Part shown: piece after piece, positions 1-64,000 of the stretch | How the letters are laid out: each line of letters opens with the position of its first letter | Position numbering within the stretch: the stretch's first letter is position 1 | DNA from: Alphaproteobacteria bacterium | GTDB taxonomy: Bacteria > Pseudomonadota > Alphaproteobacteria > JANQMY01 | DNA: 64,000 bases | Direction of reading: 5' to 3' | NCBI GenBank assembly: GCA_028289425.1 | Contig: JANQPL010000007.1 | Coordinates: 124,001-188,000 of the forward strand | The notes under the pieces: model-generated | What the model was told of the DNA's origin: nothing | Database searches by the model: none | Seen by the model: the letters and a program-made list of their open reading frames with translations, nothing else | Position numbers and translations under genes: made by a program

Positions 1-56
1 GACTGGGCATGACATGTCGCTCGGCTTGTTGACGAAAGTTTCTTTAAAGTATATTT

Positions 57-74
57 TTTTACTTAAAAGTAAAA
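57..74. promoter_or_regulatory. AT-rich inverted repeat upstream of first gene
   Basis: The arms TTTTACTT and AAGTAAAA are perfectly complementary around a 2-bp centre, 32 bp before the start codon of the SnoaL-like gene at 106. The inner part TTACTTAAAAGTAA resembles the inverted repeat at 16948-16961 in front of the TonB receptor. It may be an operator. The assignment is inference from symmetry, position and recurrence. Confidence 0.45.
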
Positions 75-105
75 CCTCAAATATGAACCTAGTGAGCCGG
101 TTTCC

Positions 106-537
106 ATGGATTTAGCAAAACGACAACTCGAAGAATTTGTGCGCCGCTGGTATGAGGAGTTTCCGAAGGGCGATGTGGCGGAAATGGCCAACTTCTACAC
201 CGATGATGCACGGCTTTTTCTGACCGGGTTGAAAGGCGTGAATGGCAAGCAAGCGATTGGCGAACTAATCGCGACCATGCCCAAACACCTGGAAATGAAA
301 TGCGAACACAAAGTAACCGACGTCGACATGTTGTCCGATGATTTGGCGGTCGTGACCGGCATCGGCTGGGTGGAAAGCGTCCCGAGGGCGGGTGGAGATA
401 CGATATTCGATGCCTCTCGGTTCATCATGGTGATGAAACGAGACGCCCAGACGGGAGAATGGCGGTCCCATTACGACATTTCTCAGCATACCCCCGATGC
501 TTCGTTCGACGACAGGCCCGGCCAATCCGATCAATGA
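106..537 (+). CDS. SnoaL-like / NTF2-fold protein
   Basis: This 143-residue protein has the length and pattern of the SnoaL/DUF4440 NTF2-like superfamily: an N-terminal helix, then FPKGDVAEMANFYTDDARLF, and alternating strands ending in a W-R-S-H-Y-D-I strand. The fold is a cone-shaped pocket that holds hydrophobic ligands. Members include ketosteroid-isomerase-like and polyketide-cyclase enzymes, but many have no known reaction. No substrate can be assigned from sequence alone. The gene stands alone on the plus strand, convergent with the nitroreductase gene that follows, and has an AT-rich palindrome 32 bp upstream. The Shine-Dalgarno sequence before the ATG is weak. A second SnoaL-like gene lies at 55395. 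Confidence 0.8.
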   Translation: MDLAKRQLEEFVRRWYEEFPKGDVAEMANFYTDDARLFLTGLKGVNGKQAIGELIATMPKHLEMKCEHKVTDVDMLSDDLAVVTGIGWVESVPRAGGDTIFDASRFIMVMKRDAQTGEWRSHYDISQHTPDASFDDRPGQSDQ

Positions 538-622
538 GGTTTTGGCGCCAGGTGAAAGGCGCGCCTGTGATCGATCGGCTCCGGTCGGGGAAGCTTTGCC
601 GTCTCTAGGAACAATTGCCCGC

Positions 623-1300
623 TTATTCTTCGAATCCGACGAAGACGACAGTCTCATCTATGGGTTTTCGCCGCGAGACGACGGCGTTCGCCGGGAACGA
701 ATCGTCCGGAAATCCCATAGCGACACAAATCATGATGACCTGGTCGTCCGGAATCCGTGCGTGCTCGCGCACGACGGGCGACTGCATGATGCCTTGGCTG
801 TTGATCACACAGCCGAGGCCTCGTGACCAGGCGGCATTGACCAGGGCATTGGTGACAGCCCCACAATCGAAAGGAGCGACATCGTCGCCATGTATCGATC
901 TATCATAGGTCACGACGATAGATACGGGCGCGTCGAACTGGCGAAATCCGCGCAGTACCCAGTCCTGCCGTCTAGCCTTGTCATGACGCTCGATTCCCAT
1001 TGCGGCAAAGAGTTGTTTCGCGATTTCGATCTGGCGATCACGGTGTTTCCCCGTGTAGACGCCGCGTGTGCGGAATTCTCTGGAATCGGGCACGCCTGCA
1101 AGATTGCGTTCCACGTTGCCGGCACGGATGCGGTCGAGCGGCTCACCGGAAATTACGTAGAAGCTCCACGGTTGCGTGTTCAGAGATGATGGCGCCCGCA
1201 TTGCAATTTCAATCACCTCGCCAATGAGGCGCTTGGGCACGGGGTCCGGTTTGTATCCGCGGATACTGCGTCGTCCCAAAACAACTTCATCATATTGCAT
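623..1300 (-). CDS. nitroreductase family FMN-dependent oxidoreductase
   Basis: This protein of about 225 residues shows the nitroreductase signature: an N-terminal RRSIRGY motif that contacts FMN phosphate, SSLNTQPW, and a C-terminal GFP-D-FPAN segment. Family enzymes are soluble FMN dimers that reduce nitro groups, quinones or enones with NAD(P)H. In this setting it could reduce an alpha,beta-unsaturated ketone or a quinone-like ring intermediate, but that is inference. I chose the ATG at 1300 because GAGG lies 7 bp upstream; the open frame extends two codons further to a TTG. It lies downstream of the SDR, thiolase and crotonase genes on the same strand. Confidence 0.85.
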   Translation of the reverse strand: MQYDEVVLGRRSIRGYKPDPVPKRLIGEVIEIAMRAPSSLNTQPWSFYVISGEPLDRIRAGNVERNLAGVPDSREFRTRGVYTGKHRDRQIEIAKQLFAAMGIERHDKARRQDWVLRGFRQFDAPVSIVVTYDRSIHGDDVAPFDCGAVTNALVNAAWSRGLGCVINSQGIMQSPVVREHARIPDDQVIMICVAMGFPDDSFPANAVVSRRKPIDETVVFVGFEE

Positions 1301-1429
1301 TCGCAAACCTCAATTTACGCAACCCTCTTGGTACAGACCACCTGTCGCGTCCGAAATCCAAACATAGTCCTGTCTACACGTGAGATATGATTGGCCGCGC
1401 GTGCCGGCCGGTTCGTCCGTCGACATTGT

Positions 1430-2170
1430 TTACGCGCTGGAGTGCGCAGCCATCCCGCCATCGACGGGAATCGTCGCCCCAGCAATGTAGGCGGCTTCGT
1501 CAGACGCTAGGAACGCAACGATGCCGGCGACTTCTTCAACCGATCCCATGCGGCCCACGGGGATGGTTTGACTGTAGTATGACTGAAGATCAGGCACAGC
1601 GTTGACGACAGCGGTATCTGTCGTTTCCAACAATCCCGGCAACACGGCGTTAATGCGTACATTGGCGCTGCTAAACTCACGGGTCAGGTCGCGGCTACAA
1701 TTGGAAATCGACTCTTTGAGTGTCGCGTCTTTCGAAACAGAGGCTATTTCATGACTACCGATTGGTGGCGCAACATTGATGATAGAGCCCCCCGGATTGT
1801 CTTTAACAAGAGGAACGGCTGTTCGGCAAATCTCAGTCACGATTGAAGGGGATCCCGAATTTGTCTGCCCCCCTCTGGCACGTGCCTTAGCGTCATCCGC
1901 CATCATTTCGCACCAAACATTCACAATGACGTCGACCTGCCGAAACTGCTTTTTGACCAGGCTGGCAAGTGTGCGGAATTCGTCAACATTCGCCGTATCA
2001 ATCTTCAGATAAGTGCCACCTGTTTGGTTTGCTAGGGTGGTTCCGCGTTCTTCGTCCAATCCGGCAACGACCAGTTTGGCGCCTTCCGCAGCAAACCGGC
2101 GCGCGACGGCAGAGCTCATTTCCGATATGCCGCCGGCAATTAGCGTCGTTTTCCCACTAAACCTCATCAT
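1430..2170 (-). CDS. divergent SDR-fold protein, active site degraded
   Basis: The overall layout is that of a classical short-chain dehydrogenase of about 246 residues, with the Rossmann beta-alpha start, N-R-I-N-A-V-L-P-G-L-L-E-T and a C-terminal G-A-T-I-P-V-D-G-G. Every signature motif is altered. The glycine-rich TGxxxGIG reads AGGISEMS (about 12-19), NNAG reads VNVW (83-86), the catalytic Ser position is Pro (about 135), and YxxxK reads DATLK, with Asp148 in place of Tyr and Lys152 kept. A normal NAD(P)-dependent oxidoreductase role is unlikely. It may be a scaffold, a binding protein or a heteromeric partner. The frame is intact with normal codon use. The start is the ATGATG at 2170, with GAGGG just upstream; a TTG at 2206 is the alternative. 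Confidence 0.75.
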   Translation of the reverse strand: MMRFSGKTTLIAGGISEMSSAVARRFAAEGAKLVVAGLDEERGTTLANQTGGTYLKIDTANVDEFRTLASLVKKQFRQVDVIVNVWCEMMADDAKARARGGQTNSGSPSIVTEICRTAVPLVKDNPGGSIINVAPPIGSHEIASVSKDATLKESISNCSRDLTREFSSANVRINAVLPGLLETTDTAVVNAVPDLQSYYSQTIPVGRMGSVEEVAGIVAFLASDEAAYIAGATIPVDGGMAAHSSA

Positions 2171-2229
2171 CGCCCTCGCCGATCGATCTTTAGTTTCTTT
2201 CGCCAATGCATCCGGGCCACTCCATGCTC

Positions 2230-2270
2230 AAAAAAAAGACCCGAGGCCGGTTTTCAAACCGACTTCGGGT
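2230..2270 (-). terminator. rho-independent terminator after thiolase gene
   Basis: Read on the minus strand, ACCCGA and CGGTT pair with AACCG and TCGGGT around a TGAA loop (2239-2270). A run of eight T (2237-2230) follows after one C. It lies 120 bp beyond the stop codon of the minus-strand thiolase gene and before the SDR at 2170. The SDR therefore probably has its own promoter or depends on read-through. Confidence 0.75.
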
Positions 2271-2390
2271 TGGCCAGTACAGTATCGAGCAACAAATGCT
2301 CGGGGAGGAATACATCGTGAGCCGGACATCCGTGACGAGTCATTTGTGCCATTCTCAATGTTCTTCGTTTTCGGAGGTCCCAGCTTCGTC

Positions 2391-3575
2391 TTACGAAACA
2401 GCTTTGTAGACAGAGACGACGGCCGCACCCGGAACGCCAATATTATGCTGGAGTGCGACTCGGGCACCCTCGACTTGGCGTTTGTCTGCCTCTCCGCGCA
2501 AATGCCAGACCAACTCCACGCATTGTGCAACGCCCGTCGCGCCGATCGGATGCCCTTTCGACATAAGTCCGCCTGACGGATTGACCACGACCTTCCCACC
2601 ATATGTGTTGTCGCCGTCTTCGACGAACTGAGTCGCTCCGCTTTCCTCGCAAAGACCAAGGCCTTCGTAGGTGATGACTTCATTCGGCGTGAAGCAATCA
2701 TGCAGCTCGACAACGTCGGCGTCTTCCGGGCCGATCCCCGCCATTTCGTAGGCCGATTTTGCAGCGCGTCGGGTGTAGTCCTGCCCGACCACGTTTCGTG
2801 CATTCTCGAACAGTGTGTCGGTATCTGTGGCCATGCCTTGTCCGGCGATTTCGACGAGCCTGTTCATCCCGTGTTTCTTTGCGAAGGCTTGGCTGACCAC
2901 AACGACAGCCGCAGCTCCGCAAGTGGGCGGACAACACATAAGTCGGGTTAGACTGTCACCAAAAATTAGTTTGGATTCCATCACATCTTCGACCGTGATG
3001 GGTTTCGTAAAGAGCGCATACGGATTGTTCGCCGCGTGCTTGCGAGATTTCACGGCGACCTTTGCGAACAAATCGGGTTTCGCTCCGTAAGTTTCGAGAT
3101 ATTCGAACCCTGCCGAACCAAAGAGAGTTGGGGCACCGGGCCCGTGGGGCGTATTTGGCCGAATGCTGAGCAGGGCCTTCATGACTTCACGACCCGGAGG
3201 TGTCCGGTCATCCCAATTCGCCGTCAGGGCACCCGGCTGCATTTGCTCAAAACCAAAGGCAAGAGCGCAGTCCACCACACCGGATTCGACGGCTTGACGC
3301 GCAAGATAAATGGCCGAGGAGCCCGACGCACAATTGTTGTTCACGTTGAAGATCGGGATTCCGGGATACCCCAGCTCATATATGGCTTTTTGGCCGCACC
3401 CGCTGTCGCCGTATATGTAGCTTGCGTAGGCCTGTTCCACGTCTTTCAATTGAATGTCGGCATCTGCAAGCGCGGCCCTAATTGCCTTGCTTCCCATAAC
3501 TTCGTACGGTTCGTGTGCACCGGGTTTTTTGAACTCCACCATGGCGGCACCGCCAATATAGGCTTTGTCTGTCAT
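2391..3575 (-). CDS. SCP2-type thiolase / acetyl-CoA acetyltransferase-like
   Basis: This 394-residue thiolase-fold protein has the nucleophile in NNNCASGSSA (Cys82), the HDCF motif of the second catalytic layer and the C-terminal GHPIGATG. These are hallmarks of the SCP-x/lipid-transfer thiolase branch that cleaves bulky 3-oxoacyl-CoA esters, including steroid side chains. The Cys is present, so it should be a true thiolase rather than an Ltp2-like retro-aldolase. It probably releases acetyl- or propionyl-CoA from a beta-oxidised side chain. The start is the ATG at 3575 with GAGGAAAA just upstream; an in-frame TTG lies four codons earlier. A 22-bp-spaced tandem operator lies about 207 bp upstream, and an intrinsic terminator follows the gene. 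Confidence 0.9.
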   Translation of the reverse strand: MTDKAYIGGAAMVEFKKPGAHEPYEVMGSKAIRAALADADIQLKDVEQAYASYIYGDSGCGQKAIYELGYPGIPIFNVNNNCASGSSAIYLARQAVESGVVDCALAFGFEQMQPGALTANWDDRTPPGREVMKALLSIRPNTPHGPGAPTLFGSAGFEYLETYGAKPDLFAKVAVKSRKHAANNPYALFTKPITVEDVMESKLIFGDSLTRLMCCPPTCGAAAVVVVSQAFAKKHGMNRLVEIAGQGMATDTDTLFENARNVVGQDYTRRAAKSAYEMAGIGPEDADVVELHDCFTPNEVITYEGLGLCEESGATQFVEDGDNTYGGKVVVNPSGGLMSKGHPIGATGVAQCVELVWHLRGEADKRQVEGARVALQHNIGVPGAAVVSVYKAVS

Positions 3576-3875
3576 CTTTTTCCTCAACTCTCTTCGTTCG
3601 AAAATACGTCCTGCGGATTAGCCCGAGGCAAAACGTTGACTTCAGGCGACGCATAGGGCGGTGCCGGTGGTCGTGGCGCCTTCAAGGATGGCGATTGCCA
3701 TGGCGGCCTGCTCGTCCGAATTGCCCTGGTAGAGCCCCAGATTTTCTAATGACGTATCAGACGCGCGACGATTGTTGCCACGGCGAAAGCTGACACGGGA
3801 TCTGGTATTTCACGACAATCTGGTGCCGCTACCATTGGTAGGGCCGGCCGGCCCAATTGCTTCTAGGAGGGACGG
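3576..3875. other. intergenic region with tandem operator
   Basis: This 300-bp gap lies between the thiolase and crotonase genes, both on the minus strand. It holds the AraC-type tandem element at 3782-3817. It also holds an open stretch without a plausible start codon on the minus strand (about 3660-3790), which could be a worn gene remnant but cannot be assigned. No other gene is seen. Confidence 0.6.
3782..3817 (-). promoter_or_regulatory. AraC-type tandem operator, thiolase promoter
   Basis: On the minus strand, half-sites TGTCGTGAAATACC and TGTCAGCTTTCGCC are repeated at exactly 22 bp. This matches the architecture of five other sites (4767, 6161, 11281, 17105, 24755). It points toward the thiolase start at 3575, about 207 bp away. 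Likely ligand: the AraC-family protein encoded at 5059, by inference. Confidence 0.6.
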
Positions 3876-4625
3876 TTACATCTTCGCTTTATAGGCACTG
3901 AACCGCTGCTCGAAGCTGCCGCGGTCGCTCAGGATCCGCGCAAGTTCGCTAAACTCGAGTGCGGCGCGTTCCTTCATCTCTTCGGTGGTGTGTCGCAGGA
4001 GCTTTTTGGTCGCCGTTAATGCCACGGTCGACTTTTTCGAAAGGCGCTCGGCCAGCGCCCGTGCGCGGCTGCGCAGTTCGGCCGACGGTGTCATTTCAGA
4101 GACAAGACCGATATCGGCCATATACCGCGCGTCAACGAAATCTGATTCAAAAAACAATCTCGCCGCACGATGGTAGCCGACACTTGCGGGGAGAAGCAGA
4201 GTCGATACCGCTTCGGGCACCATCCCAAGGTCGGCAAACGGAAAGCGAAATCGCGTTCCTTCAGCCGCAAGGATAACATCGCAATGAAGAAGCATTGTCG
4301 CGCCCACGCCAATAGCAACCCCGTGCACGGCCGCGATAATCGGCTTTTTCGCTTCCATCAGTGCTGTGACGAATTCTACGGCTGGGTGAACGTCTCCGGG
4401 CTTTCTCGATTCGGAAAAGCCTGAAAAATCCGTGCCGCAACAGAACGCATCTCCGGCCCCTTGCAGTACGACGATGTGGATATCATCGTCCTCGTCGGCG
4501 CGCCGCAAATTACGTGTGAGGTCAACATACATCTCGTCCGACAGGGCGTTCTTTTTGTCTGGCCGGTTGAGCGTGACGGTCAATATGTTGTTGTGAACTG
4601 TGGCTTCGATTTGATTAGCAGTCAT
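3876..4625 (-). CDS. enoyl-CoA hydratase/isomerase (ECI/PECI-like)
   Basis: This 249-residue crotonase-fold protein has the CoA and oxyanion elements CCGTDFSGF and AAVHGVAIGVGATML. It also has FADLGMVPEAVSTLLLP, where the acidic residue follows the pattern of peroxisomal delta3,delta2-enoyl-CoA isomerases (xPExxS) rather than the two-glutamate hydratases. It probably moves a double bond in an acyl-CoA so that beta-oxidation can continue; hydratase activity is possible. I chose the ATG at 4625 (MTANQIEATV), where family homology begins; the open frame runs 80 codons further upstream without homology. The gene is followed by the thiolase in the same direction and has its own tandem operator about 142 bp upstream. 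Confidence 0.85.
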   Translation of the reverse strand: MTANQIEATVHNNILTVTLNRPDKKNALSDEMYVDLTRNLRRADEDDDIHIVVLQGAGDAFCCGTDFSGFSESRKPGDVHPAVEFVTALMEAKKPIIAAVHGVAIGVGATMLLHCDVILAAEGTRFRFPFADLGMVPEAVSTLLLPASVGYHRAARLFFESDFVDARYMADIGLVSEMTPSAELRSRARALAERLSKKSTVALTATKKLLRHTTEEMKERAALEFSELARILSDRGSFEQRFSAYKAKM

Positions 4626-5058
4626 GGTTTGCCGTCGCAATTCCCCGTATCGTATCCATACTTTGCCGCCCGACCGCCCACATTGAAATGGAATTTTTGG
4701 CGATCGGATTTTCCGAAGTTCGGGGTGTTTGAATTTGCATATCAGATTTCCTTCGCCGCCTTCCACAGCTAAAAGGGACATTGGATCTGGTAATTCACGA
4801 CATGGATCAATGGCTCGTATTGCATGCTTGGATCCGAAACGACCCGGGAGCCGGATACGGAACACTTGTATAACGCGCGCCAGCCGAGCGGCAAATTAGC
4901 AAATTTGGGGGGAGGTTCAACGGGTTCGATCCTCCGCTCAAACTGGACAGATTCTGCATTCCGTGGTCTAATTTTGCAGCATTTTGACGGGAAATTGAGG
5001 AGCCAATTTGCTGTTTCCGAACGCTGAGGGGGGCTTTCGGTAGGGAGGATTCAAGATC
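4626..5058. other. divergent intergenic region between crotonase and AraC genes
   Basis: This 433-bp gap lies between divergent genes. The AraC-type tandem operator at 4767-4802 faces the crotonase. GGGAGG at 5043-5048 serves the AraC gene. No additional gene or RNA is evident. Confidence 0.6.
4767..4802 (-). promoter_or_regulatory. AraC-type tandem operator, crotonase promoter
   Basis: On the minus strand, TGTCGTGAATTACC is followed exactly 22 bp later by TGTCCCTTTTAGCT. The first half-site differs at only one position from the first half-site of the 3782 element, and the 8-bp spacer is nearly the same (AGATCCAA versus AGATCCCG). It sits about 142 bp before the crotonase start and upstream of the divergent araC-type gene, so it could also mediate autoregulation. 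Confidence 0.6.
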
Positions 5059-6138
5059 GTGGTTAACGCGACTGAACACATATATGCGGCGACCGCGCGG
5101 TCTCCTTTGGTGGACGCAAATGTGGGTCCATATTACATCCGCGGCTGCCTCCAGGGTGCTGTCCAGCAAGGTCACGATCCGGCGGAGTTGCTGACGGCCG
5201 CGCAAATTGATCCGTCGGTCTACACAGACCCTGATGCACGGATCAATGGCGACGAACTTCAGCGCCTCGTTCTGACAGTGCGGAATATTCTGAATGACGA
5301 GTATTTGGGCTTTCTCAATGTCCGAGGGAAGGTCGAGATGAGCTATGTCGTCGGTAAGAGCGCGGTGAACTGTCAAACATTCGGCGAGGCCATGAAAAAG
5401 ATGGTCAAGCTTGTCAGTGCCATGCGCAGCGACATGGAACCCAGCCTCGTTGTCGATTGGAACAGCGATCAAGTGGAGCTTGCGTTTAAAGTAACCGGAT
5501 ATAGCGAGGAAGTGGAACCTCACATCCTTTCCTGGCTGAAGATGTACTGGTTGTACAAGTTCCAATGCTGGCTGATCGGGCAGCGCATAGAACTCACCAG
5601 CGTCTTCTTTATCGGCCAGCCTGACGGTTCCGCAGATATTGTCGACTCGACGGAAGTTTTTGGTTGCCCGGTGCTTTATGGCCAAGACGAAGGCAAAATG
5701 TGTTTCCCGCGGCACTATCTTGGTGCCCCCATCATCCGAAATGAAGTGGAGCTGCGCGAGCGGGATTTTACCTACGGTCACACGAATTGGTTCGCAGTTC
5801 CCGGTAAGGACCAATCGATTTCATCGCGTGTCGAGCAGTTGCTGATCGACATCTATCGGGAGGGACAACAGACCCCCAATTTGGATGTGTTGGGCGACAT
5901 TTTGTGTTGCAGCCCGCGGACACTTTCCAGAAAACTTCAGAAAGAAGGGGCGTCCTTTCAGGAGCTGAAGGACAAAGTGCGCCGTTCAATCGCCGAAAAG
6001 CTGTTGTCGACGACCGACCTTTCAATAGCCGACATTGCCGAAAAGGTTGGCTATTCGGAACCCTCTGACTTCACCCGTGCTTATATTTCGTGGACGGGGA
6101 TGGCACCGTCGGACTATCGGGCTCAAAAGGCCGAATAG
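5059..6138 (+). CDS. AraC-family transcriptional regulator (OruR/ArgR-like)
   Basis: This 359-residue protein has an N-terminal Arabinose_bd-like sensor domain (about 20-210) and a C-terminal AraC double helix-turn-helix (about 260-359). The latter is visible as C-S-P-R-T-L-S-R-K-L-Q-K-E-G followed by S-I-A-D-I-A-E-K-V-G-Y-S-E-P-S-D-F-T-R-A-Y. This arrangement is common in activators of steroid, fatty-acid and amino-acid catabolism; the inducer is not predictable. The GTG start at 5059 follows GGGAGG. It is the only AraC gene in the window. Six promoters nearby carry tandem half-sites at a 22-bp period, the geometry AraC proteins use, so it is the obvious candidate to bind them. That link is inference. 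Confidence 0.92.
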   Translation: MVNATEHIYAATARSPLVDANVGPYYIRGCLQGAVQQGHDPAELLTAAQIDPSVYTDPDARINGDELQRLVLTVRNILNDEYLGFLNVRGKVEMSYVVGKSAVNCQTFGEAMKKMVKLVSAMRSDMEPSLVVDWNSDQVELAFKVTGYSEEVEPHILSWLKMYWLYKFQCWLIGQRIELTSVFFIGQPDGSADIVDSTEVFGCPVLYGQDEGKMCFPRHYLGAPIIRNEVELRERDFTYGHTNWFAVPGKDQSISSRVEQLLIDIYREGQQTPNLDVLGDILCCSPRTLSRKLQKEGASFQELKDKVRRSIAEKLLSTTDLSIADIAEKVGYSEPSDFTRAYISWTGMAPSDYRAQKAE

Positions 6139-6160
6139 GTCACTTATGCGGAGCTTTTGT

Positions 6161-6196
6161 CGTCTCGTTTTGCTGGGCGCGGTGTCCTGCTTTGCC
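6161..6196 (+). promoter_or_regulatory. AraC-type tandem operator, carboxylesterase promoter
   Basis: CGTCTCGTTTTGCT is followed after 8 bp by TGTCCTGCTTTGCC, a 22-bp period. The second half-site is identical to that in front of the TonB receptor (17127-17140). It begins 22 bp after the AraC stop codon and precedes the carboxylesterase, ending 52 bp before the GTG at 6248, or 103 bp before the alternative GTG at 6299. Confidence 0.7.
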
Positions 6197-6247
6197 ATGG
6201 CGCAACGGCGCGCTGTCTTCGAACAATTATTGCCATAGGCACTTCTT

Positions 6248-7756
6248 GTGAGGAGCACTCCGGTCGGGTTTGGTACTCGGTTCCGGCAATTTGCAACCGT
6301 GGTAACAACCAAGACGAAACTTGGCCTGGTGAAGGGCGTCGAGCGGCTCGGCTCGGTTTCCTATTTGGGCATACCGTATGCTGCGGCACCGTTGGGGCCG
6401 CTACGCTGGCAACCCCCGGTCGAGCTCGGAAGTTGGGATGGCTTGTTGGATGCGACGCAACATCCAAACCGATGCTACCAGCTTCCGTTTCCCCAAACGC
6501 TGAACCCGGGCGAGATTCCTGGAAGTGTGAGCGAAGACTGCCTCTATCTGAACATCCACACCCCAGCAGCCGATGACAAGAAGCGTCCTGTCCTGGTTTA
6601 CATTCATGGTGGCGGCTACACGGTCGGCTCTGCAAACGACTTTGATCCGAGTCCGTTCGCGCGCAAGCACGATGCGGTCGTAGTTGCGATAAATTACCGG
6701 CTGGGGCTGTTTGGGTTTCTGGACCTCAGTACTTTTGGTTCCGACTATGTGGGAAGCGCGAGCCTCGGTTTTCAAGATCAAATTGCGGCAATCAGATGGA
6801 TCTCGGAACACATTGGCGCTTTCGGCGGCGACCCCGACAACATTACCGTTTGCGGGGTGAGCGCGGGGGCCGGCTCCGTTTTGGCGCTTATGGCGGCGCC
6901 GTCCGCCAAGGGGCTTTTTCAAAAAGCGATCGGCTTCAGTCCGGGCGAAATAGCCCGAGAGCCGCCTGACTTGCTCGCGTCGCTTGCCGATGCGCTTGGG
7001 GTAAATGAAGATTCCGTCCTTGAGCTCCTGCAGTCGTTCACCGGCGATGAGCTGTTCAAATTGCAAGTCGATACGGGTGTGACCGGATCGGCTGCTGTTG
7101 ATGGCACGATTATTCTGCAGCCGGCCGATGACGCAATCCGGCAGCGGATCAATCCGGTGCCGCTCATCATCGGCACCTGCATCAATGAAGGCACGATGCT
7201 GACGCCTTCTCTGGACGATTACGAAAACATTCCTGATCTGTCCGGAATCGAAGCAAGTCTGACACCGACAATCGGGCGCGGAGATCCGGATCGATATGCC
7301 AGTTTTCTTGGTAGGTTAATGCCGCACGCCACGCCGGAAGAACGCATGAACAGGCTGTGGTACGACTATTTCCGCGCGCCCACATTGCGCACCGCGCAAG
7401 CGGCGTCGGAGGTATCTGTCGATGCTTGGGTCTACAGCTTCGAGGTGCCGACCGATCATCCGTTCGGCCCGACGCACGCCAGCGACATGCCGTTTTCCTT
7501 CTATCTGTTTGAAGAAGTTGATGACGGATCCGTTATTGCATTTCACCCCAACAATGCTGCCAATCGGCGGTTGGCGGAAATCTGGTCCGGGACGATCGCC
7601 AACTTTATGCGCACCGGCGACCCGAACTGGGCCCGCATTCCGTCTTGGCCGAAGTACGAAACGCCGTCTCGATCGTCGATGGTTTTACGCGAAGAACTCG
7701 CCGCAATGAATGACATAGACGGGGCGGACGCCCGTGCGGCGTACGGAATGGGCTAG
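6248..7756 (+). CDS. type B carboxylesterase
   Basis: This 502-residue alpha/beta hydrolase has the carboxylesterase-B layout: LGIPYA, SEDCLYLNI, the oxyanion HGGGY and the nucleophile in GVSAG (Ser205). It also has a D-x-I-F-like acidic segment and PTHASDMPF, which contains the likely catalytic His. The usual GESAGG elbow is GVSAGAG, with Val replacing Glu; the paralogue at 19508 shares this. It probably hydrolyses a carboxylic ester of a bulky lipid before or after uptake. No convincing signal peptide is seen. The GTG at 6248 gives the longest protein, but the GTG at 6299 aligns with the start of the paralogue and suits the operator spacing, so the true start is uncertain. Confidence 0.88.
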   Translation: MRSTPVGFGTRFRQFATVVTTKTKLGLVKGVERLGSVSYLGIPYAAAPLGPLRWQPPVELGSWDGLLDATQHPNRCYQLPFPQTLNPGEIPGSVSEDCLYLNIHTPAADDKKRPVLVYIHGGGYTVGSANDFDPSPFARKHDAVVVAINYRLGLFGFLDLSTFGSDYVGSASLGFQDQIAAIRWISEHIGAFGGDPDNITVCGVSAGAGSVLALMAAPSAKGLFQKAIGFSPGEIAREPPDLLASLADALGVNEDSVLELLQSFTGDELFKLQVDTGVTGSAAVDGTIILQPADDAIRQRINPVPLIIGTCINEGTMLTPSLDDYENIPDLSGIEASLTPTIGRGDPDRYASFLGRLMPHATPEERMNRLWYDYFRAPTLRTAQAASEVSVDAWVYSFEVPTDHPFGPTHASDMPFSFYLFEEVDDGSVIAFHPNNAANRRLAEIWSGTIANFMRTGDPNWARIPSWPKYETPSRSSMVLREELAAMNDIDGADARAAYGMG

Positions 7757-7849
7757 GCGGGCATGCCGCCGACTCACGTGTCTGCTCCGGTCACCGAACA
7801 ATGCGCCATGCACGCGCCGTTGTAAGAGAAACCTGCAAGAACAATCGGA

Positions 7850-10800
7850 ATGGCGATCAAAAAACTACTCATTGCTAATCGAGGCGAAATCGCGATTCGA
7901 ATTGCGGCGGCGGCCCACGAACTAGGCATCTTCACAACGTCGGTTTACGCGCAAGATGATGCTTCATCATTGCACAGGTTCAGATCGGACCAGAGTATTG
8001 CGTTGGCGGGCTCGGGTCCCGCTGCGTATCTTGACGGCGAACAAATCACTCGTCTCGCCGCGGAAACAAATTGCGATGCCGTTCATCCCGGTTATGGGTT
8101 CCTGTCGGAAAACCAGGCGTTTGCACACCAATGTCAAGAAGCCGGCCTCAAATTTGTCGGGCCGGACCCAGAAACACTTGGGTTGTTCGCCGACAAGTCA
8201 AGAGCTCGAATCTTGGCCGACAAGTGTGGTGTTCCCATCATAGCCGGAACAAAAGGTGACATTACGCTTGACGATGCGCACGCTTTCTTTGGTGCGCTTC
8301 GCCCGAATGGGGCGATGATCATTAAGGCTGTCGCAGGTGGCGGCGGCAGGGGCATGCGGATTGTCACGGCCGCGGCGGATATCGATTCGGCGTATCAGCA
8401 ATGTAGAACCGAAGCAGAACAGGCATTTGATGACGGATCATTGTTTGCAGAGCAGTTCCTTGCGCAGGCCCGCCACGTTGAAGTTCAAATTGTTTCAGAC
8501 GGCGACGGAGACGTCGTTCACCTTGGTGAGCGCGAATGCTCTTTGCAGAGGCGGCACCAGAAAATAATCGAGTTTGCGCCCTGTCCGCATATGACGCAGC
8601 CACTGCGCCACAGGATCACAGCCGCAGCGGTTAGTCTTGCCAAAACAGCCGGTTACGAGAACATCGGGACGATCGAATTTTTGATTGACGGCGATCAGAT
8701 GCGATCCAATCCGGACGATGCCGACTTCTACTTTCTCGAAGCCAATCCGCGTATCCAAGTCGAGCACACGGTGACTGAGGAAGTCATGGGGGTCGATCTT
8801 GCAAAGATTCAGCTAATGATCGCCGCCGGACGAACGCTTCAGGATCTGGAATTACACCAGGGCCGATTTGAAAGCGCACATGGCCATGCGCTTCAAGCGC
8901 GTATCAATATGGAACGTATGGAGGTGGATGGCCGTGCGACGCCCACAGCCGGCAAGTCAATTGGCGTCTATGAAATGCCATCCGGCCGTGGCGTCAGAGT
9001 CGACGGCTGCGGCTATGTGGAGTACACCACCAACCCGCGTTACGACAGCCTTATCGCTAAGCTGGTTGTCCATTCGGATCAACAGGACTTCAACGCTCTG
9101 CTGAAAATGGCGCGCCGTACACTGAGCGAGTGTCGCATCGAAGGTGTCGAAACCAACATTCCGTTCCTGCGGGCGGTGTTGGCAAGAGATGAAATTGGTA
9201 TCGGGTCGGTTCACACTCGTTTTGTCGACGAACATGCCGCAGCGCTCGTTGATGCCGCGCGTCAATATCAAGCGCCGCTCGTTCCATCGGTTTCTTCCGA
9301 CTTGGGAGTGCTTTCAACCGGTCAAATTCAGCCGCCGCCGACGATGCTGGGCGAACTTCCCCCCGGGTCCATCTATGTCGGTGCCCCAATGCAAGGAATG
9401 ATCGTCGACGTTCATGTGGACGACGGTGCCACGGTTTCCGAAGGCGAACTTCTCGCCACTTTGGAAGCCATGAAGATGCTACACGACATTACTGCGCCTC
9501 AAAGTGGGGTGATCAGACGCATCGGCGTACGACCCGATCAAATAGTCGAAAGCGACCAGAACATCATGATTCTGGAAGTCACTCAGTCGGCCATTGGCGC
9601 GAACGATCAGGCGGAAGTTGAAATTGATCTCGACGAGATACGGCCTGACCTAACGGCCATTCTTGAACGGAAAGAACTGGGTCTTGATCCCGCAAGACCG
9701 ACAGCCGTCGAAAAACGCCGTAAGACCAATCAACGAACGGCGCGAGAGAATATCGAAGACTTATGCGATGACGGGTCTTTCGTCGAATATGGTGCGCTGG
9801 CCATCGCCAGCCAGCGGCGCCGGCGCAGCGTGGACGATTTGATTCGGAACACGCCGGCCGACGGTTTGGTCATGGGTGTCGGCAATGTGAATGGTAGCTT
9901 GCTGGGCGATGCTTCGAGCAAGTGCGCTGTTCTCGCCTATGACTACACCGTTCTTGCCGGCACGCAGGGATACCAAAACCACCAGAAGAAAGACCGGATG
10001 TTTCAGCTCGCCGAGCGACGCCAGCTGCCGGTGGTCCTGTTTTCAGAAGGCGGTGGCGGCCGCCCTGGTGATTTGGACATCCTGGCCGTCACGGGCCTCG
10101 ATGTGGCGTCGTTCTCCTTGTTGGCAAAGCTGAGCGGCTTGGTTCCCCTTGTGGGCATCAATTCGGGTCGTTGCTTTGCGGGCAATGCAGCATTGCTCGG
10201 CTGCTGCGATGTCATAATAGCAACCAAGAACTCTTCGATCGGTATGGGGGGGCCGGCGCTTATCGAAGGGGGCGGACTGGGCGTTTACCAACCCGACGAA
10301 ATTGGACCGATGTCGGTTCAGGTGCCGAACGGTGTCGTGGATATTGCCGTTGAAGATGAGGTGGAAGCGGTTGCTGTCGCTAAAAAGTACCTCTCCTATT
10401 TTCAAGGTTCGGTCACCGACTGGACCGCGCCGGATCAGAGGTTGCTGCGACGAGCGATTCCTGAAAACCGCGTTCGCGCTTATGACATCCGTAGACTGAT
10501 TAGTTACCTGGCGGATTCAGACAGCGTCCTTGAAGTTCGGCCGGAATACGGTCACGGTATTGTCACGGCGTTTATTCGCATTGCGGGCCGTCCGTTGGGC
10601 GTCCTTGCGAACAATTCTATGCACCTGGGAGGTGCCATAGATGGACCAGCTGCCGATACGGCGTCCCGCTTCATGCAGCTATGTGATGCGCACGACATTC
10701 CAATTCTGTCGCTTTGCGACACGCCAGGATTCATGGTGGGGCCGGAGACCGAAAAGACGGCGGTTGTGCGCCGGTTCGCGAGAATGTTTGTCACTGCGGC

Positions 10801-11194
10801 GAGTGTCACAACACCCGTCTTGGCGGTTGTCCTTCGGAAGGCTTATGGGTTGGGGGCCATGGCGATGATGGCCGGACAAGCGCAGGTTCCCGATTTTCTC
10901 GTAAGTTGGCCAAGCGGCGAATTCGGAGGCATGGGGTTGGAAGGTGCCATCAAGCTCGGGCTCCGCAAAGAAATTGAGGCCATCGAAGATCCGGAAGAGC
11001 GCGAAGCCTATTATCGCGAGCAAGTTGCTGCGGCCTACGAATTTGGAAAGGCCGCGAATGCCGCTGCGCAATTTGAAATCGATGATGTTATCGATCCGGC
11101 GGAGACAAGACGATGGATTTTGTCGGCCTTGAGTTCCGTCGGCGAGCGGCCGCGTAAAGAGGGCAAAAAGCGAAATCAAGTTGATACTTGGTAG
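7850..11194 (+). CDS. single-chain acyl-CoA carboxylase (BC-BCCP-CT)
   Basis: One 1114-residue chain carries all activities of a biotin-dependent acyl-CoA carboxylase. The biotin carboxylase domain spans about 1-450, with ANRGEIA at the N-terminus, an ATP-grasp GGGGRGMR near 162 and EANPRIQVEHTVTE near 300. The biotinyl domain has EAMKM with the target Lys at 542. The carboxyltransferase N and C halves run from about 610 to 1114. This resembles the hexameric long-chain acyl-CoA carboxylase (LCC) type, rather than the usual two- or three-gene systems. In a lipid-catabolic cluster it may carboxylate a branched or isoprenoid acyl-CoA so that beta-oxidation or retro-aldol cleavage can proceed. 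The substrate is unknown. It follows the carboxylesterase by 93 bp and is probably cotranscribed. Confidence 0.92.
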   Translation: MAIKKLLIANRGEIAIRIAAAAHELGIFTTSVYAQDDASSLHRFRSDQSIALAGSGPAAYLDGEQITRLAAETNCDAVHPGYGFLSENQAFAHQCQEAGLKFVGPDPETLGLFADKSRARILADKCGVPIIAGTKGDITLDDAHAFFGALRPNGAMIIKAVAGGGGRGMRIVTAAADIDSAYQQCRTEAEQAFDDGSLFAEQFLAQARHVEVQIVSDGDGDVVHLGERECSLQRRHQKIIEFAPCPHMTQPLRHRITAAAVSLAKTAGYENIGTIEFLIDGDQMRSNPDDADFYFLEANPRIQVEHTVTEEVMGVDLAKIQLMIAAGRTLQDLELHQGRFESAHGHALQARINMERMEVDGRATPTAGKSIGVYEMPSGRGVRVDGCGYVEYTTNPRYDSLIAKLVVHSDQQDFNALLKMARRTLSECRIEGVETNIPFLRAVLARDEIGIGSVHTRFVDEHAAALVDAARQYQAPLVPSVSSDLGVLSTGQIQPPPTMLGELPPGSIYVGAPMQGMIVDVHVDDGATVSEGELLATLEAMKMLHDITAPQSGVIRRIGVRPDQIVESDQNIMILEVTQSAIGANDQAEVEIDLDEIRPDLTAILERKELGLDPARPTAVEKRRKTNQRTARENIEDLCDDGSFVEYGALAIASQRRRRSVDDLIRNTPADGLVMGVGNVNGSLLGDASSKCAVLAYDYTVLAGTQGYQNHQKKDRMFQLAERRQLPVVLFSEGGGGRPGDLDILAVTGLDVASFSLLAKLSGLVPLVGINSGRCFAGNAALLGCCDVIIATKNSSIGMGGPALIEGGGLGVYQPDEIGPMSVQVPNGVVDIAVEDEVEAVAVAKKYLSYFQGSVTDWTAPDQRLLRRAIPENRVRAYDIRRLISYLADSDSVLEVRPEYGHGIVTAFIRIAGRPLGVLANNSMHLGGAIDGPAADTASRFMQLCDAHDIPILSLCDTPGFMVGPETEKTAVVRRFARMFVTAASVTTPVLAVVLRKAYGLGAMAMMAGQAQVPDFLVSWPSGEFGGMGLEGAIKLGLRKEIEAIEDPEEREAYYREQVAAAYEFGKAANAAAQFEIDDVIDPAETRRWILSALSSVGERPRKEGKKRNQVDTW

Positions 11195-11280
11195 ACCTCG
11201 CCGTCGAAATCGGCTCAGGGATTCGAACGGTTTGCAGGTAAGTGTCATTGATGTCGCGGTCGTTCGCGCGCTTCGGCAAA

Positions 11281-11316
11281 TGTCTTGATTTCCCAGCGTG
11301 CTTGTCATGTTTCGCC
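11281..11316 (+). promoter_or_regulatory. AraC-type tandem operator, acyl-CoA dehydrogenase promoter
   Basis: TGTCTTGATTTCCC and TGTCATGTTTCGCC are direct repeats at exactly 22 bp in the 246-bp gap after the carboxylase gene. The site ends 125 bp before the GTG start of the acyl-CoA dehydrogenase at 11441. It suggests a separate promoter for the block of dehydrogenases, hotdog dehydratase and SDR. Confidence 0.65.
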
Positions 11317-11440
11317 ACGGCTAATCCAAGGGCGTCTTAGTACGCTTTAGTCGCATTTCGAACGAGCCCAAAGGCGCATGGCGTCAAGCAATTGGGAGCA
11401 TCGAATACTTCAACGCTTTCCGGCGAGAAAGGGTGCCGTC

Positions 11441-12586
11441 GTGAATTTTCAGTTTTCGGAGGAACAAGAGCTGCTGCGCAGCCAAGCGCGCAAGTTTCTC
11501 GAGAAAGAATGCTCGAGCCAAGTCGTGCGAGAAGTCCTCGAATCCGACCAGCCGTTCGACCGCGACCTGTGGAGCGCAGTTGCGGAATTAGGCTGGACCG
11601 GCGTTGCGATCCCGGAAGAGTTTGGGGGGCTTGGTGTCGGCTATCTCGAATTATGCGTCATTGCAGAGGAACTCGGTCGCGCTCTCGCACCGGTTCCATT
11701 TTCATCCTCAATTTACTTGGCGGCAGAGGCCTTGCTTTTGGGCGGCAGTTCAACACAGAAACAGCGCTGGCTTCCCAAGATTGCATCAGGTGAAACGACA
11801 GGAGCCTTCGCCATCGCGGAAGGTGCCGGCGCGCCTGCTTGGAACAGAATGAATACGAAGGCGGAAACTTGCGGCGATGGGCAATTCCGTATCAATGGCG
11901 TCAAAACACCCGTTTTAGATGGCCTAAAAGCAGACATCGCAATTGTAGTCGCGCTCGAAAACCAGGTGCCGGGATTGTACTTGGTTGATCTGAACCAAGA
12001 AAACGTCACGCGCACGCTCGAACCCAGCATCGACGAGAGCCGGCCTCATGCGCGCATCACGTTTTCCGACGCTCTTGGAGAAAGACTTGGAAAACCAGGC
12101 GTTGCAACCATTCGCCAATTGCTGGACCGAGCGGCCATCCTCGTGGCATTTGAACAACTCGGCGGCGCCGACGCTTGTCTGCAGATGGCGGTCTCGTATG
12201 CGAAAGAGCGGTTTGCATTTGGCCGTGCAATCGGTTCGTTTCAGGCCATCAAGCATAAGTTGGCGGATATGTATGCGGAACTTGAGCTGGCGCGGTCGAA
12301 TTGTTTCTTCGGTGCGTGGGCGTTGTCGACCGACGATCCGGAACTCTCGGAAGCGGCCGCGGTCGCGCGCCTCAGCATTTCGCGAGCCTACACCAACTGC
12401 GCAAAGGAAAGCATCCAAGTCCACGGCGGCATTGGATTCACCTGGGAACTGGATGCGCACCTCTACTATCGCCGCTCCAAACTTTTGAACGTGGCGCTGG
12501 GCAGTCCTGCTCGATGGCAGGAATACCTAATTCAATCCCTTGAACAGAAAGAGGAGGTGGCGGGGAACCACGCTCGCGTCGCCTAG
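11441..12586 (+). CDS. acyl-CoA dehydrogenase, FadE28-like subunit
   Basis: This acyl-CoA dehydrogenase of about 381 residues has the N-terminal helical domain (FSEEQELLRSQARKFL), the FAD-contacting FGRAIGSFQAIKHKLADMY and the C-terminal VHGGIGFTWE. It lacks a YEG-type catalytic glutamate near the C-terminus. The gene directly after it encodes a second dehydrogenase that has the IEGG motif. Such adjacent unlike pairs are typical of the alpha2beta2 dehydrogenases of steroid side-chain oxidation (ChsE-type), so the two probably form one enzyme. I chose the GTG at 11441 (MNFQFSEEQ); the open frame extends 21 codons upstream without homology. Confidence 0.88.
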   Translation: MNFQFSEEQELLRSQARKFLEKECSSQVVREVLESDQPFDRDLWSAVAELGWTGVAIPEEFGGLGVGYLELCVIAEELGRALAPVPFSSSIYLAAEALLLGGSSTQKQRWLPKIASGETTGAFAIAEGAGAPAWNRMNTKAETCGDGQFRINGVKTPVLDGLKADIAIVVALENQVPGLYLVDLNQENVTRTLEPSIDESRPHARITFSDALGERLGKPGVATIRQLLDRAAILVAFEQLGGADACLQMAVSYAKERFAFGRAIGSFQAIKHKLADMYAELELARSNCFFGAWALSTDDPELSEAAAVARLSISRAYTNCAKESIQVHGGIGFTWELDAHLYYRRSKLLNVALGSPARWQEYLIQSLEQKEEVAGNHARVA

Positions 12587-12595
12587 TGTTTTTGA

Positions 12596-13801
12596 ATGAA
12601 TTTTGATGACTCAGCAGAAGAAGCCTCATTTCGTGCGGCGGCAGGCTCTTGGTTGTCCGCGAACAAGTTCGACTACAGAACATCGCGCACGTCAGAAAAT
12701 TTTTTTGATGCTGTCAGAAAATGGCAACTCCTCAAACATGAGGGGGGTTGGGGGTGTTTGCACTGGCCGAAGGAATATGGTGGCCAGGACGCTGCGCCCA
12801 TCCAAACACTGATTTTTGCGCAAGAAGAACAAGCTGCCGGGATGGCGATGTTGTCCGTGGCAAACACGATTACGATCGGAATGGCAGCCGCGACGATCAT
12901 GCATTGCGGCAACAGCCAACAAAAGCAACGACATCTGCCGAGGATTGCGCGGGGAGAAGAAGTCTGGTGCCAATTGTTTAGCGAACCCGCTGCGGGATCT
13001 GACTTGGCCGGCATTAAAACGCGCGCCGTCCGCGACGGCGACGATTGGGTGATCAACGGACAAAAGGTTTGGACAAGTTACGCACAATATTCTGACTACG
13101 GAATCCTAGTTGCGCGAAGTGACCCGTCAGCTGCAAAGCACAAGGGACTCACATTCTTTTTGGTGGACATGAAATCCCCCGGTCTGGAGGTCCGGCCGAT
13201 CAAACAGGCATCGGGCGGTTCAGACTTCAACGAAGTCTATTTCGATAATGTGCGAATACCGGATTCCAACCGCGTTGGCGAAGAAGGAGACGGATGGCGC
13301 GTCAGTCTCACCACGCTTATGAACGAGCGCGCAGCGGTGGCGAACATATTTCCGACAGACTTCGAGCAGGTTTGGAATTTGGCACGCGAGACTCCGTTGA
13401 ACGAGGGTATGGCGATTGAAGACAGTGCGGTGCGCAGCTTATTGGCGGATTGGCATGTTTGGTCGCGCGGACTTAAGAATTTTGGCATGAGACTGCAGTC
13501 GGACATGTCACAAGGTAAGGTGCCCGGACCGGAAGCTTCAATCTGCAAGCTTATGTTGGGCGCGCAACGACAAACCTATTTGTCAGAAGCGCTCGATCTT
13601 ATGGACTTTGGCGGGCCGGCGCTTTCAAACAGTGGCGATGCCGGTTGGCATTTTGCCTATTTGCGGGTGATTGCAAACCGCATTGAAGGCGGCAGCGATG
13701 AGATCCTTCGTAACATTATCGGTGAGCGCGTATTGGGCCTGCCGTCCGAACCCCGGGTCGACAAAAACACGCCCTTCAACGCGATCCCGACGGCCCTCTA
13801 A
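12596..13801 (+). CDS. acyl-CoA dehydrogenase, catalytic partner subunit
   Basis: This 401-residue acyl-CoA dehydrogenase has FSEPAAGSDLAG, the flavin- and substrate-binding W-V-I-N-G-Q-K-V-W-T-S segment, LMNERAAV in the helix-G region and RIEGGSDEILRNIIGERVLGLP at the C-terminus. The IEGG glutamate is in the position used as base by medium-chain enzymes. It starts 9 bp after the stop of the preceding dehydrogenase and is very probably its heteromeric partner. The pair should introduce the 2,3-double bond into a bulky acyl-CoA, passing electrons to electron-transfer flavoprotein, which is not encoded in this window. Confidence 0.9.
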   Translation: MNFDDSAEEASFRAAAGSWLSANKFDYRTSRTSENFFDAVRKWQLLKHEGGWGCLHWPKEYGGQDAAPIQTLIFAQEEQAAGMAMLSVANTITIGMAAATIMHCGNSQQKQRHLPRIARGEEVWCQLFSEPAAGSDLAGIKTRAVRDGDDWVINGQKVWTSYAQYSDYGILVARSDPSAAKHKGLTFFLVDMKSPGLEVRPIKQASGGSDFNEVYFDNVRIPDSNRVGEEGDGWRVSLTTLMNERAAVANIFPTDFEQVWNLARETPLNEGMAIEDSAVRSLLADWHVWSRGLKNFGMRLQSDMSQGKVPGPEASICKLMLGAQRQTYLSEALDLMDFGGPALSNSGDAGWHFAYLRVIANRIEGGSDEILRNIIGERVLGLPSEPRVDKNTPFNAIPTAL

Positions 13802-13977
13802 CTTGTAGTTGGTCCAAGGGATGCCGGCGGAGGCTTGCAGGGCTAACGGGCTTCGGTGTCCAATGTTGTCGATGTTTGGACGAAGAGCGAGAACGACGCC
13901 TCAACAAGGGTGTGGCTTGTGATTTCAGCTCAGAAAAGACAGCGCCGACCATGAATGGGGCTTCGCAGGCAAAGGCT

Positions 13978-14871
13978 ATGACAACTCCAGATTCGAATGA
14001 TGCCCCGATCATTAATGCGTCGGCAGGACAGCGCTTTACGATTGCAAACACCGAACTATTGGACACGCGCCGCGCCATTAACTTTGCAGCCAGCATCAAT
14101 GAGCGAAATCCAGCCTATTTTGACGACACCCGTCCGGGCGGGCTGATGGTGCATCCGGCGATCGCCTATTCCTTTCAGTACAACAGTCAAACGCGCCTTG
14201 GCATTCCGCCCCAACCAAAGAACCGCTGGATCGGTGTCGTTCACGCCGAAACGGATATCCGGTTCATGCGCCCCTTTCGCACCGGACAAGTCATCACCAC
14301 GCAGGGGCGGCTGGTGACGAGAAAGCAGATCAAGTCCGGTGTTTACAATGTTGACCGGTATCAAATGTGCGACGGCGACGGCGAAACCCTTGCCGAGATG
14401 GATTTCGTTCTCATTTTTAGGGGCGCATTGTTGGAGGGGGGTGATCGCGCATTTGAACAAACTCCCGCGCGACCGACCCCGCCGGAGGCACCGGCAGACC
14501 CTCTTTCGACAATCGAAATGTTCATTCCGCCGCTCGCCCCACATCACTACACGGCCGGCTCGGGAATTTATGCGGCGATTCACACCGAAAAAAGTGTCGC
14601 CAACGCCGCCGGTTTTCCTGATGTCATTCTCCAGGGCAGTGCAACGAAGTCGATGGCGCTGTCGGAGATCGCGAACCAGTGCTTTGACGGCGATGCTACT
14701 CGGATTAGTCGGCTATACGGACAACTCCGTGCGATTGTTCTAACCAACACGACGATCCGTTTGCAAATTAATTCGATTGTGGAGGAGGACGGCGAACGAC
14801 AAGTCTTCTTTCAGGTGTTGAACGCAAATGGCGAGCCCGCAATAGACAAGGGATTGGTCGTCGGCCGTTGA
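13978..14871 (+). CDS. double-hotdog MaoC-like enoyl-CoA hydratase
   Basis: This protein of about 297 residues consists of two tandem hotdog domains. The N-terminal half has R-N-P-A-Y-F and MVHPAIAY, and the C-terminal half has the FAS1/MaoC-like segment ending in Q-V-F-F-Q-V-L. Double-hotdog MaoC proteins are typical (R)-specific hydratases for 2-enoyl-CoA, including steroid side-chain intermediates. It would act on the product of the dehydrogenase pair just upstream and supply a (3R)-hydroxyacyl-CoA to the MFE2-like SDR just downstream. The open frame extends to a TTG at 13876; I prefer the ATG at 13978 because homology begins soon after, and the ATG at 13951 is also possible. Confidence 0.82.
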   Translation: MTTPDSNDAPIINASAGQRFTIANTELLDTRRAINFAASINERNPAYFDDTRPGGLMVHPAIAYSFQYNSQTRLGIPPQPKNRWIGVVHAETDIRFMRPFRTGQVITTQGRLVTRKQIKSGVYNVDRYQMCDGDGETLAEMDFVLIFRGALLEGGDRAFEQTPARPTPPEAPADPLSTIEMFIPPLAPHHYTAGSGIYAAIHTEKSVANAAGFPDVILQGSATKSMALSEIANQCFDGDATRISRLYGQLRAIVLTNTTIRLQINSIVEEDGERQVFFQVLNANGEPAIDKGLVVGR

Positions 14872-14925
14872 CTAAGGCGGGTCGATATCAACGCAGTTAC
14901 TCTTATTGAAGTGAGGAACCGAAAA

Positions 14926-15831
14926 ATGGACACTATTCGATTCGATGGCAAGGTTGTGGTTGTCACCGGGGCTGGTGGCGGACTTGGCCGATCCCACGCC
15001 ATAGAATTTGCCCGCCGTGGCGCAAAGATCGTTGTCAATGATCTTGGAGGAGACTTCAAAGGCAACGGTGCGGGTACGTCCATGGCCGACAAAGTAGTTG
15101 ACGAGATTGCCCAATTCGGCGGAACGGCGGTGGCCAACTACGATTCCGTGGAGCAGGGCGACAACATCATAAAAACGGCGATTGATTCTTTTGGCCGGGT
15201 CGATGTGCTGATCAACAATGCCGGCATTTTGCGAGATGTCAGCTTCAAGAAGATGTCCGAGGAAGATTGGGATCTCATCATGCGCGTCCATCTGACGGGT
15301 GCCTTTAAGGTCACGCGGGCGGCTTGGCCTTACATGTTGGATCAGCAATTCGGACGTATTGTCAGTACGTCCTCTGCGGCTGGCATATATGGTAATTTTG
15401 GGCAGGTAAACTATTCAGCGGCCAAACTTGGTTTGGTCGGTTTTACAAACACACTTGCCATCGAAGGCGCTGCAAAGAACATCACGGCGAACGCGATTGC
15501 GCCTATAGCGGGGTCGCGTATGTTGGAGACGATCTCGACACCCGAAATGATTGCTGCGCTCAAGCCGGAATACATAACGCCCTTGGTCGTTCGACTGTGT
15601 GCGGAAGAAAACGAAGAAACCGGGTCTTTGTTCGAAGTGGGTGCCGGATGGATGGCAAAGCTGAGATGGGAGCGCACAAAAGGAGTCTGCTTTGATCCGG
15701 CAAGTCGCTTTTCTGCCGAGTCGGTCGATGCAAAATGGGCCGAGCTTTGTGATTTTAGCGAGACAGACCATCCGATAAACGTCAAAGAGGCCGGCGCGCC
15801 GGTAATGGCGAACCTAGGGGTCGCGCGGTAA
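14926..15831 (+). CDS. MFE2-like (3R)-hydroxyacyl-CoA dehydrogenase (SDR)
   Basis: This 301-residue short-chain dehydrogenase has TGAGGGLG near the N-terminus, NNAGILRD, the catalytic Ser in STSSAAG and YSAAK. It carries an extra segment of about 65 residues after the Rossmann core (VGAGWMAKLRWERTKGVCF), as in the dehydrogenase domain of peroxisomal multifunctional enzyme type 2 (HSD17B4). It is predicted to oxidise a (3R)-hydroxyacyl-CoA with NAD+, pairing with the hotdog hydratase encoded just upstream. The ATG at 14926 is preceded by GAGGA; the open frame begins at a GTG five codons earlier. A paralogue with the same type of extension is at 46885. Confidence 0.9.
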   Translation: MDTIRFDGKVVVVTGAGGGLGRSHAIEFARRGAKIVVNDLGGDFKGNGAGTSMADKVVDEIAQFGGTAVANYDSVEQGDNIIKTAIDSFGRVDVLINNAGILRDVSFKKMSEEDWDLIMRVHLTGAFKVTRAAWPYMLDQQFGRIVSTSSAAGIYGNFGQVNYSAAKLGLVGFTNTLAIEGAAKNITANAIAPIAGSRMLETISTPEMIAALKPEYITPLVVRLCAEENEETGSLFEVGAGWMAKLRWERTKGVCFDPASRFSAESVDAKWAELCDFSETDHPINVKEAGAPVMANLGVAR

Positions 15832-15986
15832 CACAACGCTCCATTGAGGGCTCGGTGGACCGCGTGGGCGATTTGTCGTTTCAGAACGTCTTTTCTGAGT
15901 CCTTCCAGCCGTATTTGCGAACACATTCTAACGGCGGCAAACTGGACCGGTTTGCCGTACAACCTGCGCAATTGTGCCAATAAGCA

Positions 15987-16850
15987 TCAGCTCGTATCTT
16001 CGGTTGAGACCTGGGGATGGCTAACGTATCCGGAATATTGGTCACACCGAATTTCCCAATCCGTGCCTTGTCCCTCGAATGCGGCGCTAAGGTCTTCCAC
16101 AAGATCTTGCCGCTCACGATGAACCATACATGAACCGAGCACCCGACCGGGCGGTTGCGAAAGCGCGTTCAGGGGCTCCACCGCCGCCGAAAGTGTTTGT
16201 GCGGATTGCGTCTGACCTATCGGCAATACCATGAACAAACGTAACAAGTCCTGCGCTCTTGGATGAAAGAACGCGATGAACGATATCGTTTCAAATTCAG
16301 AGTCAATGCGGTCAACGACGTCAATTGCGTTTGCTCCCTGGCCCTTTGCGACAGGACAGAGCAGTGACACGATTGCGGCATCTTCGTGGTTGGTATTCTT
16401 GTAAACATCCGGATCGAACAGTTTTTCGCATAAGGTTGCGATTGGCCGCGCTTCGGGGTCGGAGCGATAGATGTTGTGCATCATATCGCTCTGCGGCCGG
16501 GCACCTATCCAATAAAGGTGCGCACCCAACCGTTCTGTTTCTTTGTACATGGACCGCAAGCCGGCTCGAAACTCATCGGTCGTAATATGGTCGCGAAATC
16601 CCTGTCCCGTCAGGTACAATTCTGTTGACTCGAGCGCCAGGCTCCCCGGGAAACAGCGGTCGGCAATCACGCCTGAGAGCTTCGACCGACGAAAGACATA
16701 AGTAGCGACACTGGGGGTGAAGCGACTCGTACCGTCGGCACACATTTGCAACGCGCGAAGCGTATGCGTGCGCGCGCCATCGTCGGGCAAAAAAGTCTCC
16801 GCATAGAGAAAGAAAGCTTCGGAAGATATTTTCGATTGTTCAATCGTCAC
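15987..16850 (-). CDS. hypothetical protein, no recognised family
   Basis: This is an open frame of 287 codons on the minus strand between two plus-strand transcription units, starting with GTG at 16850. It has codon use like its neighbours and a balanced soluble composition, but I do not recognise a domain. There is no signal peptide or membrane segment. Two stretches with similar spacing of aromatic and Arg residues (around YVFRRSKLSG and SCMVHRERQDL) leave room for a ferredoxin-like duplicated fold such as EthD, which is only a guess. No long plus-strand frame competes, so I consider it real, at moderate confidence. Confidence 0.55.
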   Translation of the reverse strand: MTIEQSKISSEAFFLYAETFLPDDGARTHTLRALQMCADGTSRFTPSVATYVFRRSKLSGVIADRCFPGSLALESTELYLTGQGFRDHITTDEFRAGLRSMYKETERLGAHLYWIGARPQSDMMHNIYRSDPEARPIATLCEKLFDPDVYKNTNHEDAAIVSLLCPVAKGQGANAIDVVDRIDSEFETISFIAFFHPRAQDLLRLFMVLPIGQTQSAQTLSAAVEPLNALSQPPGRVLGSCMVHRERQDLVEDLSAAFEGQGTDWEIRCDQYSGYVSHPQVSTEDTS

Positions 16851-17219
16851 TGTTGCGCCTCAGCCACATCGGAGTGTCACGAAGGATCATTGTCGCTGCC
16901 GAAACATGCGAGTCGGCGCGCTTTTTCCATGTCGTTGATTCATGTACTTACTTTTGAGTAAAAAGATATACTCTATAGATGGGCAGTTCAATGTTGAATG
17001 ACGTCTATGTTTCAAGCACCAAGGCTGGGAGGTCGGGTTGCTGGCCGTACGGCGCGGCGCAAGTTTCCGGCCTCTCTATCTTGATGCGTTTCGCAGACCC
17101 ACAGCGTCACGATTTGCCGGGTGGCGTGTCCTGCTTTGCCCTGGCGCCGGACTATCAATATCTAAAAAATTTAGGAAGCTGCTCAAAAGTAGTTTGAGAT
17201 AAAGGGGGAGGTAATAGGA
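16851..17219. promoter_or_regulatory. TonB receptor promoter region with three motif copies
   Basis: This 369-bp divergent gap holds the inverted repeat TTACTTTTGAGTAA (16948-16961) and the AraC-type tandem operator (17105-17140). It also holds CTCAAA and TTTGAG arms with a 5-bp centre (17182-17198), and a strong ribosome site GGGGGAGG eight bases before the receptor ATG. It is the densest regulatory region of the left half, consistent with tight control of outer-membrane uptake. Confidence 0.65.
17105..17140 (+). promoter_or_regulatory. AraC-type tandem operator, TonB receptor promoter
   Basis: CGTCACGATTTGCC and TGTCCTGCTTTGCC are separated by 8 bp, a 22-bp period. This is the copy closest to the consensus. 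It ends 80 bp before the start of the TonB-dependent receptor, a suitable place for a class I or II activator site. Confidence 0.75.
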
Positions 17220-19421
17220 ATGCGCACGGAGTCAGTAACTGTCCATAAGCGTCCGGCCAAGAGACTTAGCAATGTTCTCTTGGGAATGGCCTCGGCAACC
17301 GCAATGCTGGGGACATCCACCGCCGCACTAGCGCAAATCGACGAAATTGTTATCACGGCAACCAAACGCGAAACGAGCCTGTTGGAAACTCCATTGGCCG
17401 TGGCCGCGTTCTCGGGAGAGGACCTGGAGGACATAGGCGCCAACAATTTGGGTGACTTCCTTCAGTTCGCGCCAGGTGTCACCTTTCAAAATGTTGGAAA
17501 TGGTCGAAACGACATCTTCATTCGTAACATCGGCGGACAGGGCGACACCGCCGGCGGCGGCACCTTCACCCAAGCGCCGATCGGTTACTACATTGACGAG
17601 GTACCCTTCACGAGTTTGGGCAGAAGCCCGCTGCCCGACATTCGGGCGTGGGATCTGGAACGCGTCGAGGTGCTCCGAGGGCCACAGGGCACTTTGTACG
17701 GGGCTAGTTCCTTGGGCGGCACAATCCGCATTCTGACGAACGATCCGGTTCACAATGAGTTGCAGGCCAAAGGAGATTTTTTCGGGTCTTTGACAAAAGA
17801 TGGCGGTGAGAACTACGGCGCCAAAATGGCATTAAATGTTCCACTCATCGATGACAAGCTCAGCCTGCGTGTTGCAGGGACCCAAGAAGAATACAGCGGC
17901 TGGATCGATCGGATACTCGACCTGAGCGCTTTTCCTGCGGTTTTGGACGACGACGAACTCAATGAATTTGATACCGCAACGGTTCGTGGGAAGCTTCGCT
18001 TTACGCCGACCAAAAACGTAGATTTGGTCCTGACCTACGCGCATACGGAGAGCCGAGCGATTGGCAGCAATGTGGCGAATGATGCTGGCGAAGCACTTGA
18101 GTCACAGCTTGCTGTCGCTGTCGACGAGTTCAACACAAACCTCTACGCCGCTGATCTCACGGTCGATTTTGAAGGCTTCACTCTGGAAAGCGCAACCTCT
18201 TACTATTTGTGGGCGCAGGACAACACCACGCGCGGGTTCATTGCGCTGGTTGACAGCAATGTCAATATTTTCAATCAAGAGATTCGGCTCGTGTCGTCTG
18301 ACGATCAACGGTTCGATTGGGTTCTTGGAGGTATTTACTCTAAGAACGATACCGACCAAATGACCGTTTTTGACATTCCCGCTCTTCTGTTCACGACTTC
18401 GACCGTCGCCGAACGGGAGTCTCAAGCCTTTGCCGTATATGGCGAAGGGACCTATGCCGTCACCGATACATTCGACATGACGTTTGGGTTGCGGTTCTTT
18501 GAAGACCAGCAAGAGCTGGTGGAGAACGGCTTTACGACAATATTCTTCGTCACGACCCCGTTGGACCCACCAAGAAAGAACTCCAAGTTTAACGACCTTA
18601 GTCCGAAGTTTAATTTCGCGTGGAAGCCGGTTGATAACCAATTGTACTATGCAACTGTTTCGAAGGGCTTTCGGAGCGGAACGCTGCAAACACAGGGCAA
18701 CATAGATTCTGCGCTTGCAAACGCAGGGGTCGTTCTACCGGAGTCGATCGACGAGGAAGTCGCTTGGAATTTTGAGGCGGGGACGAAACTACAGCTCTTT
18801 GACGAACGATTGACGTTGGATCTGACGGGTTATCACATCCGATACTCCAATATTCAGAACCTCCTTATTTTCTCATTTGCGCCGCTTACGGCGGGGTTAG
18901 TGAACTCTGGAAGTATCCACGCTACGGGTTTTGAGTTTGCAACGGCACTCAGAATCTCGGAAAGCCTCAACGCAACTGTCAGCGGAAACTACAATCAGAC
19001 CGAATTTCAAGAGACGGATGCGCTTGGATTGTTCACCGCTGGGGACCAGGTGCTTAATACGCCAAAATACACAGTTGCGGGTGCTCTCGACTTCAATCAG
19101 CCAATCTTCGGCGGAAACTGGTCGCTTGTGGGACGGACAAGCGTGGAAGTCGTTGGCAAGCGCACCGGCGTTGTGACGGCATTTCCGACCTTTGCGCCGT
19201 TCACACCTGTTCCCGGCGATCCGCTTGTGGGTGAAACGAGTGTCCGCGTGAACTTGCGGGCCGGTATTCAGCACGAGAACGTCGGTTTTCACTTCTTTGC
19301 CGAAAACGTCAATAATGACGACAGTCGGCAGGTGGGCTCACCGGTGGGAACTGCGCGGGGCGTAAACTTCTCCCGCTATCGTCCGCGAACTGTCGGAATC
19401 AATGTGAAATTGAACTATTAA
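17220..19421 (+). CDS. TonB-dependent outer-membrane receptor
   Basis: This 733-residue protein has a signal peptide (basic start, hydrophobic stretch, Ala-rich cleavage region near 40: A-L-A-Q). A TonB box-like IDEIVITATKRE follows, then a plug domain with LERVEVLRGPQGTLYGASSLGG, then a large beta-barrel ending with an aromatic C-terminal strand (V-G-I-N-V-K-L-N-Y). It belongs to the receptor group that in sphingomonads and relatives accompanies catabolism of steroids, terpenoids and aromatics. It should import the bulky hydrophobic substrate or its conjugate across the outer membrane. The ATG follows GGGGGAGG. The promoter carries the AraC-type tandem site, and a strong hairpin follows the gene. 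Confidence 0.95.
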   Translation: MRTESVTVHKRPAKRLSNVLLGMASATAMLGTSTAALAQIDEIVITATKRETSLLETPLAVAAFSGEDLEDIGANNLGDFLQFAPGVTFQNVGNGRNDIFIRNIGGQGDTAGGGTFTQAPIGYYIDEVPFTSLGRSPLPDIRAWDLERVEVLRGPQGTLYGASSLGGTIRILTNDPVHNELQAKGDFFGSLTKDGGENYGAKMALNVPLIDDKLSLRVAGTQEEYSGWIDRILDLSAFPAVLDDDELNEFDTATVRGKLRFTPTKNVDLVLTYAHTESRAIGSNVANDAGEALESQLAVAVDEFNTNLYAADLTVDFEGFTLESATSYYLWAQDNTTRGFIALVDSNVNIFNQEIRLVSSDDQRFDWVLGGIYSKNDTDQMTVFDIPALLFTTSTVAERESQAFAVYGEGTYAVTDTFDMTFGLRFFEDQQELVENGFTTIFFVTTPLDPPRKNSKFNDLSPKFNFAWKPVDNQLYYATVSKGFRSGTLQTQGNIDSALANAGVVLPESIDEEVAWNFEAGTKLQLFDERLTLDLTGYHIRYSNIQNLLIFSFAPLTAGLVNSGSIHATGFEFATALRISESLNATVSGNYNQTEFQETDALGLFTAGDQVLNTPKYTVAGALDFNQPIFGGNWSLVGRTSVEVVGKRTGVVTAFPTFAPFTPVPGDPLVGETSVRVNLRAGIQHENVGFHFFAENVNNDDSRQVGSPVGTARGVNFSRYRPRTVGINVKLNY

Positions 19422-19438
19422 ATTTTGGCGGTCCGCGC

Positions 19439-19452
19439 TTACTCAAAAGTTG
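19439..19452. promoter_or_regulatory. degenerate ACTTTTGAG-type repeat
   Basis: TTACTCAAAAGTTG lies just after the receptor stop codon. It is the reverse-complement counterpart of the TTACTTTTGAGTAA repeat at 16948, with two differences. It could act on the carboxylesterase at 19508, but the terminator hairpin begins at its last base. Confidence 0.3.
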
Positions 19453-19484
19453 ATCCGCGTCGGTGCTGACCGACGCGGATCTTT
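19452..19484 (+). terminator. intrinsic terminator after TonB receptor
   Basis: A perfect 13-bp GC-rich stem, GATCCGCGTCGGT pairing with ACCGACGCGGATC, encloses a 4-base loop and is followed by CTTTCATT. It lies 30 bp after the receptor stop. The U-tract is short, so it may only attenuate read-through into the esterase gene 24 bp further on. Confidence 0.7.
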
Positions 19485-19507
19485 CATTAGCATCAAGGCA
19501 AGTCGAC

Positions 19508-20968
19508 ATGTCCACCATCAACACCCGACTAGGGCCCATCAAAGGGATCGAGAGAAACGGTACGACGGAGTTTCTGGGGATTCCCTATGCGGCGCCTCCG
19601 GTGGGTGCGCTTCGGTGGCGGCCGCCCGAACCCGCCAAGCCTTGGTCGGGCACTTACGATGCCACCACCTATGCAAATCGATCTTTTCAGCCACCCTTGC
19701 CCGAAAGTATCGACCGGCCGGAAGCGAATCGCGGCGAGCTAAGTGAAGACTGTCTCTACTTGAATGTACGTACACCGAAGGCTGACGGGAAGAAACGGCC
19801 TGTCTTGTTCTACATTCACGGAGGTGGATATTACGTCGGATCCGCGAACGATTTGGACCTGACACCCTTTGCACAGAAATACGACGTGGTGGTGGTCGAA
19901 ACCAACTACCGCTTGGGCCTTCTTGGCTTTCTTGACCTTAGTCGGTTTGGTCCGGAGTTTACGGGGAGTGTAAGTCTCGGATTTCAAGACCAGATTGCAG
20001 CATTGAAATGGGTCCGGGAGAATATTGAGGACTATGGCGGCGATCCAGACAGTATCACATTAAGTGGTGTGAGCGCCGGAGCTGGCGCAGTTCTTGCGCT
20101 TCTCGCAGCACCTTCCGCATCCGGACTATTTCACCGCGCGATGGCCATTAGCCCGCTGGAAGTGAGCCGTGAGCCGATAGACGCGATCGCCGCGATTTCG
20201 GCTCATTTGAACATGGACGAGGCGGCCGTTTTTGAACACCTAAAATCGCTTACGGGGCAAGAGGTGTTGGACCTGCAAGTCGCAAGCAATCTGTTCAATT
20301 TTGCTAGCGTCGACGGCACAGTAATCCAACTACCGACGTCAGAGGCGATCAAGTCGGGGATCAATCGCGTCCCGATCGTGACCGGCGCGTGCATCAATGA
20401 GGGGACAATGATCACCCCCGAATTGCCCGAAGATCCCGCGATCGTAAAGGGCTTCGAGATGTCGTTCGCACCGAACATTGGTGACGGCGATGCAGACCGA
20501 TATGGCGAGTACTTGGATAGAGTGACCGAAGGTATGCCGCTGAGAGAACGTATGAACCGGGTCTATTTCGACTATTTTCGTTCGTACGCGTTGCGTTGTG
20601 CACAGGCGGCGACGGATGTGGGCAGTAATGCCTGGGTCTACAGCTTCGAGGTACCCACAGATCACGAGTATGGCCCGACGCACGGGAGCGACGTGCCGTT
20701 TGTCTACAGCCTGCTTGAACCGGTGGATCCCTCGCAGCAGCCTCTTGAGGCGTATCACGAGAACAATGACACAAACCGCAAGATTGCGGCAATTTGGTCG
20801 CAGACGTTCGGCGAGTTTGCGCGCAACGGAGATCCAAACTGGTCCGGCCTGCCGGAGTGGCCGGTCTACGACGCGAAGACCCGTGCCTGTCTTGTTCTGC
20901 AAGATACGCCTCGGGTCGTAAATGATCCCGACGGGGATGAAGTGCTGAGTGTATACGGACTGAAATAG
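19508..20968 (+). CDS. type B carboxylesterase, paralogue of the 6248 gene
   Basis: This 486-residue carboxylesterase-B protein is closely related to the one at 6248, with well over half of residues shared by eye. It has LGIPYA, SEDCLYLNV, HGGGY and the nucleophile in GVSAG (Ser189), again with Val instead of the family-typical Glu. PTHGSDVPF contains the probable catalytic His. There is no signal peptide, so it acts in the cytoplasm unless exported another way. It starts soon after the TonB receptor terminator, which links ester hydrolysis to uptake. The two copies may differ in acyl or alcohol preference. It is convergent with the large glycosidase-like gene. Confidence 0.9.
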   Translation: MSTINTRLGPIKGIERNGTTEFLGIPYAAPPVGALRWRPPEPAKPWSGTYDATTYANRSFQPPLPESIDRPEANRGELSEDCLYLNVRTPKADGKKRPVLFYIHGGGYYVGSANDLDLTPFAQKYDVVVVETNYRLGLLGFLDLSRFGPEFTGSVSLGFQDQIAALKWVRENIEDYGGDPDSITLSGVSAGAGAVLALLAAPSASGLFHRAMAISPLEVSREPIDAIAAISAHLNMDEAAVFEHLKSLTGQEVLDLQVASNLFNFASVDGTVIQLPTSEAIKSGINRVPIVTGACINEGTMITPELPEDPAIVKGFEMSFAPNIGDGDADRYGEYLDRVTEGMPLRERMNRVYFDYFRSYALRCAQAATDVGSNAWVYSFEVPTDHEYGPTHGSDVPFVYSLLEPVDPSQQPLEAYHENNDTNRKIAAIWSQTFGEFARNGDPNWSGLPEWPVYDAKTRACLVLQDTPRVVNDPDGDEVLSVYGLK

Positions 20969-21086
20969 TCGGCGCTGTGCCACAACAGCAGATCCGAAAT
21001 TGTGTGGTTGACTGTAACGACCTTTTCAACTGATCCTTGGTTGGAGTTCGCACGTCGCGCATCAACGACGCCCCGGTAAACTCGGA

Positions 21087-23687
21087 TCACGGCACCGAAG
21101 TTTCGAGGACGAAACGGCACAATCGGGCATCCCCTGCGGATCTCCGCTTGATGCGAACTTGAATGCGGCCATCCTGCGGAAATGTCACATCCGTCGGCAA
21201 CCAGCTTCCTTCGTCCCAAAACTCGCCCTTGCAATAGAAATCTCGCACCTGACCTATGCACACGTCGTTGACAAAACAATCTTGCTGGCGGAATGGCGAT
21301 TGCCAATTCAGCTCTTGAACGAAGTAAAGGCACAAGGCACCACTCCAACCGGGCGGTCCTTCAATATCAACGACAACTTCATGAGGATCGGACCAGGCGC
21401 CGTCTTTGGGGGACAGTCGCCCGCATTTTCCGCGTATGACTTTATAAGAAAAGCCTGACTCTGCGTGGACGTGATCATGTTTAGCCAACCAGGGCCGCGT
21501 TGCCAGATGACTGAGTTCGAAGCCGTTTCGATAGAGGTTGCGCGGCAGCTCGAGGCCCGCGCGCACGTCCATTACACCACGAGGTATTGTCTCCTGTCTG
21601 GCCAGAAGTCGTCGAATGGCACCTTCGATGCGCTTGGCTGAGCCTAGGAACTTGATGTTGAGCGACAAAAGCAAACCTAATTCGCCGCAATCCGGTGTAG
21701 CCCCTTCGCCGAGGCGCTCTGCGAAGTTAGCCACAACCTCTTCGGCCCGCGCCTCTTTGATCTGGGCTAAAGCTTTCACGAGGTCGTTTTCGTTTTTCGC
21801 TTTTGATGCCCACAACACTGCTTTCGCCAGAGCCACATGTGCGCGGTATAGGTCGCGGGAATAGGCAGCGCGGTTTGCCCAATAACCTAGACGTTCACGC
21901 TGCACGGGGCTTGCGTCTCTTTGCAACGCATCCTGAAAAGTTGCTGCCGCGGCACTGAGATGCCGATCGGCATCTTGCGCGCTTTCCAGTAACGGATGGA
22001 CCGTATCCTCCAGGAATTTTTCACTCAGCGGTTCACCGTCCAAATAGCGGTCCGCAGCAAGCAGCCCACCTACGAAGCAATCCCAACCAACCCACCACAA
22101 GCTATGTAAGATGTCCGGCGTCATTTCGACGATCCGGTCATTGAATGCTTCCAAGTGGCGCAGACCCTCGGCAGCTAAAGAGCCGGCCGAGATGCCAAAT
22201 TTTAAGTTCGCCCAATGTCGGCGGAGCTCAGCGGGCCCGCCCGAATTGGTCCAACAGTCATGCGCAAAACAGAAGATGTCGGCATCGCAAAACAGCTTTC
22301 GCCAATGCAATTGTGACACGCTTTCCACACCGTGCTCTTCAAGCGCGCCAAGCACCCGGGCCGTGGCAGTGACCTTAGGTTGCTGGATCCACAGGTGCTG
22401 ATCAACTTCGGCCCAAGTGGTATGGGACCTCGCCCCGCGGGTTTTCCCGTAGGCTTCGAATGCGCCGCGACGAAGACCGAATGCCGGCTCGTAGTCGGCA
22501 ATGGATGCACGGATCATATCGTCCGGCAGGGTCTCGTCGGCTGCCTCGAAGAGGCGCTCGATGCCCCAGCCGCCGATTGATAGGGTAGCACCCGGATTGA
22601 TTTCACCGGCGATTTCTGCCGAATTGCGCAGCCATTGCAATTGATCCAAGTCGCCGGGAGTTAGGCGGGCTGCCAGGTGCGAATGTCTTTCTCTGAAAGC
22701 GACATCATCCGGATGCGGAGAGCCGAGAGTTGTCGATTCTGGCCCAATCTCCGTCAGCCATAGAGCGTAGACGTCGACATCAGGAAAGGCGTCGAAGAGC
22801 GCTTTCAATCGCGCCCGCGCGAGCGCTTTTCCGGTCGCTGAGGAGGGCTGTACGAGCAGCCCATGTTCATAGAGGTCACGGGCGGGCAGCCTAGACAATA
22901 GGTCTGGATCGACCAGAAAAACATTCCCAATCTCGGCGCACACCGTCGTCCGGAGCCCTAATGACCGGGCATGGGCGAAAACTTTCCGCATGAGACCGCG
23001 CGCTGCCTGCATGCGGTCCTCGTCGGAGGCGCCGTCGGGCACGGCGGGACTGGTGAACCGGCCCATACCGTCAAAGGAGTCGGCTCCCACGCGCACCAGA
23101 TTGACATCCACGCCCGACAGCGGAAGCCGCCGCAGCGGCGCACCAGCAAACTCCACACCGGTGAACAAGGGTTCGTACCAATAAAGCGGGAATTCGAACT
23201 GATTGAGGCCAAGTTTGGGGAACTGGTCGAGATAATGCACGAAATCGGTGAGCCCCCAGCTATCGCGACCGGGCCACCAGAAATTCCACAATTGCAAGCC
23301 ACGCCATTTAAACCTGGGGCTCCGGTCAATTGTAATTTCGGACATATCGAATGGTGTGTCTGCTTCTGGTGACACGTCGCCATACAGATGAAATGACCAT
23401 CCTTGGCGCTCCAGCCACGCGTAAGTGCCGTATAGGACTCCGCGGCCATTCCCCGCCAACAATACCTGCACGCCATCAGACCCCGCGGATTGCCGAATAC
23501 AATAGCTGTCTTGCGCCGCCAAGGCTGTCGACGAAATGCTGCGATCGCCTGCCGCCAAGGCGGCACGACCTAGAAAGATCTCCACATCATCAACAATGGT
23601 GCGATCGGCGAGCCGTTCACTAATGGCCGCAGCAGCTTCACGCTCATGCGCATTGCTGTTCTCTGGAACCGTTATCCGGATTGGCAA
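21087..23687 (-). CDS. glycoside hydrolase-like protein (GH67/GH20-type N-domain)
   Basis: This 866-residue protein begins with an alpha/beta domain typical of the N-terminal part of GH67 alpha-glucuronidases and GH20-type hexosaminidases (about 1-115; LLAGNGRGVLYGTYAWLERQ). A TIM-barrel-like region follows (about 120-480; FKWRGLQLWNF, GLNQFEFPLYWYEP, LWLTEIGPES). The remainder includes a helical part and a beta-rich C-terminal domain (about 750-866). Catalytic acids cannot be assigned with certainty, and there is no signal peptide. Genes of this type normally serve plant polysaccharide use. Here it sits with lipid and steroid genes, so a role in removing a sugar or uronic acid from a glycosylated lipid is attractive but unproven. 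It lies 104 bp downstream of the SDR on the same strand. Confidence 0.75.
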   Translation of the reverse strand: MPIRITVPENSNAHEREAAAAISERLADRTIVDDVEIFLGRAALAAGDRSISSTALAAQDSYCIRQSAGSDGVQVLLAGNGRGVLYGTYAWLERQGWSFHLYGDVSPEADTPFDMSEITIDRSPRFKWRGLQLWNFWWPGRDSWGLTDFVHYLDQFPKLGLNQFEFPLYWYEPLFTGVEFAGAPLRRLPLSGVDVNLVRVGADSFDGMGRFTSPAVPDGASDEDRMQAARGLMRKVFAHARSLGLRTTVCAEIGNVFLVDPDLLSRLPARDLYEHGLLVQPSSATGKALARARLKALFDAFPDVDVYALWLTEIGPESTTLGSPHPDDVAFRERHSHLAARLTPGDLDQLQWLRNSAEIAGEINPGATLSIGGWGIERLFEAADETLPDDMIRASIADYEPAFGLRRGAFEAYGKTRGARSHTTWAEVDQHLWIQQPKVTATARVLGALEEHGVESVSQLHWRKLFCDADIFCFAHDCWTNSGGPAELRRHWANLKFGISAGSLAAEGLRHLEAFNDRIVEMTPDILHSLWWVGWDCFVGGLLAADRYLDGEPLSEKFLEDTVHPLLESAQDADRHLSAAAATFQDALQRDASPVQRERLGYWANRAAYSRDLYRAHVALAKAVLWASKAKNENDLVKALAQIKEARAEEVVANFAERLGEGATPDCGELGLLLSLNIKFLGSAKRIEGAIRRLLARQETIPRGVMDVRAGLELPRNLYRNGFELSHLATRPWLAKHDHVHAESGFSYKVIRGKCGRLSPKDGAWSDPHEVVVDIEGPPGWSGALCLYFVQELNWQSPFRQQDCFVNDVCIGQVRDFYCKGEFWDEGSWLPTDVTFPQDGRIQVRIKRRSAGDARLCRFVLETSVP

Positions 23688-23791
23688 TTGCCGGGACCTC
23701 CTTTGTCAATGCCGATGAAAGGCGCGTTGCTTGGCATTCTTTTTCCAACCCAGCGTGTGCGCTTGGGGCACGATCAGCTGAGCCACAAATT

Positions 23792-24598
23792 CTAGCTTTG
23801 GCCTTCGCCCGGAGACTGTGGCAGACCACCTGTCAACCCACCGCATACCGGCACGGCCTGACCATTGATGTAAGAGGAATCGTCGGTGGCCAGGAACAAG
23901 GCAACGGATGCAATCTCAGACGGATCACCGACACGCCTCAAAGGATTAAGACTTCCGCCGTCCGCACCTGTTTCGCGCTTGCGGTCCGCGCTGCTGTACA
24001 TGCCGGTTTCGATGAGGCCCGGACAGATTGCATTTACGCGCACACCGGTTCCATAAACGCCGAATGCCATACTGTTGGCCATGGCGATGACGCCGCCCTT
24101 GCTAGCGCCATACGCGACGACGCCCGCATTGCCGCGTATGCCCGCAACGCTGGCGGTCATAATAAATGACGCTGTCCTCTGCTTTGACATGTGCGGCAGG
24201 CTGTATTTCATCAGAATGTATGGGCCGACCAGATTGACATCCAACACTTGTCGGAATTGTTCGACGGACGATTCCATGCCAATAGCGAGCCGCTGCTTGC
24301 CACCCTCTTCGATGTATGCGCCGATGCCGGCGTTTGCAAAAGCGATATCAATCCGGCCGAAATGATCGACGGACTGGCCGACAGCTGATTCCACATCGCT
24401 TTCCTTGCTTGCGTCGCCTTGTAGGGCAATTGCCTTACCTGGCCCGGCGGAAGCTAACTCAAGTGTCGCATCGAGCCCCTCTTTCGAAACATCGACGGCC
24501 GCGACACTTGCGCCTTCTTTCGCAAATAAAACGGTGGTCGCACGACCGATTCCGCTGCCTGCCCCGGTAATGATGGCGGCTTTGCCTTCAAGTCTCAT
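23792..24598 (-). CDS. short-chain dehydrogenase/reductase
   Basis: This classical SDR of 268 residues has a complete active site: TGAGSGIG (about 11-18), N-A-G-I-G-A in the NNAG position, catalytic Ser in MTASVAG, YGASK and the C-terminal G-Q-A-V-P-V-C-G-G. It is probably an alcohol dehydrogenase for a hydroxylated ring or side chain, NAD-preferring given the acidic VDVS after beta-2. I chose the ATG at 24598 (MRLEGKAAII), with GAGGGAAC upstream, instead of a start 33 codons earlier that adds unrelated sequence. It is the first gene of a minus-strand unit with the glycosidase-like gene and is divergent from the MFS gene. Confidence 0.88.
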   Translation of the reverse strand: MRLEGKAAIITGAGSGIGRATTVLFAKEGASVAAVDVSKEGLDATLELASAGPGKAIALQGDASKESDVESAVGQSVDHFGRIDIAFANAGIGAYIEEGGKQRLAIGMESSVEQFRQVLDVNLVGPYILMKYSLPHMSKQRTASFIMTASVAGIRGNAGVVAYGASKGGVIAMANSMAFGVYGTGVRVNAICPGLIETGMYSSADRKRETGADGGSLNPLRRVGDPSEIASVALFLATDDSSYINGQAVPVCGGLTGGLPQSPGEGQS

Positions 24599-24754
24599 CG
24601 AATTGTTCCCTCTCGTCGTGAGCTGCGACCGATCGGCAGGGTCAATTGCCGAAGTATCCGTATACGAATTTATCGCAACCGTTGGCATTCGCTGCAAGCG
24701 ACAAATTTCGTTTAGCGGTCAAGCTGGCGTGTTGGCATACGCAAAAGACGCGAC

Positions 24755-24790
24755 GTCCGGATTTGCATGTCGACCTGTCTTGCTTTGCCC
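24755..24790 (+). promoter_or_regulatory. AraC-type tandem operator, MFS/CoA-ligase operon promoter
   Basis: CGTCCGGATTTGCA and TGTCTTGCTTTGCC are 22 bp apart on the plus strand in the divergent gap between the SDR and MFS genes. The site ends 240 bp before the MFS start. It could control the whole plus-strand run to 33578, and possibly the divergent SDR. Confidence 0.65.
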
Positions 24791-25029
24791 TGGCAGCGGA
24801 TATGACATTGATTCAGGATTTTTCTTGGGCCCGTCGGCTCCGGATTCTTGTCCCCGGCAACGCTTGGTATGGCTGCGGTTCGAGCGGCTTTTTCCTGCGC
24901 CATAGATCAATTGAAATCGGCCCAAGAAAACGGATCAAGGCGTGTCCAGAAATAGAGGGATGCGACATTGCGACCTGACAGGTTGTCGCCTCGCTGCCAC
25001 GGTAACTCTTGCGAGTTGGAACAGACCCG

Positions 25030-26472
25030 ATGACTGATGCCAAGTCGCAAGACTCGTCAAAGTCGATTGCCGCCGACGCTTCGTCGCCCGAAAGATCGGA
25101 TGTAGCACCCACCGGGCCTGCCGAGTTGGCGTCGAATACCGGGGATACCGTATCGCAAGCGCCGCCGGCCGCAAGGTCCGCCCCGTCGGCTTTTGCCATA
25201 CCAACTTCGGTTTCGAAAAAAGACTTTGGGTCGCCCTATCTCTACTACCTGATATTCCTCTTTTTCTTGGCGAATATGTTGCAGGCGATGGACCGCACCA
25301 TATTGGCGGTGCTGATCGAACCCATTCGCCGGGACCTTCAGTTTACCGACAATCAGATCGGCCTCCTGGGATTTGCCTTTGCCGTTTTTTATGCCTTGTT
25401 CGGACTGTTCATTGGGCGGCTCGCGGATACCCGGTCCCGGTCTTTGGTGTTGAGCATTGCCGTGGGGTTTTTCAGTTTGGCAACTGCAATATGCGGCTTT
25501 GTCCAAAACTTTATTCAGATGTTTGTTGCCCGCGTTGGTGTCGGTATCGGCGAGGCAGGCAGCGTGCCAACCAAATACTCTCTTATCGGTGACAGTTTTC
25601 ATCCCGAACACCGCGCAAGCGTTCTTGCGCTGGTGAATGCAGGATTGGGGATTGGCGCGACGCTCGGTCTTGTGACGGCCGGTATCCTGGCGGACACGGT
25701 TGGCTGGCGCACCACGTTCGTCATATTTGGCCTGCCCGGCATATTCCTTGCCGTTTGTATGGCTTTGACGATCAAGGAACCCCCGCGCGGGCGCTTCGAA
25801 ATCAGAACCACGGAAAATGGAGAAACGCCAAGTCTGAAAGACACGTTGGTTTCGTTGGCGACAAATCGGACGTTTGTGTTCATCACGCTGGCCTATTCCG
25901 TCACCATGTTCAGTCTCAATGGCATCGGCTACTGGTTACCCAGCTTCTTGGTCCGTACCCACGGCATGACGCTCACAGAGGTTGGTTTGTACTATGGGCT
26001 TGTGTCCGGCCTTTCGATGGTTGCCGGCTTGGTTGTTGGAGCGATATTGGCGCCGCGCCTGCTCGCGTCGGACCGCCGCTGGGAAATGTGGTTGCCGGGA
26101 ATTGCGAACATTTTGGTTGCCGTCAGCTTCTCGGTATTGTTTGCGACACAATCGCTCATTGGGGCGTTGATCTGCGCCGGTCTCAACAGCTTCTTCCTGG
26201 GCATCACCGTGGGGCCCGCTTCGTCGGCAATTCAATCTACTGTCAGTGCACGAAAGAGAGGCGTTGCGGTCGCGCTCGTTATGTTTGTTTCCGCATTGTT
26301 CGCACAAGGAATTGCCCCATGGCTGATCGGCCTTGGGAGTGATCTGGCAGCGCCCACATACGGCGAAGAATCGCTTCGGTTTGTGCTTCGCTTTAGCCCG
26401 ATTATTCTGATCGCGGGTGCTGCCCTTTATTACTATGGCTCCAAGAGCTTTCATGGTGACCGGGTTGACTAG
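25030..26472 (+). CDS. MFS transporter, spinster-like
   Basis: This 480-residue major facilitator has a long Ser/Pro/Ala-rich cytoplasmic N-terminus (about 1-60), followed by twelve predicted membrane segments. The loop 2-3 signature reads GRLADTRSRS and the fourth helix ARVGVGIGEAGSVP. The pattern is that of the bacterial spinster-like MFS group, often found beside TonB receptors and steroid- or lipid-degradation genes. It would move the substrate or a product across the inner membrane, complementing the receptor at 17220. I chose the ATG at 25030; the frame opens at a TTG 7 codons earlier. It heads a plus-strand run of six genes with short gaps. Confidence 0.92.
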   Translation: MTDAKSQDSSKSIAADASSPERSDVAPTGPAELASNTGDTVSQAPPAARSAPSAFAIPTSVSKKDFGSPYLYYLIFLFFLANMLQAMDRTILAVLIEPIRRDLQFTDNQIGLLGFAFAVFYALFGLFIGRLADTRSRSLVLSIAVGFFSLATAICGFVQNFIQMFVARVGVGIGEAGSVPTKYSLIGDSFHPEHRASVLALVNAGLGIGATLGLVTAGILADTVGWRTTFVIFGLPGIFLAVCMALTIKEPPRGRFEIRTTENGETPSLKDTLVSLATNRTFVFITLAYSVTMFSLNGIGYWLPSFLVRTHGMTLTEVGLYYGLVSGLSMVAGLVVGAILAPRLLASDRRWEMWLPGIANILVAVSFSVLFATQSLIGALICAGLNSFFLGITVGPASSAIQSTVSARKRGVAVALVMFVSALFAQGIAPWLIGLGSDLAAPTYGEESLRFVLRFSPIILIAGAALYYYGSKSFHGDRVD

Positions 26473-26527
26473 CTGGCAGCGCGTCGCCGATGTCATATAG
26501 AGGCGTGCCATAGACGGGGAGCGGACG

Positions 26528-27982
26528 ATGGCCAAAATGCCGGTAGGCCAAATACTGAGACAACGTGCCGAGGAAGACCCTCGGCGGCCGATGATCACCT
26601 TCGAGGATCGAACGGTCACGTGGGCGGCTTTCGATCGGCAAACAAATCGCCTGGCGCGCCTGTATTCCGAGTTGGGCGTTGGGCTGGACGATATGGTTAC
26701 GATTGCCCTGCCGAATGGTATTGAATTTTATGAAGCGGCATTTGCGGCCTGGAAGTTGGGGGCCATACCACAGCCGGTGTCGGCGCGCCTGCCGCACGCA
26801 GAACTTAAGGCCATTATCGACCTTGCTGACCCAGCTTTGGTGGTGGGGGGGCCGGACGACATGGGCTATGACCGCGCACATCTCCAGTCGGGTTTCGGTG
26901 TTTCGCCGGACGTTAGTGACGAAGCGCTACCGGACAAAACCGCGCGCCATTGGAAAGCCCCAACATCTGGAGGAAGCACCGGTAGACCAAAACTGATCGT
27001 TGCCGGTGATTCAGCCGAATTCGATCCCGACGCCACGTTAATGGAGATGCGCTCAGGTCAAACACATCTGGTGACCGGGCCGCTCTATCACAACGCCCCG
27101 TTTTCGCTCTCGATGCTCGGATTGATGTTCGGCCAGCATATTGTGGTCATGAAACGTTTCGACGCGTTGAAGACGCTTGAGTTGATCGAAAAGTATCAAG
27201 TGAATTGGCTGAACCTTGTTCCCACCATGATGTTACGCATCTGGCGGCTCGACCCGGACGCGAGAAACCGCTTCGACCTGTCTTCGATAGAAGCGCTCTG
27301 GCACATGGCGGCCCCCTGTCCGGTTTGGTTGAAGGAAGAGTGGATCAATTGGATCGGCCCCGAGAAGATTTGGGAACTCTACGGCGGAACCGAAGCACAA
27401 GGCACAACCACGATACGTGGCGATGAATGGTTGAAACACAAAGGGTCGGTCGGCAAACCGCTCGATGTCTTTGTGATGAAGATTTTGAACGAAGACGGCG
27501 AAGAGATGCCTGTCGGCGAAGTCGGCGAAATCTTCATGGCGCCAAAAGCGGGCGCCGGCACCACCTATCACTATGTGGGGGCTGAAGCGAAAGCGACATC
27601 CGACGGCTTGGAAAGTCTGGGCGACCTTGGTTGGTTCGATGAAGATGGATATCTCTACATCGCCGACCGTCGAACCGATATGATCCTGTCGGGTGGCGCA
27701 AACATTTATCCTGCGGAAGTGGAATCCGTTCTTGATTCCCACCCCCACATGCGGTCGAGCGCGGTGATCGGATTGCCGGATGAGGATCTGGGAAACCGTG
27801 TTCACGCAATCGTTGAAGCAACAGACCCCCTGACGATGGAAGCCCTGCTTTCCTATGTTGAAGAACGGCTGGTCCGTTACAAAGTCCCGCGCAGCGTCGA
27901 GTTTGTGACGGAACCTCTGCGTGACGACGCGGGCAAAGTGCGGCGCAGCGCGTTACGGCAGGACCGTCTGAAACCAACTTAG
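26528..27982 (+). CDS. AMP-dependent CoA ligase, bile-acid-CoA-ligase-like
   Basis: This 484-residue ANL-superfamily adenylate-forming enzyme has a P-loop TSGGSTGRPK in place of the commoner SSGTTGxPK. It also has LYGGTEAQG, the hinge region GDLGWFDEDGYLYIADRRTD and the C-terminal Lys-containing segment GKVRRSAL. The SGGSTGRPK form and the overall length resemble bile-acid CoA ligase BaiB and related steroid-carboxylate ligases. It probably activates a carboxylated side chain to its CoA thioester. The ATG follows GGGAGCGGACG and lies 55 bp after the MFS gene. One of four CoA ligases in the window, it is distinct in sequence from the CaiC-like pair. Confidence 0.88.
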   Translation: MAKMPVGQILRQRAEEDPRRPMITFEDRTVTWAAFDRQTNRLARLYSELGVGLDDMVTIALPNGIEFYEAAFAAWKLGAIPQPVSARLPHAELKAIIDLADPALVVGGPDDMGYDRAHLQSGFGVSPDVSDEALPDKTARHWKAPTSGGSTGRPKLIVAGDSAEFDPDATLMEMRSGQTHLVTGPLYHNAPFSLSMLGLMFGQHIVVMKRFDALKTLELIEKYQVNWLNLVPTMMLRIWRLDPDARNRFDLSSIEALWHMAAPCPVWLKEEWINWIGPEKIWELYGGTEAQGTTTIRGDEWLKHKGSVGKPLDVFVMKILNEDGEEMPVGEVGEIFMAPKAGAGTTYHYVGAEAKATSDGLESLGDLGWFDEDGYLYIADRRTDMILSGGANIYPAEVESVLDSHPHMRSSAVIGLPDEDLGNRVHAIVEATDPLTMEALLSYVEERLVRYKVPRSVEFVTEPLRDDAGKVRRSALRQDRLKPT

Positions 27983-28163
27983 CCGATACGACGCCTCGTC
28001 ATGAGGGCTGTCCGGATTTGCTAGGCCCAATGACGCCCGTTGCCATGGAATGGCTGCGTTTTTTAACTGACCTTTTGGTGAGAGCGCTCAGCGCTTAAGC
28101 GCTTTGTCGGTTGAAGATCCGGAAGATTGGGCGTGAGCGGCTCGCAACGATGAAAAGAGCCTC

Positions 28164-29147
28164 ATGCCTGATTGTCGCCATCGAACAGAACATATCGAGC
28201 ATTTCGACGAACACGGCTGGGTCCTTATCGAAGAGCTGTTGACCCCAACCGAAATTGAAGCTGCATATCCCGGCTTGTTTTCGGTTTATCCGACTGCTGA
28301 GGCCTTTCACTCAGGAGACGCCGACTTTCGAAGCAGTGGTTTCAAAGCGATAAGCGACAGTCCGGCAAATGCGGGTGAGGATCCCCGGTTTCGGCCGATG
28401 CAATTCGCCGGCCTGCGAGAGTTTCCGTTTTCGGACCAGACGCTTAACCTGTTGGCCCTACATCCGGCGATCATAGCCGTTGTCGAAAGCGTTCTGAATA
28501 CACATGATGTCCGACTCTACCAGGCAGAAACGTTCGCAAAGTACACGGGCGTCACTGAGTACGATCAACCCTTCCACGTTGACTACACCAACCACACTAT
28601 GCTGCCGCCTCGGCATGACCGAAAGTACGGTCAAGTCACGCTATTCCTCTTCTTGACGGATGTGTCGGCCGAACACGGCCCTACGAAAGTCGTAAGCCGG
28701 CAGCTTACGGACGATTTCCCCCTTTCGAAGCTCAATTCAATGGGAGAGAAAGTCGACTCCGACCAAGTTGCCGTTTGGGAAAAAGCGGCGACAAGCGCGA
28801 TAGCGCCGCGGGGATCGCTGTTTGTGTATGCACCGAATGTTCTGCACAGAGGTACGAACATGTCGATCCCAGGGGGCGCCCGCTTTTTCTTCAATCTGGG
28901 TTACAAATCGGCAGGAGCCGATTGGGTGGGCGCAAACCCTTGGCCGCGCAAAGGTTTCTATGAGCAATGGGAACCGCTGGTTAATCGCTGCAGCGTACGC
29001 CAATTGGAAGTGTTGGGGTTTCCTGCGCCGGGGCACGACTATTGGGATGAAACCACGCTGCACGGCGCGGCCGAGCGGTACCCGGAACTTGATCTGAGGC
29101 CGTGGTGCGAGGCGCTGGAAAAAAGAAGCCGGATGGGAACAGCATGA
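28164..29147 (+). CDS. phytanoyl-CoA dioxygenase (PhyH)-like protein
   Basis: This 327-residue non-haem Fe(II)/2-oxoglutarate dioxygenase-like protein has the facial triad first part in FHVDYTNH (HxD), the distal His in VLHRGTNM and a following Arg-containing strand GGARFFFN that could bind 2-oxoglutarate. PhyH enzymes hydroxylate the alpha carbon of branched acyl-CoAs or act on free small molecules and natural products. Here it may hydroxylate a branched or isoprenoid side chain. A small AGCGCT-rich palindrome (28090-28103) lies upstream. Its TGA stop overlaps the next ATG (ATGA), showing translational coupling with the hydrolase. A second, more distant PhyH-like gene is at 33619. Confidence 0.88.
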   Translation: MPDCRHRTEHIEHFDEHGWVLIEELLTPTEIEAAYPGLFSVYPTAEAFHSGDADFRSSGFKAISDSPANAGEDPRFRPMQFAGLREFPFSDQTLNLLALHPAIIAVVESVLNTHDVRLYQAETFAKYTGVTEYDQPFHVDYTNHTMLPPRHDRKYGQVTLFLFLTDVSAEHGPTKVVSRQLTDDFPLSKLNSMGEKVDSDQVAVWEKAATSAIAPRGSLFVYAPNVLHRGTNMSIPGGARFFFNLGYKSAGADWVGANPWPRKGFYEQWEPLVNRCSVRQLEVLGFPAPGHDYWDETTLHGAAERYPELDLRPWCEALEKRSRMGTA

Positions 29148-30157
29148 CAGAAGGCTCTCGGCTCGAAAATGACCAGCTTCACTTGCCGGCGCGGTCAATT
29201 CCTCACCCTTTCAGCATCAGTGCCGAAGCAAGAGCGGCCCTCGCCGTCGGGGCTGCAAGGGAACCGAAGCAGTTTCCGGACGTCGAGGATGTCGACGGCT
29301 GGCGGAAACAAATCGCGGCCATGAACGATAGTGCTTCGGCCTATCTGGATGCGATATGGCAATCGCCGGAACTCAATATCAACATCGAACGCCTGGGTGA
29401 GGTGGACACCTATGTCGCCCGCAGAAAGAACCTGACCGAAGACGGCCAACGCAAGATAAACTTCCATATTCATGGCGGCGGGTGGGTATATTTTGGCGGC
29501 CGCTATGTGGTGCTGCCCGCAGCGGTAAGTGCAATGCATTATGACGGTGTCGTGTACGCCGTCGACTATCGGACACCGCCCGATCATCCCTATCCGGCGG
29601 CGTTGGACGACTGTCTGTCCGTGTACCAAGAACTTTTGAAGCGCTTCGATCCGGCCTCCATTTTTGTTTCGGGAGACTCGGCAGGTGGAAACCTTGCGGG
29701 CGCTTTGATGCACCGGGCGCGGGACTTAGGACTACCGGCGCCTTGCGCCTTGTTTTTAAACACGCCGGCCTCTGACCTGACCCATGCGAGCGACAGCCTG
29801 CATACTAATAAAGGGGTCGACGTGGTGTTGAGCCACGGTGTCGGCAAGGAATCAGAACTCTACTGCAATGGTGCGGACGCCCGTAGCCCCTACCTTTCTC
29901 CCTTGCTTGGCGACTTAAGCAAGGGGTTTCCGCCGACCTATATCCGCACCGGCACCCGAGACGTGCTGTTGTCGGATTCTGTGCGCATGCACGCGGCTTT
30001 ACGGAAAGCAGGTGTCGAGGCGGACCTTTATGTGGGGGAGGCTATGCCCCATGGGGGGTTCGCCATTCTTGGGTCTGAAACTGTCGAAGACATCGATGCC
30101 CGAGAAGATCTGTTGCGTTGGTTGGCAAAGCGTTGGCCTGGGCCCGAAGCCCCTTAG
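29144..30157 (+). CDS. alpha/beta hydrolase, HSL (type IV) family
   Basis: This 337-residue hormone-sensitive-lipase-type hydrolase has the oxyanion motif HGGGWVYF, the nucleophile in GDSAGGN, a likely catalytic Asp in G-T-R-D-V-L-L and the catalytic His in AMPHGGF. HSL enzymes hydrolyse short to medium esters of bulky alcohols. It is the third esterase in the window and the only one of this fold branch. I chose the ATG at 29144, which overlaps the preceding stop codon by ATGA; the open frame continues 14 codons upstream inside the PhyH gene. It is part of the plus-strand operon 25030-33578. Confidence 0.9.
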   Translation: MTEGSRLENDQLHLPARSIPHPFSISAEARAALAVGAAREPKQFPDVEDVDGWRKQIAAMNDSASAYLDAIWQSPELNINIERLGEVDTYVARRKNLTEDGQRKINFHIHGGGWVYFGGRYVVLPAAVSAMHYDGVVYAVDYRTPPDHPYPAALDDCLSVYQELLKRFDPASIFVSGDSAGGNLAGALMHRARDLGLPAPCALFLNTPASDLTHASDSLHTNKGVDVVLSHGVGKESELYCNGADARSPYLSPLLGDLSKGFPPTYIRTGTRDVLLSDSVRMHAALRKAGVEADLYVGEAMPHGGFAILGSETVEDIDAREDLLRWLAKRWPGPEAP

Positions 30158-30207
30158 CGGCTTTCCAGAAAAGATCAGGGTTCGATCGAAACACAGGAAT
30201 TGGTGTA

Positions 30208-31905
30208 ATGCATGATCTTGTCATCCGTGGTGGGAAAATAGTCGATGGGACAGGTCGGCCGCCTTTCGTCGGTGACGTCGCGATTGATGGCGGTCGTTTG
30301 ACCCACGTCGGCGAAAAAGCAGGTCCCGCCCACCGTGAAATTGATGCCGATGGCCTTGTCGTGACGCCGGGCTTTATCGATATCCATACCCATCTTGATG
30401 CGCAAATTGGCTGGGATCCGATCCTAACGCCGCTGAGCTGGCATGGGGTCACAACGGCACTCCTTGGGAATTGTGGTGTGACTTTTGCGCCTTGTAAGCC
30501 TGACGACCGCCCGTTGTTGGCAGCAATGATGGAAACCGTCGAAGACATTCCCCGCGAAGCAATCCTGGATGGATTGCCGTGGGATTGGGAAAGCTACGGC
30601 GAATACCTCGATTCCATTGAGCAGCGTCAGCCTGCAATAAACGTGGCCGGCATGGTGGGGCATTGTGCGGTTCGGTTCTTGGTCATGGGCGAACGGGCGG
30701 TCGAGGGTTTGGCCTCCGACGAAGAGATCGCTGAAATGGCGTCGATCGTTGCGAAATCCGTCGACGATGGAGCGGTTGGGTTTTCAACCAGCCGGCTTCC
30801 AGGTCATGTTCTGCCGGACGGCCGCTCCATACCCGGCACGTTCGCCGCCCATGAAGAAGTTCTCGCCATTGGCCATGAAGTCTCGGCACGTAATGGCCTC
30901 ATGCAGAACGTTTTGGATTTTACCCGGCGCGACATGAAAAACGGTGAACTGCTCAGCCGCCTTGCCAAAGAATGCGGCAACCGAGTCTTGTTCAGTTACA
31001 CGTTGGGGTGGACCGCCGATGCCGCCAAAAAGAACGCGGCCCATCTAGATCGCGTGCGCGAGGGTGATCTTGATATCACGGCGCTGACTTTGCCGCGCGG
31101 CACCGGCTTTATTCACGGTCTTCAATCACATCTGCCCGCCTACGACATTTGGGGCCAGACGAAGCCCCTGGGTCCCGCGTGGAACGTGCTGCGCAAATTG
31201 GACCTGCCCGGCAGACTGGCCGCAATTGCGAACTCGGAAACACGCGACGCTTTGATCGCGGAAGCCAAGGCTGCGGATCAGGCCGAACTTCATTGGGTGC
31301 GTGGCAGCTATTGGATGGGGTCTGGTGAAACGCCCGACTATCTTGTGCCGTCCAATCGCAGTTTAGCGGCGTTGGCAGAAGAAGCGGGCGAGCATTGGTC
31401 CGAAACTTATCTTCGGCTGGCTGAAGAAAGCAAAGGCAAGGGCCTGTTTACATGGCGTTGGTTCAGCGCCAACATCGAGGCTGTTGCCGAGTTTCTACAG
31501 CACGAACGCGTTCTACCGGGATTAAGCGATGCCGGCGCCCATGTTGCCATGGTGATGGACTGTGCGGTCTACACCTTCATCCTATCCCATTGGGTTCGCG
31601 ATGCCGGTATCTATGATCTTGCCGAAGGCGTGCGCCGGATCACGTCGGCGCCGGCGCGAATCGTCGGGCTTCGCGACCGTGGCACATTGGCTCCGGGATT
31701 GCGGGCGGACGTAAACATTATCGATCTAGACCATTTGGGCGAAGGTTATCCGGAATTGGCGCACCAGTTTCCCGGCGGTGCCCCCCATTTCTTGCAAAGA
31801 TCACGAGGTTATCACGCCACGTTGGTGAACGGACACGTCGCGTTCGAACACAGCGAGCACACAGGAACGCGCGCCGGACACGTCCTGCGCCATAATTCAT
31901 CCTGA
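30208..31905 (+). CDS. N-acyl-D-amino-acid deacylase-like amidohydrolase
   Basis: This 565-residue amidohydrolase-superfamily protein opens with the small beta-sandwich (LVIRGGKIVDGTG) and the metal motif PGFIDIHTHLD. It continues with GNCGVTFAP, AVGFSTSR and VLPGLSDAGAHV, and returns to the beta-sandwich at the C-terminus (GLRADVNIIDLD). This order is typical of D-aminoacylase/N-acyl-D-amino-acid deacylase proteins, Zn enzymes that split amide bonds. In a sterol or bile-acid-like context it could remove an amino-acid conjugate, but members act on many amides and the substrate cannot be read from sequence. The ATG at 30208 follows CAGGAA. Confidence 0.88.
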   Translation: MHDLVIRGGKIVDGTGRPPFVGDVAIDGGRLTHVGEKAGPAHREIDADGLVVTPGFIDIHTHLDAQIGWDPILTPLSWHGVTTALLGNCGVTFAPCKPDDRPLLAAMMETVEDIPREAILDGLPWDWESYGEYLDSIEQRQPAINVAGMVGHCAVRFLVMGERAVEGLASDEEIAEMASIVAKSVDDGAVGFSTSRLPGHVLPDGRSIPGTFAAHEEVLAIGHEVSARNGLMQNVLDFTRRDMKNGELLSRLAKECGNRVLFSYTLGWTADAAKKNAAHLDRVREGDLDITALTLPRGTGFIHGLQSHLPAYDIWGQTKPLGPAWNVLRKLDLPGRLAAIANSETRDALIAEAKAADQAELHWVRGSYWMGSGETPDYLVPSNRSLAALAEEAGEHWSETYLRLAEESKGKGLFTWRWFSANIEAVAEFLQHERVLPGLSDAGAHVAMVMDCAVYTFILSHWVRDAGIYDLAEGVRRITSAPARIVGLRDRGTLAPGLRADVNIIDLDHLGEGYPELAHQFPGGAPHFLQRSRGYHATLVNGHVAFEHSEHTGTRAGHVLRHNSS

Positions 31906-31991
31906 CACGGAAGAGCAGCCCGTCGGGTCGCTGCAGGTACCAAGGAATTTGCTGCCGGTGGCGCACCGAACACAGAAAATGAGGCTTCAAA

Positions 31992-33578
31992 ATGAGTGAA
32001 AACCTGGCGGACGTTTTCGAGACCGTCGCGCAGAGCATTGAACCGGATGCGCCGGCCATTTTGTGCGACGGATCCGAAATCACGTGGAGCGATCTGGACA
32101 AAATGTCAAACGCCTTGGCGCGCCGCTTGCTAGACGCAGGAATTGGTCTGCAAGGAAAAGTGGGCCTCTACATGCGCAATAGCCCAGATTATCTGATCGC
32201 TTTTGTTGCCTGCTTGAAAGCCCGTTTAGTGCCCTTCAACGTCAACTATCGGTACGGCGCTGAAGAAATCGAATACCTTCTGGAGAACGCCGATTGCGAG
32301 GCATTGATTTTCGATGCTGAGTTTGCACCTGTTGTGGCGGAGGCCCCGTCCGCGAAAACACTGCGCTTGCGTGCCACCTCATGCGGTGAGGCGGAAGGGG
32401 CCGAAACACTGGCGCTGGTTTATGCGGGCAACAATCAGCCGCTGACGATAGAGCGGACCCCGGACGATTTGCTGTTTATCTACACAGGCGGAACAACCGG
32501 ATTACCCAAAGCGGTTATGTGGCCCAGCGGCGCTATGTGGATAAACCTAATTCCGGGTCTCGCGCTCCCCGACCAGGCCCCGCCGGAAACCCGCGAGGCC
32601 CTCGCTCTACAAATTCGGTCCGGTGAGGGTCGATTGCGGTTCTATGTGGCGCCGCCATTAATGCATGGCACGGGCCTCTTGTCGGCGATCGGCATTATGC
32701 TGCGGGGGGGCAATATAGTTCTTAGCAGCCGACATTCGTTCGATCCGGAATTGGTGGTTCGTGAACTTCAGGAATTGAAGTGTGACGGGCTGATCATTGT
32801 CGGCGATGCGTTTGCGCGTCCCATATTGGATGTCTTGCGCGCAGATCCCCATCGATACGACCTCAGGTCCATGCAGGGCATCGTTTCGAGCGGCATGATG
32901 TGGAGCCCGGATGTCAAGACCGGTTTGCTCGAGTTCATGCCGGATGCCTATTTGATCGACGGCCTCGGGGCGAGCGAGTCGTCAGGCTTTGCGACATCGA
33001 CAACCTCGCGGGATAGCACTCCAGGGGACGCAAAATTCGATCTAACAGGTGCCGTTGTTCTGCGTCCGGACGATCTGAAGCCTGTGGAGCCGGGGTCTGG
33101 CGAGATCGGCATTCTTGCCAAGGCGGGCCCCTTGCCGATCGGCTACTACAAAGACCCGGAACGCACCGCGCGAACCTATGTGAATATTGATGGTGTACGA
33201 CACGTGTTGGGCGGCGACCACGCCACGGTAGAAGCGGATGGTTCAATCCACTTACTGGGCCGCGGAAGTCACTGCATCAACACGGCCGGCGAGAAGGTCT
33301 ACCCTGAGGAAGTCGAAGAGGCCCTCAAAACGCACAACGCGGTTTCCGATGCGCTTGTCTTCGGCATACCTGACGAGCGATTTGGCCAGGCGGTCGTCGC
33401 CGTCGCATCAACACGGTCGGCGGTACAGCCCGCAGACTTGGTAGAACACGTGCGCCAAAAGCTTGCCCGTTATAAGGCGCCGCGACACCTCAAGTTGGTC
33501 GAAACCGTGCCGCGCGCTCCGAACGGCAAGGCGGATTATGGTGCGGCAAAGGAAATGTTTGAGGCCAATCCCCGATAA
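31992..33578 (+). CDS. acyl-CoA synthetase, FadD19-like
   Basis: This 528-residue adenylate-forming ligase has the P-loop YTGGTTGLPKAVMW, ASESSGFATS in place of the usual YGxTE, and the hinge and C-terminal segments LGRGSHCINTAGEKVYPEEVEEAL and ARYKAPRHL. The YTGGTTG-PK-VMW signature is shared with mycobacterial FadD19/FadD17-type ligases that activate long-chain and C26-sterol acids. It probably primes a side-chain acid for beta-oxidation. The ATG follows an AGGCTTC-type site, and the gene is last in the plus-strand operon that begins with the MFS gene. Confidence 0.9.
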   Translation: MSENLADVFETVAQSIEPDAPAILCDGSEITWSDLDKMSNALARRLLDAGIGLQGKVGLYMRNSPDYLIAFVACLKARLVPFNVNYRYGAEEIEYLLENADCEALIFDAEFAPVVAEAPSAKTLRLRATSCGEAEGAETLALVYAGNNQPLTIERTPDDLLFIYTGGTTGLPKAVMWPSGAMWINLIPGLALPDQAPPETREALALQIRSGEGRLRFYVAPPLMHGTGLLSAIGIMLRGGNIVLSSRHSFDPELVVRELQELKCDGLIIVGDAFARPILDVLRADPHRYDLRSMQGIVSSGMMWSPDVKTGLLEFMPDAYLIDGLGASESSGFATSTTSRDSTPGDAKFDLTGAVVLRPDDLKPVEPGSGEIGILAKAGPLPIGYYKDPERTARTYVNIDGVRHVLGGDHATVEADGSIHLLGRGSHCINTAGEKVYPEEVEEALKTHNAVSDALVFGIPDERFGQAVVAVASTRSAVQPADLVEHVRQKLARYKAPRHLKLVETVPRAPNGKADYGAAKEMFEANPR

Positions 33579-33618
33579 CAAAAAAATCTATCAGCCGTTT
33601 CCGATGCCTGCGTGGCGG

Positions 33619-34395
33619 CTATCCGGCAGCAGGTAACCTACCTGACTGTTCTGTTAATACGCCGGCAACAAGCTTCGTGGTTTCAGGGTGATTGAAGCTG
33701 AAAATGAATGCCCGCCTGCCGCGTGACGTTTTGTTGGGACCCGTAAAATGGGGTGTGGCATATCCATGAATCGTTGCCGAACCGGCCCGCAGCGGACACT
33801 TTATGGCGCTGCTCAGGTCAAGTGTCGTTTCCGGATCGCGAATGGCCGTAAGACGATCATCACTCATCGGGTCGCCTGAATAGACGAAGTGCTCGGGCAT
33901 AGGATTGGTCTGAGCGTTGGGAATAAACTCCATGCATCCCATTGACTCATCCACATCATCCAGAGCAACCCAAAATGTTGTCACACAATTGTTCGGCAAA
34001 CGCGCCCCCGCGGCCAATGTAGGCGCGGCGACGTAGGACATATCTTGATGCCAGGGCGTGATGTGGGTGTGCCCGCCGGGTTTGTAAATGAGCATCGAAA
34101 AGACGAACTCAGGTTCATCGCATTCCTGAATCTCCCGGGCGATTTCGCGGGCCGCTGCAACCACGGGATTGGATTGCAGATCGGAGCAGTATGCGTGGGG
34201 CATAATGATTTGCCGCGTTAGTCCGCCCAGTTTGCGATTTGTCGTCGGACAAGCGATTGTTCCATCAAGGAAGCCGTCATAGATGGGGCGCAGTGTGTCC
34301 AATGCGTTTTGGTCGGCCAGACCTTCGGCCACGGCGAAACCGTTGCGGCGAAACTTCGCGGCAATATCGACAGCGCGCTCTTTCCATGCACTCAC
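33619..34395 (-). CDS. phytanoyl-CoA dioxygenase family protein
   Basis: This PhyH-fold protein of about 258 residues has the Fe(II) ligands in PWHQDMSY (HxD) and in the TIHGYATPH region, with a following Arg-rich segment for 2-oxoglutarate. It differs clearly from the PhyH protein at 28164. I chose the GTG at 34395 (MSAWKERAVDIAAKF) because AGGAAG lies about 8 bp upstream; a longer frame to 34545 adds a Cys-rich non-homologous extension. It is the last gene of a minus-strand series of SDR, CoA ligase, P450 and PhyH. It probably hydroxylates a side chain or ring, but the substrate is unknown. Confidence 0.88.
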   Translation of the reverse strand: MSAWKERAVDIAAKFRRNGFAVAEGLADQNALDTLRPIYDGFLDGTIACPTTNRKLGGLTRQIIMPHAYCSDLQSNPVVAAAREIAREIQECDEPEFVFSMLIYKPGGHTHITPWHQDMSYVAAPTLAAGARLPNNCVTTFWVALDDVDESMGCMEFIPNAQTNPMPEHFVYSGDPMSDDRLTAIRDPETTLDLSSAIKCPLRAGSATIHGYATPHFTGPNKTSRGRRAFIFSFNHPETTKLVAGVLTEQSGRLPAAG

Positions 34396-34598
34396 GGCAG
34401 TCTTCCTCAGGCAACGGCGTGACGCGACCCTAGGAGCGACCCCGTTTGCTGTCGAGGGGCAAAACTGACACGGAGTATGGCATTTTGCGTCAGTGGAAAG
34501 TTCCGACCAACAAGTGAAGGTCTCCACAGCCTTGGCCTGATCCACATTCGTTATTGCCGTGGGTCCATGAGGCGGGACCGGGGCCGCAAGAGTTGGGT

Positions 34599-35870
34599 CT
34601 AAATTCCGGTCTTGACGTCGACGCGATCAATGGACCGAAATTGAACGCCCACCACATCCGGCGCGGCGCCGTCAGGATCGAGTGCCATATTGGGGAACCG
34701 CTGGGTCATCAATTTCAGAGCGTTTGCCATTTCCCGTCGGGCGAGTTGATTGCCAATGCACAAGTGCGCGCCCATCGAGAACATCACATGCGGCTTGCGT
34801 TCCCGGCGGAAGTTGAATTGATGAGGGTTATCCCATTCCGACGGATCGCGATTGGCATGGCCGATGCAGATCCAAAGATTTGCGTCTTTCGGGAGCTTGA
34901 CGCCGGCAAGCTCTACCTCTTTGGTGGTTCGCTTCGGAATAATCATGATGGGTCCGTTCCAGCGCAAGACTTCTTCAACCGTGTCAACGACAAGGCTTGG
35001 GTCAGAAGCAAGAGCAGACCAGCAACCGGGTGTGGCCAACGCCGTTCCTAGAGCCGTGCTCAGCGCGCGCGTGGTGGTTTCAATGGCCGCCGGCACCAGG
35101 GCCCGACAGAACGTGATCATCTCCTGATCGCTCAGCCTTTCGCCCTCAAGTTCCACGGACAACATATTGCTGATCAGATCATCGCCCGGCTTTTCCTTCC
35201 TTTCCTCGATCAGCACCTCGAATAGGTTCCCCATGTCTGCGGAGGCCCGAACCGCCTTGTCCCAATCAATGCTGGCGCTCATGATATCGGTCGCCAATTC
35301 GGCGAACCGTCCAATCTGCTCCGTCGGAAACCCGAAGATCTCACAGATCACCAGAGTCGGTACGCGACAGGTGAAATCAGCAACAAGATCAGTTGTTTCC
35401 TTCCGAGCTGATTTGTCCATCAGCTCTTGCATGATCGGAACAATGTAGTTGGATTCAAGATGATCCACGGATTGCTTGTTGAATGCCTGCATTATGAGAT
35501 CCCGCAGCGGCTTATGACGCGGCGGGTTTAATCCCGCGATTTGTCCGTCCCCCATCAAGATGTCCATTGATCCACCATAATTCTGATAGAATGACGGTTG
35601 GTCCGTCACGACGGTCTTGACCGCCTCCATTCCCAAGACCAGGAAGTAAGGATGTTCGGGGTTCATGGGCAAAATCGTGGGAAACGCAACGCCGTCCAGA
35701 ATGTTGTCCTGAACCTCAATAACATCGCCAAATTTACCGCGGGCATTTTCGAAGAACTCTTGGGGTTTTCGAACGACCTCCGGGTCCATCACCTTTGCTT
35801 CGATCGAACAAAAGAACTCCGGATCGATATCAACATTGGCAATTTTTTGCAGGCGTTCATTATCAATCAC
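34599..35870 (-). CDS. cytochrome P450
   Basis: This soluble bacterial P450 of about 423 residues has the I-helix AAIETTTR (Glu-Thr instead of the usual Asp-Thr), K-helix EEVLRW and the haem-binding FSMGAHLCIGNQLARREM, with the proximal Cys near residue 370. It is likely to hydroxylate a hydrophobic substrate such as a steroid or terpenoid side chain. No ferredoxin or reductase gene is in the window, so redox partners must come from elsewhere. I chose the GTG at 35870 (MIDNERLQKI), with GAGGGGAA upstream; a TTG five codons earlier also fits. It follows the CaiC-like ligase by 116 bp. Confidence 0.9.
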   Translation of the reverse strand: MIDNERLQKIANVDIDPEFFCSIEAKVMDPEVVRKPQEFFENARGKFGDVIEVQDNILDGVAFPTILPMNPEHPYFLVLGMEAVKTVVTDQPSFYQNYGGSMDILMGDGQIAGLNPPRHKPLRDLIMQAFNKQSVDHLESNYIVPIMQELMDKSARKETTDLVADFTCRVPTLVICEIFGFPTEQIGRFAELATDIMSASIDWDKAVRASADMGNLFEVLIEERKEKPGDDLISNMLSVELEGERLSDQEMITFCRALVPAAIETTTRALSTALGTALATPGCWSALASDPSLVVDTVEEVLRWNGPIMIIPKRTTKEVELAGVKLPKDANLWICIGHANRDPSEWDNPHQFNFRRERKPHVMFSMGAHLCIGNQLARREMANALKLMTQRFPNMALDPDGAAPDVVGVQFRSIDRVDVKTGI

Positions 35871-35986
35871 GGCAGTTCCCCTCAAACCCAGAGTGCGCTG
35901 ACTTCTTCATTAAACGGATCATTACTTAGAACACGGCAAATTGTTGCAGATTTCACTGGTTGGACAAAGCGTGCCGATGAGACTGG

Positions 35987-37627
35987 TCAGCCCCTTCGTT
36001 TCTGCTTATCTAGTGTCAGCCCCAGCTTCTCGAAATCCCAATCTTGCTCTCTGGCCCCCGCCTCCCGAAGCAAGTGTTTCATTACGCGGCCGTTTGCGTT
36101 GATCGGTAGAGCCGGAACAATCTCCACATATTTTGGAATTGCGAAGTAAGGAATCCTTTCGGCGAGGAACTCGAACAGCGCCGACGGGTTGGTTTCCTCA
36201 TTATCATTGTACTGAACACAAATTTTGATGTCGTCTTCGCCCATGGGCGAGGGGACGGCGAATGCAGCGACATTCGCGATCGCCGGATGTTGCCTTATCG
36301 CCGCTTCGAGCTCGAACGATGAAACGTTTTCACCCCGCCGGCGGATCATGTCCTTCTTTCGGTCGCTAAAGTGCAGAAAACCATGTCGATCGAGTGTTCC
36401 CAGATCTCCGGTGTGGTGCCAGAGATTTTTTGTCGCTTCTATCGTCGCCTCTGGGCGGCCCCAATACCCTTGGTAGATTGTTTCCGGCTTTTGCGGACGA
36501 ACAACAATTTCTCCAATTTCACCAGTCGGCATCGGCGTGTCGTTTTCATCGACAATCATGACGTCCATATGCGCTACAGGTTTGCCCAGAGCCTCGCGAT
36601 GCAATCGAGAGTCTTTTGAGCTCAATATCGCGATTGGGGTTGCCTCAGACTGACCATATGCGGCAGCAATGACCTCGACGCCGAACCGCTTTTCGAACGC
36701 GATTTGCTGCGCTTCGGGAAGCGGTATCCAAGTGCACCGCCGGAGTGAATTGTCAGCGTCGTCACTCTTTTCGAGTGTCGCGAGAATGGCCATTGCCATG
36801 GGGCCCACGCCATGGGCCGTCGTCGCACCGACTTCCCGAATCCGTTCCAAGAACCGGCTGGCACTGAATGTTTTTTCCAGGCAAACGGATGCGCCGGCCT
36901 GCAATGCCCCGCCAAGAATGAGAGCGTATCCGGCGGTGTGAAAAAGGGGAAAGGCCGTGAACAACACATCGTCGTGGCCAAACCACTCGCATTCTATGGC
37001 TGGGATCGAGGATGCCAAATAGTAGCCATGACTGCAGACGCAGCCTTTGGGCAAACCTGTGGTGCCGGACGAGTAGATAATGCAAATGGGATCTGAAACA
37101 CTCAATGTCGGCGGCGAAAAATTGTGCGTCTCTTTCAGAAGGTCGGCGAACTGCGAAACGTTCCAGCCATGTGTAACCTTTAGATCCGTTGGCGCATCCT
37201 CCAGTAGCACGACTGTCTTCAAATCTGGCAGGTTGCCGTCAAGCGCGACGACGCTTGCCAACCCATCGCCATCGGTTAGGAGAGCGGATGCTTGGCAATC
37301 CGCAAGTTGAAACTTTAGGAAGTCGCCTTTCAGATAAACATTCAATGGCACGGCAATGGCGCCAAGAAGTGCAAGGCCGATCAAGCCTAATACCGCCTCG
37401 TCCGTATTGTTCGAAATAACAGCGACCCTATCGCCCTTGTTGACGCCACGCGCTTGCAACCCGCCGGCGACAGCCAAACCCCTTTCATAGGCTTCTTTGT
37501 AGGTGGTCCATACGTCGCCGCACCGAAAGAATTTCTTGTCGGGCTGCTCGGCCGCCCATTGCGCCAGTTGCGCGTCGAAGGTGCGCGTACGCCATGCATT
37601 CTCGACTAGCTCTGCGTTCGATTTCAT
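35987..37627 (-). CDS. CaiC-like acyl-CoA ligase (copy 1)
   Basis: This 546-residue adenylate-forming ligase has YSSGTTGLPKGCV, AYGQSEATP, HHTGDLGTLDRHGFLHFSDRKKDMIRRRGENVSSFELE and the C-terminal N-G-R-V-M-K-H catalytic Lys region. The RKKDMIRRRGEN signature is typical of crotonobetaine/carnitine-CoA ligase (CaiC)-like enzymes, many of which act on other carboxylic acids. It is clearly paralogous to the gene at 50498, and both N-termini share the same R-Y-W/A-Q-W opening. It is separated from the upstream SDR by 27 bp, so the two are cotranscribed from the promoter region with the perfect palindrome at 38753. Confidence 0.9.
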   Translation of the reverse strand: MKSNAELVENAWRTRTFDAQLAQWAAEQPDKKFFRCGDVWTTYKEAYERGLAVAGGLQARGVNKGDRVAVISNNTDEAVLGLIGLALLGAIAVPLNVYLKGDFLKFQLADCQASALLTDGDGLASVVALDGNLPDLKTVVLLEDAPTDLKVTHGWNVSQFADLLKETHNFSPPTLSVSDPICIIYSSGTTGLPKGCVCSHGYYLASSIPAIECEWFGHDDVLFTAFPLFHTAGYALILGGALQAGASVCLEKTFSASRFLERIREVGATTAHGVGPMAMAILATLEKSDDADNSLRRCTWIPLPEAQQIAFEKRFGVEVIAAAYGQSEATPIAILSSKDSRLHREALGKPVAHMDVMIVDENDTPMPTGEIGEIVVRPQKPETIYQGYWGRPEATIEATKNLWHHTGDLGTLDRHGFLHFSDRKKDMIRRRGENVSSFELEAAIRQHPAIANVAAFAVPSPMGEDDIKICVQYNDNEETNPSALFEFLAERIPYFAIPKYVEIVPALPINANGRVMKHLLREAGAREQDWDFEKLGLTLDKQKRRG

Positions 37628-37654
37628 TTCTTCGTCACCGCGTACAGCACCCGG

Positions 37655-38464
37655 TCAGGCAGCCGTAAATCCCCCGTCAACAACAAACTCGGCGCCGGTA
37701 ATGAATTTGGAAAGGTCCGACCCAAGAAATGCCACGACTCCGGCAATATCGTCTGTCCTTCCCATTCTGCCCAGCGGCGTCGACATCTCTATCATTGACT
37801 CGACCGCCTCCACATTCGGTGCTGCCCCTGTTTCGACAAACGCACTCATGCCGCCGCGCCCCAATTCCGTGTCAACGCCACCCGGATGTACGGAGTTCAC
37901 GCGCAATTTAGCTCCGCCATGGCCAAACTCGACGGCCAGAGCCTTTGTTAGCAAAGTTAGTGCCCCTTTTGATGCGCAGTAGGCCGCGTTCAAGTTTCCG
38001 CCGACCACGCCATAAATCGACGATATGTTGACGATCGATCCGTACCCATTGCTTTTTTCTGCGGAACGATTCATCACTTCAAATGCAGTACGAATGCCGA
38101 TAGCCGCCCCTTCCACATTGATTGTGTAGGCATTGCGAAAATCTTCAATCGACATCGACATGAAGGGTTGCGACTTCATGATGCCGGCATTGTTGACAAG
38201 AATATTCAGGTCGCCGATCTCTTGGTCCACAAAGCCAATCAGTTTCTGCCATGACTCCTCACACGTCACATCTAAATGCCGTGATACGACGGACGAGGAC
38301 GGCTGCCCGGTATTGATGTCTTGGACACTTTTGGTCAATTTCTCTTCGTCGACATCCGTAGCCACAACCGAAACACCGTACTCTGCAAGTGTTCTTGCGA
38401 TTTCCAAACCGATCCCGCGTGCCGCACCGGTGACGATGGCGGTTTTGTTTTTGAGGTCATGCAT
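37655..38464 (-). CDS. short-chain dehydrogenase/reductase
   Basis: This 269-residue classical SDR has a full active site: TGAARGIG near residue 12, NNAGI, N-I-S-S-I-Y-G around the catalytic Ser, YCASK and a C-terminal FVVDGGFTA. An acidic residue after the second strand (ATDVDEEK) suggests NAD use. It may be a hydroxysteroid-dehydrogenase-type enzyme, although many SDRs share these features. I chose the ATG at 38464 (MHDLKNKTAIV); the open frame starts at a TTG 16 codons earlier. It is the first gene of the minus-strand block that continues to the PhyH gene at 33619. Confidence 0.88.
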   Translation of the reverse strand: MHDLKNKTAIVTGAARGIGLEIARTLAEYGVSVVATDVDEEKLTKSVQDINTGQPSSSVVSRHLDVTCEESWQKLIGFVDQEIGDLNILVNNAGIMKSQPFMSMSIEDFRNAYTINVEGAAIGIRTAFEVMNRSAEKSNGYGSIVNISSIYGVVGGNLNAAYCASKGALTLLTKALAVEFGHGGAKLRVNSVHPGGVDTELGRGGMSAFVETGAAPNVEAVESMIEMSTPLGRMGRTDDIAGVVAFLGSDLSKFITGAEFVVDGGFTAA

Positions 38465-38882
38465 TTTGTTTGCCCATTGCGCCGTGAGGTCTACATCAGT
38501 TCGTGAGGCCAATTTGAACGGCTTTGTTCTTTTGTCATATCAAGGAACCTTTGCGTCCGCCCGCATGAGCGGTTGCGCTTAGCTTAACGCCGTCGACGGG
38601 CATGTTCGCCGAAATGTCATCTATGGCGAAACTGTCGGCACACATGTCGCATGCGGCCCGCAATGCACAGTCACGTGTTCACGTCGGTTGTTAAAGTAGT
38701 CCCATGCTTCCCAAATTTTTCTTCCCATCAGTACTAAGTTTGAGCTAAATTTGTCAACTATATAGTTGACCGAATTCAGGATCAGTTCTCGGTTTAAGCC
38801 GCGATGCACCGAGGGGTGGGGAGCGCCTGTTCTTAACGCGGAAACCGGGGACAGAGAGTTACTCAACATAAGAACCATACCC
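38465..38882. promoter_or_regulatory. divergent promoter region with perfect palindrome
   Basis: This 418-bp gap separates the minus-strand block (SDR, CoA ligase, P450, PhyH) from the plus-strand molybdopterin oxidoreductase. Its only striking element is the 18-bp perfect palindrome at 38753-38770. No gene is seen in it. Confidence 0.7.
38753..38770. promoter_or_regulatory. perfect palindromic TetR-type operator
   Basis: GTCAACTATATAGTTGAC is a perfect 18-bp palindrome. Its core TCAACTATATAGTTGA matches the family of sites at 42142, 44436, 46706, 52218, 52450, 52642, 59066 and 63846. It lies 113 bp before the oxidoreductase start and could control both divergent units. Confidence 0.75.
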
Positions 38883-41117
38883 ATGACAGAGCATTTTAAG
38901 TCGACCTGCAGTCTCTGCGAGGCATGTTGCGGAGTCATATTGGAAATTGAGAAAGACCGTGTCCTGAACGTCATTCCGGACCGTGAAGATCCATTGTCTG
39001 GTGGATTTGTATGCCCCAAAGGGGCCGTCATCGGGGAGGTTGACGCCGATCCCGATCGGTTGCGCACACCCATGCTCAAGACCAACGGGTGCCACCGCCC
39101 GATTTCTTGGGACGATGCATTCAGCCAAATAGAAGAGCGAATTGTGCCGATCCAAAAGGAGCACGGAAGAGACGCTGTCGGTCTTTATGTGGGGAACGGT
39201 GCGGCACATAACTACAATCTGCACGGCAATCTACACCACCTTTTATCGAATCTCGGCTCACAGAACTTCTACACCTCCGGCACGGTTGATCAGGTTCCAC
39301 GGCAAGTGGTTTCAATGTTGATGTATGGCAGTGAACTGTCGGTTCCATTGCCCGACCTTGACCGATGCCAGTTACTCTGGGTCATTGGCGCGAACCCTGC
39401 CGAGTCGAACGGAAGCATGTTGACCACGCCAGGCTTCGTGGGACGAGCGAACGCGATAAGGCGGCGGGGCGGACGGGTGATCGTCATCGATCCCCAACGA
39501 ACGAGAACGGCCCAGCTTGCCTCGGAGCATTTGGCGATCAGACCGTCGGCGGACGGGGCGTTTTTGGCCGCTGTTGCAAACACTTTGTTGAAGCAGAAGC
39601 CGGTTGAAAACAATGCGCTCCGTTTGTGTGGCGACCTTACTTTTCTTGAAAGCTGGCTTGAACCCTTCACGCCCGAAAATGTTGCGGACGCGTGTCGCGT
39701 AGATGCCGAGACAATCACGAGGCTTGCAACGGAACTGCGCGAAACGGAAAAAGCCGCGGTCTATGGCCGTATGGGTACCACAACCCAAGCCTTCTCCTCG
39801 CTCGTTGTGTGGTTGATGGACCTGGTCAACATTCTGGCGGGCAACTTGGACGTGGAAGGCGGTGCCATGTTCGCAACACCGCTTTTCGCTCAAGAAAACT
39901 CGATGGGTGATCGCGTGCCGTCGCCAACGGCGGTTATCGGCAAATGGAGATCTCGCGTTTCGGGGCTGCCGGAAGCACTGCATCAATTGCCCGTTGCGTG
40001 CCTTCCCGAGGAAATCGAAACACCTGGTCAAGGGCAAATCAAAGCACTCGTAACGATCGCCGCAAATCCCGTGATCTCGAATCCCGATCCAAATCGCTTG
40101 AGGCGCGCCCTGTCGCAGCTGGAATTCATGGTCAGCTATGACACCTACATCAACGAGACAACACAGTATGCAGACTTAATTCTGCCGTCGCCATCTCGGC
40201 TCACACAATTCAACTACGATTCCTGGTTTTATCAGTTCGCTGTTCGAAATTATGGACGGTATACGCCGGCCTACAGAGCGCCCCACGCTGATGAGAAACC
40301 CGATCGAGAAGTTTCCCTAAGACTTGCGATGATCTTTGCGGGGCTTGGAGCCGACGGCGACATAGATGCTTTTGAGATGGCAGCGTTGCGTAACGAAATC
40401 GAAAATGAAATCGGCCGTCCGGCCTCCGAGATCTCGGGGCGCGACGTCGAAGAGATTTTCAATGACTTGTCGCGATTGCCTATCGAACTCAGACGGTTGG
40501 ATTTTATGTTTCGTATTGGCCCGTTCGGCGACGGCTTCGGGTCCAAGCACGGCATTAGGTTTGAAGATGTGGCGGCAGCCAGTTCCGGTCTTGATCTGGG
40601 CCCGTTAGTGCCCCGCTTGCCGAACCTGTTGCGTACCGCGTCCGGTCAGATCGACATCAGGCACGAATTCGCGCAGGAGGAACTGAGACGGCTCAAGGAA
40701 TGGGTCGACAAAGACAAACCTCGATATGTGCTGGTGGGCCGCCGGCAACTTCGCTCAAACAATTCCTGGATGCACAATATTTCGTCATTGCGGCACGCCA
40801 CACGTCAGTGCACGTTGCGTATGAATAGTGACGATGCAGCACAATCGGGTCTGAAGTCGGGAGATTTCGTGACGGTTTCGACAGAGCACGGAAGCATCAA
40901 GGTGCGGATCGAAACGACGGAATCGATTGCCAGCGGCGTCGTCTCTTTGCCCCATGGTTGGGGTCACGAAACGTTGGACGGAGGCCAGCGTGTCTCGTTG
41001 CAAGATCCGGGCGTGAATGTGAACCAACTGACCGGGCATAACCGGCGGGATCCGCTGACGAATACGGCTATTGTGAATGGCTACGCGGTTCAGATTGCAA
41101 CGTCGCAATGTGAGTGA
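38883..41117 (+). CDS. molybdopterin-dependent oxidoreductase (FdhF/MopB type)
   Basis: This protein of about 744 residues has an N-terminal [4Fe-4S] motif C-S-L-C-E-A-C-C with a later Cys in GGFVCPKGA. The molybdopterin guanine dinucleotide domains include SWDDAFSQIEE, IGANPAESNGS, VIDPQRTRTA and ANPVISNPDPNR, and the C-terminal cofactor domain has SLPHGWGH and N-Q-L-T. No twin-arginine signal is present, so it is cytoplasmic. Where formate dehydrogenases carry the Mo-ligating Cys or Sec, it reads T-S-G-T-V-D-Q-V-P-R, so the ligand may be Asp or absent. No partner subunit gene is adjacent. It may hydroxylate or dehydrogenate a pathway intermediate. The ATG at 38883 is preferred; a longer frame would start inside the operator. 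Confidence 0.88.
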   Translation: MTEHFKSTCSLCEACCGVILEIEKDRVLNVIPDREDPLSGGFVCPKGAVIGEVDADPDRLRTPMLKTNGCHRPISWDDAFSQIEERIVPIQKEHGRDAVGLYVGNGAAHNYNLHGNLHHLLSNLGSQNFYTSGTVDQVPRQVVSMLMYGSELSVPLPDLDRCQLLWVIGANPAESNGSMLTTPGFVGRANAIRRRGGRVIVIDPQRTRTAQLASEHLAIRPSADGAFLAAVANTLLKQKPVENNALRLCGDLTFLESWLEPFTPENVADACRVDAETITRLATELRETEKAAVYGRMGTTTQAFSSLVVWLMDLVNILAGNLDVEGGAMFATPLFAQENSMGDRVPSPTAVIGKWRSRVSGLPEALHQLPVACLPEEIETPGQGQIKALVTIAANPVISNPDPNRLRRALSQLEFMVSYDTYINETTQYADLILPSPSRLTQFNYDSWFYQFAVRNYGRYTPAYRAPHADEKPDREVSLRLAMIFAGLGADGDIDAFEMAALRNEIENEIGRPASEISGRDVEEIFNDLSRLPIELRRLDFMFRIGPFGDGFGSKHGIRFEDVAAASSGLDLGPLVPRLPNLLRTASGQIDIRHEFAQEELRRLKEWVDKDKPRYVLVGRRQLRSNNSWMHNISSLRHATRQCTLRMNSDDAAQSGLKSGDFVTVSTEHGSIKVRIETTESIASGVVSLPHGWGHETLDGGQRVSLQDPGVNVNQLTGHNRRDPLTNTAIVNGYAVQIATSQCE

Positions 41118-41189
41118 ACGCGGCCGCCGTCATGAACACATCGAGTGGCAGCCAACAGGGCATTATCGTTTCACAGTAGGAGGGACGAC

Positions 41190-41975
41190 ATGAAAAAAAC
41201 CGCTATTGTCACAGGGGGCGCCACCGGAATTGGTCGTGCCACGGCGGAATGGTTGGCGCGCGACGGCATGAATATCGTCATCGGTGACATAAACATGGCG
41301 GGTGCTGAGGATACCGTAAAATCGATTGTCGATACGACAGACAGCGACGCGCTAGCAATCCGAACCGATGTGGGGGAGCCCCAAGAGGTAAAACGATTGA
41401 TCGACACGGCTGTCGATCGATTTGAGAGAATCGATGTGCTGATCAATTGTGCGGCCGACCTGAGCCAACTGCCAACCGACATGGATGTGGTAGGGACCGA
41501 TCTTGCCGTATTCGACCGAACCTATCAGGTAAATTTCAGAGGCGCTGTCGTTGGGTGCAAATATGCCATTCCGGAAATGGTGAAGACCGGCGGCGGATCG
41601 ATCGTCAACGTCTCGTCAGCGACAAGTCTGCAGGGTGACAAGGAACGCGTTGCGTATTCTTCACTGAAGGCAGCAACCAATCAGTTAACCCGCTCGATCG
41701 CCGTCAGGTTTGGCAAAGACAACATTCGCTGCAACACGGTGTGTCCGGGCCTCATTTTAAACAATGACGCAACCCTTCATCCACCAGAAGTAATGAAAGC
41801 AGAGTTTCTAGAAGCGGTCGCCACACCTGAGCTTGGTATTTCTTCGAACGCGGCCGAGTTGATCGGTTTCTTGGCATCCGATCGCGCTCAATACATCACC
41901 GGGGAACTGATCTCGATTGACGGTGGCTTTACCAAACGTGTTCCTTACTATTTTAGCCTTAAGGGTCCAGAATAA
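41190..41975 (+). CDS. short-chain dehydrogenase/reductase
   Basis: This 261-residue SDR has TGGATGIG at residues 8-15, NCAAD replacing NNAG, VNVSSATS with the catalytic Ser, YSSLK as the catalytic Tyr/Lys pair, and the C-terminal ELISIDGGFTK. The GDIN segment after beta-2 suggests NAD. The ATG is preceded by an excellent GTAGGAGGGA site. It follows the molybdopterin oxidoreductase by 72 bp and probably shares its transcript. The substrate is likely to be a secondary alcohol or ketone of the degraded compound. Confidence 0.9.
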   Translation: MKKTAIVTGGATGIGRATAEWLARDGMNIVIGDINMAGAEDTVKSIVDTTDSDALAIRTDVGEPQEVKRLIDTAVDRFERIDVLINCAADLSQLPTDMDVVGTDLAVFDRTYQVNFRGAVVGCKYAIPEMVKTGGGSIVNVSSATSLQGDKERVAYSSLKAATNQLTRSIAVRFGKDNIRCNTVCPGLILNNDATLHPPEVMKAEFLEAVATPELGISSNAAELIGFLASDRAQYITGELISIDGGFTKRVPYYFSLKGPE

Positions 41976-42141
41976 TCTGTCCCGAGAAACCGCCTTCAAT
42001 ATGGCTCGGAAATGCTCTAGCTGCCGGTTTCTCTGAAATTCGACGGTCGTCTCTACAAACTGATCATCAATAAAGTAACGGGTGCAAGGCGTTTGACGGG
42101 TCAGTGAATTCCCCTATTATCGCGAAGGCGTTGGAAAACTC

Positions 42142-42157
42142 TCGACCGTACAGTCAA
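42142..42157. promoter_or_regulatory. TetR-type operator upstream of tetR gene
   Basis: TCGACCGTACAGTCAA matches the consensus TCRACYRNNYRGTYRA. It lies 55 bp before the TetR start codon. It is the site expected for autoregulation. Confidence 0.6.
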
Positions 42158-42212
42158 ATTATTTTTGATATGCAGATGCTTGAAGCAATCTCGGCAGTCA
42201 CAAAAAGGTCCT

Positions 42213-42854
42213 ATGACCGTTAGCGATCACAAGCAAAAAGCGGCATGGGCCGCGACTCCGCGCAAAGATCGAAACAATCGGCGCCAATTGATCCTCGACA
42301 AGGCGGCCGAACTGTTTGCGGCGCAGGGCTACCAGGCCACATCTATGGATCAATTGTCCGAATTGACCACTCTCAACAAAGGGACGATCTACTACTACTA
42401 TAAATCCAAGGCCGATATCCTGTTTGATATGAGCTATTTTGTGGCGGAGCGCGCTCTGAAGCTCATTGCGCCCGCAAGCAAGATGGAACATGCGTCGGAC
42501 GCGTTTGCGCACGCGATCGAAGTAACGGTCGATTGGATTATCGACCACAAAGACGTGGTAACGACCTATTTCCAGGAATCTCCATATTTCAAATCCATCT
42601 TCTCGGAAGAACAATACCGTCACATCAGCGACCAGCAATCTGAAATGATGAAGTTCTTTTATGAAACCATAGAAAAGGGGATTCGCGCAGGCGAATTCCG
42701 TGAGGTCGATACGCAGATAACGGGACGCTTGGTGGTTGGCGGTATTATGTGGATCTATCGTTGGCCGGAAGACGAGATAGACGGCGCGCGTGTTTCAGAA
42801 GTCATGATTTCCGGATTGCTGAATGGGCTGCTCCGAAATCCCCGCACGCCGTGA
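42213..42854 (+). CDS. TetR/AcrR-family transcriptional regulator
   Basis: This 213-residue protein has a TetR N-terminal helix-turn-helix (about 24-70: I-L-D-K-A-A-E-L-F-A-A-Q-G-Y then L-N-K-G-T-I-Y-Y-Y-Y-K-S-K-A-D-I-L). Its all-helical C-terminal half resembles FadR/KstR-like acyl-CoA or lipid sensors. It is the only TetR gene in the window. A 16-bp palindrome-like site lies just upstream, and eight more sites of the same kind are spread over 38.7-63.9 kb, so it is the prime candidate for their repressor, probably induced by a CoA thioester. The start is the ATG at 42213 with AAAAAGG upstream. It converges with the P450 gene, with only 26 bp between them. Confidence 0.92.
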   Translation: MTVSDHKQKAAWAATPRKDRNNRRQLILDKAAELFAAQGYQATSMDQLSELTTLNKGTIYYYYKSKADILFDMSYFVAERALKLIAPASKMEHASDAFAHAIEVTVDWIIDHKDVVTTYFQESPYFKSIFSEEQYRHISDQQSEMMKFFYETIEKGIRAGEFREVDTQITGRLVVGGIMWIYRWPEDEIDGARVSEVMISGLLNGLLRNPRTP

Positions 42855-42880
42855 AACCATCAATCCACTGATGTACGTGG

Positions 42881-44110
42881 TTATGCTTTGGCAACCACTG
42901 GCACTTTTTTGTAACCGGAGACAATATTGGACCGGACTTTCACCGGCTCTCCAACCAGTTCGATGTTTGGAAACCTTTCCAACAGTGCTTCCCAAAGACA
43001 ACGCAGTTGCAGCTCGGCCAGCCGGGAACCGAGGCAATAATGCAACCCCTTGCCGAAGGAGAGGTGCTTCGGACCGCCGCGCCCAATCACGAGGTCGTAA
43101 GGCTGGTCATACACCTCTTCATCGTAATTGGCCGACGCGTACCAAAGAATTACACGATCGCCCTTTTTGATGGTTTTGCCGCGGAGTTCCGTATCCTGAA
43201 GTGCGGTACGGCGGATACAGTGAATGGGCGTTTGCCATCTGATGAATTCATCGATGGCGGGCACGATCTTCGAACGGTCGTCCCGCAACAGCTGGTATTG
43301 ATTGGGAAATTTGTTGAGTCCGACAATACTGCCGGCAATTGTTGATCGTGTTGTGTCATTGCCGCCGGTTACGAGCAGGATCATTGTACCAATGTAGTCG
43401 TCCGGCGAAAGCTTCTCCTTGTCGTTGTAAACAAGCATGGAAACGAGATCTTCGCCTGGGCCGGATTCGACCCGCTTGTTCCAAAGAAAGAAACAATAGT
43501 CCGTAAAATTCTCGAAATTCTGCTGCGCTGACGCGGGATCGAAAAACTCCGGTTCGTCTTGGCTGATGAGAAGGTTCGACCACTGCAAGAATTTTCCTCT
43601 GTCTTCCTGCGGTATGTCGAACAGTGTAGAGAGCATTTGCATAGGCAGCTCGTCTGCAACAATCTCACACCAATTAAACTCCTCACCAACAGGTACCTTG
43701 TCCAAGATTGCCGCAACACGCGCACGGACCTCGGATTCCAGGTTCTGTATTTTCGGCGGCGCGAACGCGGGCGCCACCATGGCGCGATAGGTAGAATGCT
43801 CCGGCGGGTCGAGCATGATCATGCTCTTGCCCGGAACCAAGTTGGTTTCCGGAGACGAGTCGTAAAACGCCGCTCCCCCATGTTTGTAATCGGCAGAATA
43901 AATCTCGTAGAGGCCGTCGATTTCTGCAACATCCTGATACTTGGTGACGGACCAGTACGCACCAAGATCATCGCTATCGATATAGTGGATCGGATCTTCT
44001 TTTCTCAACCGTTCAAAGACAGCATAATACTTCCCTGTCGCAAAAAGATCCGGTTGGCCGGCATCAATTTGTTCGATGGGGAGATGAACTTGCTCTGTTG
44101 GATTGTCCAT
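42881..44110 (-). CDS. cytochrome P450, CYP125/CYP142-like
   Basis: This 409-residue bacterial P450 has the I-helix VTGGNDTTR with the classical Asp-Thr pair, the K-helix D-E-F-I-R-W (ExxR), IRRTALQDTELRG, and haem-binding LSFGKGLHYCLGSRLAE with the Cys near 358. The GGNDTTR helix and RRTA-x-D-x-E-L-x-G region are shared with the CYP125/CYP142 group that oxidises the terminal carbon of sterol side chains, so that is the likeliest role. CYP families with other terpenoid substrates look similar. The ATG at 44110 (MDNPTEQVHL) is preferred over a TTG 13 codons earlier. It is divergent from the oxocamphor-hydrolase-like gene. Confidence 0.9.
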   Translation of the reverse strand: MDNPTEQVHLPIEQIDAGQPDLFATGKYYAVFERLRKEDPIHYIDSDDLGAYWSVTKYQDVAEIDGLYEIYSADYKHGGAAFYDSSPETNLVPGKSMIMLDPPEHSTYRAMVAPAFAPPKIQNLESEVRARVAAILDKVPVGEEFNWCEIVADELPMQMLSTLFDIPQEDRGKFLQWSNLLISQDEPEFFDPASAQQNFENFTDYCFFLWNKRVESGPGEDLVSMLVYNDKEKLSPDDYIGTMILLVTGGNDTTRSTIAGSIVGLNKFPNQYQLLRDDRSKIVPAIDEFIRWQTPIHCIRRTALQDTELRGKTIKKGDRVILWYASANYDEEVYDQPYDLVIGRGGPKHLSFGKGLHYCLGSRLAELQLRCLWEALLERFPNIELVGEPVKVRSNIVSGYKKVPVVAKA

Positions 44111-44561
44111 GGGGATACCTTGGTGTCTCACTTTATGTTTTATAGCCAATAGGCAAGAGGCCTCGAGGGTTTCCTGAAAACATGAAAGGAAAAATCTCCG
44201 AACGCCAGATCCTCGAATTTATGGAGAATCGCGACGGCTTCTCTCATAACATCTGTATACAAATAAATCTTGTTGTGTGTTCGAATCGAATATCGGTTCT
44301 CGAAACGGCCGATTCACGTGTCAGCATCGATCCGACTGGGTCGCGCAAGCACGCGCAACCGATGCTCTAACGCGACTGCCGTTGTTTCCTTCAAGTTCTT
44401 TTAGACAGAACGCCCATCAAAAACGCTATCAAAGTTCAACTGATCAGTCAATTGACAAAAATAAACCCTTGCCCAAAAATGCGCCGAACAGATACGCCCG
44501 GAGGTTTCTCCGCCGTGATCGTTGTTCGAGCGCGACATCGGCTCGTCACAGGAAACAGACT
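44111..44561. promoter_or_regulatory. divergent region P450 / oxocamphor-hydrolase-like gene
   Basis: This 451-bp gap contains one operator of the TetR type at 44436-44451. An open frame reaches back from the hydrolase gene through this region, but its translation shows no homology and a proper ribosome site lies only before 44562. No other feature is visible. Confidence 0.6.
44436..44451. promoter_or_regulatory. TetR-type operator
   Basis: TCAACTGATCAGTCAA fits the consensus, with inner TTCAACTGATCAGT symmetry. It lies 111 bp before the ATG at 44562 and 326 bp before the divergent P450 gene. Confidence 0.65.
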
Positions 44562-45314
44562 ATGCGTCCCGACTATTTCGATCGATATCCGACTATTCAT
44601 TTTGAGCGCAACCAAAGGGGTGTGCTGAGCGTCAGACTGCATTCCGACGATGGTCCGGTTGTTTACACCGAGCAGCATCACGAAGATTGGTGCGGTGCGT
44701 TCTACGATATTGGTGCGGACCGGGATAATCGCGTGGTCGTCATTACCGGTACCGGCGACTCATTCATCGATGCGTATGGGTGGAAGGGAACCTATTCGCG
44801 CGCATCCGACTGGGATGACAAATCCTATGAAGGACGCAGGATGATAAGGAACTACCTGGATATCGAGGTGCCCATCATCGCTGCGGTAAACGGCCCGGCG
44901 AGCGTCCACAATGAGTTGGCGGTTCTTGCCGATATCGTTTTGGCGTCGACAACAGCGACCTTTTCCGACGCCCCTCACTTTCCAAACCGTGTGCCGCCGG
45001 GCGATGGCATTCAAGTGATCTGGCAGGAACTTCTTGGGTTGAATCGGGGGCGGTATTTTCTCTTGACCGGACAAGAGCTGTCCGCGGAAGAGGCGTATCA
45101 GTTAGGTGTGGTATCGGAAGTCTTGGTGCCAGACAAACTGATGACCAGGGCCCACGAGTTGGCCGATCAGCTTTCAAAAGTGGGCACAATGACACTGAGA
45201 ATGACAAAGTCAGTCCTTGTGCAGAATTTACGCCGAAAAATGGATGAACAATTGACGGCGTCAATCACATTGGAAGGGATGGCCGTCATGGACATGCTGA
45301 TGAAGCAAAGATGA
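44562..45314 (+). CDS. 6-oxocamphor-hydrolase-like crotonase (beta-diketone hydrolase)
   Basis: This 250-residue crotonase-fold protein looks much more like 6-oxocamphor hydrolase than like enoyl-CoA hydratases. It shares the run F-x-D-I-x-x-D-R-x-N, IEVPIIAAVNGP, LADIVLA, PHFP, PGDG and NRGRYFLLTGQEL. The residues proposed as catalytic in that enzyme are all kept: His40 in HHED, His116 in VHNE, His139 in APHFP and Asp148 in PGDG. It is therefore predicted to open a cyclic 1,3-diketone by retro-Claisen C-C cleavage, without CoA. The ATG at 44562 follows CAGGAAACAG. A TetR-type operator is 111 bp upstream. The substrate may be a ring diketone of a terpenoid or steroid. Confidence 0.85.
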   Translation: MRPDYFDRYPTIHFERNQRGVLSVRLHSDDGPVVYTEQHHEDWCGAFYDIGADRDNRVVVITGTGDSFIDAYGWKGTYSRASDWDDKSYEGRRMIRNYLDIEVPIIAAVNGPASVHNELAVLADIVLASTTATFSDAPHFPNRVPPGDGIQVIWQELLGLNRGRYFLLTGQELSAEEAYQLGVVSEVLVPDKLMTRAHELADQLSKVGTMTLRMTKSVLVQNLRRKMDEQLTASITLEGMAVMDMLMKQR

Positions 45315-45475
45315 TGCAGGGCTGTTCATGGAACAGAAAAGACCGTGGACCGGCGTAAAGTCGATGTTGCTCCATTCGGTATTAGGCGGCGATTTGGTTC
45401 ATGGTGTCAGATAGGTCTCCTGCCTGGAAAACAAATCTGCAGGTCTTGCATTACTTAAAGTCCACGACGCTCTAA

Positions 45476-46570
45476 TCAGGTTAGAAGCTCCAACGTATCG
45501 TGGTCCATCGCCGCCCAGGCAAACTGCATGGCCTGCATAAGGTTGACGGTTTCCAACTGAAACTGCCCCTTTTCGTCGCCATTGCCCACCCAAGTGACCA
45601 ATCCGAATATGACGCCGCAGCGATATTTCCACCACGCCTCGTCAAAGTCCGGCGCATCGACACCATAGGCTTCCAGTCGAACGAGATAATGTTTGAGCAA
45701 TGACTGTTCCCACTTACGCCGATCGGTAACGTCGAGGGCGCTCACCAGAAAGTAAGGAACGTCGTATTGCCACGACGCATGCCGGCAGTTCCAGTCGTAA
45801 AGCCCTCCTGCGCCCGATCCATCGACAAACGTGTTGCCGATATGCGGATCGCCGTGGGCGATGGTATACGGACCTTCGTTTTGTATGCTTTGGCCTTTCT
45901 TCAAAGCCGCATACATTCGGCCGGCATCCTTGAATTTTCGAGGCAGTCCCAATCCGCGCGGCAGCGAACAGTAATACGCCCATTCATCTTGCTGAACGAG
46001 AGACTCATGCCTTTCGCCCAAACTGCCGTGATGCAGATTTTCGAGCCACTCGGAAATCGGCGGTTCATGCAACGCCGGATTGTTCCAGCCATATGCATGG
46101 AGCTTCGCCAATGTGTCGAGCACACCCGCAGCCTGGTCATAGGTGTAAACTTTGGTTGCATGTCCGAATGTCACATTTCGCGCCGACAGATCCTCCATGA
46201 TAATTACTGCATGGTCGTCGGTGGGATAAAACCCAACAAAGAAGATCGTAGGTGCATTGACCTTCGACGGAATGGCGATATCTCTGTAGGCGAACATTTC
46301 GGCGGCTTGCACGGCATAGAACCAAGACGGATCCTGGCGCTTGAAGCCCCCTTTTATATACACAACCTCTGGAAGACCGTGCTTCTTTCCCACGTCGTTG
46401 AAACTGAGCCTAACCTTCACTTTCACCGCAGCCCCTTGAAGAATCTGTTCTATCTTGGCCGACCTCACTTGCAGGCCAGAATAGAATTGGGACAAGGTGT
46501 CCGTTAGCCATTCTGCATTTATGGCTTGAATCATTTCCGATTCACTTACATCGCGCGTTTGATAGGTCAT
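45476..46570 (-). CDS. phosphotransferase, ecdysteroid-kinase-like (APH fold)
   Basis: This 364-residue kinase-fold protein has an N-lobe with VYIKGGFK (nucleotide-binding Lys) and IIMEDLS. Its C-lobe has AHGDPHIGNTF (Brenner motif, catalytic Asp near 239, Asn) and GLYDWNCR as the metal-binding Asp. This arrangement fits the APH/EcKinase group, which includes insect ecdysteroid 22-kinases and many uncharacterised bacterial genes near steroid and lipid catabolism. It may phosphorylate a hydroxyl on the substrate or an intermediate. A related but distinct APH-fold gene is at 54200. It is divergent from the SDR at 46885, with a TetR-type operator between. Confidence 0.85.
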   Translation of the reverse strand: MTYQTRDVSESEMIQAINAEWLTDTLSQFYSGLQVRSAKIEQILQGAAVKVKVRLSFNDVGKKHGLPEVVYIKGGFKRQDPSWFYAVQAAEMFAYRDIAIPSKVNAPTIFFVGFYPTDDHAVIIMEDLSARNVTFGHATKVYTYDQAAGVLDTLAKLHAYGWNNPALHEPPISEWLENLHHGSLGERHESLVQQDEWAYYCSLPRGLGLPRKFKDAGRMYAALKKGQSIQNEGPYTIAHGDPHIGNTFVDGSGAGGLYDWNCRHASWQYDVPYFLVSALDVTDRRKWEQSLLKHYLVRLEAYGVDAPDFDEAWWKYRCGVIFGLVTWVGNGDEKGQFQLETVNLMQAMQFAWAAMDHDTLELLT

Positions 46571-46884
46571 GACCTCCCTACAGCTTCGACTTCGGAGTCT
46601 TGGGTCTGTACAAAACGGATCCCTTGCCGACGTGTTGGCGGCTTTGTCTTTAGAGCAATTGGATACGCCCTTGGCTTGACAAGCTTATTAAAAGCTGAAT
46701 TAAATTCAACTAAATAGTTGGAATTCTGGTGTGAGTGGCAAACGACTGCGACTTCGCTTCTGACACATGCAAAGACAATGCAACAAGCCTGGAACACAAA
46801 ACCCGCTTCGCTTGAGGCAACCAAACAAAGGCCAGATATGTTGACCGTCACACCCGCGAATCTTTCGCTTAGTGAGCGCCAAAG
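46571..46884. promoter_or_regulatory. divergent promoter region kinase / MFE2-like SDR
   Basis: This 314-bp gap contains a clear plus-strand promoter, TTGACA (46676-46681), 18 bp, TTAAAT (46700-46705), immediately followed by a TetR-type operator at 46706-46721. It should drive the SDR and crotonase genes. Nothing else is seen. Confidence 0.7.
46706..46721. promoter_or_regulatory. TetR-type operator abutting promoter
   Basis: TCAACTAAATAGTTGG begins at the base after the -10 hexamer TTAAAT. A bound repressor would cover the transcription start. The same layout is found at 59036-59081. Confidence 0.72.
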
Positions 46885-47820
46885 ATGAGCATGGGGGAAG
46901 CTCATTTTCTCGACGGGAAAGTCATTGCTGTGACCGGCGCCGGACGTGGTATTGGGCGAGCGGTGGCAATCCATTGTGCACGGATGGGTGCGTCCGTCGT
47001 GGTCAATGATTGTGCCGTTACAAGCTTCGGCGAGCAACAATCGGATCAGCCGGCGCAAGAGGTGGCCTTGGAGATACGAGCTTCGGGCGGACAAGCCGTC
47101 GCGAATGTTGCCAATGTCGCCGATTACGAGGCCGCCGAGACAATAGTCCAAGACGCAATCTCAAATTTTGGACGGATCGATTGCGTGGTGAACAATGCCG
47201 GAATTCTGCGGGACAACTATTTTCACAAATTGAGCTTGGAAGATTGGAATGCGGTCGTAGATGTACACTTGAATGGATCTTTCAATGTCGCAAGAGCGGC
47301 AAGTGTTATCTTCAAAGAGCAACGCCGCGGTTGCTTCGTCCACTTCACGTCAACTTCCGGATTGATCGGCGATTATGGCCGGGCCAACTACGCCGCGGCG
47401 AAGATGGGCATTGTCGGGTTATCGAAGGGAATCGCACTCGATCTGGCGCATTGCAATGTCAGGTCCAATTGTGTTGCGCCGTTTGCTTGGACGCGGATGG
47501 TAGAGGCTAGCAAAGTCCGATCGGAAGAGGAACAACGCATCGTCGATCGCCTTCGCGTTATGCGTCCGGAGAAAGTTGCGCCTCTTGTGGCCTTTTTGTG
47601 CTCAGACGCTGCTTCGAAAATAAGCGGGCAGATAATTGGTATTCGCAAGAATGAAATCTACTTGTTCAGCCAGCCCAGGCCTTCGCTTACCCTTTATTCT
47701 GAAGCCGGATGGACACAAAAAAACTTGTCGAATTTATTTTCACAATCGGTGACGGCTGTCGCCTATCCATTAGAGACGTCAAACGACGTATTTTCGTGGG
47801 ATGTGGGCGGCGACGAATGA
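46885..47820 (+). CDS. MFE2-like (3R)-hydroxyacyl-CoA dehydrogenase (SDR), copy 2
   Basis: This 311-residue SDR has TGAGRGIG, NNAGILRDNYFHK, TSTSGLIG with the catalytic Ser, and YAAAK. Its C-terminal extension of about 65 residues (from GIRKNEIYLFSQPRPSLT) is like that of the MFE2/HSD17B4 dehydrogenase domain. It is paralogous to the gene at 14926 but lies in the TetR-type regulon. It is predicted to oxidise a (3R)-hydroxyacyl-CoA or a 17-hydroxyl-like group. The gene is followed by a crotonase 145 bp downstream and is preceded by a TTGACA-N18-TTAAAT promoter with operator. Confidence 0.9.
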   Translation: MSMGEAHFLDGKVIAVTGAGRGIGRAVAIHCARMGASVVVNDCAVTSFGEQQSDQPAQEVALEIRASGGQAVANVANVADYEAAETIVQDAISNFGRIDCVVNNAGILRDNYFHKLSLEDWNAVVDVHLNGSFNVARAASVIFKEQRRGCFVHFTSTSGLIGDYGRANYAAAKMGIVGLSKGIALDLAHCNVRSNCVAPFAWTRMVEASKVRSEEEQRIVDRLRVMRPEKVAPLVAFLCSDAASKISGQIIGIRKNEIYLFSQPRPSLTLYSEAGWTQKNLSNLFSQSVTAVAYPLETSNDVFSWDVGGDE

Positions 47821-47965
47821 GTAAAAAGCCGGGGTGGGAAGAATGTGAGCACATAACAATACCATCAGTCTGCGAAACTTGAAGGCGCTCTGACTGACCG
47901 ATTTGAACCGTGCCTAAAATGGCTGGTGCAACGAAAGTAGTCTAAAAAAGAATAGAGAGATATTG

Positions 47966-48814
47966 ATGTCTGACCTGGTGATTTACGAGAAAAAAGCCGA
48001 ACGCGTCGCGCGCATCGTTCTGAACCGCCCGGACAAGGGGAATGCTCAGACCAATCGGCTGCTTTACGAAATCGATGCCGCTCTTATGAAAGCCTCTCAT
48101 GACGATGACATTCGAGTGATCATATTGGCGGGCAATGGGAAGCACTTTTCGACAGGACACGACCTTGCGGATTTCGATGCCAATTTGAATGACGTTGAGC
48201 CTTTAGGACACTGGGGTGGATATCGTCAGCCGGCGCAAGAAGGCTATATGGCTTTTGAGGAAGAGGCCTATTTTGGGCTTTGCTGGCGGTGGCGGAACAT
48301 ACCCAAGCCGATGATCGCGGAAGTCAAAGGCCGCGTTATTGCAGGCGGACTTATGCTCATGTGGGTATGCGACCTTATCATTGCCGACGATAAAACCACT
48401 TTTGCCGACCCAGTGGTCACCAGTGGCGTCAACGGGGTGGAGTACTTCGCACATCCGTGGGAGTTCGGACCCCGGAAAGCAAAAGAAATGCTGTTTACAG
48501 GACGCGCCATGACCGCCGAGATGGCGGTTCAATGCGGGATGGTAAATCGAGCAGTGCCCGCGGAGAATCTTGAGCAAGAGGTCTTGGACCTGGCGGTGGA
48601 AATCTCGCAACAATCGTCCATGGGGTTGAAATTGGCGAAGCTCGCCGTCAATCAAACGCAAGATGCTCAAGGGCTATGGACGGCTTTGAGGGGGGCCATG
48701 AGTTTGCAGCACTTGTCCCACGCGAACAACTGGGCTGTGCATGGCGATTCTGCACCACCGGACGCATTCGGGGAGATTGGAAAGATACTTAAGAAATCTC
48801 CTCTTGGCCGATAG
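47966..48814 (+). CDS. enoyl-CoA hydratase/isomerase family protein
   Basis: This 282-residue crotonase has GHDLADF and VIAGGLMLMWVCDLIIADD in the oxyanion region, then FADPVVTSGVNGVEYFAHPWEFG. The usual P-E of hydratases in that region is replaced by D-P-V-V, so the chemistry may be isomerase- or lyase-like rather than simple hydration. The extended active-site loop (about 75-100, with VEPLGHWGGYRQ) is longer than in housekeeping hydratases and suggests a bulky substrate. The ATG at 47966 follows GAGAGATATTG; an in-frame TTG precedes it by one codon. It is cotranscribed with the SDR at 46885. Confidence 0.87.
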   Translation: MSDLVIYEKKAERVARIVLNRPDKGNAQTNRLLYEIDAALMKASHDDDIRVIILAGNGKHFSTGHDLADFDANLNDVEPLGHWGGYRQPAQEGYMAFEEEAYFGLCWRWRNIPKPMIAEVKGRVIAGGLMLMWVCDLIIADDKTTFADPVVTSGVNGVEYFAHPWEFGPRKAKEMLFTGRAMTAEMAVQCGMVNRAVPAENLEQEVLDLAVEISQQSSMGLKLAKLAVNQTQDAQGLWTALRGAMSLQHLSHANNWAVHGDSAPPDAFGEIGKILKKSPLGR

Positions 48815-48960
48815 ACGGCACTATTCTTCCGTCCATTAAACCGGCTGCGGCCATGGATGCGCCACAGCGTGCAAACGTCTTTGCCGCTTCCAAACCAATT
48901 GCCTTAGCGCCCGCCCTTACGCCTGCGACTTTTTTTGTGTGTAAGAGGAAACGGGACAAA

Positions 48961-50454
48961 TTAAATGTCAGTGGGTAACCCGATTTGCACCGACTTCGAA
49001 TGGGTCATGTCATAAATACCGTCATAACCACCTTCTCGGCCAAAACCACTCATTTTCATGCCACCGAAGGGCAAGTTGCTCGGGAATTTGTGATGGGAGT
49101 TAATGCAGACGTTCCCCGTATGCAGAGAATCTGCAACCTTCAATGCCCGCGACATGGTCTCGGTGAAGACATAGCTTGAGAGTCCGTAGCGGGAATTATT
49201 GGCAATCTGGATCGCCTCTTCATCGGTCTTGAAACGAATGATCGCCAAGACGGGCCCAAACACTTCGTTCTGGGCAAGTGAGCTATCCGCTCCAACCCCC
49301 GCAAACACCGTCGGTTCGATAAAATATCCAGCAGATAACTCACCGTTCAAACGTTTCCCCCCAGCGACCAACTCGCCATCCCCATCGTTTTTGGATTTCT
49401 CTATAACGCTCAGTATACGGTTGCAGTGATGCTCGCTTACAATCGGACCCATGAAGGTTGATTTATCAAGCGGATCGCCGACTTTAATCGTCGGAAGAGC
49501 GTCGACAACGGCTTGGACGACGGTGTCATAAAGAGATTCGTGCACAAGCAATCGGGAGCCCGCGATGCACGCTTGTCCACTCTGAGTGATCACGCCTACT
49601 TGAAGCGCGGTCTGAATGGCGAGCTCGAGATTTGCATCTTCAAAAATTATGCTGGCCGATTTTCCTCCCAGCTCAAATGCCACCGGTGTCAAGTTTTCCG
49701 CCGCCGACGCCATAATTGCGCGCGCGGTAACATCGCCCCCGGTGAAGGACACTTTGTTGACCAGCGGATGCGTGACGAGCTTGTTTCCGGCTTCGGCATT
49801 TCCTGGCGTGATATTGACGACACCGTTGGGCACGCCGGCCTCGCGACAAATCTCTCCAAATCTCAATACGGACCATGGGGCCAGGTCGGATGGCTTCAAG
49901 ACGAGCGTATTGCCTGCCGCAAGGGCGGCGGCGACTTTGAGGCCCATAAATGCCATCGGCGCGTTGTACGCGACAATCCCGGCGACAACGCCGTAGGGTT
50001 CGCGGCTTGTGAAATCGAAAGATCCTGGCTGCAGGGGTGGGGGAACGCTGCCTTCAAACTTGTCCGACCATCCGGCGTAGTAGCGAAACCACTCCGCAGG
50101 GGCGTCGGACGAAATCGCCTCGCCAAACAAGACGGGTGTCCCGTTCTCAACGGCCCCTAACAGGCCGAGCCCCTCGCGGTCTTGCTCAAGCAGGTCCGCA
50201 ATTCGGAGCAGGATGTTTCGCCTCGCCGCCGACCCCAAGTTCTTCCATCGCGGAAATGCTTCGTGTGCCGTTTGAACGGCGCTGTCAATGTCCTCTATTC
50301 CTGCCAATTGAAACGTCTTTTGAGCTTCGCCCGTCGCTGGATTTATGTGTGCCACTTCGATACCGGACCGCGCGTGCACGTGTGTACCGTCGATGAAAAG
50401 CAATCCGGCAGGCAGATGCTTTTCAGCAACCGTGCGATGGTCTTGAGAGTTCAT
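48961..50454 (-). CDS. aldehyde dehydrogenase family protein
   Basis: This 497-residue NAD(P)+-dependent aldehyde dehydrogenase has GIVAYNAPM holding the oxyanion Asn, SFTGGDVTA for the cofactor, the general base Glu in FELGGKS (near 262), the nucleophile in GQACIAG (near 296) and NEVFGPVL. It should oxidise an aldehyde produced from a primary alcohol, for instance the terminal carbon after P450 hydroxylation, giving the acid that the CoA ligase activates. The gene for a CaiC-like ligase lies 43 bp upstream on the same strand. The ATG at 50454 is preceded by GAGGAAACGAGC; a longer frame adds 14 codons. Confidence 0.93.
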   Translation of the reverse strand: MNSQDHRTVAEKHLPAGLLFIDGTHVHARSGIEVAHINPATGEAQKTFQLAGIEDIDSAVQTAHEAFPRWKNLGSAARRNILLRIADLLEQDREGLGLLGAVENGTPVLFGEAISSDAPAEWFRYYAGWSDKFEGSVPPPLQPGSFDFTSREPYGVVAGIVAYNAPMAFMGLKVAAALAAGNTLVLKPSDLAPWSVLRFGEICREAGVPNGVVNITPGNAEAGNKLVTHPLVNKVSFTGGDVTARAIMASAAENLTPVAFELGGKSASIIFEDANLELAIQTALQVGVITQSGQACIAGSRLLVHESLYDTVVQAVVDALPTIKVGDPLDKSTFMGPIVSEHHCNRILSVIEKSKNDGDGELVAGGKRLNGELSAGYFIEPTVFAGVGADSSLAQNEVFGPVLAIIRFKTDEEAIQIANNSRYGLSSYVFTETMSRALKVADSLHTGNVCINSHHKFPSNLPFGGMKMSGFGREGGYDGIYDMTHSKSVQIGLPTDI

Positions 50455-50497
50455 GCTCGTTTCCTCATCGTGTTTGGTGGAGCTGGCAGGTTGCAAA

Positions 50498-52132
50498 CTA
50501 CCGTCTGTCCTCTCGCTTCACCGCGTAGCCAAGGGCGTCAAAATCAATCGCATTGTCATTCGACCGCTTTTTAAGCTTGTGTTTCATGACCCTGCCGGTT
50601 GCAGTGAGCGGAAGATTGTCTAGGAATTCGACATAGCGCGGCATGGCAAAATAGGGCAGTGTTTCCTGCAAATACGAAAACATTTCTTCGGCTGAGAATT
50701 CTTGGTCCGGTTCCAGAACAATACAAAGTTTTATGTCGTCTTCGCTTAGCTCGGACGGGACAGGATGAGCGGCAACCGCTGAGATTTTCGGATGCCGAAC
50801 AACGGCGTTCTCAACTTCAAAGGCGGCGACATTCTCGCCGCGACGCCGCATGGAATCGGATTTCCTGCCACGGAACACAATGTAACCGTCTTCATCCATA
50901 ATCCCTAGATCGCCTGTGTGAAACCAACCCTCTTCAAAGGCTTTCTCTGTTGCTTCAGGCTTGTTCCAATAGCCTTGAAACATCACTTCAGGCTCGCGCG
51001 GCCGGACACATATCTCTCCTTCCTTCCCGATGGGTAATTCTGCGTTGCCTTCGTCGCGAATCGTGACTTCGTGATGGCTTGGCGCGCGGCCGACGGTTTG
51101 CCGCTTCTCATCCAGAACATCAATTGAACCAAACGTGGCGGGACTCACTTCAGTTTGTCCGTATCCCAATGGAAAAACTTTTGTGGCAAACCGGCGCTCG
51201 AACCGAGCTTGATCTTCAGGAGTGATGGGTTGAATCATGAAGTGGCGTATTTGGTGCTTCGTGTCATACTCGCTCGGGGCCGTAGATAGGATCGCCTGCC
51301 CCATGGCGCCGATGCAATGCGCGAGAGTTGCCTGCTCTTCGGCGGCTCTTCGAATAAAACTTCTGGCGCTAAAAGACGGCTCAAAGTTAATCGGTATGCC
51401 GCCTTGCAAGGCTTCCATCATGAATATCGCGCCTGACGCCAGGTGAAACAGGGGCATCCCAGTGAAAACCTTGTCATCAACGGATGTGAAGCCCATTTCG
51501 TAAAATGCCCACGGAATGGCTGTATAGTAGCCATTGCTCAGCATGCACCCTTTCGGCAATCCGGTCGTGCCGGACGTGTACATTATCGAAATCAGATCTT
51601 CCTTTTTCAGGTCGACCTCACGAAACGCAGCTGAAGAATTCGCGATCTCCTCGAACATGTACGTGTCGAGCGCCGTCCACGCACCCGTCGTGGCCGCAAG
51701 CTCTTCATGTGAGATGTTGACCCCGATCAGTTTTTTGATATGGGGAAGGTCGCTGCGCAGATTGCATATTTCTTTGATTGCGGGCTGATCTGCAATGACG
51801 ATGCCGGCGGATGCGTCGTCAATTTGATACTGCAAGAAGGTGCCTTTAAGAAACGTGTTCAACGGAACCTGAATCGCCCCCATTTTTGCCAATGCGTAGA
51901 TCAGCAAGACCATCTCTATCGTGTTCGGCAAAACAATCGCGACCCGGTCCCCTTTCTTGATGCCGAGCTCTTGCAAACCTGCGGCCAGGCGTGTGGTTTG
52001 GGTTTCAAGGTCTGAGAACGTCAACCAAGGCGAACCGCATTTCACGAAAGGCGCATCGGGGGTCGTTTCCGCCCAATATCTAAGTCTGTGAGAAACGACA
52101 CGCCAATTTCGCATGTCTCGAACAATATCCAC
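50498..52132 (-). CDS. CaiC-like acyl-CoA ligase (copy 2)
   Basis: This 544-residue adenylate-forming ligase has YTSGTTGLPKGCML, LGYGQTEVSP, FHTGDLGIMDEDGYIVFRGRKSDSMRRRGENVAAFEVE and C-terminal T-G-R-V-M-K-H. It is a clear paralogue of the ligase at 35987, with the same domain order and near-identical signature segments. The GTG start at 52132 is preceded by GGAGGGAATA. Together with the downstream ALDH it forms an aldehyde-to-acyl-CoA module. A near-perfect TetR-type operator lies 86 bp upstream at 52218-52233. Confidence 0.92.
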   Translation of the reverse strand: MDIVRDMRNWRVVSHRLRYWAETTPDAPFVKCGSPWLTFSDLETQTTRLAAGLQELGIKKGDRVAIVLPNTIEMVLLIYALAKMGAIQVPLNTFLKGTFLQYQIDDASAGIVIADQPAIKEICNLRSDLPHIKKLIGVNISHEELAATTGAWTALDTYMFEEIANSSAAFREVDLKKEDLISIMYTSGTTGLPKGCMLSNGYYTAIPWAFYEMGFTSVDDKVFTGMPLFHLASGAIFMMEALQGGIPINFEPSFSARSFIRRAAEEQATLAHCIGAMGQAILSTAPSEYDTKHQIRHFMIQPITPEDQARFERRFATKVFPLGYGQTEVSPATFGSIDVLDEKRQTVGRAPSHHEVTIRDEGNAELPIGKEGEICVRPREPEVMFQGYWNKPEATEKAFEEGWFHTGDLGIMDEDGYIVFRGRKSDSMRRRGENVAAFEVENAVVRHPKISAVAAHPVPSELSEDDIKLCIVLEPDQEFSAEEMFSYLQETLPYFAMPRYVEFLDNLPLTATGRVMKHKLKKRSNDNAIDFDALGYAVKREDRR

Positions 52133-52215
52133 TATTCCCTCCGATGTGCTTGCCCGGCGAATTTGACCTATTCAGTCCAAGCACGTTCTCTAAAACTACA
52201 AGGATACCCGAGGAG

Positions 52216-52235
52216 TTTCAACTATATGGTTGAAA
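52216..52235. promoter_or_regulatory. TetR-type operator, near-perfect palindrome
   Basis: TTTCAACTATATGGTTGAAA is a 20-bp palindrome with one mismatch. Its core is identical to the 38753 palindrome except for one base. It lies 84 bp upstream of the CaiC-like ligase GTG. Confidence 0.72.
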
Positions 52236-52308
52236 TTGACCGGTCTCTTCTGATGGAAATAAACGGCAGGCGTTGAACCGATGGGCTGGGGCAGTCCCGA
52301 AAGGGTGT

Positions 52309-52355
52309 AAAAAAAACCATCTCTCAACGCGGTCATTTGCTGCGTTGAGAGATGG
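52309..52355 (-). terminator. orphan intrinsic terminator on the minus strand
   Basis: CCATCTCTCAACGC (52317-52330) pairs perfectly with GCGTTGAGAGATGG (52342-52355) around an 11-base loop. On the minus strand it is followed by a run of T (complement of the A-run ending at 52316). No annotated minus-strand gene ends here, and the ligase gene begins 185 bp further on. It could end an unannotated RNA or act as a leader attenuator. Confidence 0.6.
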
Positions 52356-52374
52356 CCAAAGGGAGGAAGGGATC

Positions 52375-52500
52375 ATGTTCCGTTCAATCGTACCTTTTTC
52401 GCCCCACGCAGGAGCGACAGCCCAAATTTTAGTGCGCGTCGTACATAATTCAACCGAAAAGTTGATTTATTTATTCGCCGGCGCTAGAGCCGGGTGGTGA
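52375..52500 (+). CDS. possible small protein, 41 residues
   Basis: A short frame begins with ATG at 52375, four bases after the strong ribosome site GGGAGGAAGG, just downstream of the hairpin at 52317-52355. The product (MFRSIVPFSPHAGA...) has no recognisable domain or signal peptide. It overlaps the operator at 52450. It may be a real small protein, the start of a decayed gene, or chance. Confidence 0.25.
   Translation: MFRSIVPFSPHAGATAQILVRVVHNSTEKLIYLFAGARAGW
52450..52465. promoter_or_regulatory. TetR-type operator, weaker match
   Basis: TCAACCGAAAAGTTGA departs from the consensus at one position only and directly follows CATAAT, a plausible -10 hexamer. It lies 467 bp before the DapB-like gene. 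Confidence 0.5.
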
Positions 52501-52641
52501 GCGGCAATCCCTGCGTAGACGTCAAGTTGGAAATCCACATCATTGGCCTTTTCCCGGTTTTGTGGCGGAAGTCAGTCTCGAGGCGATCCGAAAATCGACG
52601 AGCCGCCATCCCACCAAATCAATCGCCTGCCGACTCGAAAT

Positions 52642-52657
52642 TCAATCAATTGGTTGA
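52642..52657. promoter_or_regulatory. TetR-type operator, weaker match
   Basis: TCAATCAATTGGTTGA departs from the consensus at one position (T for C at position 5) and has inner symmetry CAATTG. It lies 275 bp before the DapB-like gene start. Confidence 0.5.
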
Positions 52658-52916
52658 AGAAATCGGTAAACTATGGTTTGTTTTAGGGGTGACACGACTG
52701 TGTCGCTGGTAAAAGCGAAGAACAGAAGGTTTTGTCTGAGAGGCAACAAGCGCGATCCATCCATTTCGTGAACGATCATCGGGCCTGTTAGCCACGGGCA
52801 ATATTGATTCTACGTTTTGGTTTTCGGGGTCCGCACCGTTTGGGAATGTGTTAGGCGGTAATCATTGGTCTTTCCGACGCTTAACTTTACAGCGTTGTGG
52901 GAAAGGGAGATTGACT

Positions 52917-54050
52917 TTGAACGAGAAAGTTGGAAAAGCCGATCGCCCAATTAGAGTAATCGTTTGGGGACCAGGGGGTGTGGGGGGCGGCTGCCTGCGC
53001 GAAGTAATCAAGCAACCCGAGTTCGAGGTGGTTGGTGTTCTCGCCTACAGCGAGGAGAAAGACGGTCTCGACGCAGGTGAGTTGGTAGGCATGGATCCTA
53101 TTGGCGTGAAAGTAACGCGCGACAAGGAGAAGATTCATGGCCTCGATGCCGATTGCATACTTCATGCGCCCATGACCACTTCCGCTGAAGAGATGGACGG
53201 GGATGTGATACGCGCGCTCGAGTCGGGCAAGAACGTTATTTCCGCGACAGCGTACCATTACCCACCTCTTAAAGGAAAAGAGTACGCCGAAAAGCTCGAA
53301 GCAGCATGCAAAAGAGGAAATGCCAGCTTGCATGGAACGGGAATCCACCCCAATTTTCTGGCGGAAAGGCTGGGGCTGACACTCACGGGTATCTGCAACC
53401 GAGTCGAACACATAAAATTTCGTGAGTTTAATGAGACAGGAAGGTTTGGTGAGTCGCCCATTCTGACCAGTCTTGGATACGGTGCTCACCCGGACACGTT
53501 CAAGCCCGGACAGTTCGCATATGACAACACCGAACGTTACTACAAGGAATCATTGTTGCTGACGGGTCTTGGGTTGTTTGGCCGGGAAATGGAAACGGTG
53601 GAATTCACACCTGATCTAAAACTGGCGGAAGAGGACCTCCTTCAACCAAGTGGCCGGATGATTAAGAAGGGTCACATCGCAGAGTTTAAACACACTTTTG
53701 TTGGGTATTTGGATGGGAAGCCCCGCTTAACACTGGAAGAGAACTGGTATATCGGCGGACGAGAGAAATGTCCCTATCCAGGTGCGAAGAGTGACGATTA
53801 CTATGTCATTGAGATCGATGCCGAACCCTGCTCCATCCGTATGGAAATGGGCTATAAGGCATCGTTTGTAAACGATCTTGACTTCTTTCCCGATGATCCG
53901 ACGCCGCCGCCATTTTACGCAACGGCTGTAACCATGGTTCAAGCGGCCCCGATCGTTTGTGCCTCGCCTCCAGGAATTGTTTATCCGAAAATCTGGGCAC
54001 ATTTTGCTTCAGATTTGCGAAGTCTGGCCGCGGAAGCGGTGGGGAATTAG
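52917..54050 (+). CDS. dihydrodipicolinate reductase (DapB)-like Rossmann protein
   Basis: This protein of about 377 residues begins with a Rossmann NAD(P)-binding motif (VIVWGPGGVGGGCLREV) and the layout of the DapB N-terminal domain. The C-terminal part is longer than in DapB (about 270 residues in DapB itself) and lacks its substrate motif. Similar proteins (2,4-diaminopentanoate-dehydrogenase/DapB-like) occur in steroid- and lipid-catabolic regions, with no established reaction. It probably reduces or oxidises an imine- or keto-type intermediate, but this is open. I prefer the TTG at 52917 (MNEKVGKADRP), with AAGGGAG upstream. It heads a plus-strand run to 61399. Confidence 0.8.
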   Translation: MNEKVGKADRPIRVIVWGPGGVGGGCLREVIKQPEFEVVGVLAYSEEKDGLDAGELVGMDPIGVKVTRDKEKIHGLDADCILHAPMTTSAEEMDGDVIRALESGKNVISATAYHYPPLKGKEYAEKLEAACKRGNASLHGTGIHPNFLAERLGLTLTGICNRVEHIKFREFNETGRFGESPILTSLGYGAHPDTFKPGQFAYDNTERYYKESLLLTGLGLFGREMETVEFTPDLKLAEEDLLQPSGRMIKKGHIAEFKHTFVGYLDGKPRLTLEENWYIGGREKCPYPGAKSDDYYVIEIDAEPCSIRMEMGYKASFVNDLDFFPDDPTPPPFYATAVTMVQAAPIVCASPPGIVYPKIWAHFASDLRSLAAEAVGN

Positions 54051-54199
54051 GGGGAGTTTTCAGAGAGCAATACCAGGCGTGATTGCGGTGAAGCGGCAAG
54101 CTGATGAGATTTGCCTCAATGCACGGGCAAGGCGCGGAAACAGGTTTGTTCTCATAAAAATTCAAAAGCCGAAACACTGTCCAAAACAAGTGACGACAT

Positions 54200-55279
54200 A
54201 TGACAACGAGTGAAAAAACCGGTCGAGATCTTCAGGCTTTGCGCCAGTCTTTAGAAGAATGGATGAAAGGAGAATTCTCCCTAAATGAACATCCCAAAAT
54301 AGTGTCCTTAGAAACTGTCGCGACTGGGGGCTTGTCCAACGAAACTCTGTTGTTGGAAGCGGAAATGCCCGACGGAAACGTGGAGGGATTTGTCTTACGG
54401 GCTCCGCCTCCTGATGAAGGTATTTTTCCCACTTCCATTTATGACATGAAGTTGCAAGGAGAGTTTCAGTCTCGGCTTGCAAAGGCCGGTATTCCGACGC
54501 CAGCGACGATTGCATATGAGGGCGACGCCCGATGGATTGGATGCGAGTTCCTTCTCATGCCCATGTTGGAAGGTAGGGCGCCGGCAGATTTCCCCTGTTA
54601 CATTGATGAAGGATGGTTGAAAGAACTGTCGCCCACGGATCAATATCGCAGCGTGCAAAGGTTCCTTTACTGGATGGGACAAATGCATCAATTGGATATC
54701 GAAGAGTGGGGCCTGACAATCGCCGCCCGGAATACGCCGGGCGCAACGCCGCTTGCGCAAGAATTCCAGTGGTGGAAGGACTATTTGGATTGGATTTCGA
54801 CGGATGACGTCCGCGACGAAGTTCAAAAAGTTTCAGAAGTGGTTGAATGGTGCGAACGAAATTGGCCTGATCAAGAGCCCGCACCGTCGTTTGTCTGGGG
54901 TGATGCGCGCCCTGCCAATGTTCTCTTTAACGACGACCTGGAGGTCATGGGGTTTCTGGATTTTGAGCTGGCGGGACTTGCGCCGGCCGAGTTCGATTTG
55001 GGCACATGGCTTACCTATCGCAGGAATCTCATGGCGTCGCGAGATGGAGATCTTCCCGAACTTCCGGGATATCCAGATCGGCAAGAGACGATCGACATGT
55101 TTGAATCCTGTCTCGCCCGTAAAGTTGTCGATGTTGCTTGGCACGAGCTATTTGCCGCGATGCGGCAAGGGTCTTGCATCATAGGCATAAAATCGATGTG
55201 GCGACGGCGCGGCATGGGCGAAGTGCCAATTCCCAGCGTTGTTCCTGAATGGCAAGTCGAGGCGATGAAGTCGAATTAG
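54200..55279 (+). CDS. phosphotransferase family protein (APH/ACAD10-11 N-domain type)
   Basis: This 359-residue APH-fold kinase has LATGG-like and S-N-E-T nucleotide-loop residues near 45-50 and VLRAPP in the N-lobe. The catalytic loop WGDARPANVLF (near 232) has Trp replacing the usual His but keeps Asp and Asn, and FLDFELA (near 252) holds the metal-binding Asp. It resembles the kinase-like domain of ACAD10/ACAD11, which phosphorylate 4-hydroxyacyl-CoAs before dehydration. That points to processing of a hydroxy acid or lactone-derived acyl-CoA. This role is inference. It is distinct from the ecdysteroid-kinase-like protein at 45476. Confidence 0.85.
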   Translation: MTTSEKTGRDLQALRQSLEEWMKGEFSLNEHPKIVSLETVATGGLSNETLLLEAEMPDGNVEGFVLRAPPPDEGIFPTSIYDMKLQGEFQSRLAKAGIPTPATIAYEGDARWIGCEFLLMPMLEGRAPADFPCYIDEGWLKELSPTDQYRSVQRFLYWMGQMHQLDIEEWGLTIAARNTPGATPLAQEFQWWKDYLDWISTDDVRDEVQKVSEVVEWCERNWPDQEPAPSFVWGDARPANVLFNDDLEVMGFLDFELAGLAPAEFDLGTWLTYRRNLMASRDGDLPELPGYPDRQETIDMFESCLARKVVDVAWHELFAAMRQGSCIIGIKSMWRRRGMGEVPIPSVVPEWQVEAMKSN

Positions 55280-55394
55280 CTGTAGGTGGCAGGGGGTTCT
55301 TATGAAGGCGGCTTCATATCGTCATCACGCAAATTAAAGAAGCGCCAGGTCGCGAAGGCCGCGATCAAGGGCAAAACCGGCGAGCGGAAGGAAG

Positions 55395-55868
55395 ATGAAC
55401 AAAGAACCGACAGATTTTGAAAGCGTCGAAGAAATCAAAAAACTCAAAGCCAAATACTGTCGATTCGCGGACACCAAGCAGTGGCAAATGTTTCATGCTC
55501 TGTTTACGGATGATGCGGTTCTTGATCTGCGTGCCGGGCTTTCGTTAGATCCGGCCGATCAAGACGATATGTTTGCGGAAACCGGGTATCTGGACGGCAA
55601 AGAGAGTATAGAAACTTGGACCGTACAGACGGCAGACGCCATATCAACTCTCGTCCACCAATGTCACACACCAGAGATTGAGTTTGAGACCGAGACCAAA
55701 GCTCGCGGCATTTGGGCGATGGAAGATCGCCTCCAATTCAAAGATGGCGGGCCGATCAAAGAGTTGCACGGATTTGGCCATTACCATGAAACATACGAGC
55801 GGACAGAGCAGGGGTGGCGTATCGCATCGGTAAAACTCACCAGGACGAGGGTTGATATCACCAGCTAA
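55395..55868 (+). CDS. SnoaL-like / NTF2-fold protein
   Basis: This 157-residue protein has the SnoaL_4-type NTF2 pattern: E-E-I-K-K-L-K-A-K-Y-C-R-F-A-D near residues 13-27, FHALFTDDAVLD, and a C-terminal W-R-I-A-S-V-K-L-T-R strand. An Asp or Tyr in the cavity could act as in ketosteroid isomerases and scytalone dehydratase, but no specific reaction can be assigned. The ATG follows GCGGAAGGAAG. It lies in the plus-strand run between the APH-fold gene and the Zn-ADH. A second NTF2-fold gene is at 106. Confidence 0.85.
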   Translation: MNKEPTDFESVEEIKKLKAKYCRFADTKQWQMFHALFTDDAVLDLRAGLSLDPADQDDMFAETGYLDGKESIETWTVQTADAISTLVHQCHTPEIEFETETKARGIWAMEDRLQFKDGGPIKELHGFGHYHETYERTEQGWRIASVKLTRTRVDITS

Positions 55869-55986
55869 TTCGTATGAAGGCGATTGGCCGGCAAAACCTA
55901 TTGTTCGCTTGCGTTTTAAGAAGAAACTTGGTCGGGAACGTTTTTAGACCCCACATATTTCATGGGCCATTGGCTTGGAGAGAGTT

Positions 55987-56943
55987 ATGCAGGCCGTTCG
56001 TTGGGAACACGGTGAAATTAGAGTGCGTGACGTGCCATCGCCTCGCGGAGAGGGCGTTTCGGTAAAGATCGAAAGCGCGGGCATATGCGGTTCTGACGTC
56101 CATGTGGTCAACGCGCCCGACTCACCGATTTATTCGAACGACATCACCTTGGGACACGAACTGGCTGGGGTGACGTCGAATGGTGTTCCTGTGGTGATTG
56201 ATCCAATGGCCGGATGTGGCCAGTGCGATCTGTGCCAGTCGGGTGATTATAATTTGTGTCGTAAGGGGCCGGATGTTTTTGGTGTGACCAAAGACGGGGG
56301 CATGACGGAACAATTGCTCGTCCCCGAACGCGCGTTGATCCGCCTGCCGGCAGGACTGGAGCCGCGAAACGCTTGCCTTGTGGAACCGATCGGCGTTGCT
56401 CTTCATGGCCTTAGGCGTGCCAAATTAGAAGCGGGAAAAAAAGTTGCCATTGTTGGGGGTGGCCCTGTTGGCCTATGTGCGGCGGCTGTCGCTGTTCACG
56501 CGGGGTGCAGCGTCGTGGTTTCGGCGCGTCATCCGCACCAGAACGAAGTCGCGGAAAAGATCGGTGCGAGCCTCAGCGGCTCGAACGACGACTACGACAT
56601 CGTTGTCGACGCAGCCGGCACCAACAGCGCTCTGACGCGCTGCATAGAGCTTGCAAAACCCGGCGGGAAGGTAGCGCTGCTCGCGGTTTATTGGGATGGT
56701 TTCGACTTCGATATGGCGGCGGCGAGTTTGAAGGAACTCACCGTTTATTCGTCGATGGCATATGGCCATCACGGGCCGGTACGAGACTTGGACATGGCGG
56801 CAAATGTCTTAGGCATGCGTCCGGAACTCTCCGAACTCATCATTACGCACCGCTTTCCGCTAAATGCCGCGAAAGAGGCTTTTGTAACTGCTGCGGCGAG
56901 GGACCGCGGCGCCATTAAGGTGGTTATGGACCCGCAGTGTTGA
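55987..56943 (+). CDS. zinc-dependent alcohol dehydrogenase
   Basis: This 318-residue medium-chain dehydrogenase has the catalytic Zn ligands in AGICGSDVH and GHE, a structural Zn site C-G-Q-C-D-L-C-x7-C, and the Rossmann motif VGGGPVGLCAA. It is closest in layout to threonine/sorbitol-dehydrogenase-like MDRs and is rather short. It should oxidise a secondary or primary alcohol with NAD+. The ATG at 55987 follows TTGGAGAGAG; an in-frame TTG lies four codons upstream. It is part of the plus-strand run and may act on an alcohol made by a P450 or the Rieske oxygenase. Confidence 0.9.
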   Translation: MQAVRWEHGEIRVRDVPSPRGEGVSVKIESAGICGSDVHVVNAPDSPIYSNDITLGHELAGVTSNGVPVVIDPMAGCGQCDLCQSGDYNLCRKGPDVFGVTKDGGMTEQLLVPERALIRLPAGLEPRNACLVEPIGVALHGLRRAKLEAGKKVAIVGGGPVGLCAAAVAVHAGCSVVVSARHPHQNEVAEKIGASLSGSNDDYDIVVDAAGTNSALTRCIELAKPGGKVALLAVYWDGFDFDMAAASLKELTVYSSMAYGHHGPVRDLDMAANVLGMRPELSELIITHRFPLNAAKEAFVTAAARDRGAIKVVMDPQC

Positions 56944-57029
56944 CATCTTCGTTGCGTTCAGACCGCGACTCCAAAACCCCGAAACAGTGCCGCGATTGTC
57001 GGCTGCGAATTGAGAAAGGGCAGTACTAG

Positions 57030-58037
57030 ATGACAGAGACCTTATTGGAAGATACACCGGCCGACCCGATTCCGGACACGCCGCACTGGAGCGAGAACTT
57101 TGCCATTGGCTCTTTTGATCCTCAGCGAAAGATACACTTTTTTTCACATATCGGCCGCTGGCGAAAAGACATGTCACAATGGCGAGAATTGTTCAAACTT
57201 TGTCTTCCCGACGGGACGACAATCATGCATCGCTCGATCGGCAATCGATGCGCCACCCCGACCGGACCCGGTGGAAGCAATCTAGATGTTGAAGTGGTGA
57301 AACCCTTCGAGCAGCTTCGCTGGCGTTTCCTGGGGGCCGCCGAACGGATGTCGTCGGCTGATGCATTTGGCCGGTTGCCCAAGGACGGCTCTTTGGAGCG
57401 GGTCGAATTTGATCTTCTGTTCTCTTCCGATCTGCCGATGTGGCAACTGGGTGAAATAAGCGAAGAGGTTGCGGTCGTGGGTCAAGGGCATACGGAGCAA
57501 TTGGGGCGACTTTCCGGAACCATAAAGGTGGGCAATCAATCTTTTGAATTCGACAGCATGGCAAATCGTGACCATAGCCGAGGTCCTCGGGTGGTCGATC
57601 CGGTCGTCCGACACATTTGGATGCAAGGTGTATTCGAAAACGGATTGAGTTTTCTGGCCTACGATATGCAAACCGAGTTAGAAGGTCCGGTAGCCATGTC
57701 GAAAGCGTGCGTCTACGAGGACGGAAAGCTGTTTCCTGCAACATTCGAGCCGGATTACCGACTGCCAACAGGCGGAACAAATCTTCTTGAAAAGCCGTTT
57801 GGGATAAAGCTTGAGTATGAAAAGGGGTCGTTTGATATTCAGGTAACGGAGTATCCAAATACCGGTTTCATTCAGTTTACGTCACCGTGGGATTTGTATG
57901 TGGGGCGTAGGCAAGTTGACGACGAACCGAATCATTGCGTTGCCGAGCAATCGGCAACATACATGATGGATGGAAAAGTTGCCGGATATGGGCACATCGA
58001 GAGAGGTGTGCCAGGGAAGATCATTCTTGATCCATAA
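57030..58037 (+). CDS. CrtC/AttH-like lipocalin-fold protein (DUF7064-type)
   Basis: This 335-residue soluble protein has two beta-rich halves and the motif NRDHSRGPR in the middle, as in the family of hydroxyneurosporene synthase (CrtC)/AttH-like and DUF7064/7065 proteins. Repeated W and aromatic positions (W-S-E-N-F, H-I-G-R-W, T-S-P-W-D) fit the double lipocalin-like barrel. Related proteins bind or hydrate carotenoids and other isoprenoids, and many are found beside SDR and acyl-CoA genes. A role in hydration or binding of an unsaturated isoprenoid is possible. The ATG follows AAAGGG and lies 86 bp after the Zn-ADH. No signal peptide is seen. Confidence 0.75.
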   Translation: MTETLLEDTPADPIPDTPHWSENFAIGSFDPQRKIHFFSHIGRWRKDMSQWRELFKLCLPDGTTIMHRSIGNRCATPTGPGGSNLDVEVVKPFEQLRWRFLGAAERMSSADAFGRLPKDGSLERVEFDLLFSSDLPMWQLGEISEEVAVVGQGHTEQLGRLSGTIKVGNQSFEFDSMANRDHSRGPRVVDPVVRHIWMQGVFENGLSFLAYDMQTELEGPVAMSKACVYEDGKLFPATFEPDYRLPTGGTNLLEKPFGIKLEYEKGSFDIQVTEYPNTGFIQFTSPWDLYVGRRQVDDEPNHCVAEQSATYMMDGKVAGYGHIERGVPGKIILDP

Positions 58038-58142
58038 GGAGATTTAATGTGTTCCCCCTGACGGGATCAGGTCGAATGGGGTTCCTGAACAAACATACTG
58101 CCGGCAGTCTGTAAACGGGGCAGCGGCATAAGGAAATTCTCT

Positions 58143-58991
58143 ATGAGCGAAGACGTCAAGGTCGGCCGATCCGGGCCAATTATGCTGTGTACGATCAATC
58201 GAGCGGAACGAAACAACAGCATCACACCGGGAGTTTTTGAAGGGTTGCTCACGGCATTCCGGGAAGCCGATTTGGATCCTGAATGCAAGGTAATCGTGAC
58301 GAAGGCGGAAGGAAAAAACTTCTGCGTTGGCGCCGATTCCGCTGACTTGGGCAATTGGGTTGGGCAACCGCTCGATCAGGTTTACTACACCAATTTTGCC
58401 GGGAAACAGGGAACAACCAAGCAATACTCGCCAAAGGATTCATTGGACCCCCTCGGGATGAACCGGTGGGCGTTTGAAGTCGCGCAGATCGATACCCCTA
58501 TGATCGCCGCCATACGGGGAGCGGCTGCCGGGGGTGGGCTCGCTCTCGCACTGCTGCATCATTTTCGCGTCGCTGATACCAGTGCACACTTTTCGACAGG
58601 CTTTGGCCGCCTAGGTTTAGCGGGCGAACTGGGTCTGTCTTATATATTGCCGGACCTAATCGGACGACAGGCCGCGCTGCAGATGTTAATTGCGGATCAT
58701 TCCATGTCCGGACGGGAGGCAAAGGAAGCGGGCCTTGTTGACGAAGTCGTTGAGCCGGATGAGCTCGACGACGAAGTCATGAAACTGGCCGACAGAATTG
58801 CCAGCCTCTCTGCGGCCAGCGTTCGCGCGTCGTTGCGGGCCGTCCTTGAACCACGCCGGGAAGCGCTACGCTCGGTCATGGAGCTTGAATACAATCAGCA
58901 GCGGACATTGTGGTCTTCGTCAGAATTCCAAGATGGCGTTCGGAGACTCCTTGCAAGGCTGAACGGCGGCAAAACCGAAGAAAAACCCTAA
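58143..58991 (+). CDS. enoyl-CoA hydratase/isomerase family protein
   Basis: This 282-residue crotonase has NFCVGADSADL and AAIRGAAAGGGLALALLHHF in the oxyanion region. FSTGFGRLGLAGELGLSYILP follows, and the Glu in AGELG is the only clear candidate acid or base near the usual second position. It may be a hydratase or isomerase acting on a bulky enoyl-CoA. The C-terminal helix has L-W-S-S-S-E-F-Q-D-G, typical of housekeeping-like members. It precedes the acyl-CoA dehydrogenase pair but is separated from it by a strong regulated promoter, so the two can be controlled differently. Confidence 0.85.
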   Translation: MSEDVKVGRSGPIMLCTINRAERNNSITPGVFEGLLTAFREADLDPECKVIVTKAEGKNFCVGADSADLGNWVGQPLDQVYYTNFAGKQGTTKQYSPKDSLDPLGMNRWAFEVAQIDTPMIAAIRGAAAGGGLALALLHHFRVADTSAHFSTGFGRLGLAGELGLSYILPDLIGRQAALQMLIADHSMSGREAKEAGLVDEVVEPDELDDEVMKLADRIASLSAASVRASLRAVLEPRREALRSVMELEYNQQRTLWSSSEFQDGVRRLLARLNGGKTEEKP

Positions 58992-59035
58992 ATCCCGCAC
59001 CCGCACAGCCCCCGAAACGAAAATCTGTCGCAACA

Positions 59036-59084
59036 TTGACAAGGTGACGGAAGCTTTGCTTTAATTCGACCATTCAGTTGAATT
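59036..59084 (+). promoter_or_regulatory. promoter with abutting TetR-type operator
   Basis: TTGACA (59036-59041), 18 bp, TTTAAT (59060-59065) is a strong sigma-70-like promoter. The operator TCGACCATTCAGTTGA (59066-59081) begins right after the -10. The flanks extend the symmetry to AATT at each end (59063-59084). GGAG and the GTG start at 59097 follow closely, leaving a very short leader. This layout matches the promoter at 46676. Confidence 0.75.
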
Positions 59085-59096
59085 TTGGAGCGGGTT

Positions 59097-60275
59097 GTGG
59101 ACTTTGCGCTAAGTAAGGAACATCAAGCATTCCGAGAAGAACTTCTCGCCTATCTTGATGGGCTTCGCCAAAGCCGCGTGATCGACCTCGATGCGGTCAG
59201 CGAAGAATACGACCAGGACCCCAAAGCTCTTCAAACGAAGGGTCTGGCTTTCGTCCGCCAACTCGGCAAGGACGGGTGGCTGGGCATCGGTGTCCCCAAA
59301 AAGTATGGGGGGCGGGGCCTTGGTTTCGTCGAACAATGGCTCTTCTTGGAAGAGCTCAAGTATCAATCACTTCCGACCGGACAGCTTCTCATTCAGTCGA
59401 TCATTCCGGCACTCGTTTTCTTGGCAAGCGACGAAATCCGCAAACGCTTTCTGCCTCTCTGTATGAGCGGTGACGTCATGTTTGCCATAGGGTATTCCGA
59501 ACCTAATGCGGGCAGTGATCTCGCTGCCTTGACGACGCGTGCCACCAAAACCGACGGTGGTTACAGGATAAACGGCACAAAAATCTGGACCACCAATGCG
59601 CAAAACGCCACGCATCTCTGGCTTGCAGCCCGGACAGGCGCGCCCGATAGCCGACACAAGGGCATCAGCCTTTTTATTATGCCCACGGATCAGTCCGGCG
59701 TCACAATCCAACCGATCATTACCCAAGCCGACGAACAGACGAACCAAGTTTTCCTCGATGATGTGTTTGTCGATGAAGATTTACGGGTGGGCGACGAAAA
59801 CGAGGGCTGGAAGTTCATTATGGCCCAGCTCAATTTTGAGCGTTTGTTTTGTATTTCGGAGATGCTGAGGGAGTTTCACTCCTTACTTCACTGGTGGAAA
59901 AGCCATAAGCCCGCTGACACCTCAGCGTACGAATTTGAACGCCGCGAACTGGCCAAGGTCGCGGCCGACATCGAAGTATGTCGTCTCATGGCGAAACGCG
60001 CCGCATGGATGATGGATACCGGACGTGTCCCTGAGGCAGAAGCAAGCATCTCCAAGGTCTTCTATTCAACCACGCATCTGCGTGCCTCGATTGAAGGACT
60101 TAAGCTCATGGGGCCCCCGGGACAAGTCAGGTTTGGTGAACGGGATGCCCCGGCGTATGGCCGCATTGAGCGCGGCTACCGCGCGACACCGGTGTACAAT
60201 TTCGGCGCCGGCGCGAATGAAATTCAACGCGATATCATTGCCAATCGCGGTCTTGATCTTCCACGGATTAGATAG
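59097..60275 (+). CDS. acyl-CoA dehydrogenase, pair 2 subunit A
   Basis: This acyl-CoA dehydrogenase of about 392 residues has IGYSEPNAGSDLAAL, R-I-N-G-T-K-I-W-T-T-N and GAGANEIQRDIIANRGLDLP. At the C-terminal site where many enzymes have YEG, it has G-A-G-A-N, so that Glu is absent. The Glu in L-N-F-E-R-L (near 242) corresponds to the helix-G base of isovaleryl-type enzymes and may serve instead. Its stop is 11 bp before the next dehydrogenase gene, so the two probably form a heteromer. The GTG at 59097 is preferred, with GGAG upstream; the frame opens at a TTG at 59085. Confidence 0.88.
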   Translation: MDFALSKEHQAFREELLAYLDGLRQSRVIDLDAVSEEYDQDPKALQTKGLAFVRQLGKDGWLGIGVPKKYGGRGLGFVEQWLFLEELKYQSLPTGQLLIQSIIPALVFLASDEIRKRFLPLCMSGDVMFAIGYSEPNAGSDLAALTTRATKTDGGYRINGTKIWTTNAQNATHLWLAARTGAPDSRHKGISLFIMPTDQSGVTIQPIITQADEQTNQVFLDDVFVDEDLRVGDENEGWKFIMAQLNFERLFCISEMLREFHSLLHWWKSHKPADTSAYEFERRELAKVAADIEVCRLMAKRAAWMMDTGRVPEAEASISKVFYSTTHLRASIEGLKLMGPPGQVRFGERDAPAYGRIERGYRATPVYNFGAGANEIQRDIIANRGLDLPRIR

Positions 60276-60286
60276 GGCTCAACATC

Positions 60287-61399
60287 GTGGACTTGCAATT
60301 CTCTGAAACCGACACGTTGTTGCGCAGCTCGGCACAGAAACTTTTCGAAGAACGCGTAACGCTCGGTGCTAAACTTGAGCTAGATCACGATGGCCACGCG
60401 AGTACGTTCGATCAGGAATTGTGGCGAGAATTCGGTGAGCTTGGATGGTTAAGTGCTGCCTGTGCACCTGATCCCGAAGCCGCCGTGGTGCTAGGAATTC
60501 TTGCTGAGGAAGTTGGCCGCAGCGGCTGTGCAACGCCCTTTCTGCGCGCCGCGACCGCTGCGCTCACACTCGCCCGTCACGGCGAGGGGGCCGTTACGAA
60601 ACGCTTATTGGAACAAGCAGCCCTGGGCACCCAGATACTTATTCCCGTCGGCATAGAGCCTGGTCAAAAAACCATTCTGGCCGAACAAGATGGAAAAGAT
60701 TTTTATGTCGCTTTCGATCGACGGCTGGTCGAATGGGCGCCGAGCGCCACCGGTTTCATCGTGATGGCGTGGCGGCCCGACGGGCGCCCACTGCTCGTTC
60801 ACTTTGACCACGACGCACCCGGTTTAGAGATAGAGCCGGTTGAAACCTTCGATAATGCGGCCGCCGCCTGGGTCTCGTTGCAGAGGATCGCGGTTTCCGG
60901 CGACGCAGTTGTTGGATCTCCGGAATCCCTCGAAAACATCGACGAGACGATTGCGCTGACACAACTTCTTTCCGCGGCTGAGGCAGTTGGCGGCGCTGAG
61001 GGCGCTCTTGATTTGGTGGTCAACCATGTCCGTGAGCGCGAACAGTTTGGCCGCAAGATTGGCGCCTTCCAATCCATCCAACATGGACTAGCGGACGTAA
61101 AGATTCTGGTAGACGGTGCATCTTTAGCCGTGTGGTCGGCCTTGTCTGATGCATCGCTTGACCGTTCCTGTGTTGGGTCCGCTGCCCTTGCCACCTGGCT
61201 CGCGCAACGCGCGTTTCAAGAAACAGCCGTCAAAGGGGCCCTTTACCACGGCGGAATGGGCCATACCCGAGACTCTCATATGCAGTTCCTGTACAGGCGG
61301 GCGGGCACAAGCCACGCCAGGTTGGGCACCCAGTGGGACCTGTTGGGAACGATCTCTGACTTCTACATTGCGCCCAATTTGGATCGGGTGACCGATTAG
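60287..61399 (+). CDS. acyl-CoA dehydrogenase, pair 2 subunit B
   Basis: This 370-residue acyl-CoA dehydrogenase has L-Q-F-S-E-T-D-T-L-L at the start, FGRKIGAFQSIQHGLADVK and YHGGMGHTRDSHMQFLYRRA. As with the 11441 protein, it lacks a YEG-type glutamate. It begins with GTG 11 bp after the preceding dehydrogenase and is a typical partner in a heteromeric dehydrogenase for bulky acyl-CoAs. Its TAG stop overlaps the stop codon of the convergent CoA-transferase gene by a few bases (61396-61399). Confidence 0.88.
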   Translation: MDLQFSETDTLLRSSAQKLFEERVTLGAKLELDHDGHASTFDQELWREFGELGWLSAACAPDPEAAVVLGILAEEVGRSGCATPFLRAATAALTLARHGEGAVTKRLLEQAALGTQILIPVGIEPGQKTILAEQDGKDFYVAFDRRLVEWAPSATGFIVMAWRPDGRPLLVHFDHDAPGLEIEPVETFDNAAAAWVSLQRIAVSGDAVVGSPESLENIDETIALTQLLSAAEAVGGAEGALDLVVNHVREREQFGRKIGAFQSIQHGLADVKILVDGASLAVWSALSDASLDRSCVGSAALATWLAQRAFQETAVKGALYHGGMGHTRDSHMQFLYRRAGTSHARLGTQWDLLGTISDFYIAPNLDRVTD

Positions 61400-62622
61400 A
61401 GCGGCATGCTCTCCGCGGCAACCAGTTCTATCTCTGCATCGCTAAGTCCGATTTCCTTCAGTACTTGCCCGGTACTTTCACCCAACATTTCAGGGTCTGA
61501 CCGGACTTCCGCCGGCGATTGCTCAAACCGAACGGGATGCGCCATCGAAATATATTTGCCGGCATTCTTGTGATCGCGTTCTGTGAAGAATCCAACGCTT
61601 TTCAGGTGCGGTTCTTCCAGAACCTCATCGAGTTTGTTGTAGCGCATCGCCGGAATATTCAAGCTTCCCAGTAGTTCCAACCATTCATCGGTTGTCTTGG
61701 TGCCGGATACCTCTCGGATGATGGCATAAAGGTCGCCGATATTGTCCGTTCGCTGCTCATAAGTGGCGAATCGCGGATCATCCATCACGCCTGCACGCCC
61801 GCCAACTTCAAAGAATTGCGCCCACTGTTCGTCATTATACGGCACAATTGAAATGAAACCGTCTTTCGTCGGGTAGGGTTTTCTGTTCGGGTTAATCGAA
61901 CGGGTGTATCCCATGCCGCCGGTTGGGGGCAAAAAAGTTTTGCGATACAGATTTTCAACGAGATTGAACATTGTAAACGCCTCCAACATAGGCACTTCGA
62001 CGAACTGTCCTTGCCCCGTCCGCTCGCGATGAAAGAGTGCAGCGATTGTCGCGTAAGTGGCGTGAAGGCCGGCGGTCTTGTCGGCGACAATCGACGGAAC
62101 GTATTCCGGATCGCCGCCATCTCGCATAACGACCAGGTCGGCAAACCCCGACGCTGCTTGCACCAAATCATCATATGCCTGCCGGCCGCCATAAAGGCCT
62201 TGGGAGCCGTAGCCGACGCCATGCACATAGATGATATCCTTGTTGAGGGACTTCACCGATTCGTAGTCGAAGCCGAGCCGTTTGATCCCGCCACTTCTTA
62301 CGTTGTGAAAAAACACATCTGCAGTTTCCAGCAAGCGTGAAAATGCACGTTTCGAAGCAGGCTTACTTAAATCCAGTGTCACAGATCTCTTGTTGCGGTT
62401 GAGGGCCATGAACACGCCGCCCATACCCGGTGCCGGCGCTTTGCCTGCATGGCGCATGGTGTCCCCTTTGCCGGTCTCCACTTTTATGACTTCCGCGCCC
62501 ATATCGGCGAGAAGCATGGTCGCGTAGGGACCAAAAACGACGGTGCTCAGATCAACGATCTTTACACCAGACAAGGGGCCTTGTTGCGGGGCCGCACCAG
62601 TATGTTCTTTAGACTTTGCCAT
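61396..62622 (-). CDS. class III (CaiB/BaiF) CoA-transferase
   Basis: This 408-residue family III CoA-transferase has VKIVDLSTVVFGPYATMLLADMGAEVIKVE at the N-terminus, N-R-N-K-R-S-V-T-L-D-L, G-S-Q-G-L-Y and the interlocked-dimer C-terminal domain. The catalytic Asp of this family is expected near residue 170-185; D-D-L-V-Q-A-A-S-G lies about there. It moves CoA between organic acids, for example from succinyl-CoA or a side-chain acyl-CoA to a new substrate. BaiF, in bile-acid metabolism, is a relative. The ATG is preceded by TAACGGAG. The gene follows the Rieske oxygenase on the minus strand, but an intrinsic terminator lies between. Confidence 0.92.
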   Translation of the reverse strand: MAKSKEHTGAAPQQGPLSGVKIVDLSTVVFGPYATMLLADMGAEVIKVETGKGDTMRHAGKAPAPGMGGVFMALNRNKRSVTLDLSKPASKRAFSRLLETADVFFHNVRSGGIKRLGFDYESVKSLNKDIIYVHGVGYGSQGLYGGRQAYDDLVQAASGFADLVVMRDGGDPEYVPSIVADKTAGLHATYATIAALFHRERTGQGQFVEVPMLEAFTMFNLVENLYRKTFLPPTGGMGYTRSINPNRKPYPTKDGFISIVPYNDEQWAQFFEVGGRAGVMDDPRFATYEQRTDNIGDLYAIIREVSGTKTTDEWLELLGSLNIPAMRYNKLDEVLEEPHLKSVGFFTERDHKNAGKYISMAHPVRFEQSPAEVRSDPEMLGESTGQVLKEIGLSDAEIELVAAESMPL

Positions 62623-62696
62623 CTCCGTTACCTCACATGCGTGCGCGTCTTTGTTCGCTATCTTATTGCCAGTTCGTTCAATCCGCGAGGGCCAAA

Positions 62697-62724
62697 CAAA
62701 AAACGCTGCCCGTTAAGGGCAGCG
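62697..62724 (-). terminator. intrinsic terminator after Rieske oxygenase gene
   Basis: On the minus strand, CGCTGCCC and GGGCAGCG form a perfect 8-bp stem with a 5-base loop (62704-62724), followed by six T. It lies 36 bp past the oxygenase stop codon, so the CoA-transferase gene beyond it depends on read-through or its own promoter. Confidence 0.85.
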
Positions 62725-62760
62725 CATTGTGTCGGTTTGCGTCAACTGCAGGTCGGTCTG

Positions 62761-63774
62761 TCAGTAAACAGGATTGGGATAGAACTTGTCGAAGTGCTTC
62801 CTGATGAACGCATAGCGCGTCTTCTCGGCCTCACCAGTGAAAATGGGCCGAACGCGATACGTCATATTCTGCCAAATGTGGAAATCATTTCGGATCTGAA
62901 TGTGCTGGGCATCCATCATTTTTTTGGCAATACCGGTGGGCGTGTCTCCAGTGTCACCTGGTTCCTTGCTGTGCGTGACTGTACTGAAGAAGATGGCATT
63001 GTCTTCGTCAATCGGCGTCAAAACGGTTAAGTGGACGCAGATTCGACCGTCAATATTAAACCGTGCAATGCCAAGTGAAGCACCCCAGAAGAAATTATCA
63101 ATTTCTCCGTCAACCGGTCCGTTCGGTGTGAGCCACGTTGATTCTTTGCCGGCACCGAAGGTCATTAGCATCTTGTTGGTACAGAACGCGCCATCGACGA
63201 CATAGTCGGTGAATTCCGCATCGACGCCTGATCCGTGTACATAGGGAAAGTGATGGGGATCGGCACTGTTTTCCATCGGAAACTGCGGTTTCACCCTATG
63301 CGGACCGTCGACAGTCCAGTCAATTGGGTAATAATCTGCTTTGTCCCCAAGGAATGGCAATCCAGGCCATTCATAAGTGGGCGGACCGCCCGCATGGTCG
63401 TACCACATCATGATGATGCCGTCCGTCTCACGCACATACTTTGCATCTAATTTTGCGCTGATCGAGTGATCTTCCATATAGGGGATTCTGTGGATTGTCC
63501 CATCAGTGTTCCATTCCCACCCATGCCAAGGGCATTGAATTGTCTCGCCGCAAACTCGGCCGCCAAACTCTCCGGGGTGCCCAAGGTGTGCTCCCATATG
63601 CGGACAGAACGCATCAAGCGCACAAAGCTCACCAGATTCGGTTCGAAAGATCACGAGGTCCTGATTCAACCACTGTGCCGACTTTACCTCGCCTGATTTG
63701 ATTTCGGCTGAATACCCAATCTGATACCAACCTGTGGCAAAATCGGTGTATGGCCACCCCTTCATCTTACCCAT
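62761..63774 (-). CDS. Rieske non-haem iron oxygenase, KshA-like
   Basis: This 337-residue oxygenase subunit has a Rieske [2Fe-2S] domain with Cys57 and His59 in CPHMGAHLGH and Cys81 and His84 in CPWHGW. The catalytic domain carries NxxDxxHxxxxH as ENSADPHHFPYVH (Asp172, Fe ligands His175 and His180). The pattern and length fit the single-subunit KshA/DMO-like group, which includes 3-ketosteroid 9alpha-hydroxylase. Ring hydroxylation of a steroid or terpenoid is thus plausible. No reductase partner gene is present. I chose the ATG at 63774 (MGKMKGWPYTDF), with ACGGAG upstream; the frame opens at a TTG 25 codons earlier. An operator is 72 bp upstream. Confidence 0.9.
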   Translation of the reverse strand: MGKMKGWPYTDFATGWYQIGYSAEIKSGEVKSAQWLNQDLVIFRTESGELCALDAFCPHMGAHLGHPGEFGGRVCGETIQCPWHGWEWNTDGTIHRIPYMEDHSISAKLDAKYVRETDGIIMMWYDHAGGPPTYEWPGLPFLGDKADYYPIDWTVDGPHRVKPQFPMENSADPHHFPYVHGSGVDAEFTDYVVDGAFCTNKMLMTFGAGKESTWLTPNGPVDGEIDNFFWGASLGIARFNIDGRICVHLTVLTPIDEDNAIFFSTVTHSKEPGDTGDTPTGIAKKMMDAQHIQIRNDFHIWQNMTYRVRPIFTGEAEKTRYAFIRKHFDKFYPNPVY

Positions 63775-63845
63775 TATTGCGCTCCGTTTGTAATCCTTCG
63801 CACTTGGACCCCCAATTTCATGCGATAGTAGTCGATTACCAATTT

Positions 63846-63861
63846 TCAACTAAGTAGTCAA
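63846..63861. promoter_or_regulatory. TetR-type operator, Rieske promoter
   Basis: TCAACTAAGTAGTCAA matches the consensus. It lies 72 bp before the Rieske oxygenase start on the minus strand. Beyond it, up to the window end at 64000, no gene is seen. Confidence 0.68.
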
Positions 63862-64000
63862 TATTTTTGAAAGGGGAGTGTCTCTCGTAGACGATCAGCC
63901 GCACATGGGAGGCGTGTGGTTTCGGCCAAAATATGCGCCTGCGACGTTCCCATGACATAAACTTGCAATCTCGCGCGCCAGCGACGCTCTCAGTCCGTTT

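Follow-up and report, generated by a model that had tools for sequence, protein, structure and literature searches.

The window (the whole 64,000-nucleotide stretch that we analysed) comes from the genome of a little known Alphaproteobacterial family. It contains a gene for a predicted beta-diketone hydrolase resembling 6-oxocamphor hydrolase (OCH) and the Anabaena enzyme ABDH. Two related genomes, G092 (locus L019) and G001 (locus L020), retain the arrangement. The genes of interest are given here by position and strand.

33619-38512, minus strand: candidate operon of an SDR (SDR38), an acyl-CoA ligase, a second P450 (34599-35885) and a PhyH protein, from gene order and spacing
38766-41117, plus strand: molybdopterin oxidoreductase (DMSO-reductase/Fdh-like), by domain match; a homologue lies near the OCH-type gene in L020 (56%) and a more distant one in L019
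41145-41975, plus strand: SDR41, a candidate alcohol dehydrogenase; a homologue is beside the OCH-type gene in L019 and L112
42165-42854, plus strand: TetR42, a TetR-family regulator by domain match, possibly the ligand-responsive repressor of the regulon
42881-44149, minus strand: CYP153-like cytochrome P450 by sequence match, divergent from the hydrolase gene; a 68% orthologue is at the OCH-type locus of G001
44562-45314, plus strand: predicted OCH/ABDH-type beta-diketone (C-C) hydrolase, 250 amino acids, from sequence search, motifs, tree and AlphaFold model
45476-46570, minus strand: EcKL/APH-type kinase, by domain match
46885-48814, plus strand: SDR47 and ECH48 (47963-48814; enoyl-CoA hydratase, PRK08290 subfamily), by domain matches
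48961-52132, minus strand: ALDH and the acyl-CoA ligase AMP51 (50498-52132); the ligase is conserved at 65-66% near the OCH-type gene in L019 and L020
59085-61399, plus strand: acyl-CoA dehydrogenase subunits ACAD59 and ACAD60, conserved at 84% and 67% in L019
62761-63849, minus strand: KshA_C/Rieske oxygenase (KshA-like), by domain match; a 78% orthologue is divergent from the OCH-type gene in L019

A CoA-transferase III gene is also among the neighbours, and SDR genes are found at 37655, 41145 and 46885. A sequence-only reading of this DNA had described a cluster with two P450s, SDRs and a KshA-like oxygenase, and all of these are present. The divergent P450 is CYP153-like, by a strong match to solved members of CYP153 (E 5.6e-109 to CYP153A7, 3rwl); this family is known for terminal alkane hydroxylation. 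A simple pattern search of the window found no ferredoxin-like motifs near it. EcKL/APH-type kinases occur repeatedly beside the locus, at 45476-46570 and 54200-55279 in the window and at 10032-11108 and 17311-18387 in L112. On the minus strand, 21087-23687 is an 866-amino-acid open frame with no Pfam match; it could be spurious or could encode a large protein that is uncharacterised.

The hydrolase gene is preceded by a ribosome-binding-like sequence, CAGGAAACAG, 5′ of the ATG at 44562. A longer in-frame alternative begins at GTG 44277; we prefer the ATG because homologues start at about 44562 and because an operator-like site at 44435 (described below) is 5′ of it. The in-register reading of the opposite strand is interrupted by stops. 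Among solved structures, the best phmmer matches are ABDH (6.7e-69) and OCH (7.7e-65), with 43% and 44% identity, and the third-ranked match is EchA15 at 1.5e-25, a gap of about 40 orders of magnitude. The only Pfam match is ECH_1, no NCBIfam model is over its cut-off (the best scores 120 bits, with 292 needed), and nearly all annotated plasmid homologues are labelled “enoyl-CoA hydratase/isomerase family protein”. It is therefore fair to say, as had been anticipated, that such a protein would be misannotated as an enoyl-CoA hydratase. Behind the homology-based enoyl-CoA hydratase label there is, almost certainly, an enzyme that cleaves a C-C bond of 1,3-diketones without CoA.

The five catalytic positions of OCH are all present in the aligned hydrolase.

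44679-44681, plus strand: codon of His40 (OCH His45)
44907-44909, plus strand: codon of His116 (OCH His122), which separates the OCH/ABDH clade from CoA-type crotonases
44976-44978, plus strand: codon of His139 (OCH His145)
45003-45005, plus strand: codon of Asp148 (OCH Asp154)
45273-45275, plus strand: codon of Glu238 (OCH Glu244)

The column of OCH His122 could be placed independently, because the H122A entry 1szo reads NAPE where 1o8u reads NHPE. In 54 family members His40, His116, His139 and Asp148 are invariant and Glu238 is nearly so. The sequence-only reading had named the first four residues as the catalytic set and missed Glu238. Its correspondence with OCH is borne out by the alignment; as a diagnostic set the four do not serve, and only His116 separates the groups. 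His40, His139, Asp148 and Glu238 are not diagnostic by themselves because they are common to CoA-type crotonases of the same genome, five of whose seven top paralogues show the pattern H-G-H-D-E. We dropped the argument that four residues prove an OCH, since these paralogues have three of them plus Glu238. The own-genome crotonases L002, L003, L004, L006 and L008 combine CoA-type oxyanion motifs with His/His/Asp/Glu at the OCH catalytic positions.

The CoA oxyanion motifs AGGD and GLG are both lost in the hydrolase and retained by its own-genome paralogues. Where a paralogue reads, for example, FCAGGD and GLGA, the hydrolase reads FIDAYG and VHNE. Judged by sequence, what sets it apart is His116 together with the exchange of these two segments. 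It likewise lacks the Glu that enoyl-CoA hydratases have at the position of rat E164, where it has His139; ABDH-type proteins also have His there (PMC3584854 tables). By counting, Glu118 would occupy the E144 position.

An AlphaFold2 model built from 54 sequences has a mean pLDDT of 93.3 and a pTM of 0.91. Its crotonase fold is nearest to 1o8u and 2j5g, matching OCH and ABDH with Z of about 39 and rmsd of 0.9-1.1 Å over 245 residues, and the best CoA-type crotonase reaches only Z 31 at 2.3 Å (all CoA crotonases have Z of 31 or less). This near-gapless superposition, which compares chains and not individual side chains, agrees with the OCH-type C-C hydrolase proposed from the letters of the gene, as do the top matches and the five positions. 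A loop at about residues 65-90 is unlike that of OCH, and the model is less confident there.

In a quick maximum-likelihood tree with only seven own-genome paralogues as outgroup, OCH, ABDH and the hydrolase branch away from the CoA-type crotonases (SH-aLRT 99). The hydrolase falls in an uncharacterised clade of ten rows with Alphaproteobacterial (81% and 70%), Deltaproteobacterial and Sphingomonad members (SH-aLRT 99). Because the adjacent clade is that of cyanobacterial ABDH (87) and the OCH clade is separate, “OCH-type” is correct as a kind and “an OCH” is incorrect; the protein lies outside 6-oxocamphor hydrolase proper and nearer ABDH than the first assignment implied. Matches at E 1e-45 were found in 4 of 385 sampled genomes of the class. 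OCH-type proteins in which His/His/His/Asp is intact have a wide distribution (L026-L098) that takes in SAR202 and other Chloroflexota, Binatota, Acidimicrobiia and cyanobacteria, and characterised members are mostly lacking among them. L085 and L064 have tandem copies, a second homologue adjoining the first.

In L019, the KshA-like gene is the immediate divergent neighbour of the OCH-type gene (the two are 17 kb apart in the window), and the homologues of AMP51 (65%), SDR41 and ACAD59/60 are within 9 kb of it. Near the OCH-type gene of G001 are the homologues of CYP153, AMP51 (66%), SDR41 and the molybdoenzyme. A Rieske ring-hydroxylating subunit adjoins AMP51 in both relatives. An ECH48-related gene is directly 3′ of the OCH-type gene in Novosphingobium L025, and Sphingobium pMI1 has the order SDR, OCH, ECH, ligase with a P450, a ferredoxin and a reductase. 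The DMSO-reductase-family molybdoenzyme accompanies OCH-type genes in the window, in L020 and in L019; a distant homologue (25%) does so in Novosphingobium US6-1 (L011:8015-9958). Across 90 family loci, SDR genes are frequent in the vicinity of OCH-type genes (35), and GMC oxidoreductases are found close to them and not farther out (8 against 0). P450s were found at seven of the 90 loci, at a density not above that of the outer flanks, with a panel of few reference P450s that undercounts them. We therefore dropped a family-wide association with P450s, and a P450-fed route is not general across the family.

A palindromic, TetR-type operator-like sequence, TTCAACTnnnnAGTTGAA, occurs in seven copies within the 38-64 kb part of the window. 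All seven are intergenic, and we found them by scanning with a matrix trained only on the sites of the two relatives (threshold 18 bits or more).

38752-38771: SDR38 operon and Mo-oxidoreductase
44435-44451: divergent CYP153 and hydrolase genes; TTCAACTGATCAGTCAA, reading TTGACTGATCAGTTGAA on the minus strand, with the matrix hit at 44434
46704-46723: EcKL kinase and SDR47-ECH48
52216-52235: upstream of AMP51
52448-52467: a second site in the intergenic region of AMP51 and 52848
59064-59083: upstream of ACAD59
63844-63863: promoter of the KshA-like gene, with a seed-type palindrome at 63845

One hundred shuffles gave a mean of 0.04 sites and a maximum of one. No site was found in 58 kb of control sequence from this genome (L107, L108 and L111), and L109, on the window's own contig, has one weaker site. 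Two further operator-like sites, at 7055 and 16290, are weak and within genes, and we treated them as chance. The sites at 44435 and 63845 are not independent evidence, because the former was the seed of the search and the latter was in view when the pattern was drawn; the five remaining sites are. Exact matches to YRACTNNNNAGTTGAA number six in the 5.4 Mb genome, four of them inside one 26-kb part of the window's contig. Outside the window, a site is found 48 bp 5′ of a TonB receptor gene (L110). L110 also has a second TetR gene, at 2014-2793, a short way outside the window.

Sites in G001 precede a TonB receptor, the second-P450 homologue, CYP153/EcKL (two sites), AMP51, the OCH-type gene (one mismatch) and SDR41. 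The L019 sites are upstream of ECH58/ACAD11, KshA/OCH (an operator-type palindrome between the two genes), SDR41/TetR42 and the Rieske gene. The upstream region of TetR42 in the window has a weak match (42140), and its L019 homologue has the operator in its divergent promoter. From the motif shape and this L019 site, we infer that a TetR protein may bind the sites. None of the Sphingomonad or Deltaproteobacterial members tested has the operator, so it was seen in close relatives only. The shared operator ties the hydrolase gene independently to oxygenation, oxidation and CoA activation, and it backs the logic of hydroxylation, oxidation and hydrolysis put forward in the sequence-only reading. 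We found no published description of this co-regulated catabolic gene set. The hydrolase is a new representative of a known kind of enzyme, inside a regulon without earlier characterisation.

We consider it fairly probable that the protein, a crotonase of the OCH/ABDH branch, hydrolyses beta-diketones without CoA and acts in a single TetR-controlled regulon for a hydrophobic polycyclic substrate imported through TonB. The substrate is probably steroid- or terpenoid-like. After uptake by the TonB receptor, CYP153 and the KshA-like Rieske oxygenase would hydroxylate it, perhaps together with the second P450 of the SDR38 operon, and the SDRs would oxidise the product to a beta-dione. In the hydrolase, the pair His139-Asp148 with Glu238 would activate water for attack on one carbonyl of the 1,3-dione, and His40 and His116 would bind the second carbonyl or enolate, replacing the lost CoA oxyanion hole. 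These single-residue roles are presumably those of the published work on OCH and ABDH. Retro-Claisen C-C cleavage would open the dione ring to a keto acid, AMP51 would then form the acyl-CoA, and ECH48, ACAD59/60 and other genes may carry out beta-oxidation. Alternatively, CYP153 and ACAD59/60 may act in side-chain oxidation, unconnected with the diketone step.

Cleavage of a 1,3-dione ring of a mono- or sesqui/diterpenoid, as OCH does with 6-oxocamphor, is a credible reading that we hold only tentatively. Beyond this precedent, it is consistent with the operons of P450, ferredoxin, SDR, OCH, ECH and ligase genes in Sphingobium pMI1 and Novosphingobium B1, and with OCH-clade members of Sterolibacteriaceae and Acrocarpospora that also adjoin P450 and SDR genes. 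The adjacent P450, however, is CYP153-like rather than camphor-type, and we recognised no Baeyer-Villiger or other camphor-pathway genes in the window.

Somewhat doubtful is the opening of a steroid ring, either as a CoA-independent aerobic route beside the 9,10-seco pathway or as a stand-in for a missing C/D-ring hydrolase. The nearest solved relatives of ACAD59 (Tcur3483, 4x28; also 6wy8/6wy9) point this way, 4x28 and 6wy8/6wy9 being what we take to be steroid acyl-CoA dehydrogenases, as do the KshA_C domain and the EcKL-type kinase under the common operator. No protein of the window's genome (99.75% complete), or of G001 and G092, its two closest OCH-bearing relatives, scores above the cut-off of PF01144, the model for class I CoA transferases, to which the ring-C hydrolase IpdAB belongs; this absence weighs less for being that of one Pfam model. 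With KstD and Hsa proteins present and PF01144 missing, non-canonical C/D-ring degradation is possible. Anaerobic steroid degraders, moreover, reportedly have a beta-diketone hydrolase for ring A (Jacoby et al. 2025, cited in PMC12507874). Against steroid-ring opening, contig C12 carries a canonical-looking 9,10-seco cluster, KstD-KshA-HsaA-HsaD-HsaC-KstD, at about 49.7-57.4 kb (L108), with matches that are strong yet under the NCBIfam equivalog cut-offs and with no operator sites. The usual ring A/B route is therefore probably separate from the regulon, and we dropped the window as the steroid-ring cluster of this genome. The KshA-like protein of the window is no close KshA (best match to a solved KshA 1.9e-24, to 4qdc; C12 has a far better KshA_C match), and the window has no recognised KstD gene. 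The earlier proposal, taken as a steroid-ring cleavage that replaces the 9,10-seco route, is not supported in view of the C12 gene set and this distant oxygenase.

Cleavage of an acyclic beta-diketone made elsewhere in the pathway, with no ring involved, appears improbable. ABDH, the nearest characterised clade, accepts acyclic diketones too, but its complex 2j5s holds a cyclohexyl product and the ring-type oxygenases under common regulation point to a cyclic substrate. A CoA-dependent enzyme of ordinary beta-oxidation, either an enoyl-CoA hydratase or a CoA-ester hydrolase, would account for the ECH_1 match and for the four of five catalytic residues common to own-genome crotonases, but is very hard to credit given the loss of both oxyanion motifs, the presence of His116 and the far stronger match to ABDH and OCH.

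The combination of His116 with lost AGxD and GLG motifs is a clear marker that sets C-C hydrolases apart from true enoyl-CoA hydratases, two groups that databases merge. The defined co-regulated gene set offers a direct route to the inducer and the substrate. A more far-reaching possibility is that an OCH-type crotonase, sharing one TetR operator with CYP153, the KshA-like Rieske oxygenase and the molybdoenzyme, opens a ring of a sterol or polycyclic terpenoid aerobically and without CoA, by retro-Claisen cleavage; on present evidence this is rather unlikely. If true, aerobic hydrolytic ring opening would join the few known routes, as a further way of breaking rings beside the 9,10-seco, 4,5-seco and 2,3-seco routes.

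A curcumin beta-diketone hydrolase was reportedly described by Hashimoto in 2024. The closest known systems are ABDH (alr4455; 2j5g, 2j5s) and OCH from Rhodococcus sp. NCIMB 9784 (1o8u, 1szo), both alike in identity, fold (about 0.9-1.0 Å for ABDH) and the five catalytic positions. ABDH is in the sister clade and OCH shares the P450/SDR-type context. Unlike ABDH, which has a cyanobacterial context, the hydrolase belongs to a Proteobacterial catabolic regulon, forms part of a separate well-supported clade and has another pocket loop. Unlike OCH, it lies outside the OCH clade and has Tyr35 in place of Trp40. EchA15-like crotonases (3qk8, 3q1t, 7m3w) are of the same superfamily, with 27-30% identity and a weaker structural match. 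Among these, 3q1t of M. avium has the His40, His139, Asp148 and Glu238 positions, and its aligned residue at His116 is not His (PMC3584854 tables). That crotonases misnamed ECH can be beta-diketone hydrolases was published earlier, and in 2013 the M. avium “ECH” was re-assigned by SALSA as a probable beta-diketone hydrolase using four of these residues (PMC3584854). EchA20, BadI and MenB perform retro-Claisen/Dieckmann ring chemistry like that proposed here, CoA-dependent retro-Claisen ring opening in the case of EchA20 and BadI, but they act on CoA esters and are absent from the best sequence matches of the hydrolase (PMC5380842). The enzyme of Jacoby et al. 2025 resembles it, by its title, in steroid-ring beta-diketone hydrolysis, in an anaerobic route.
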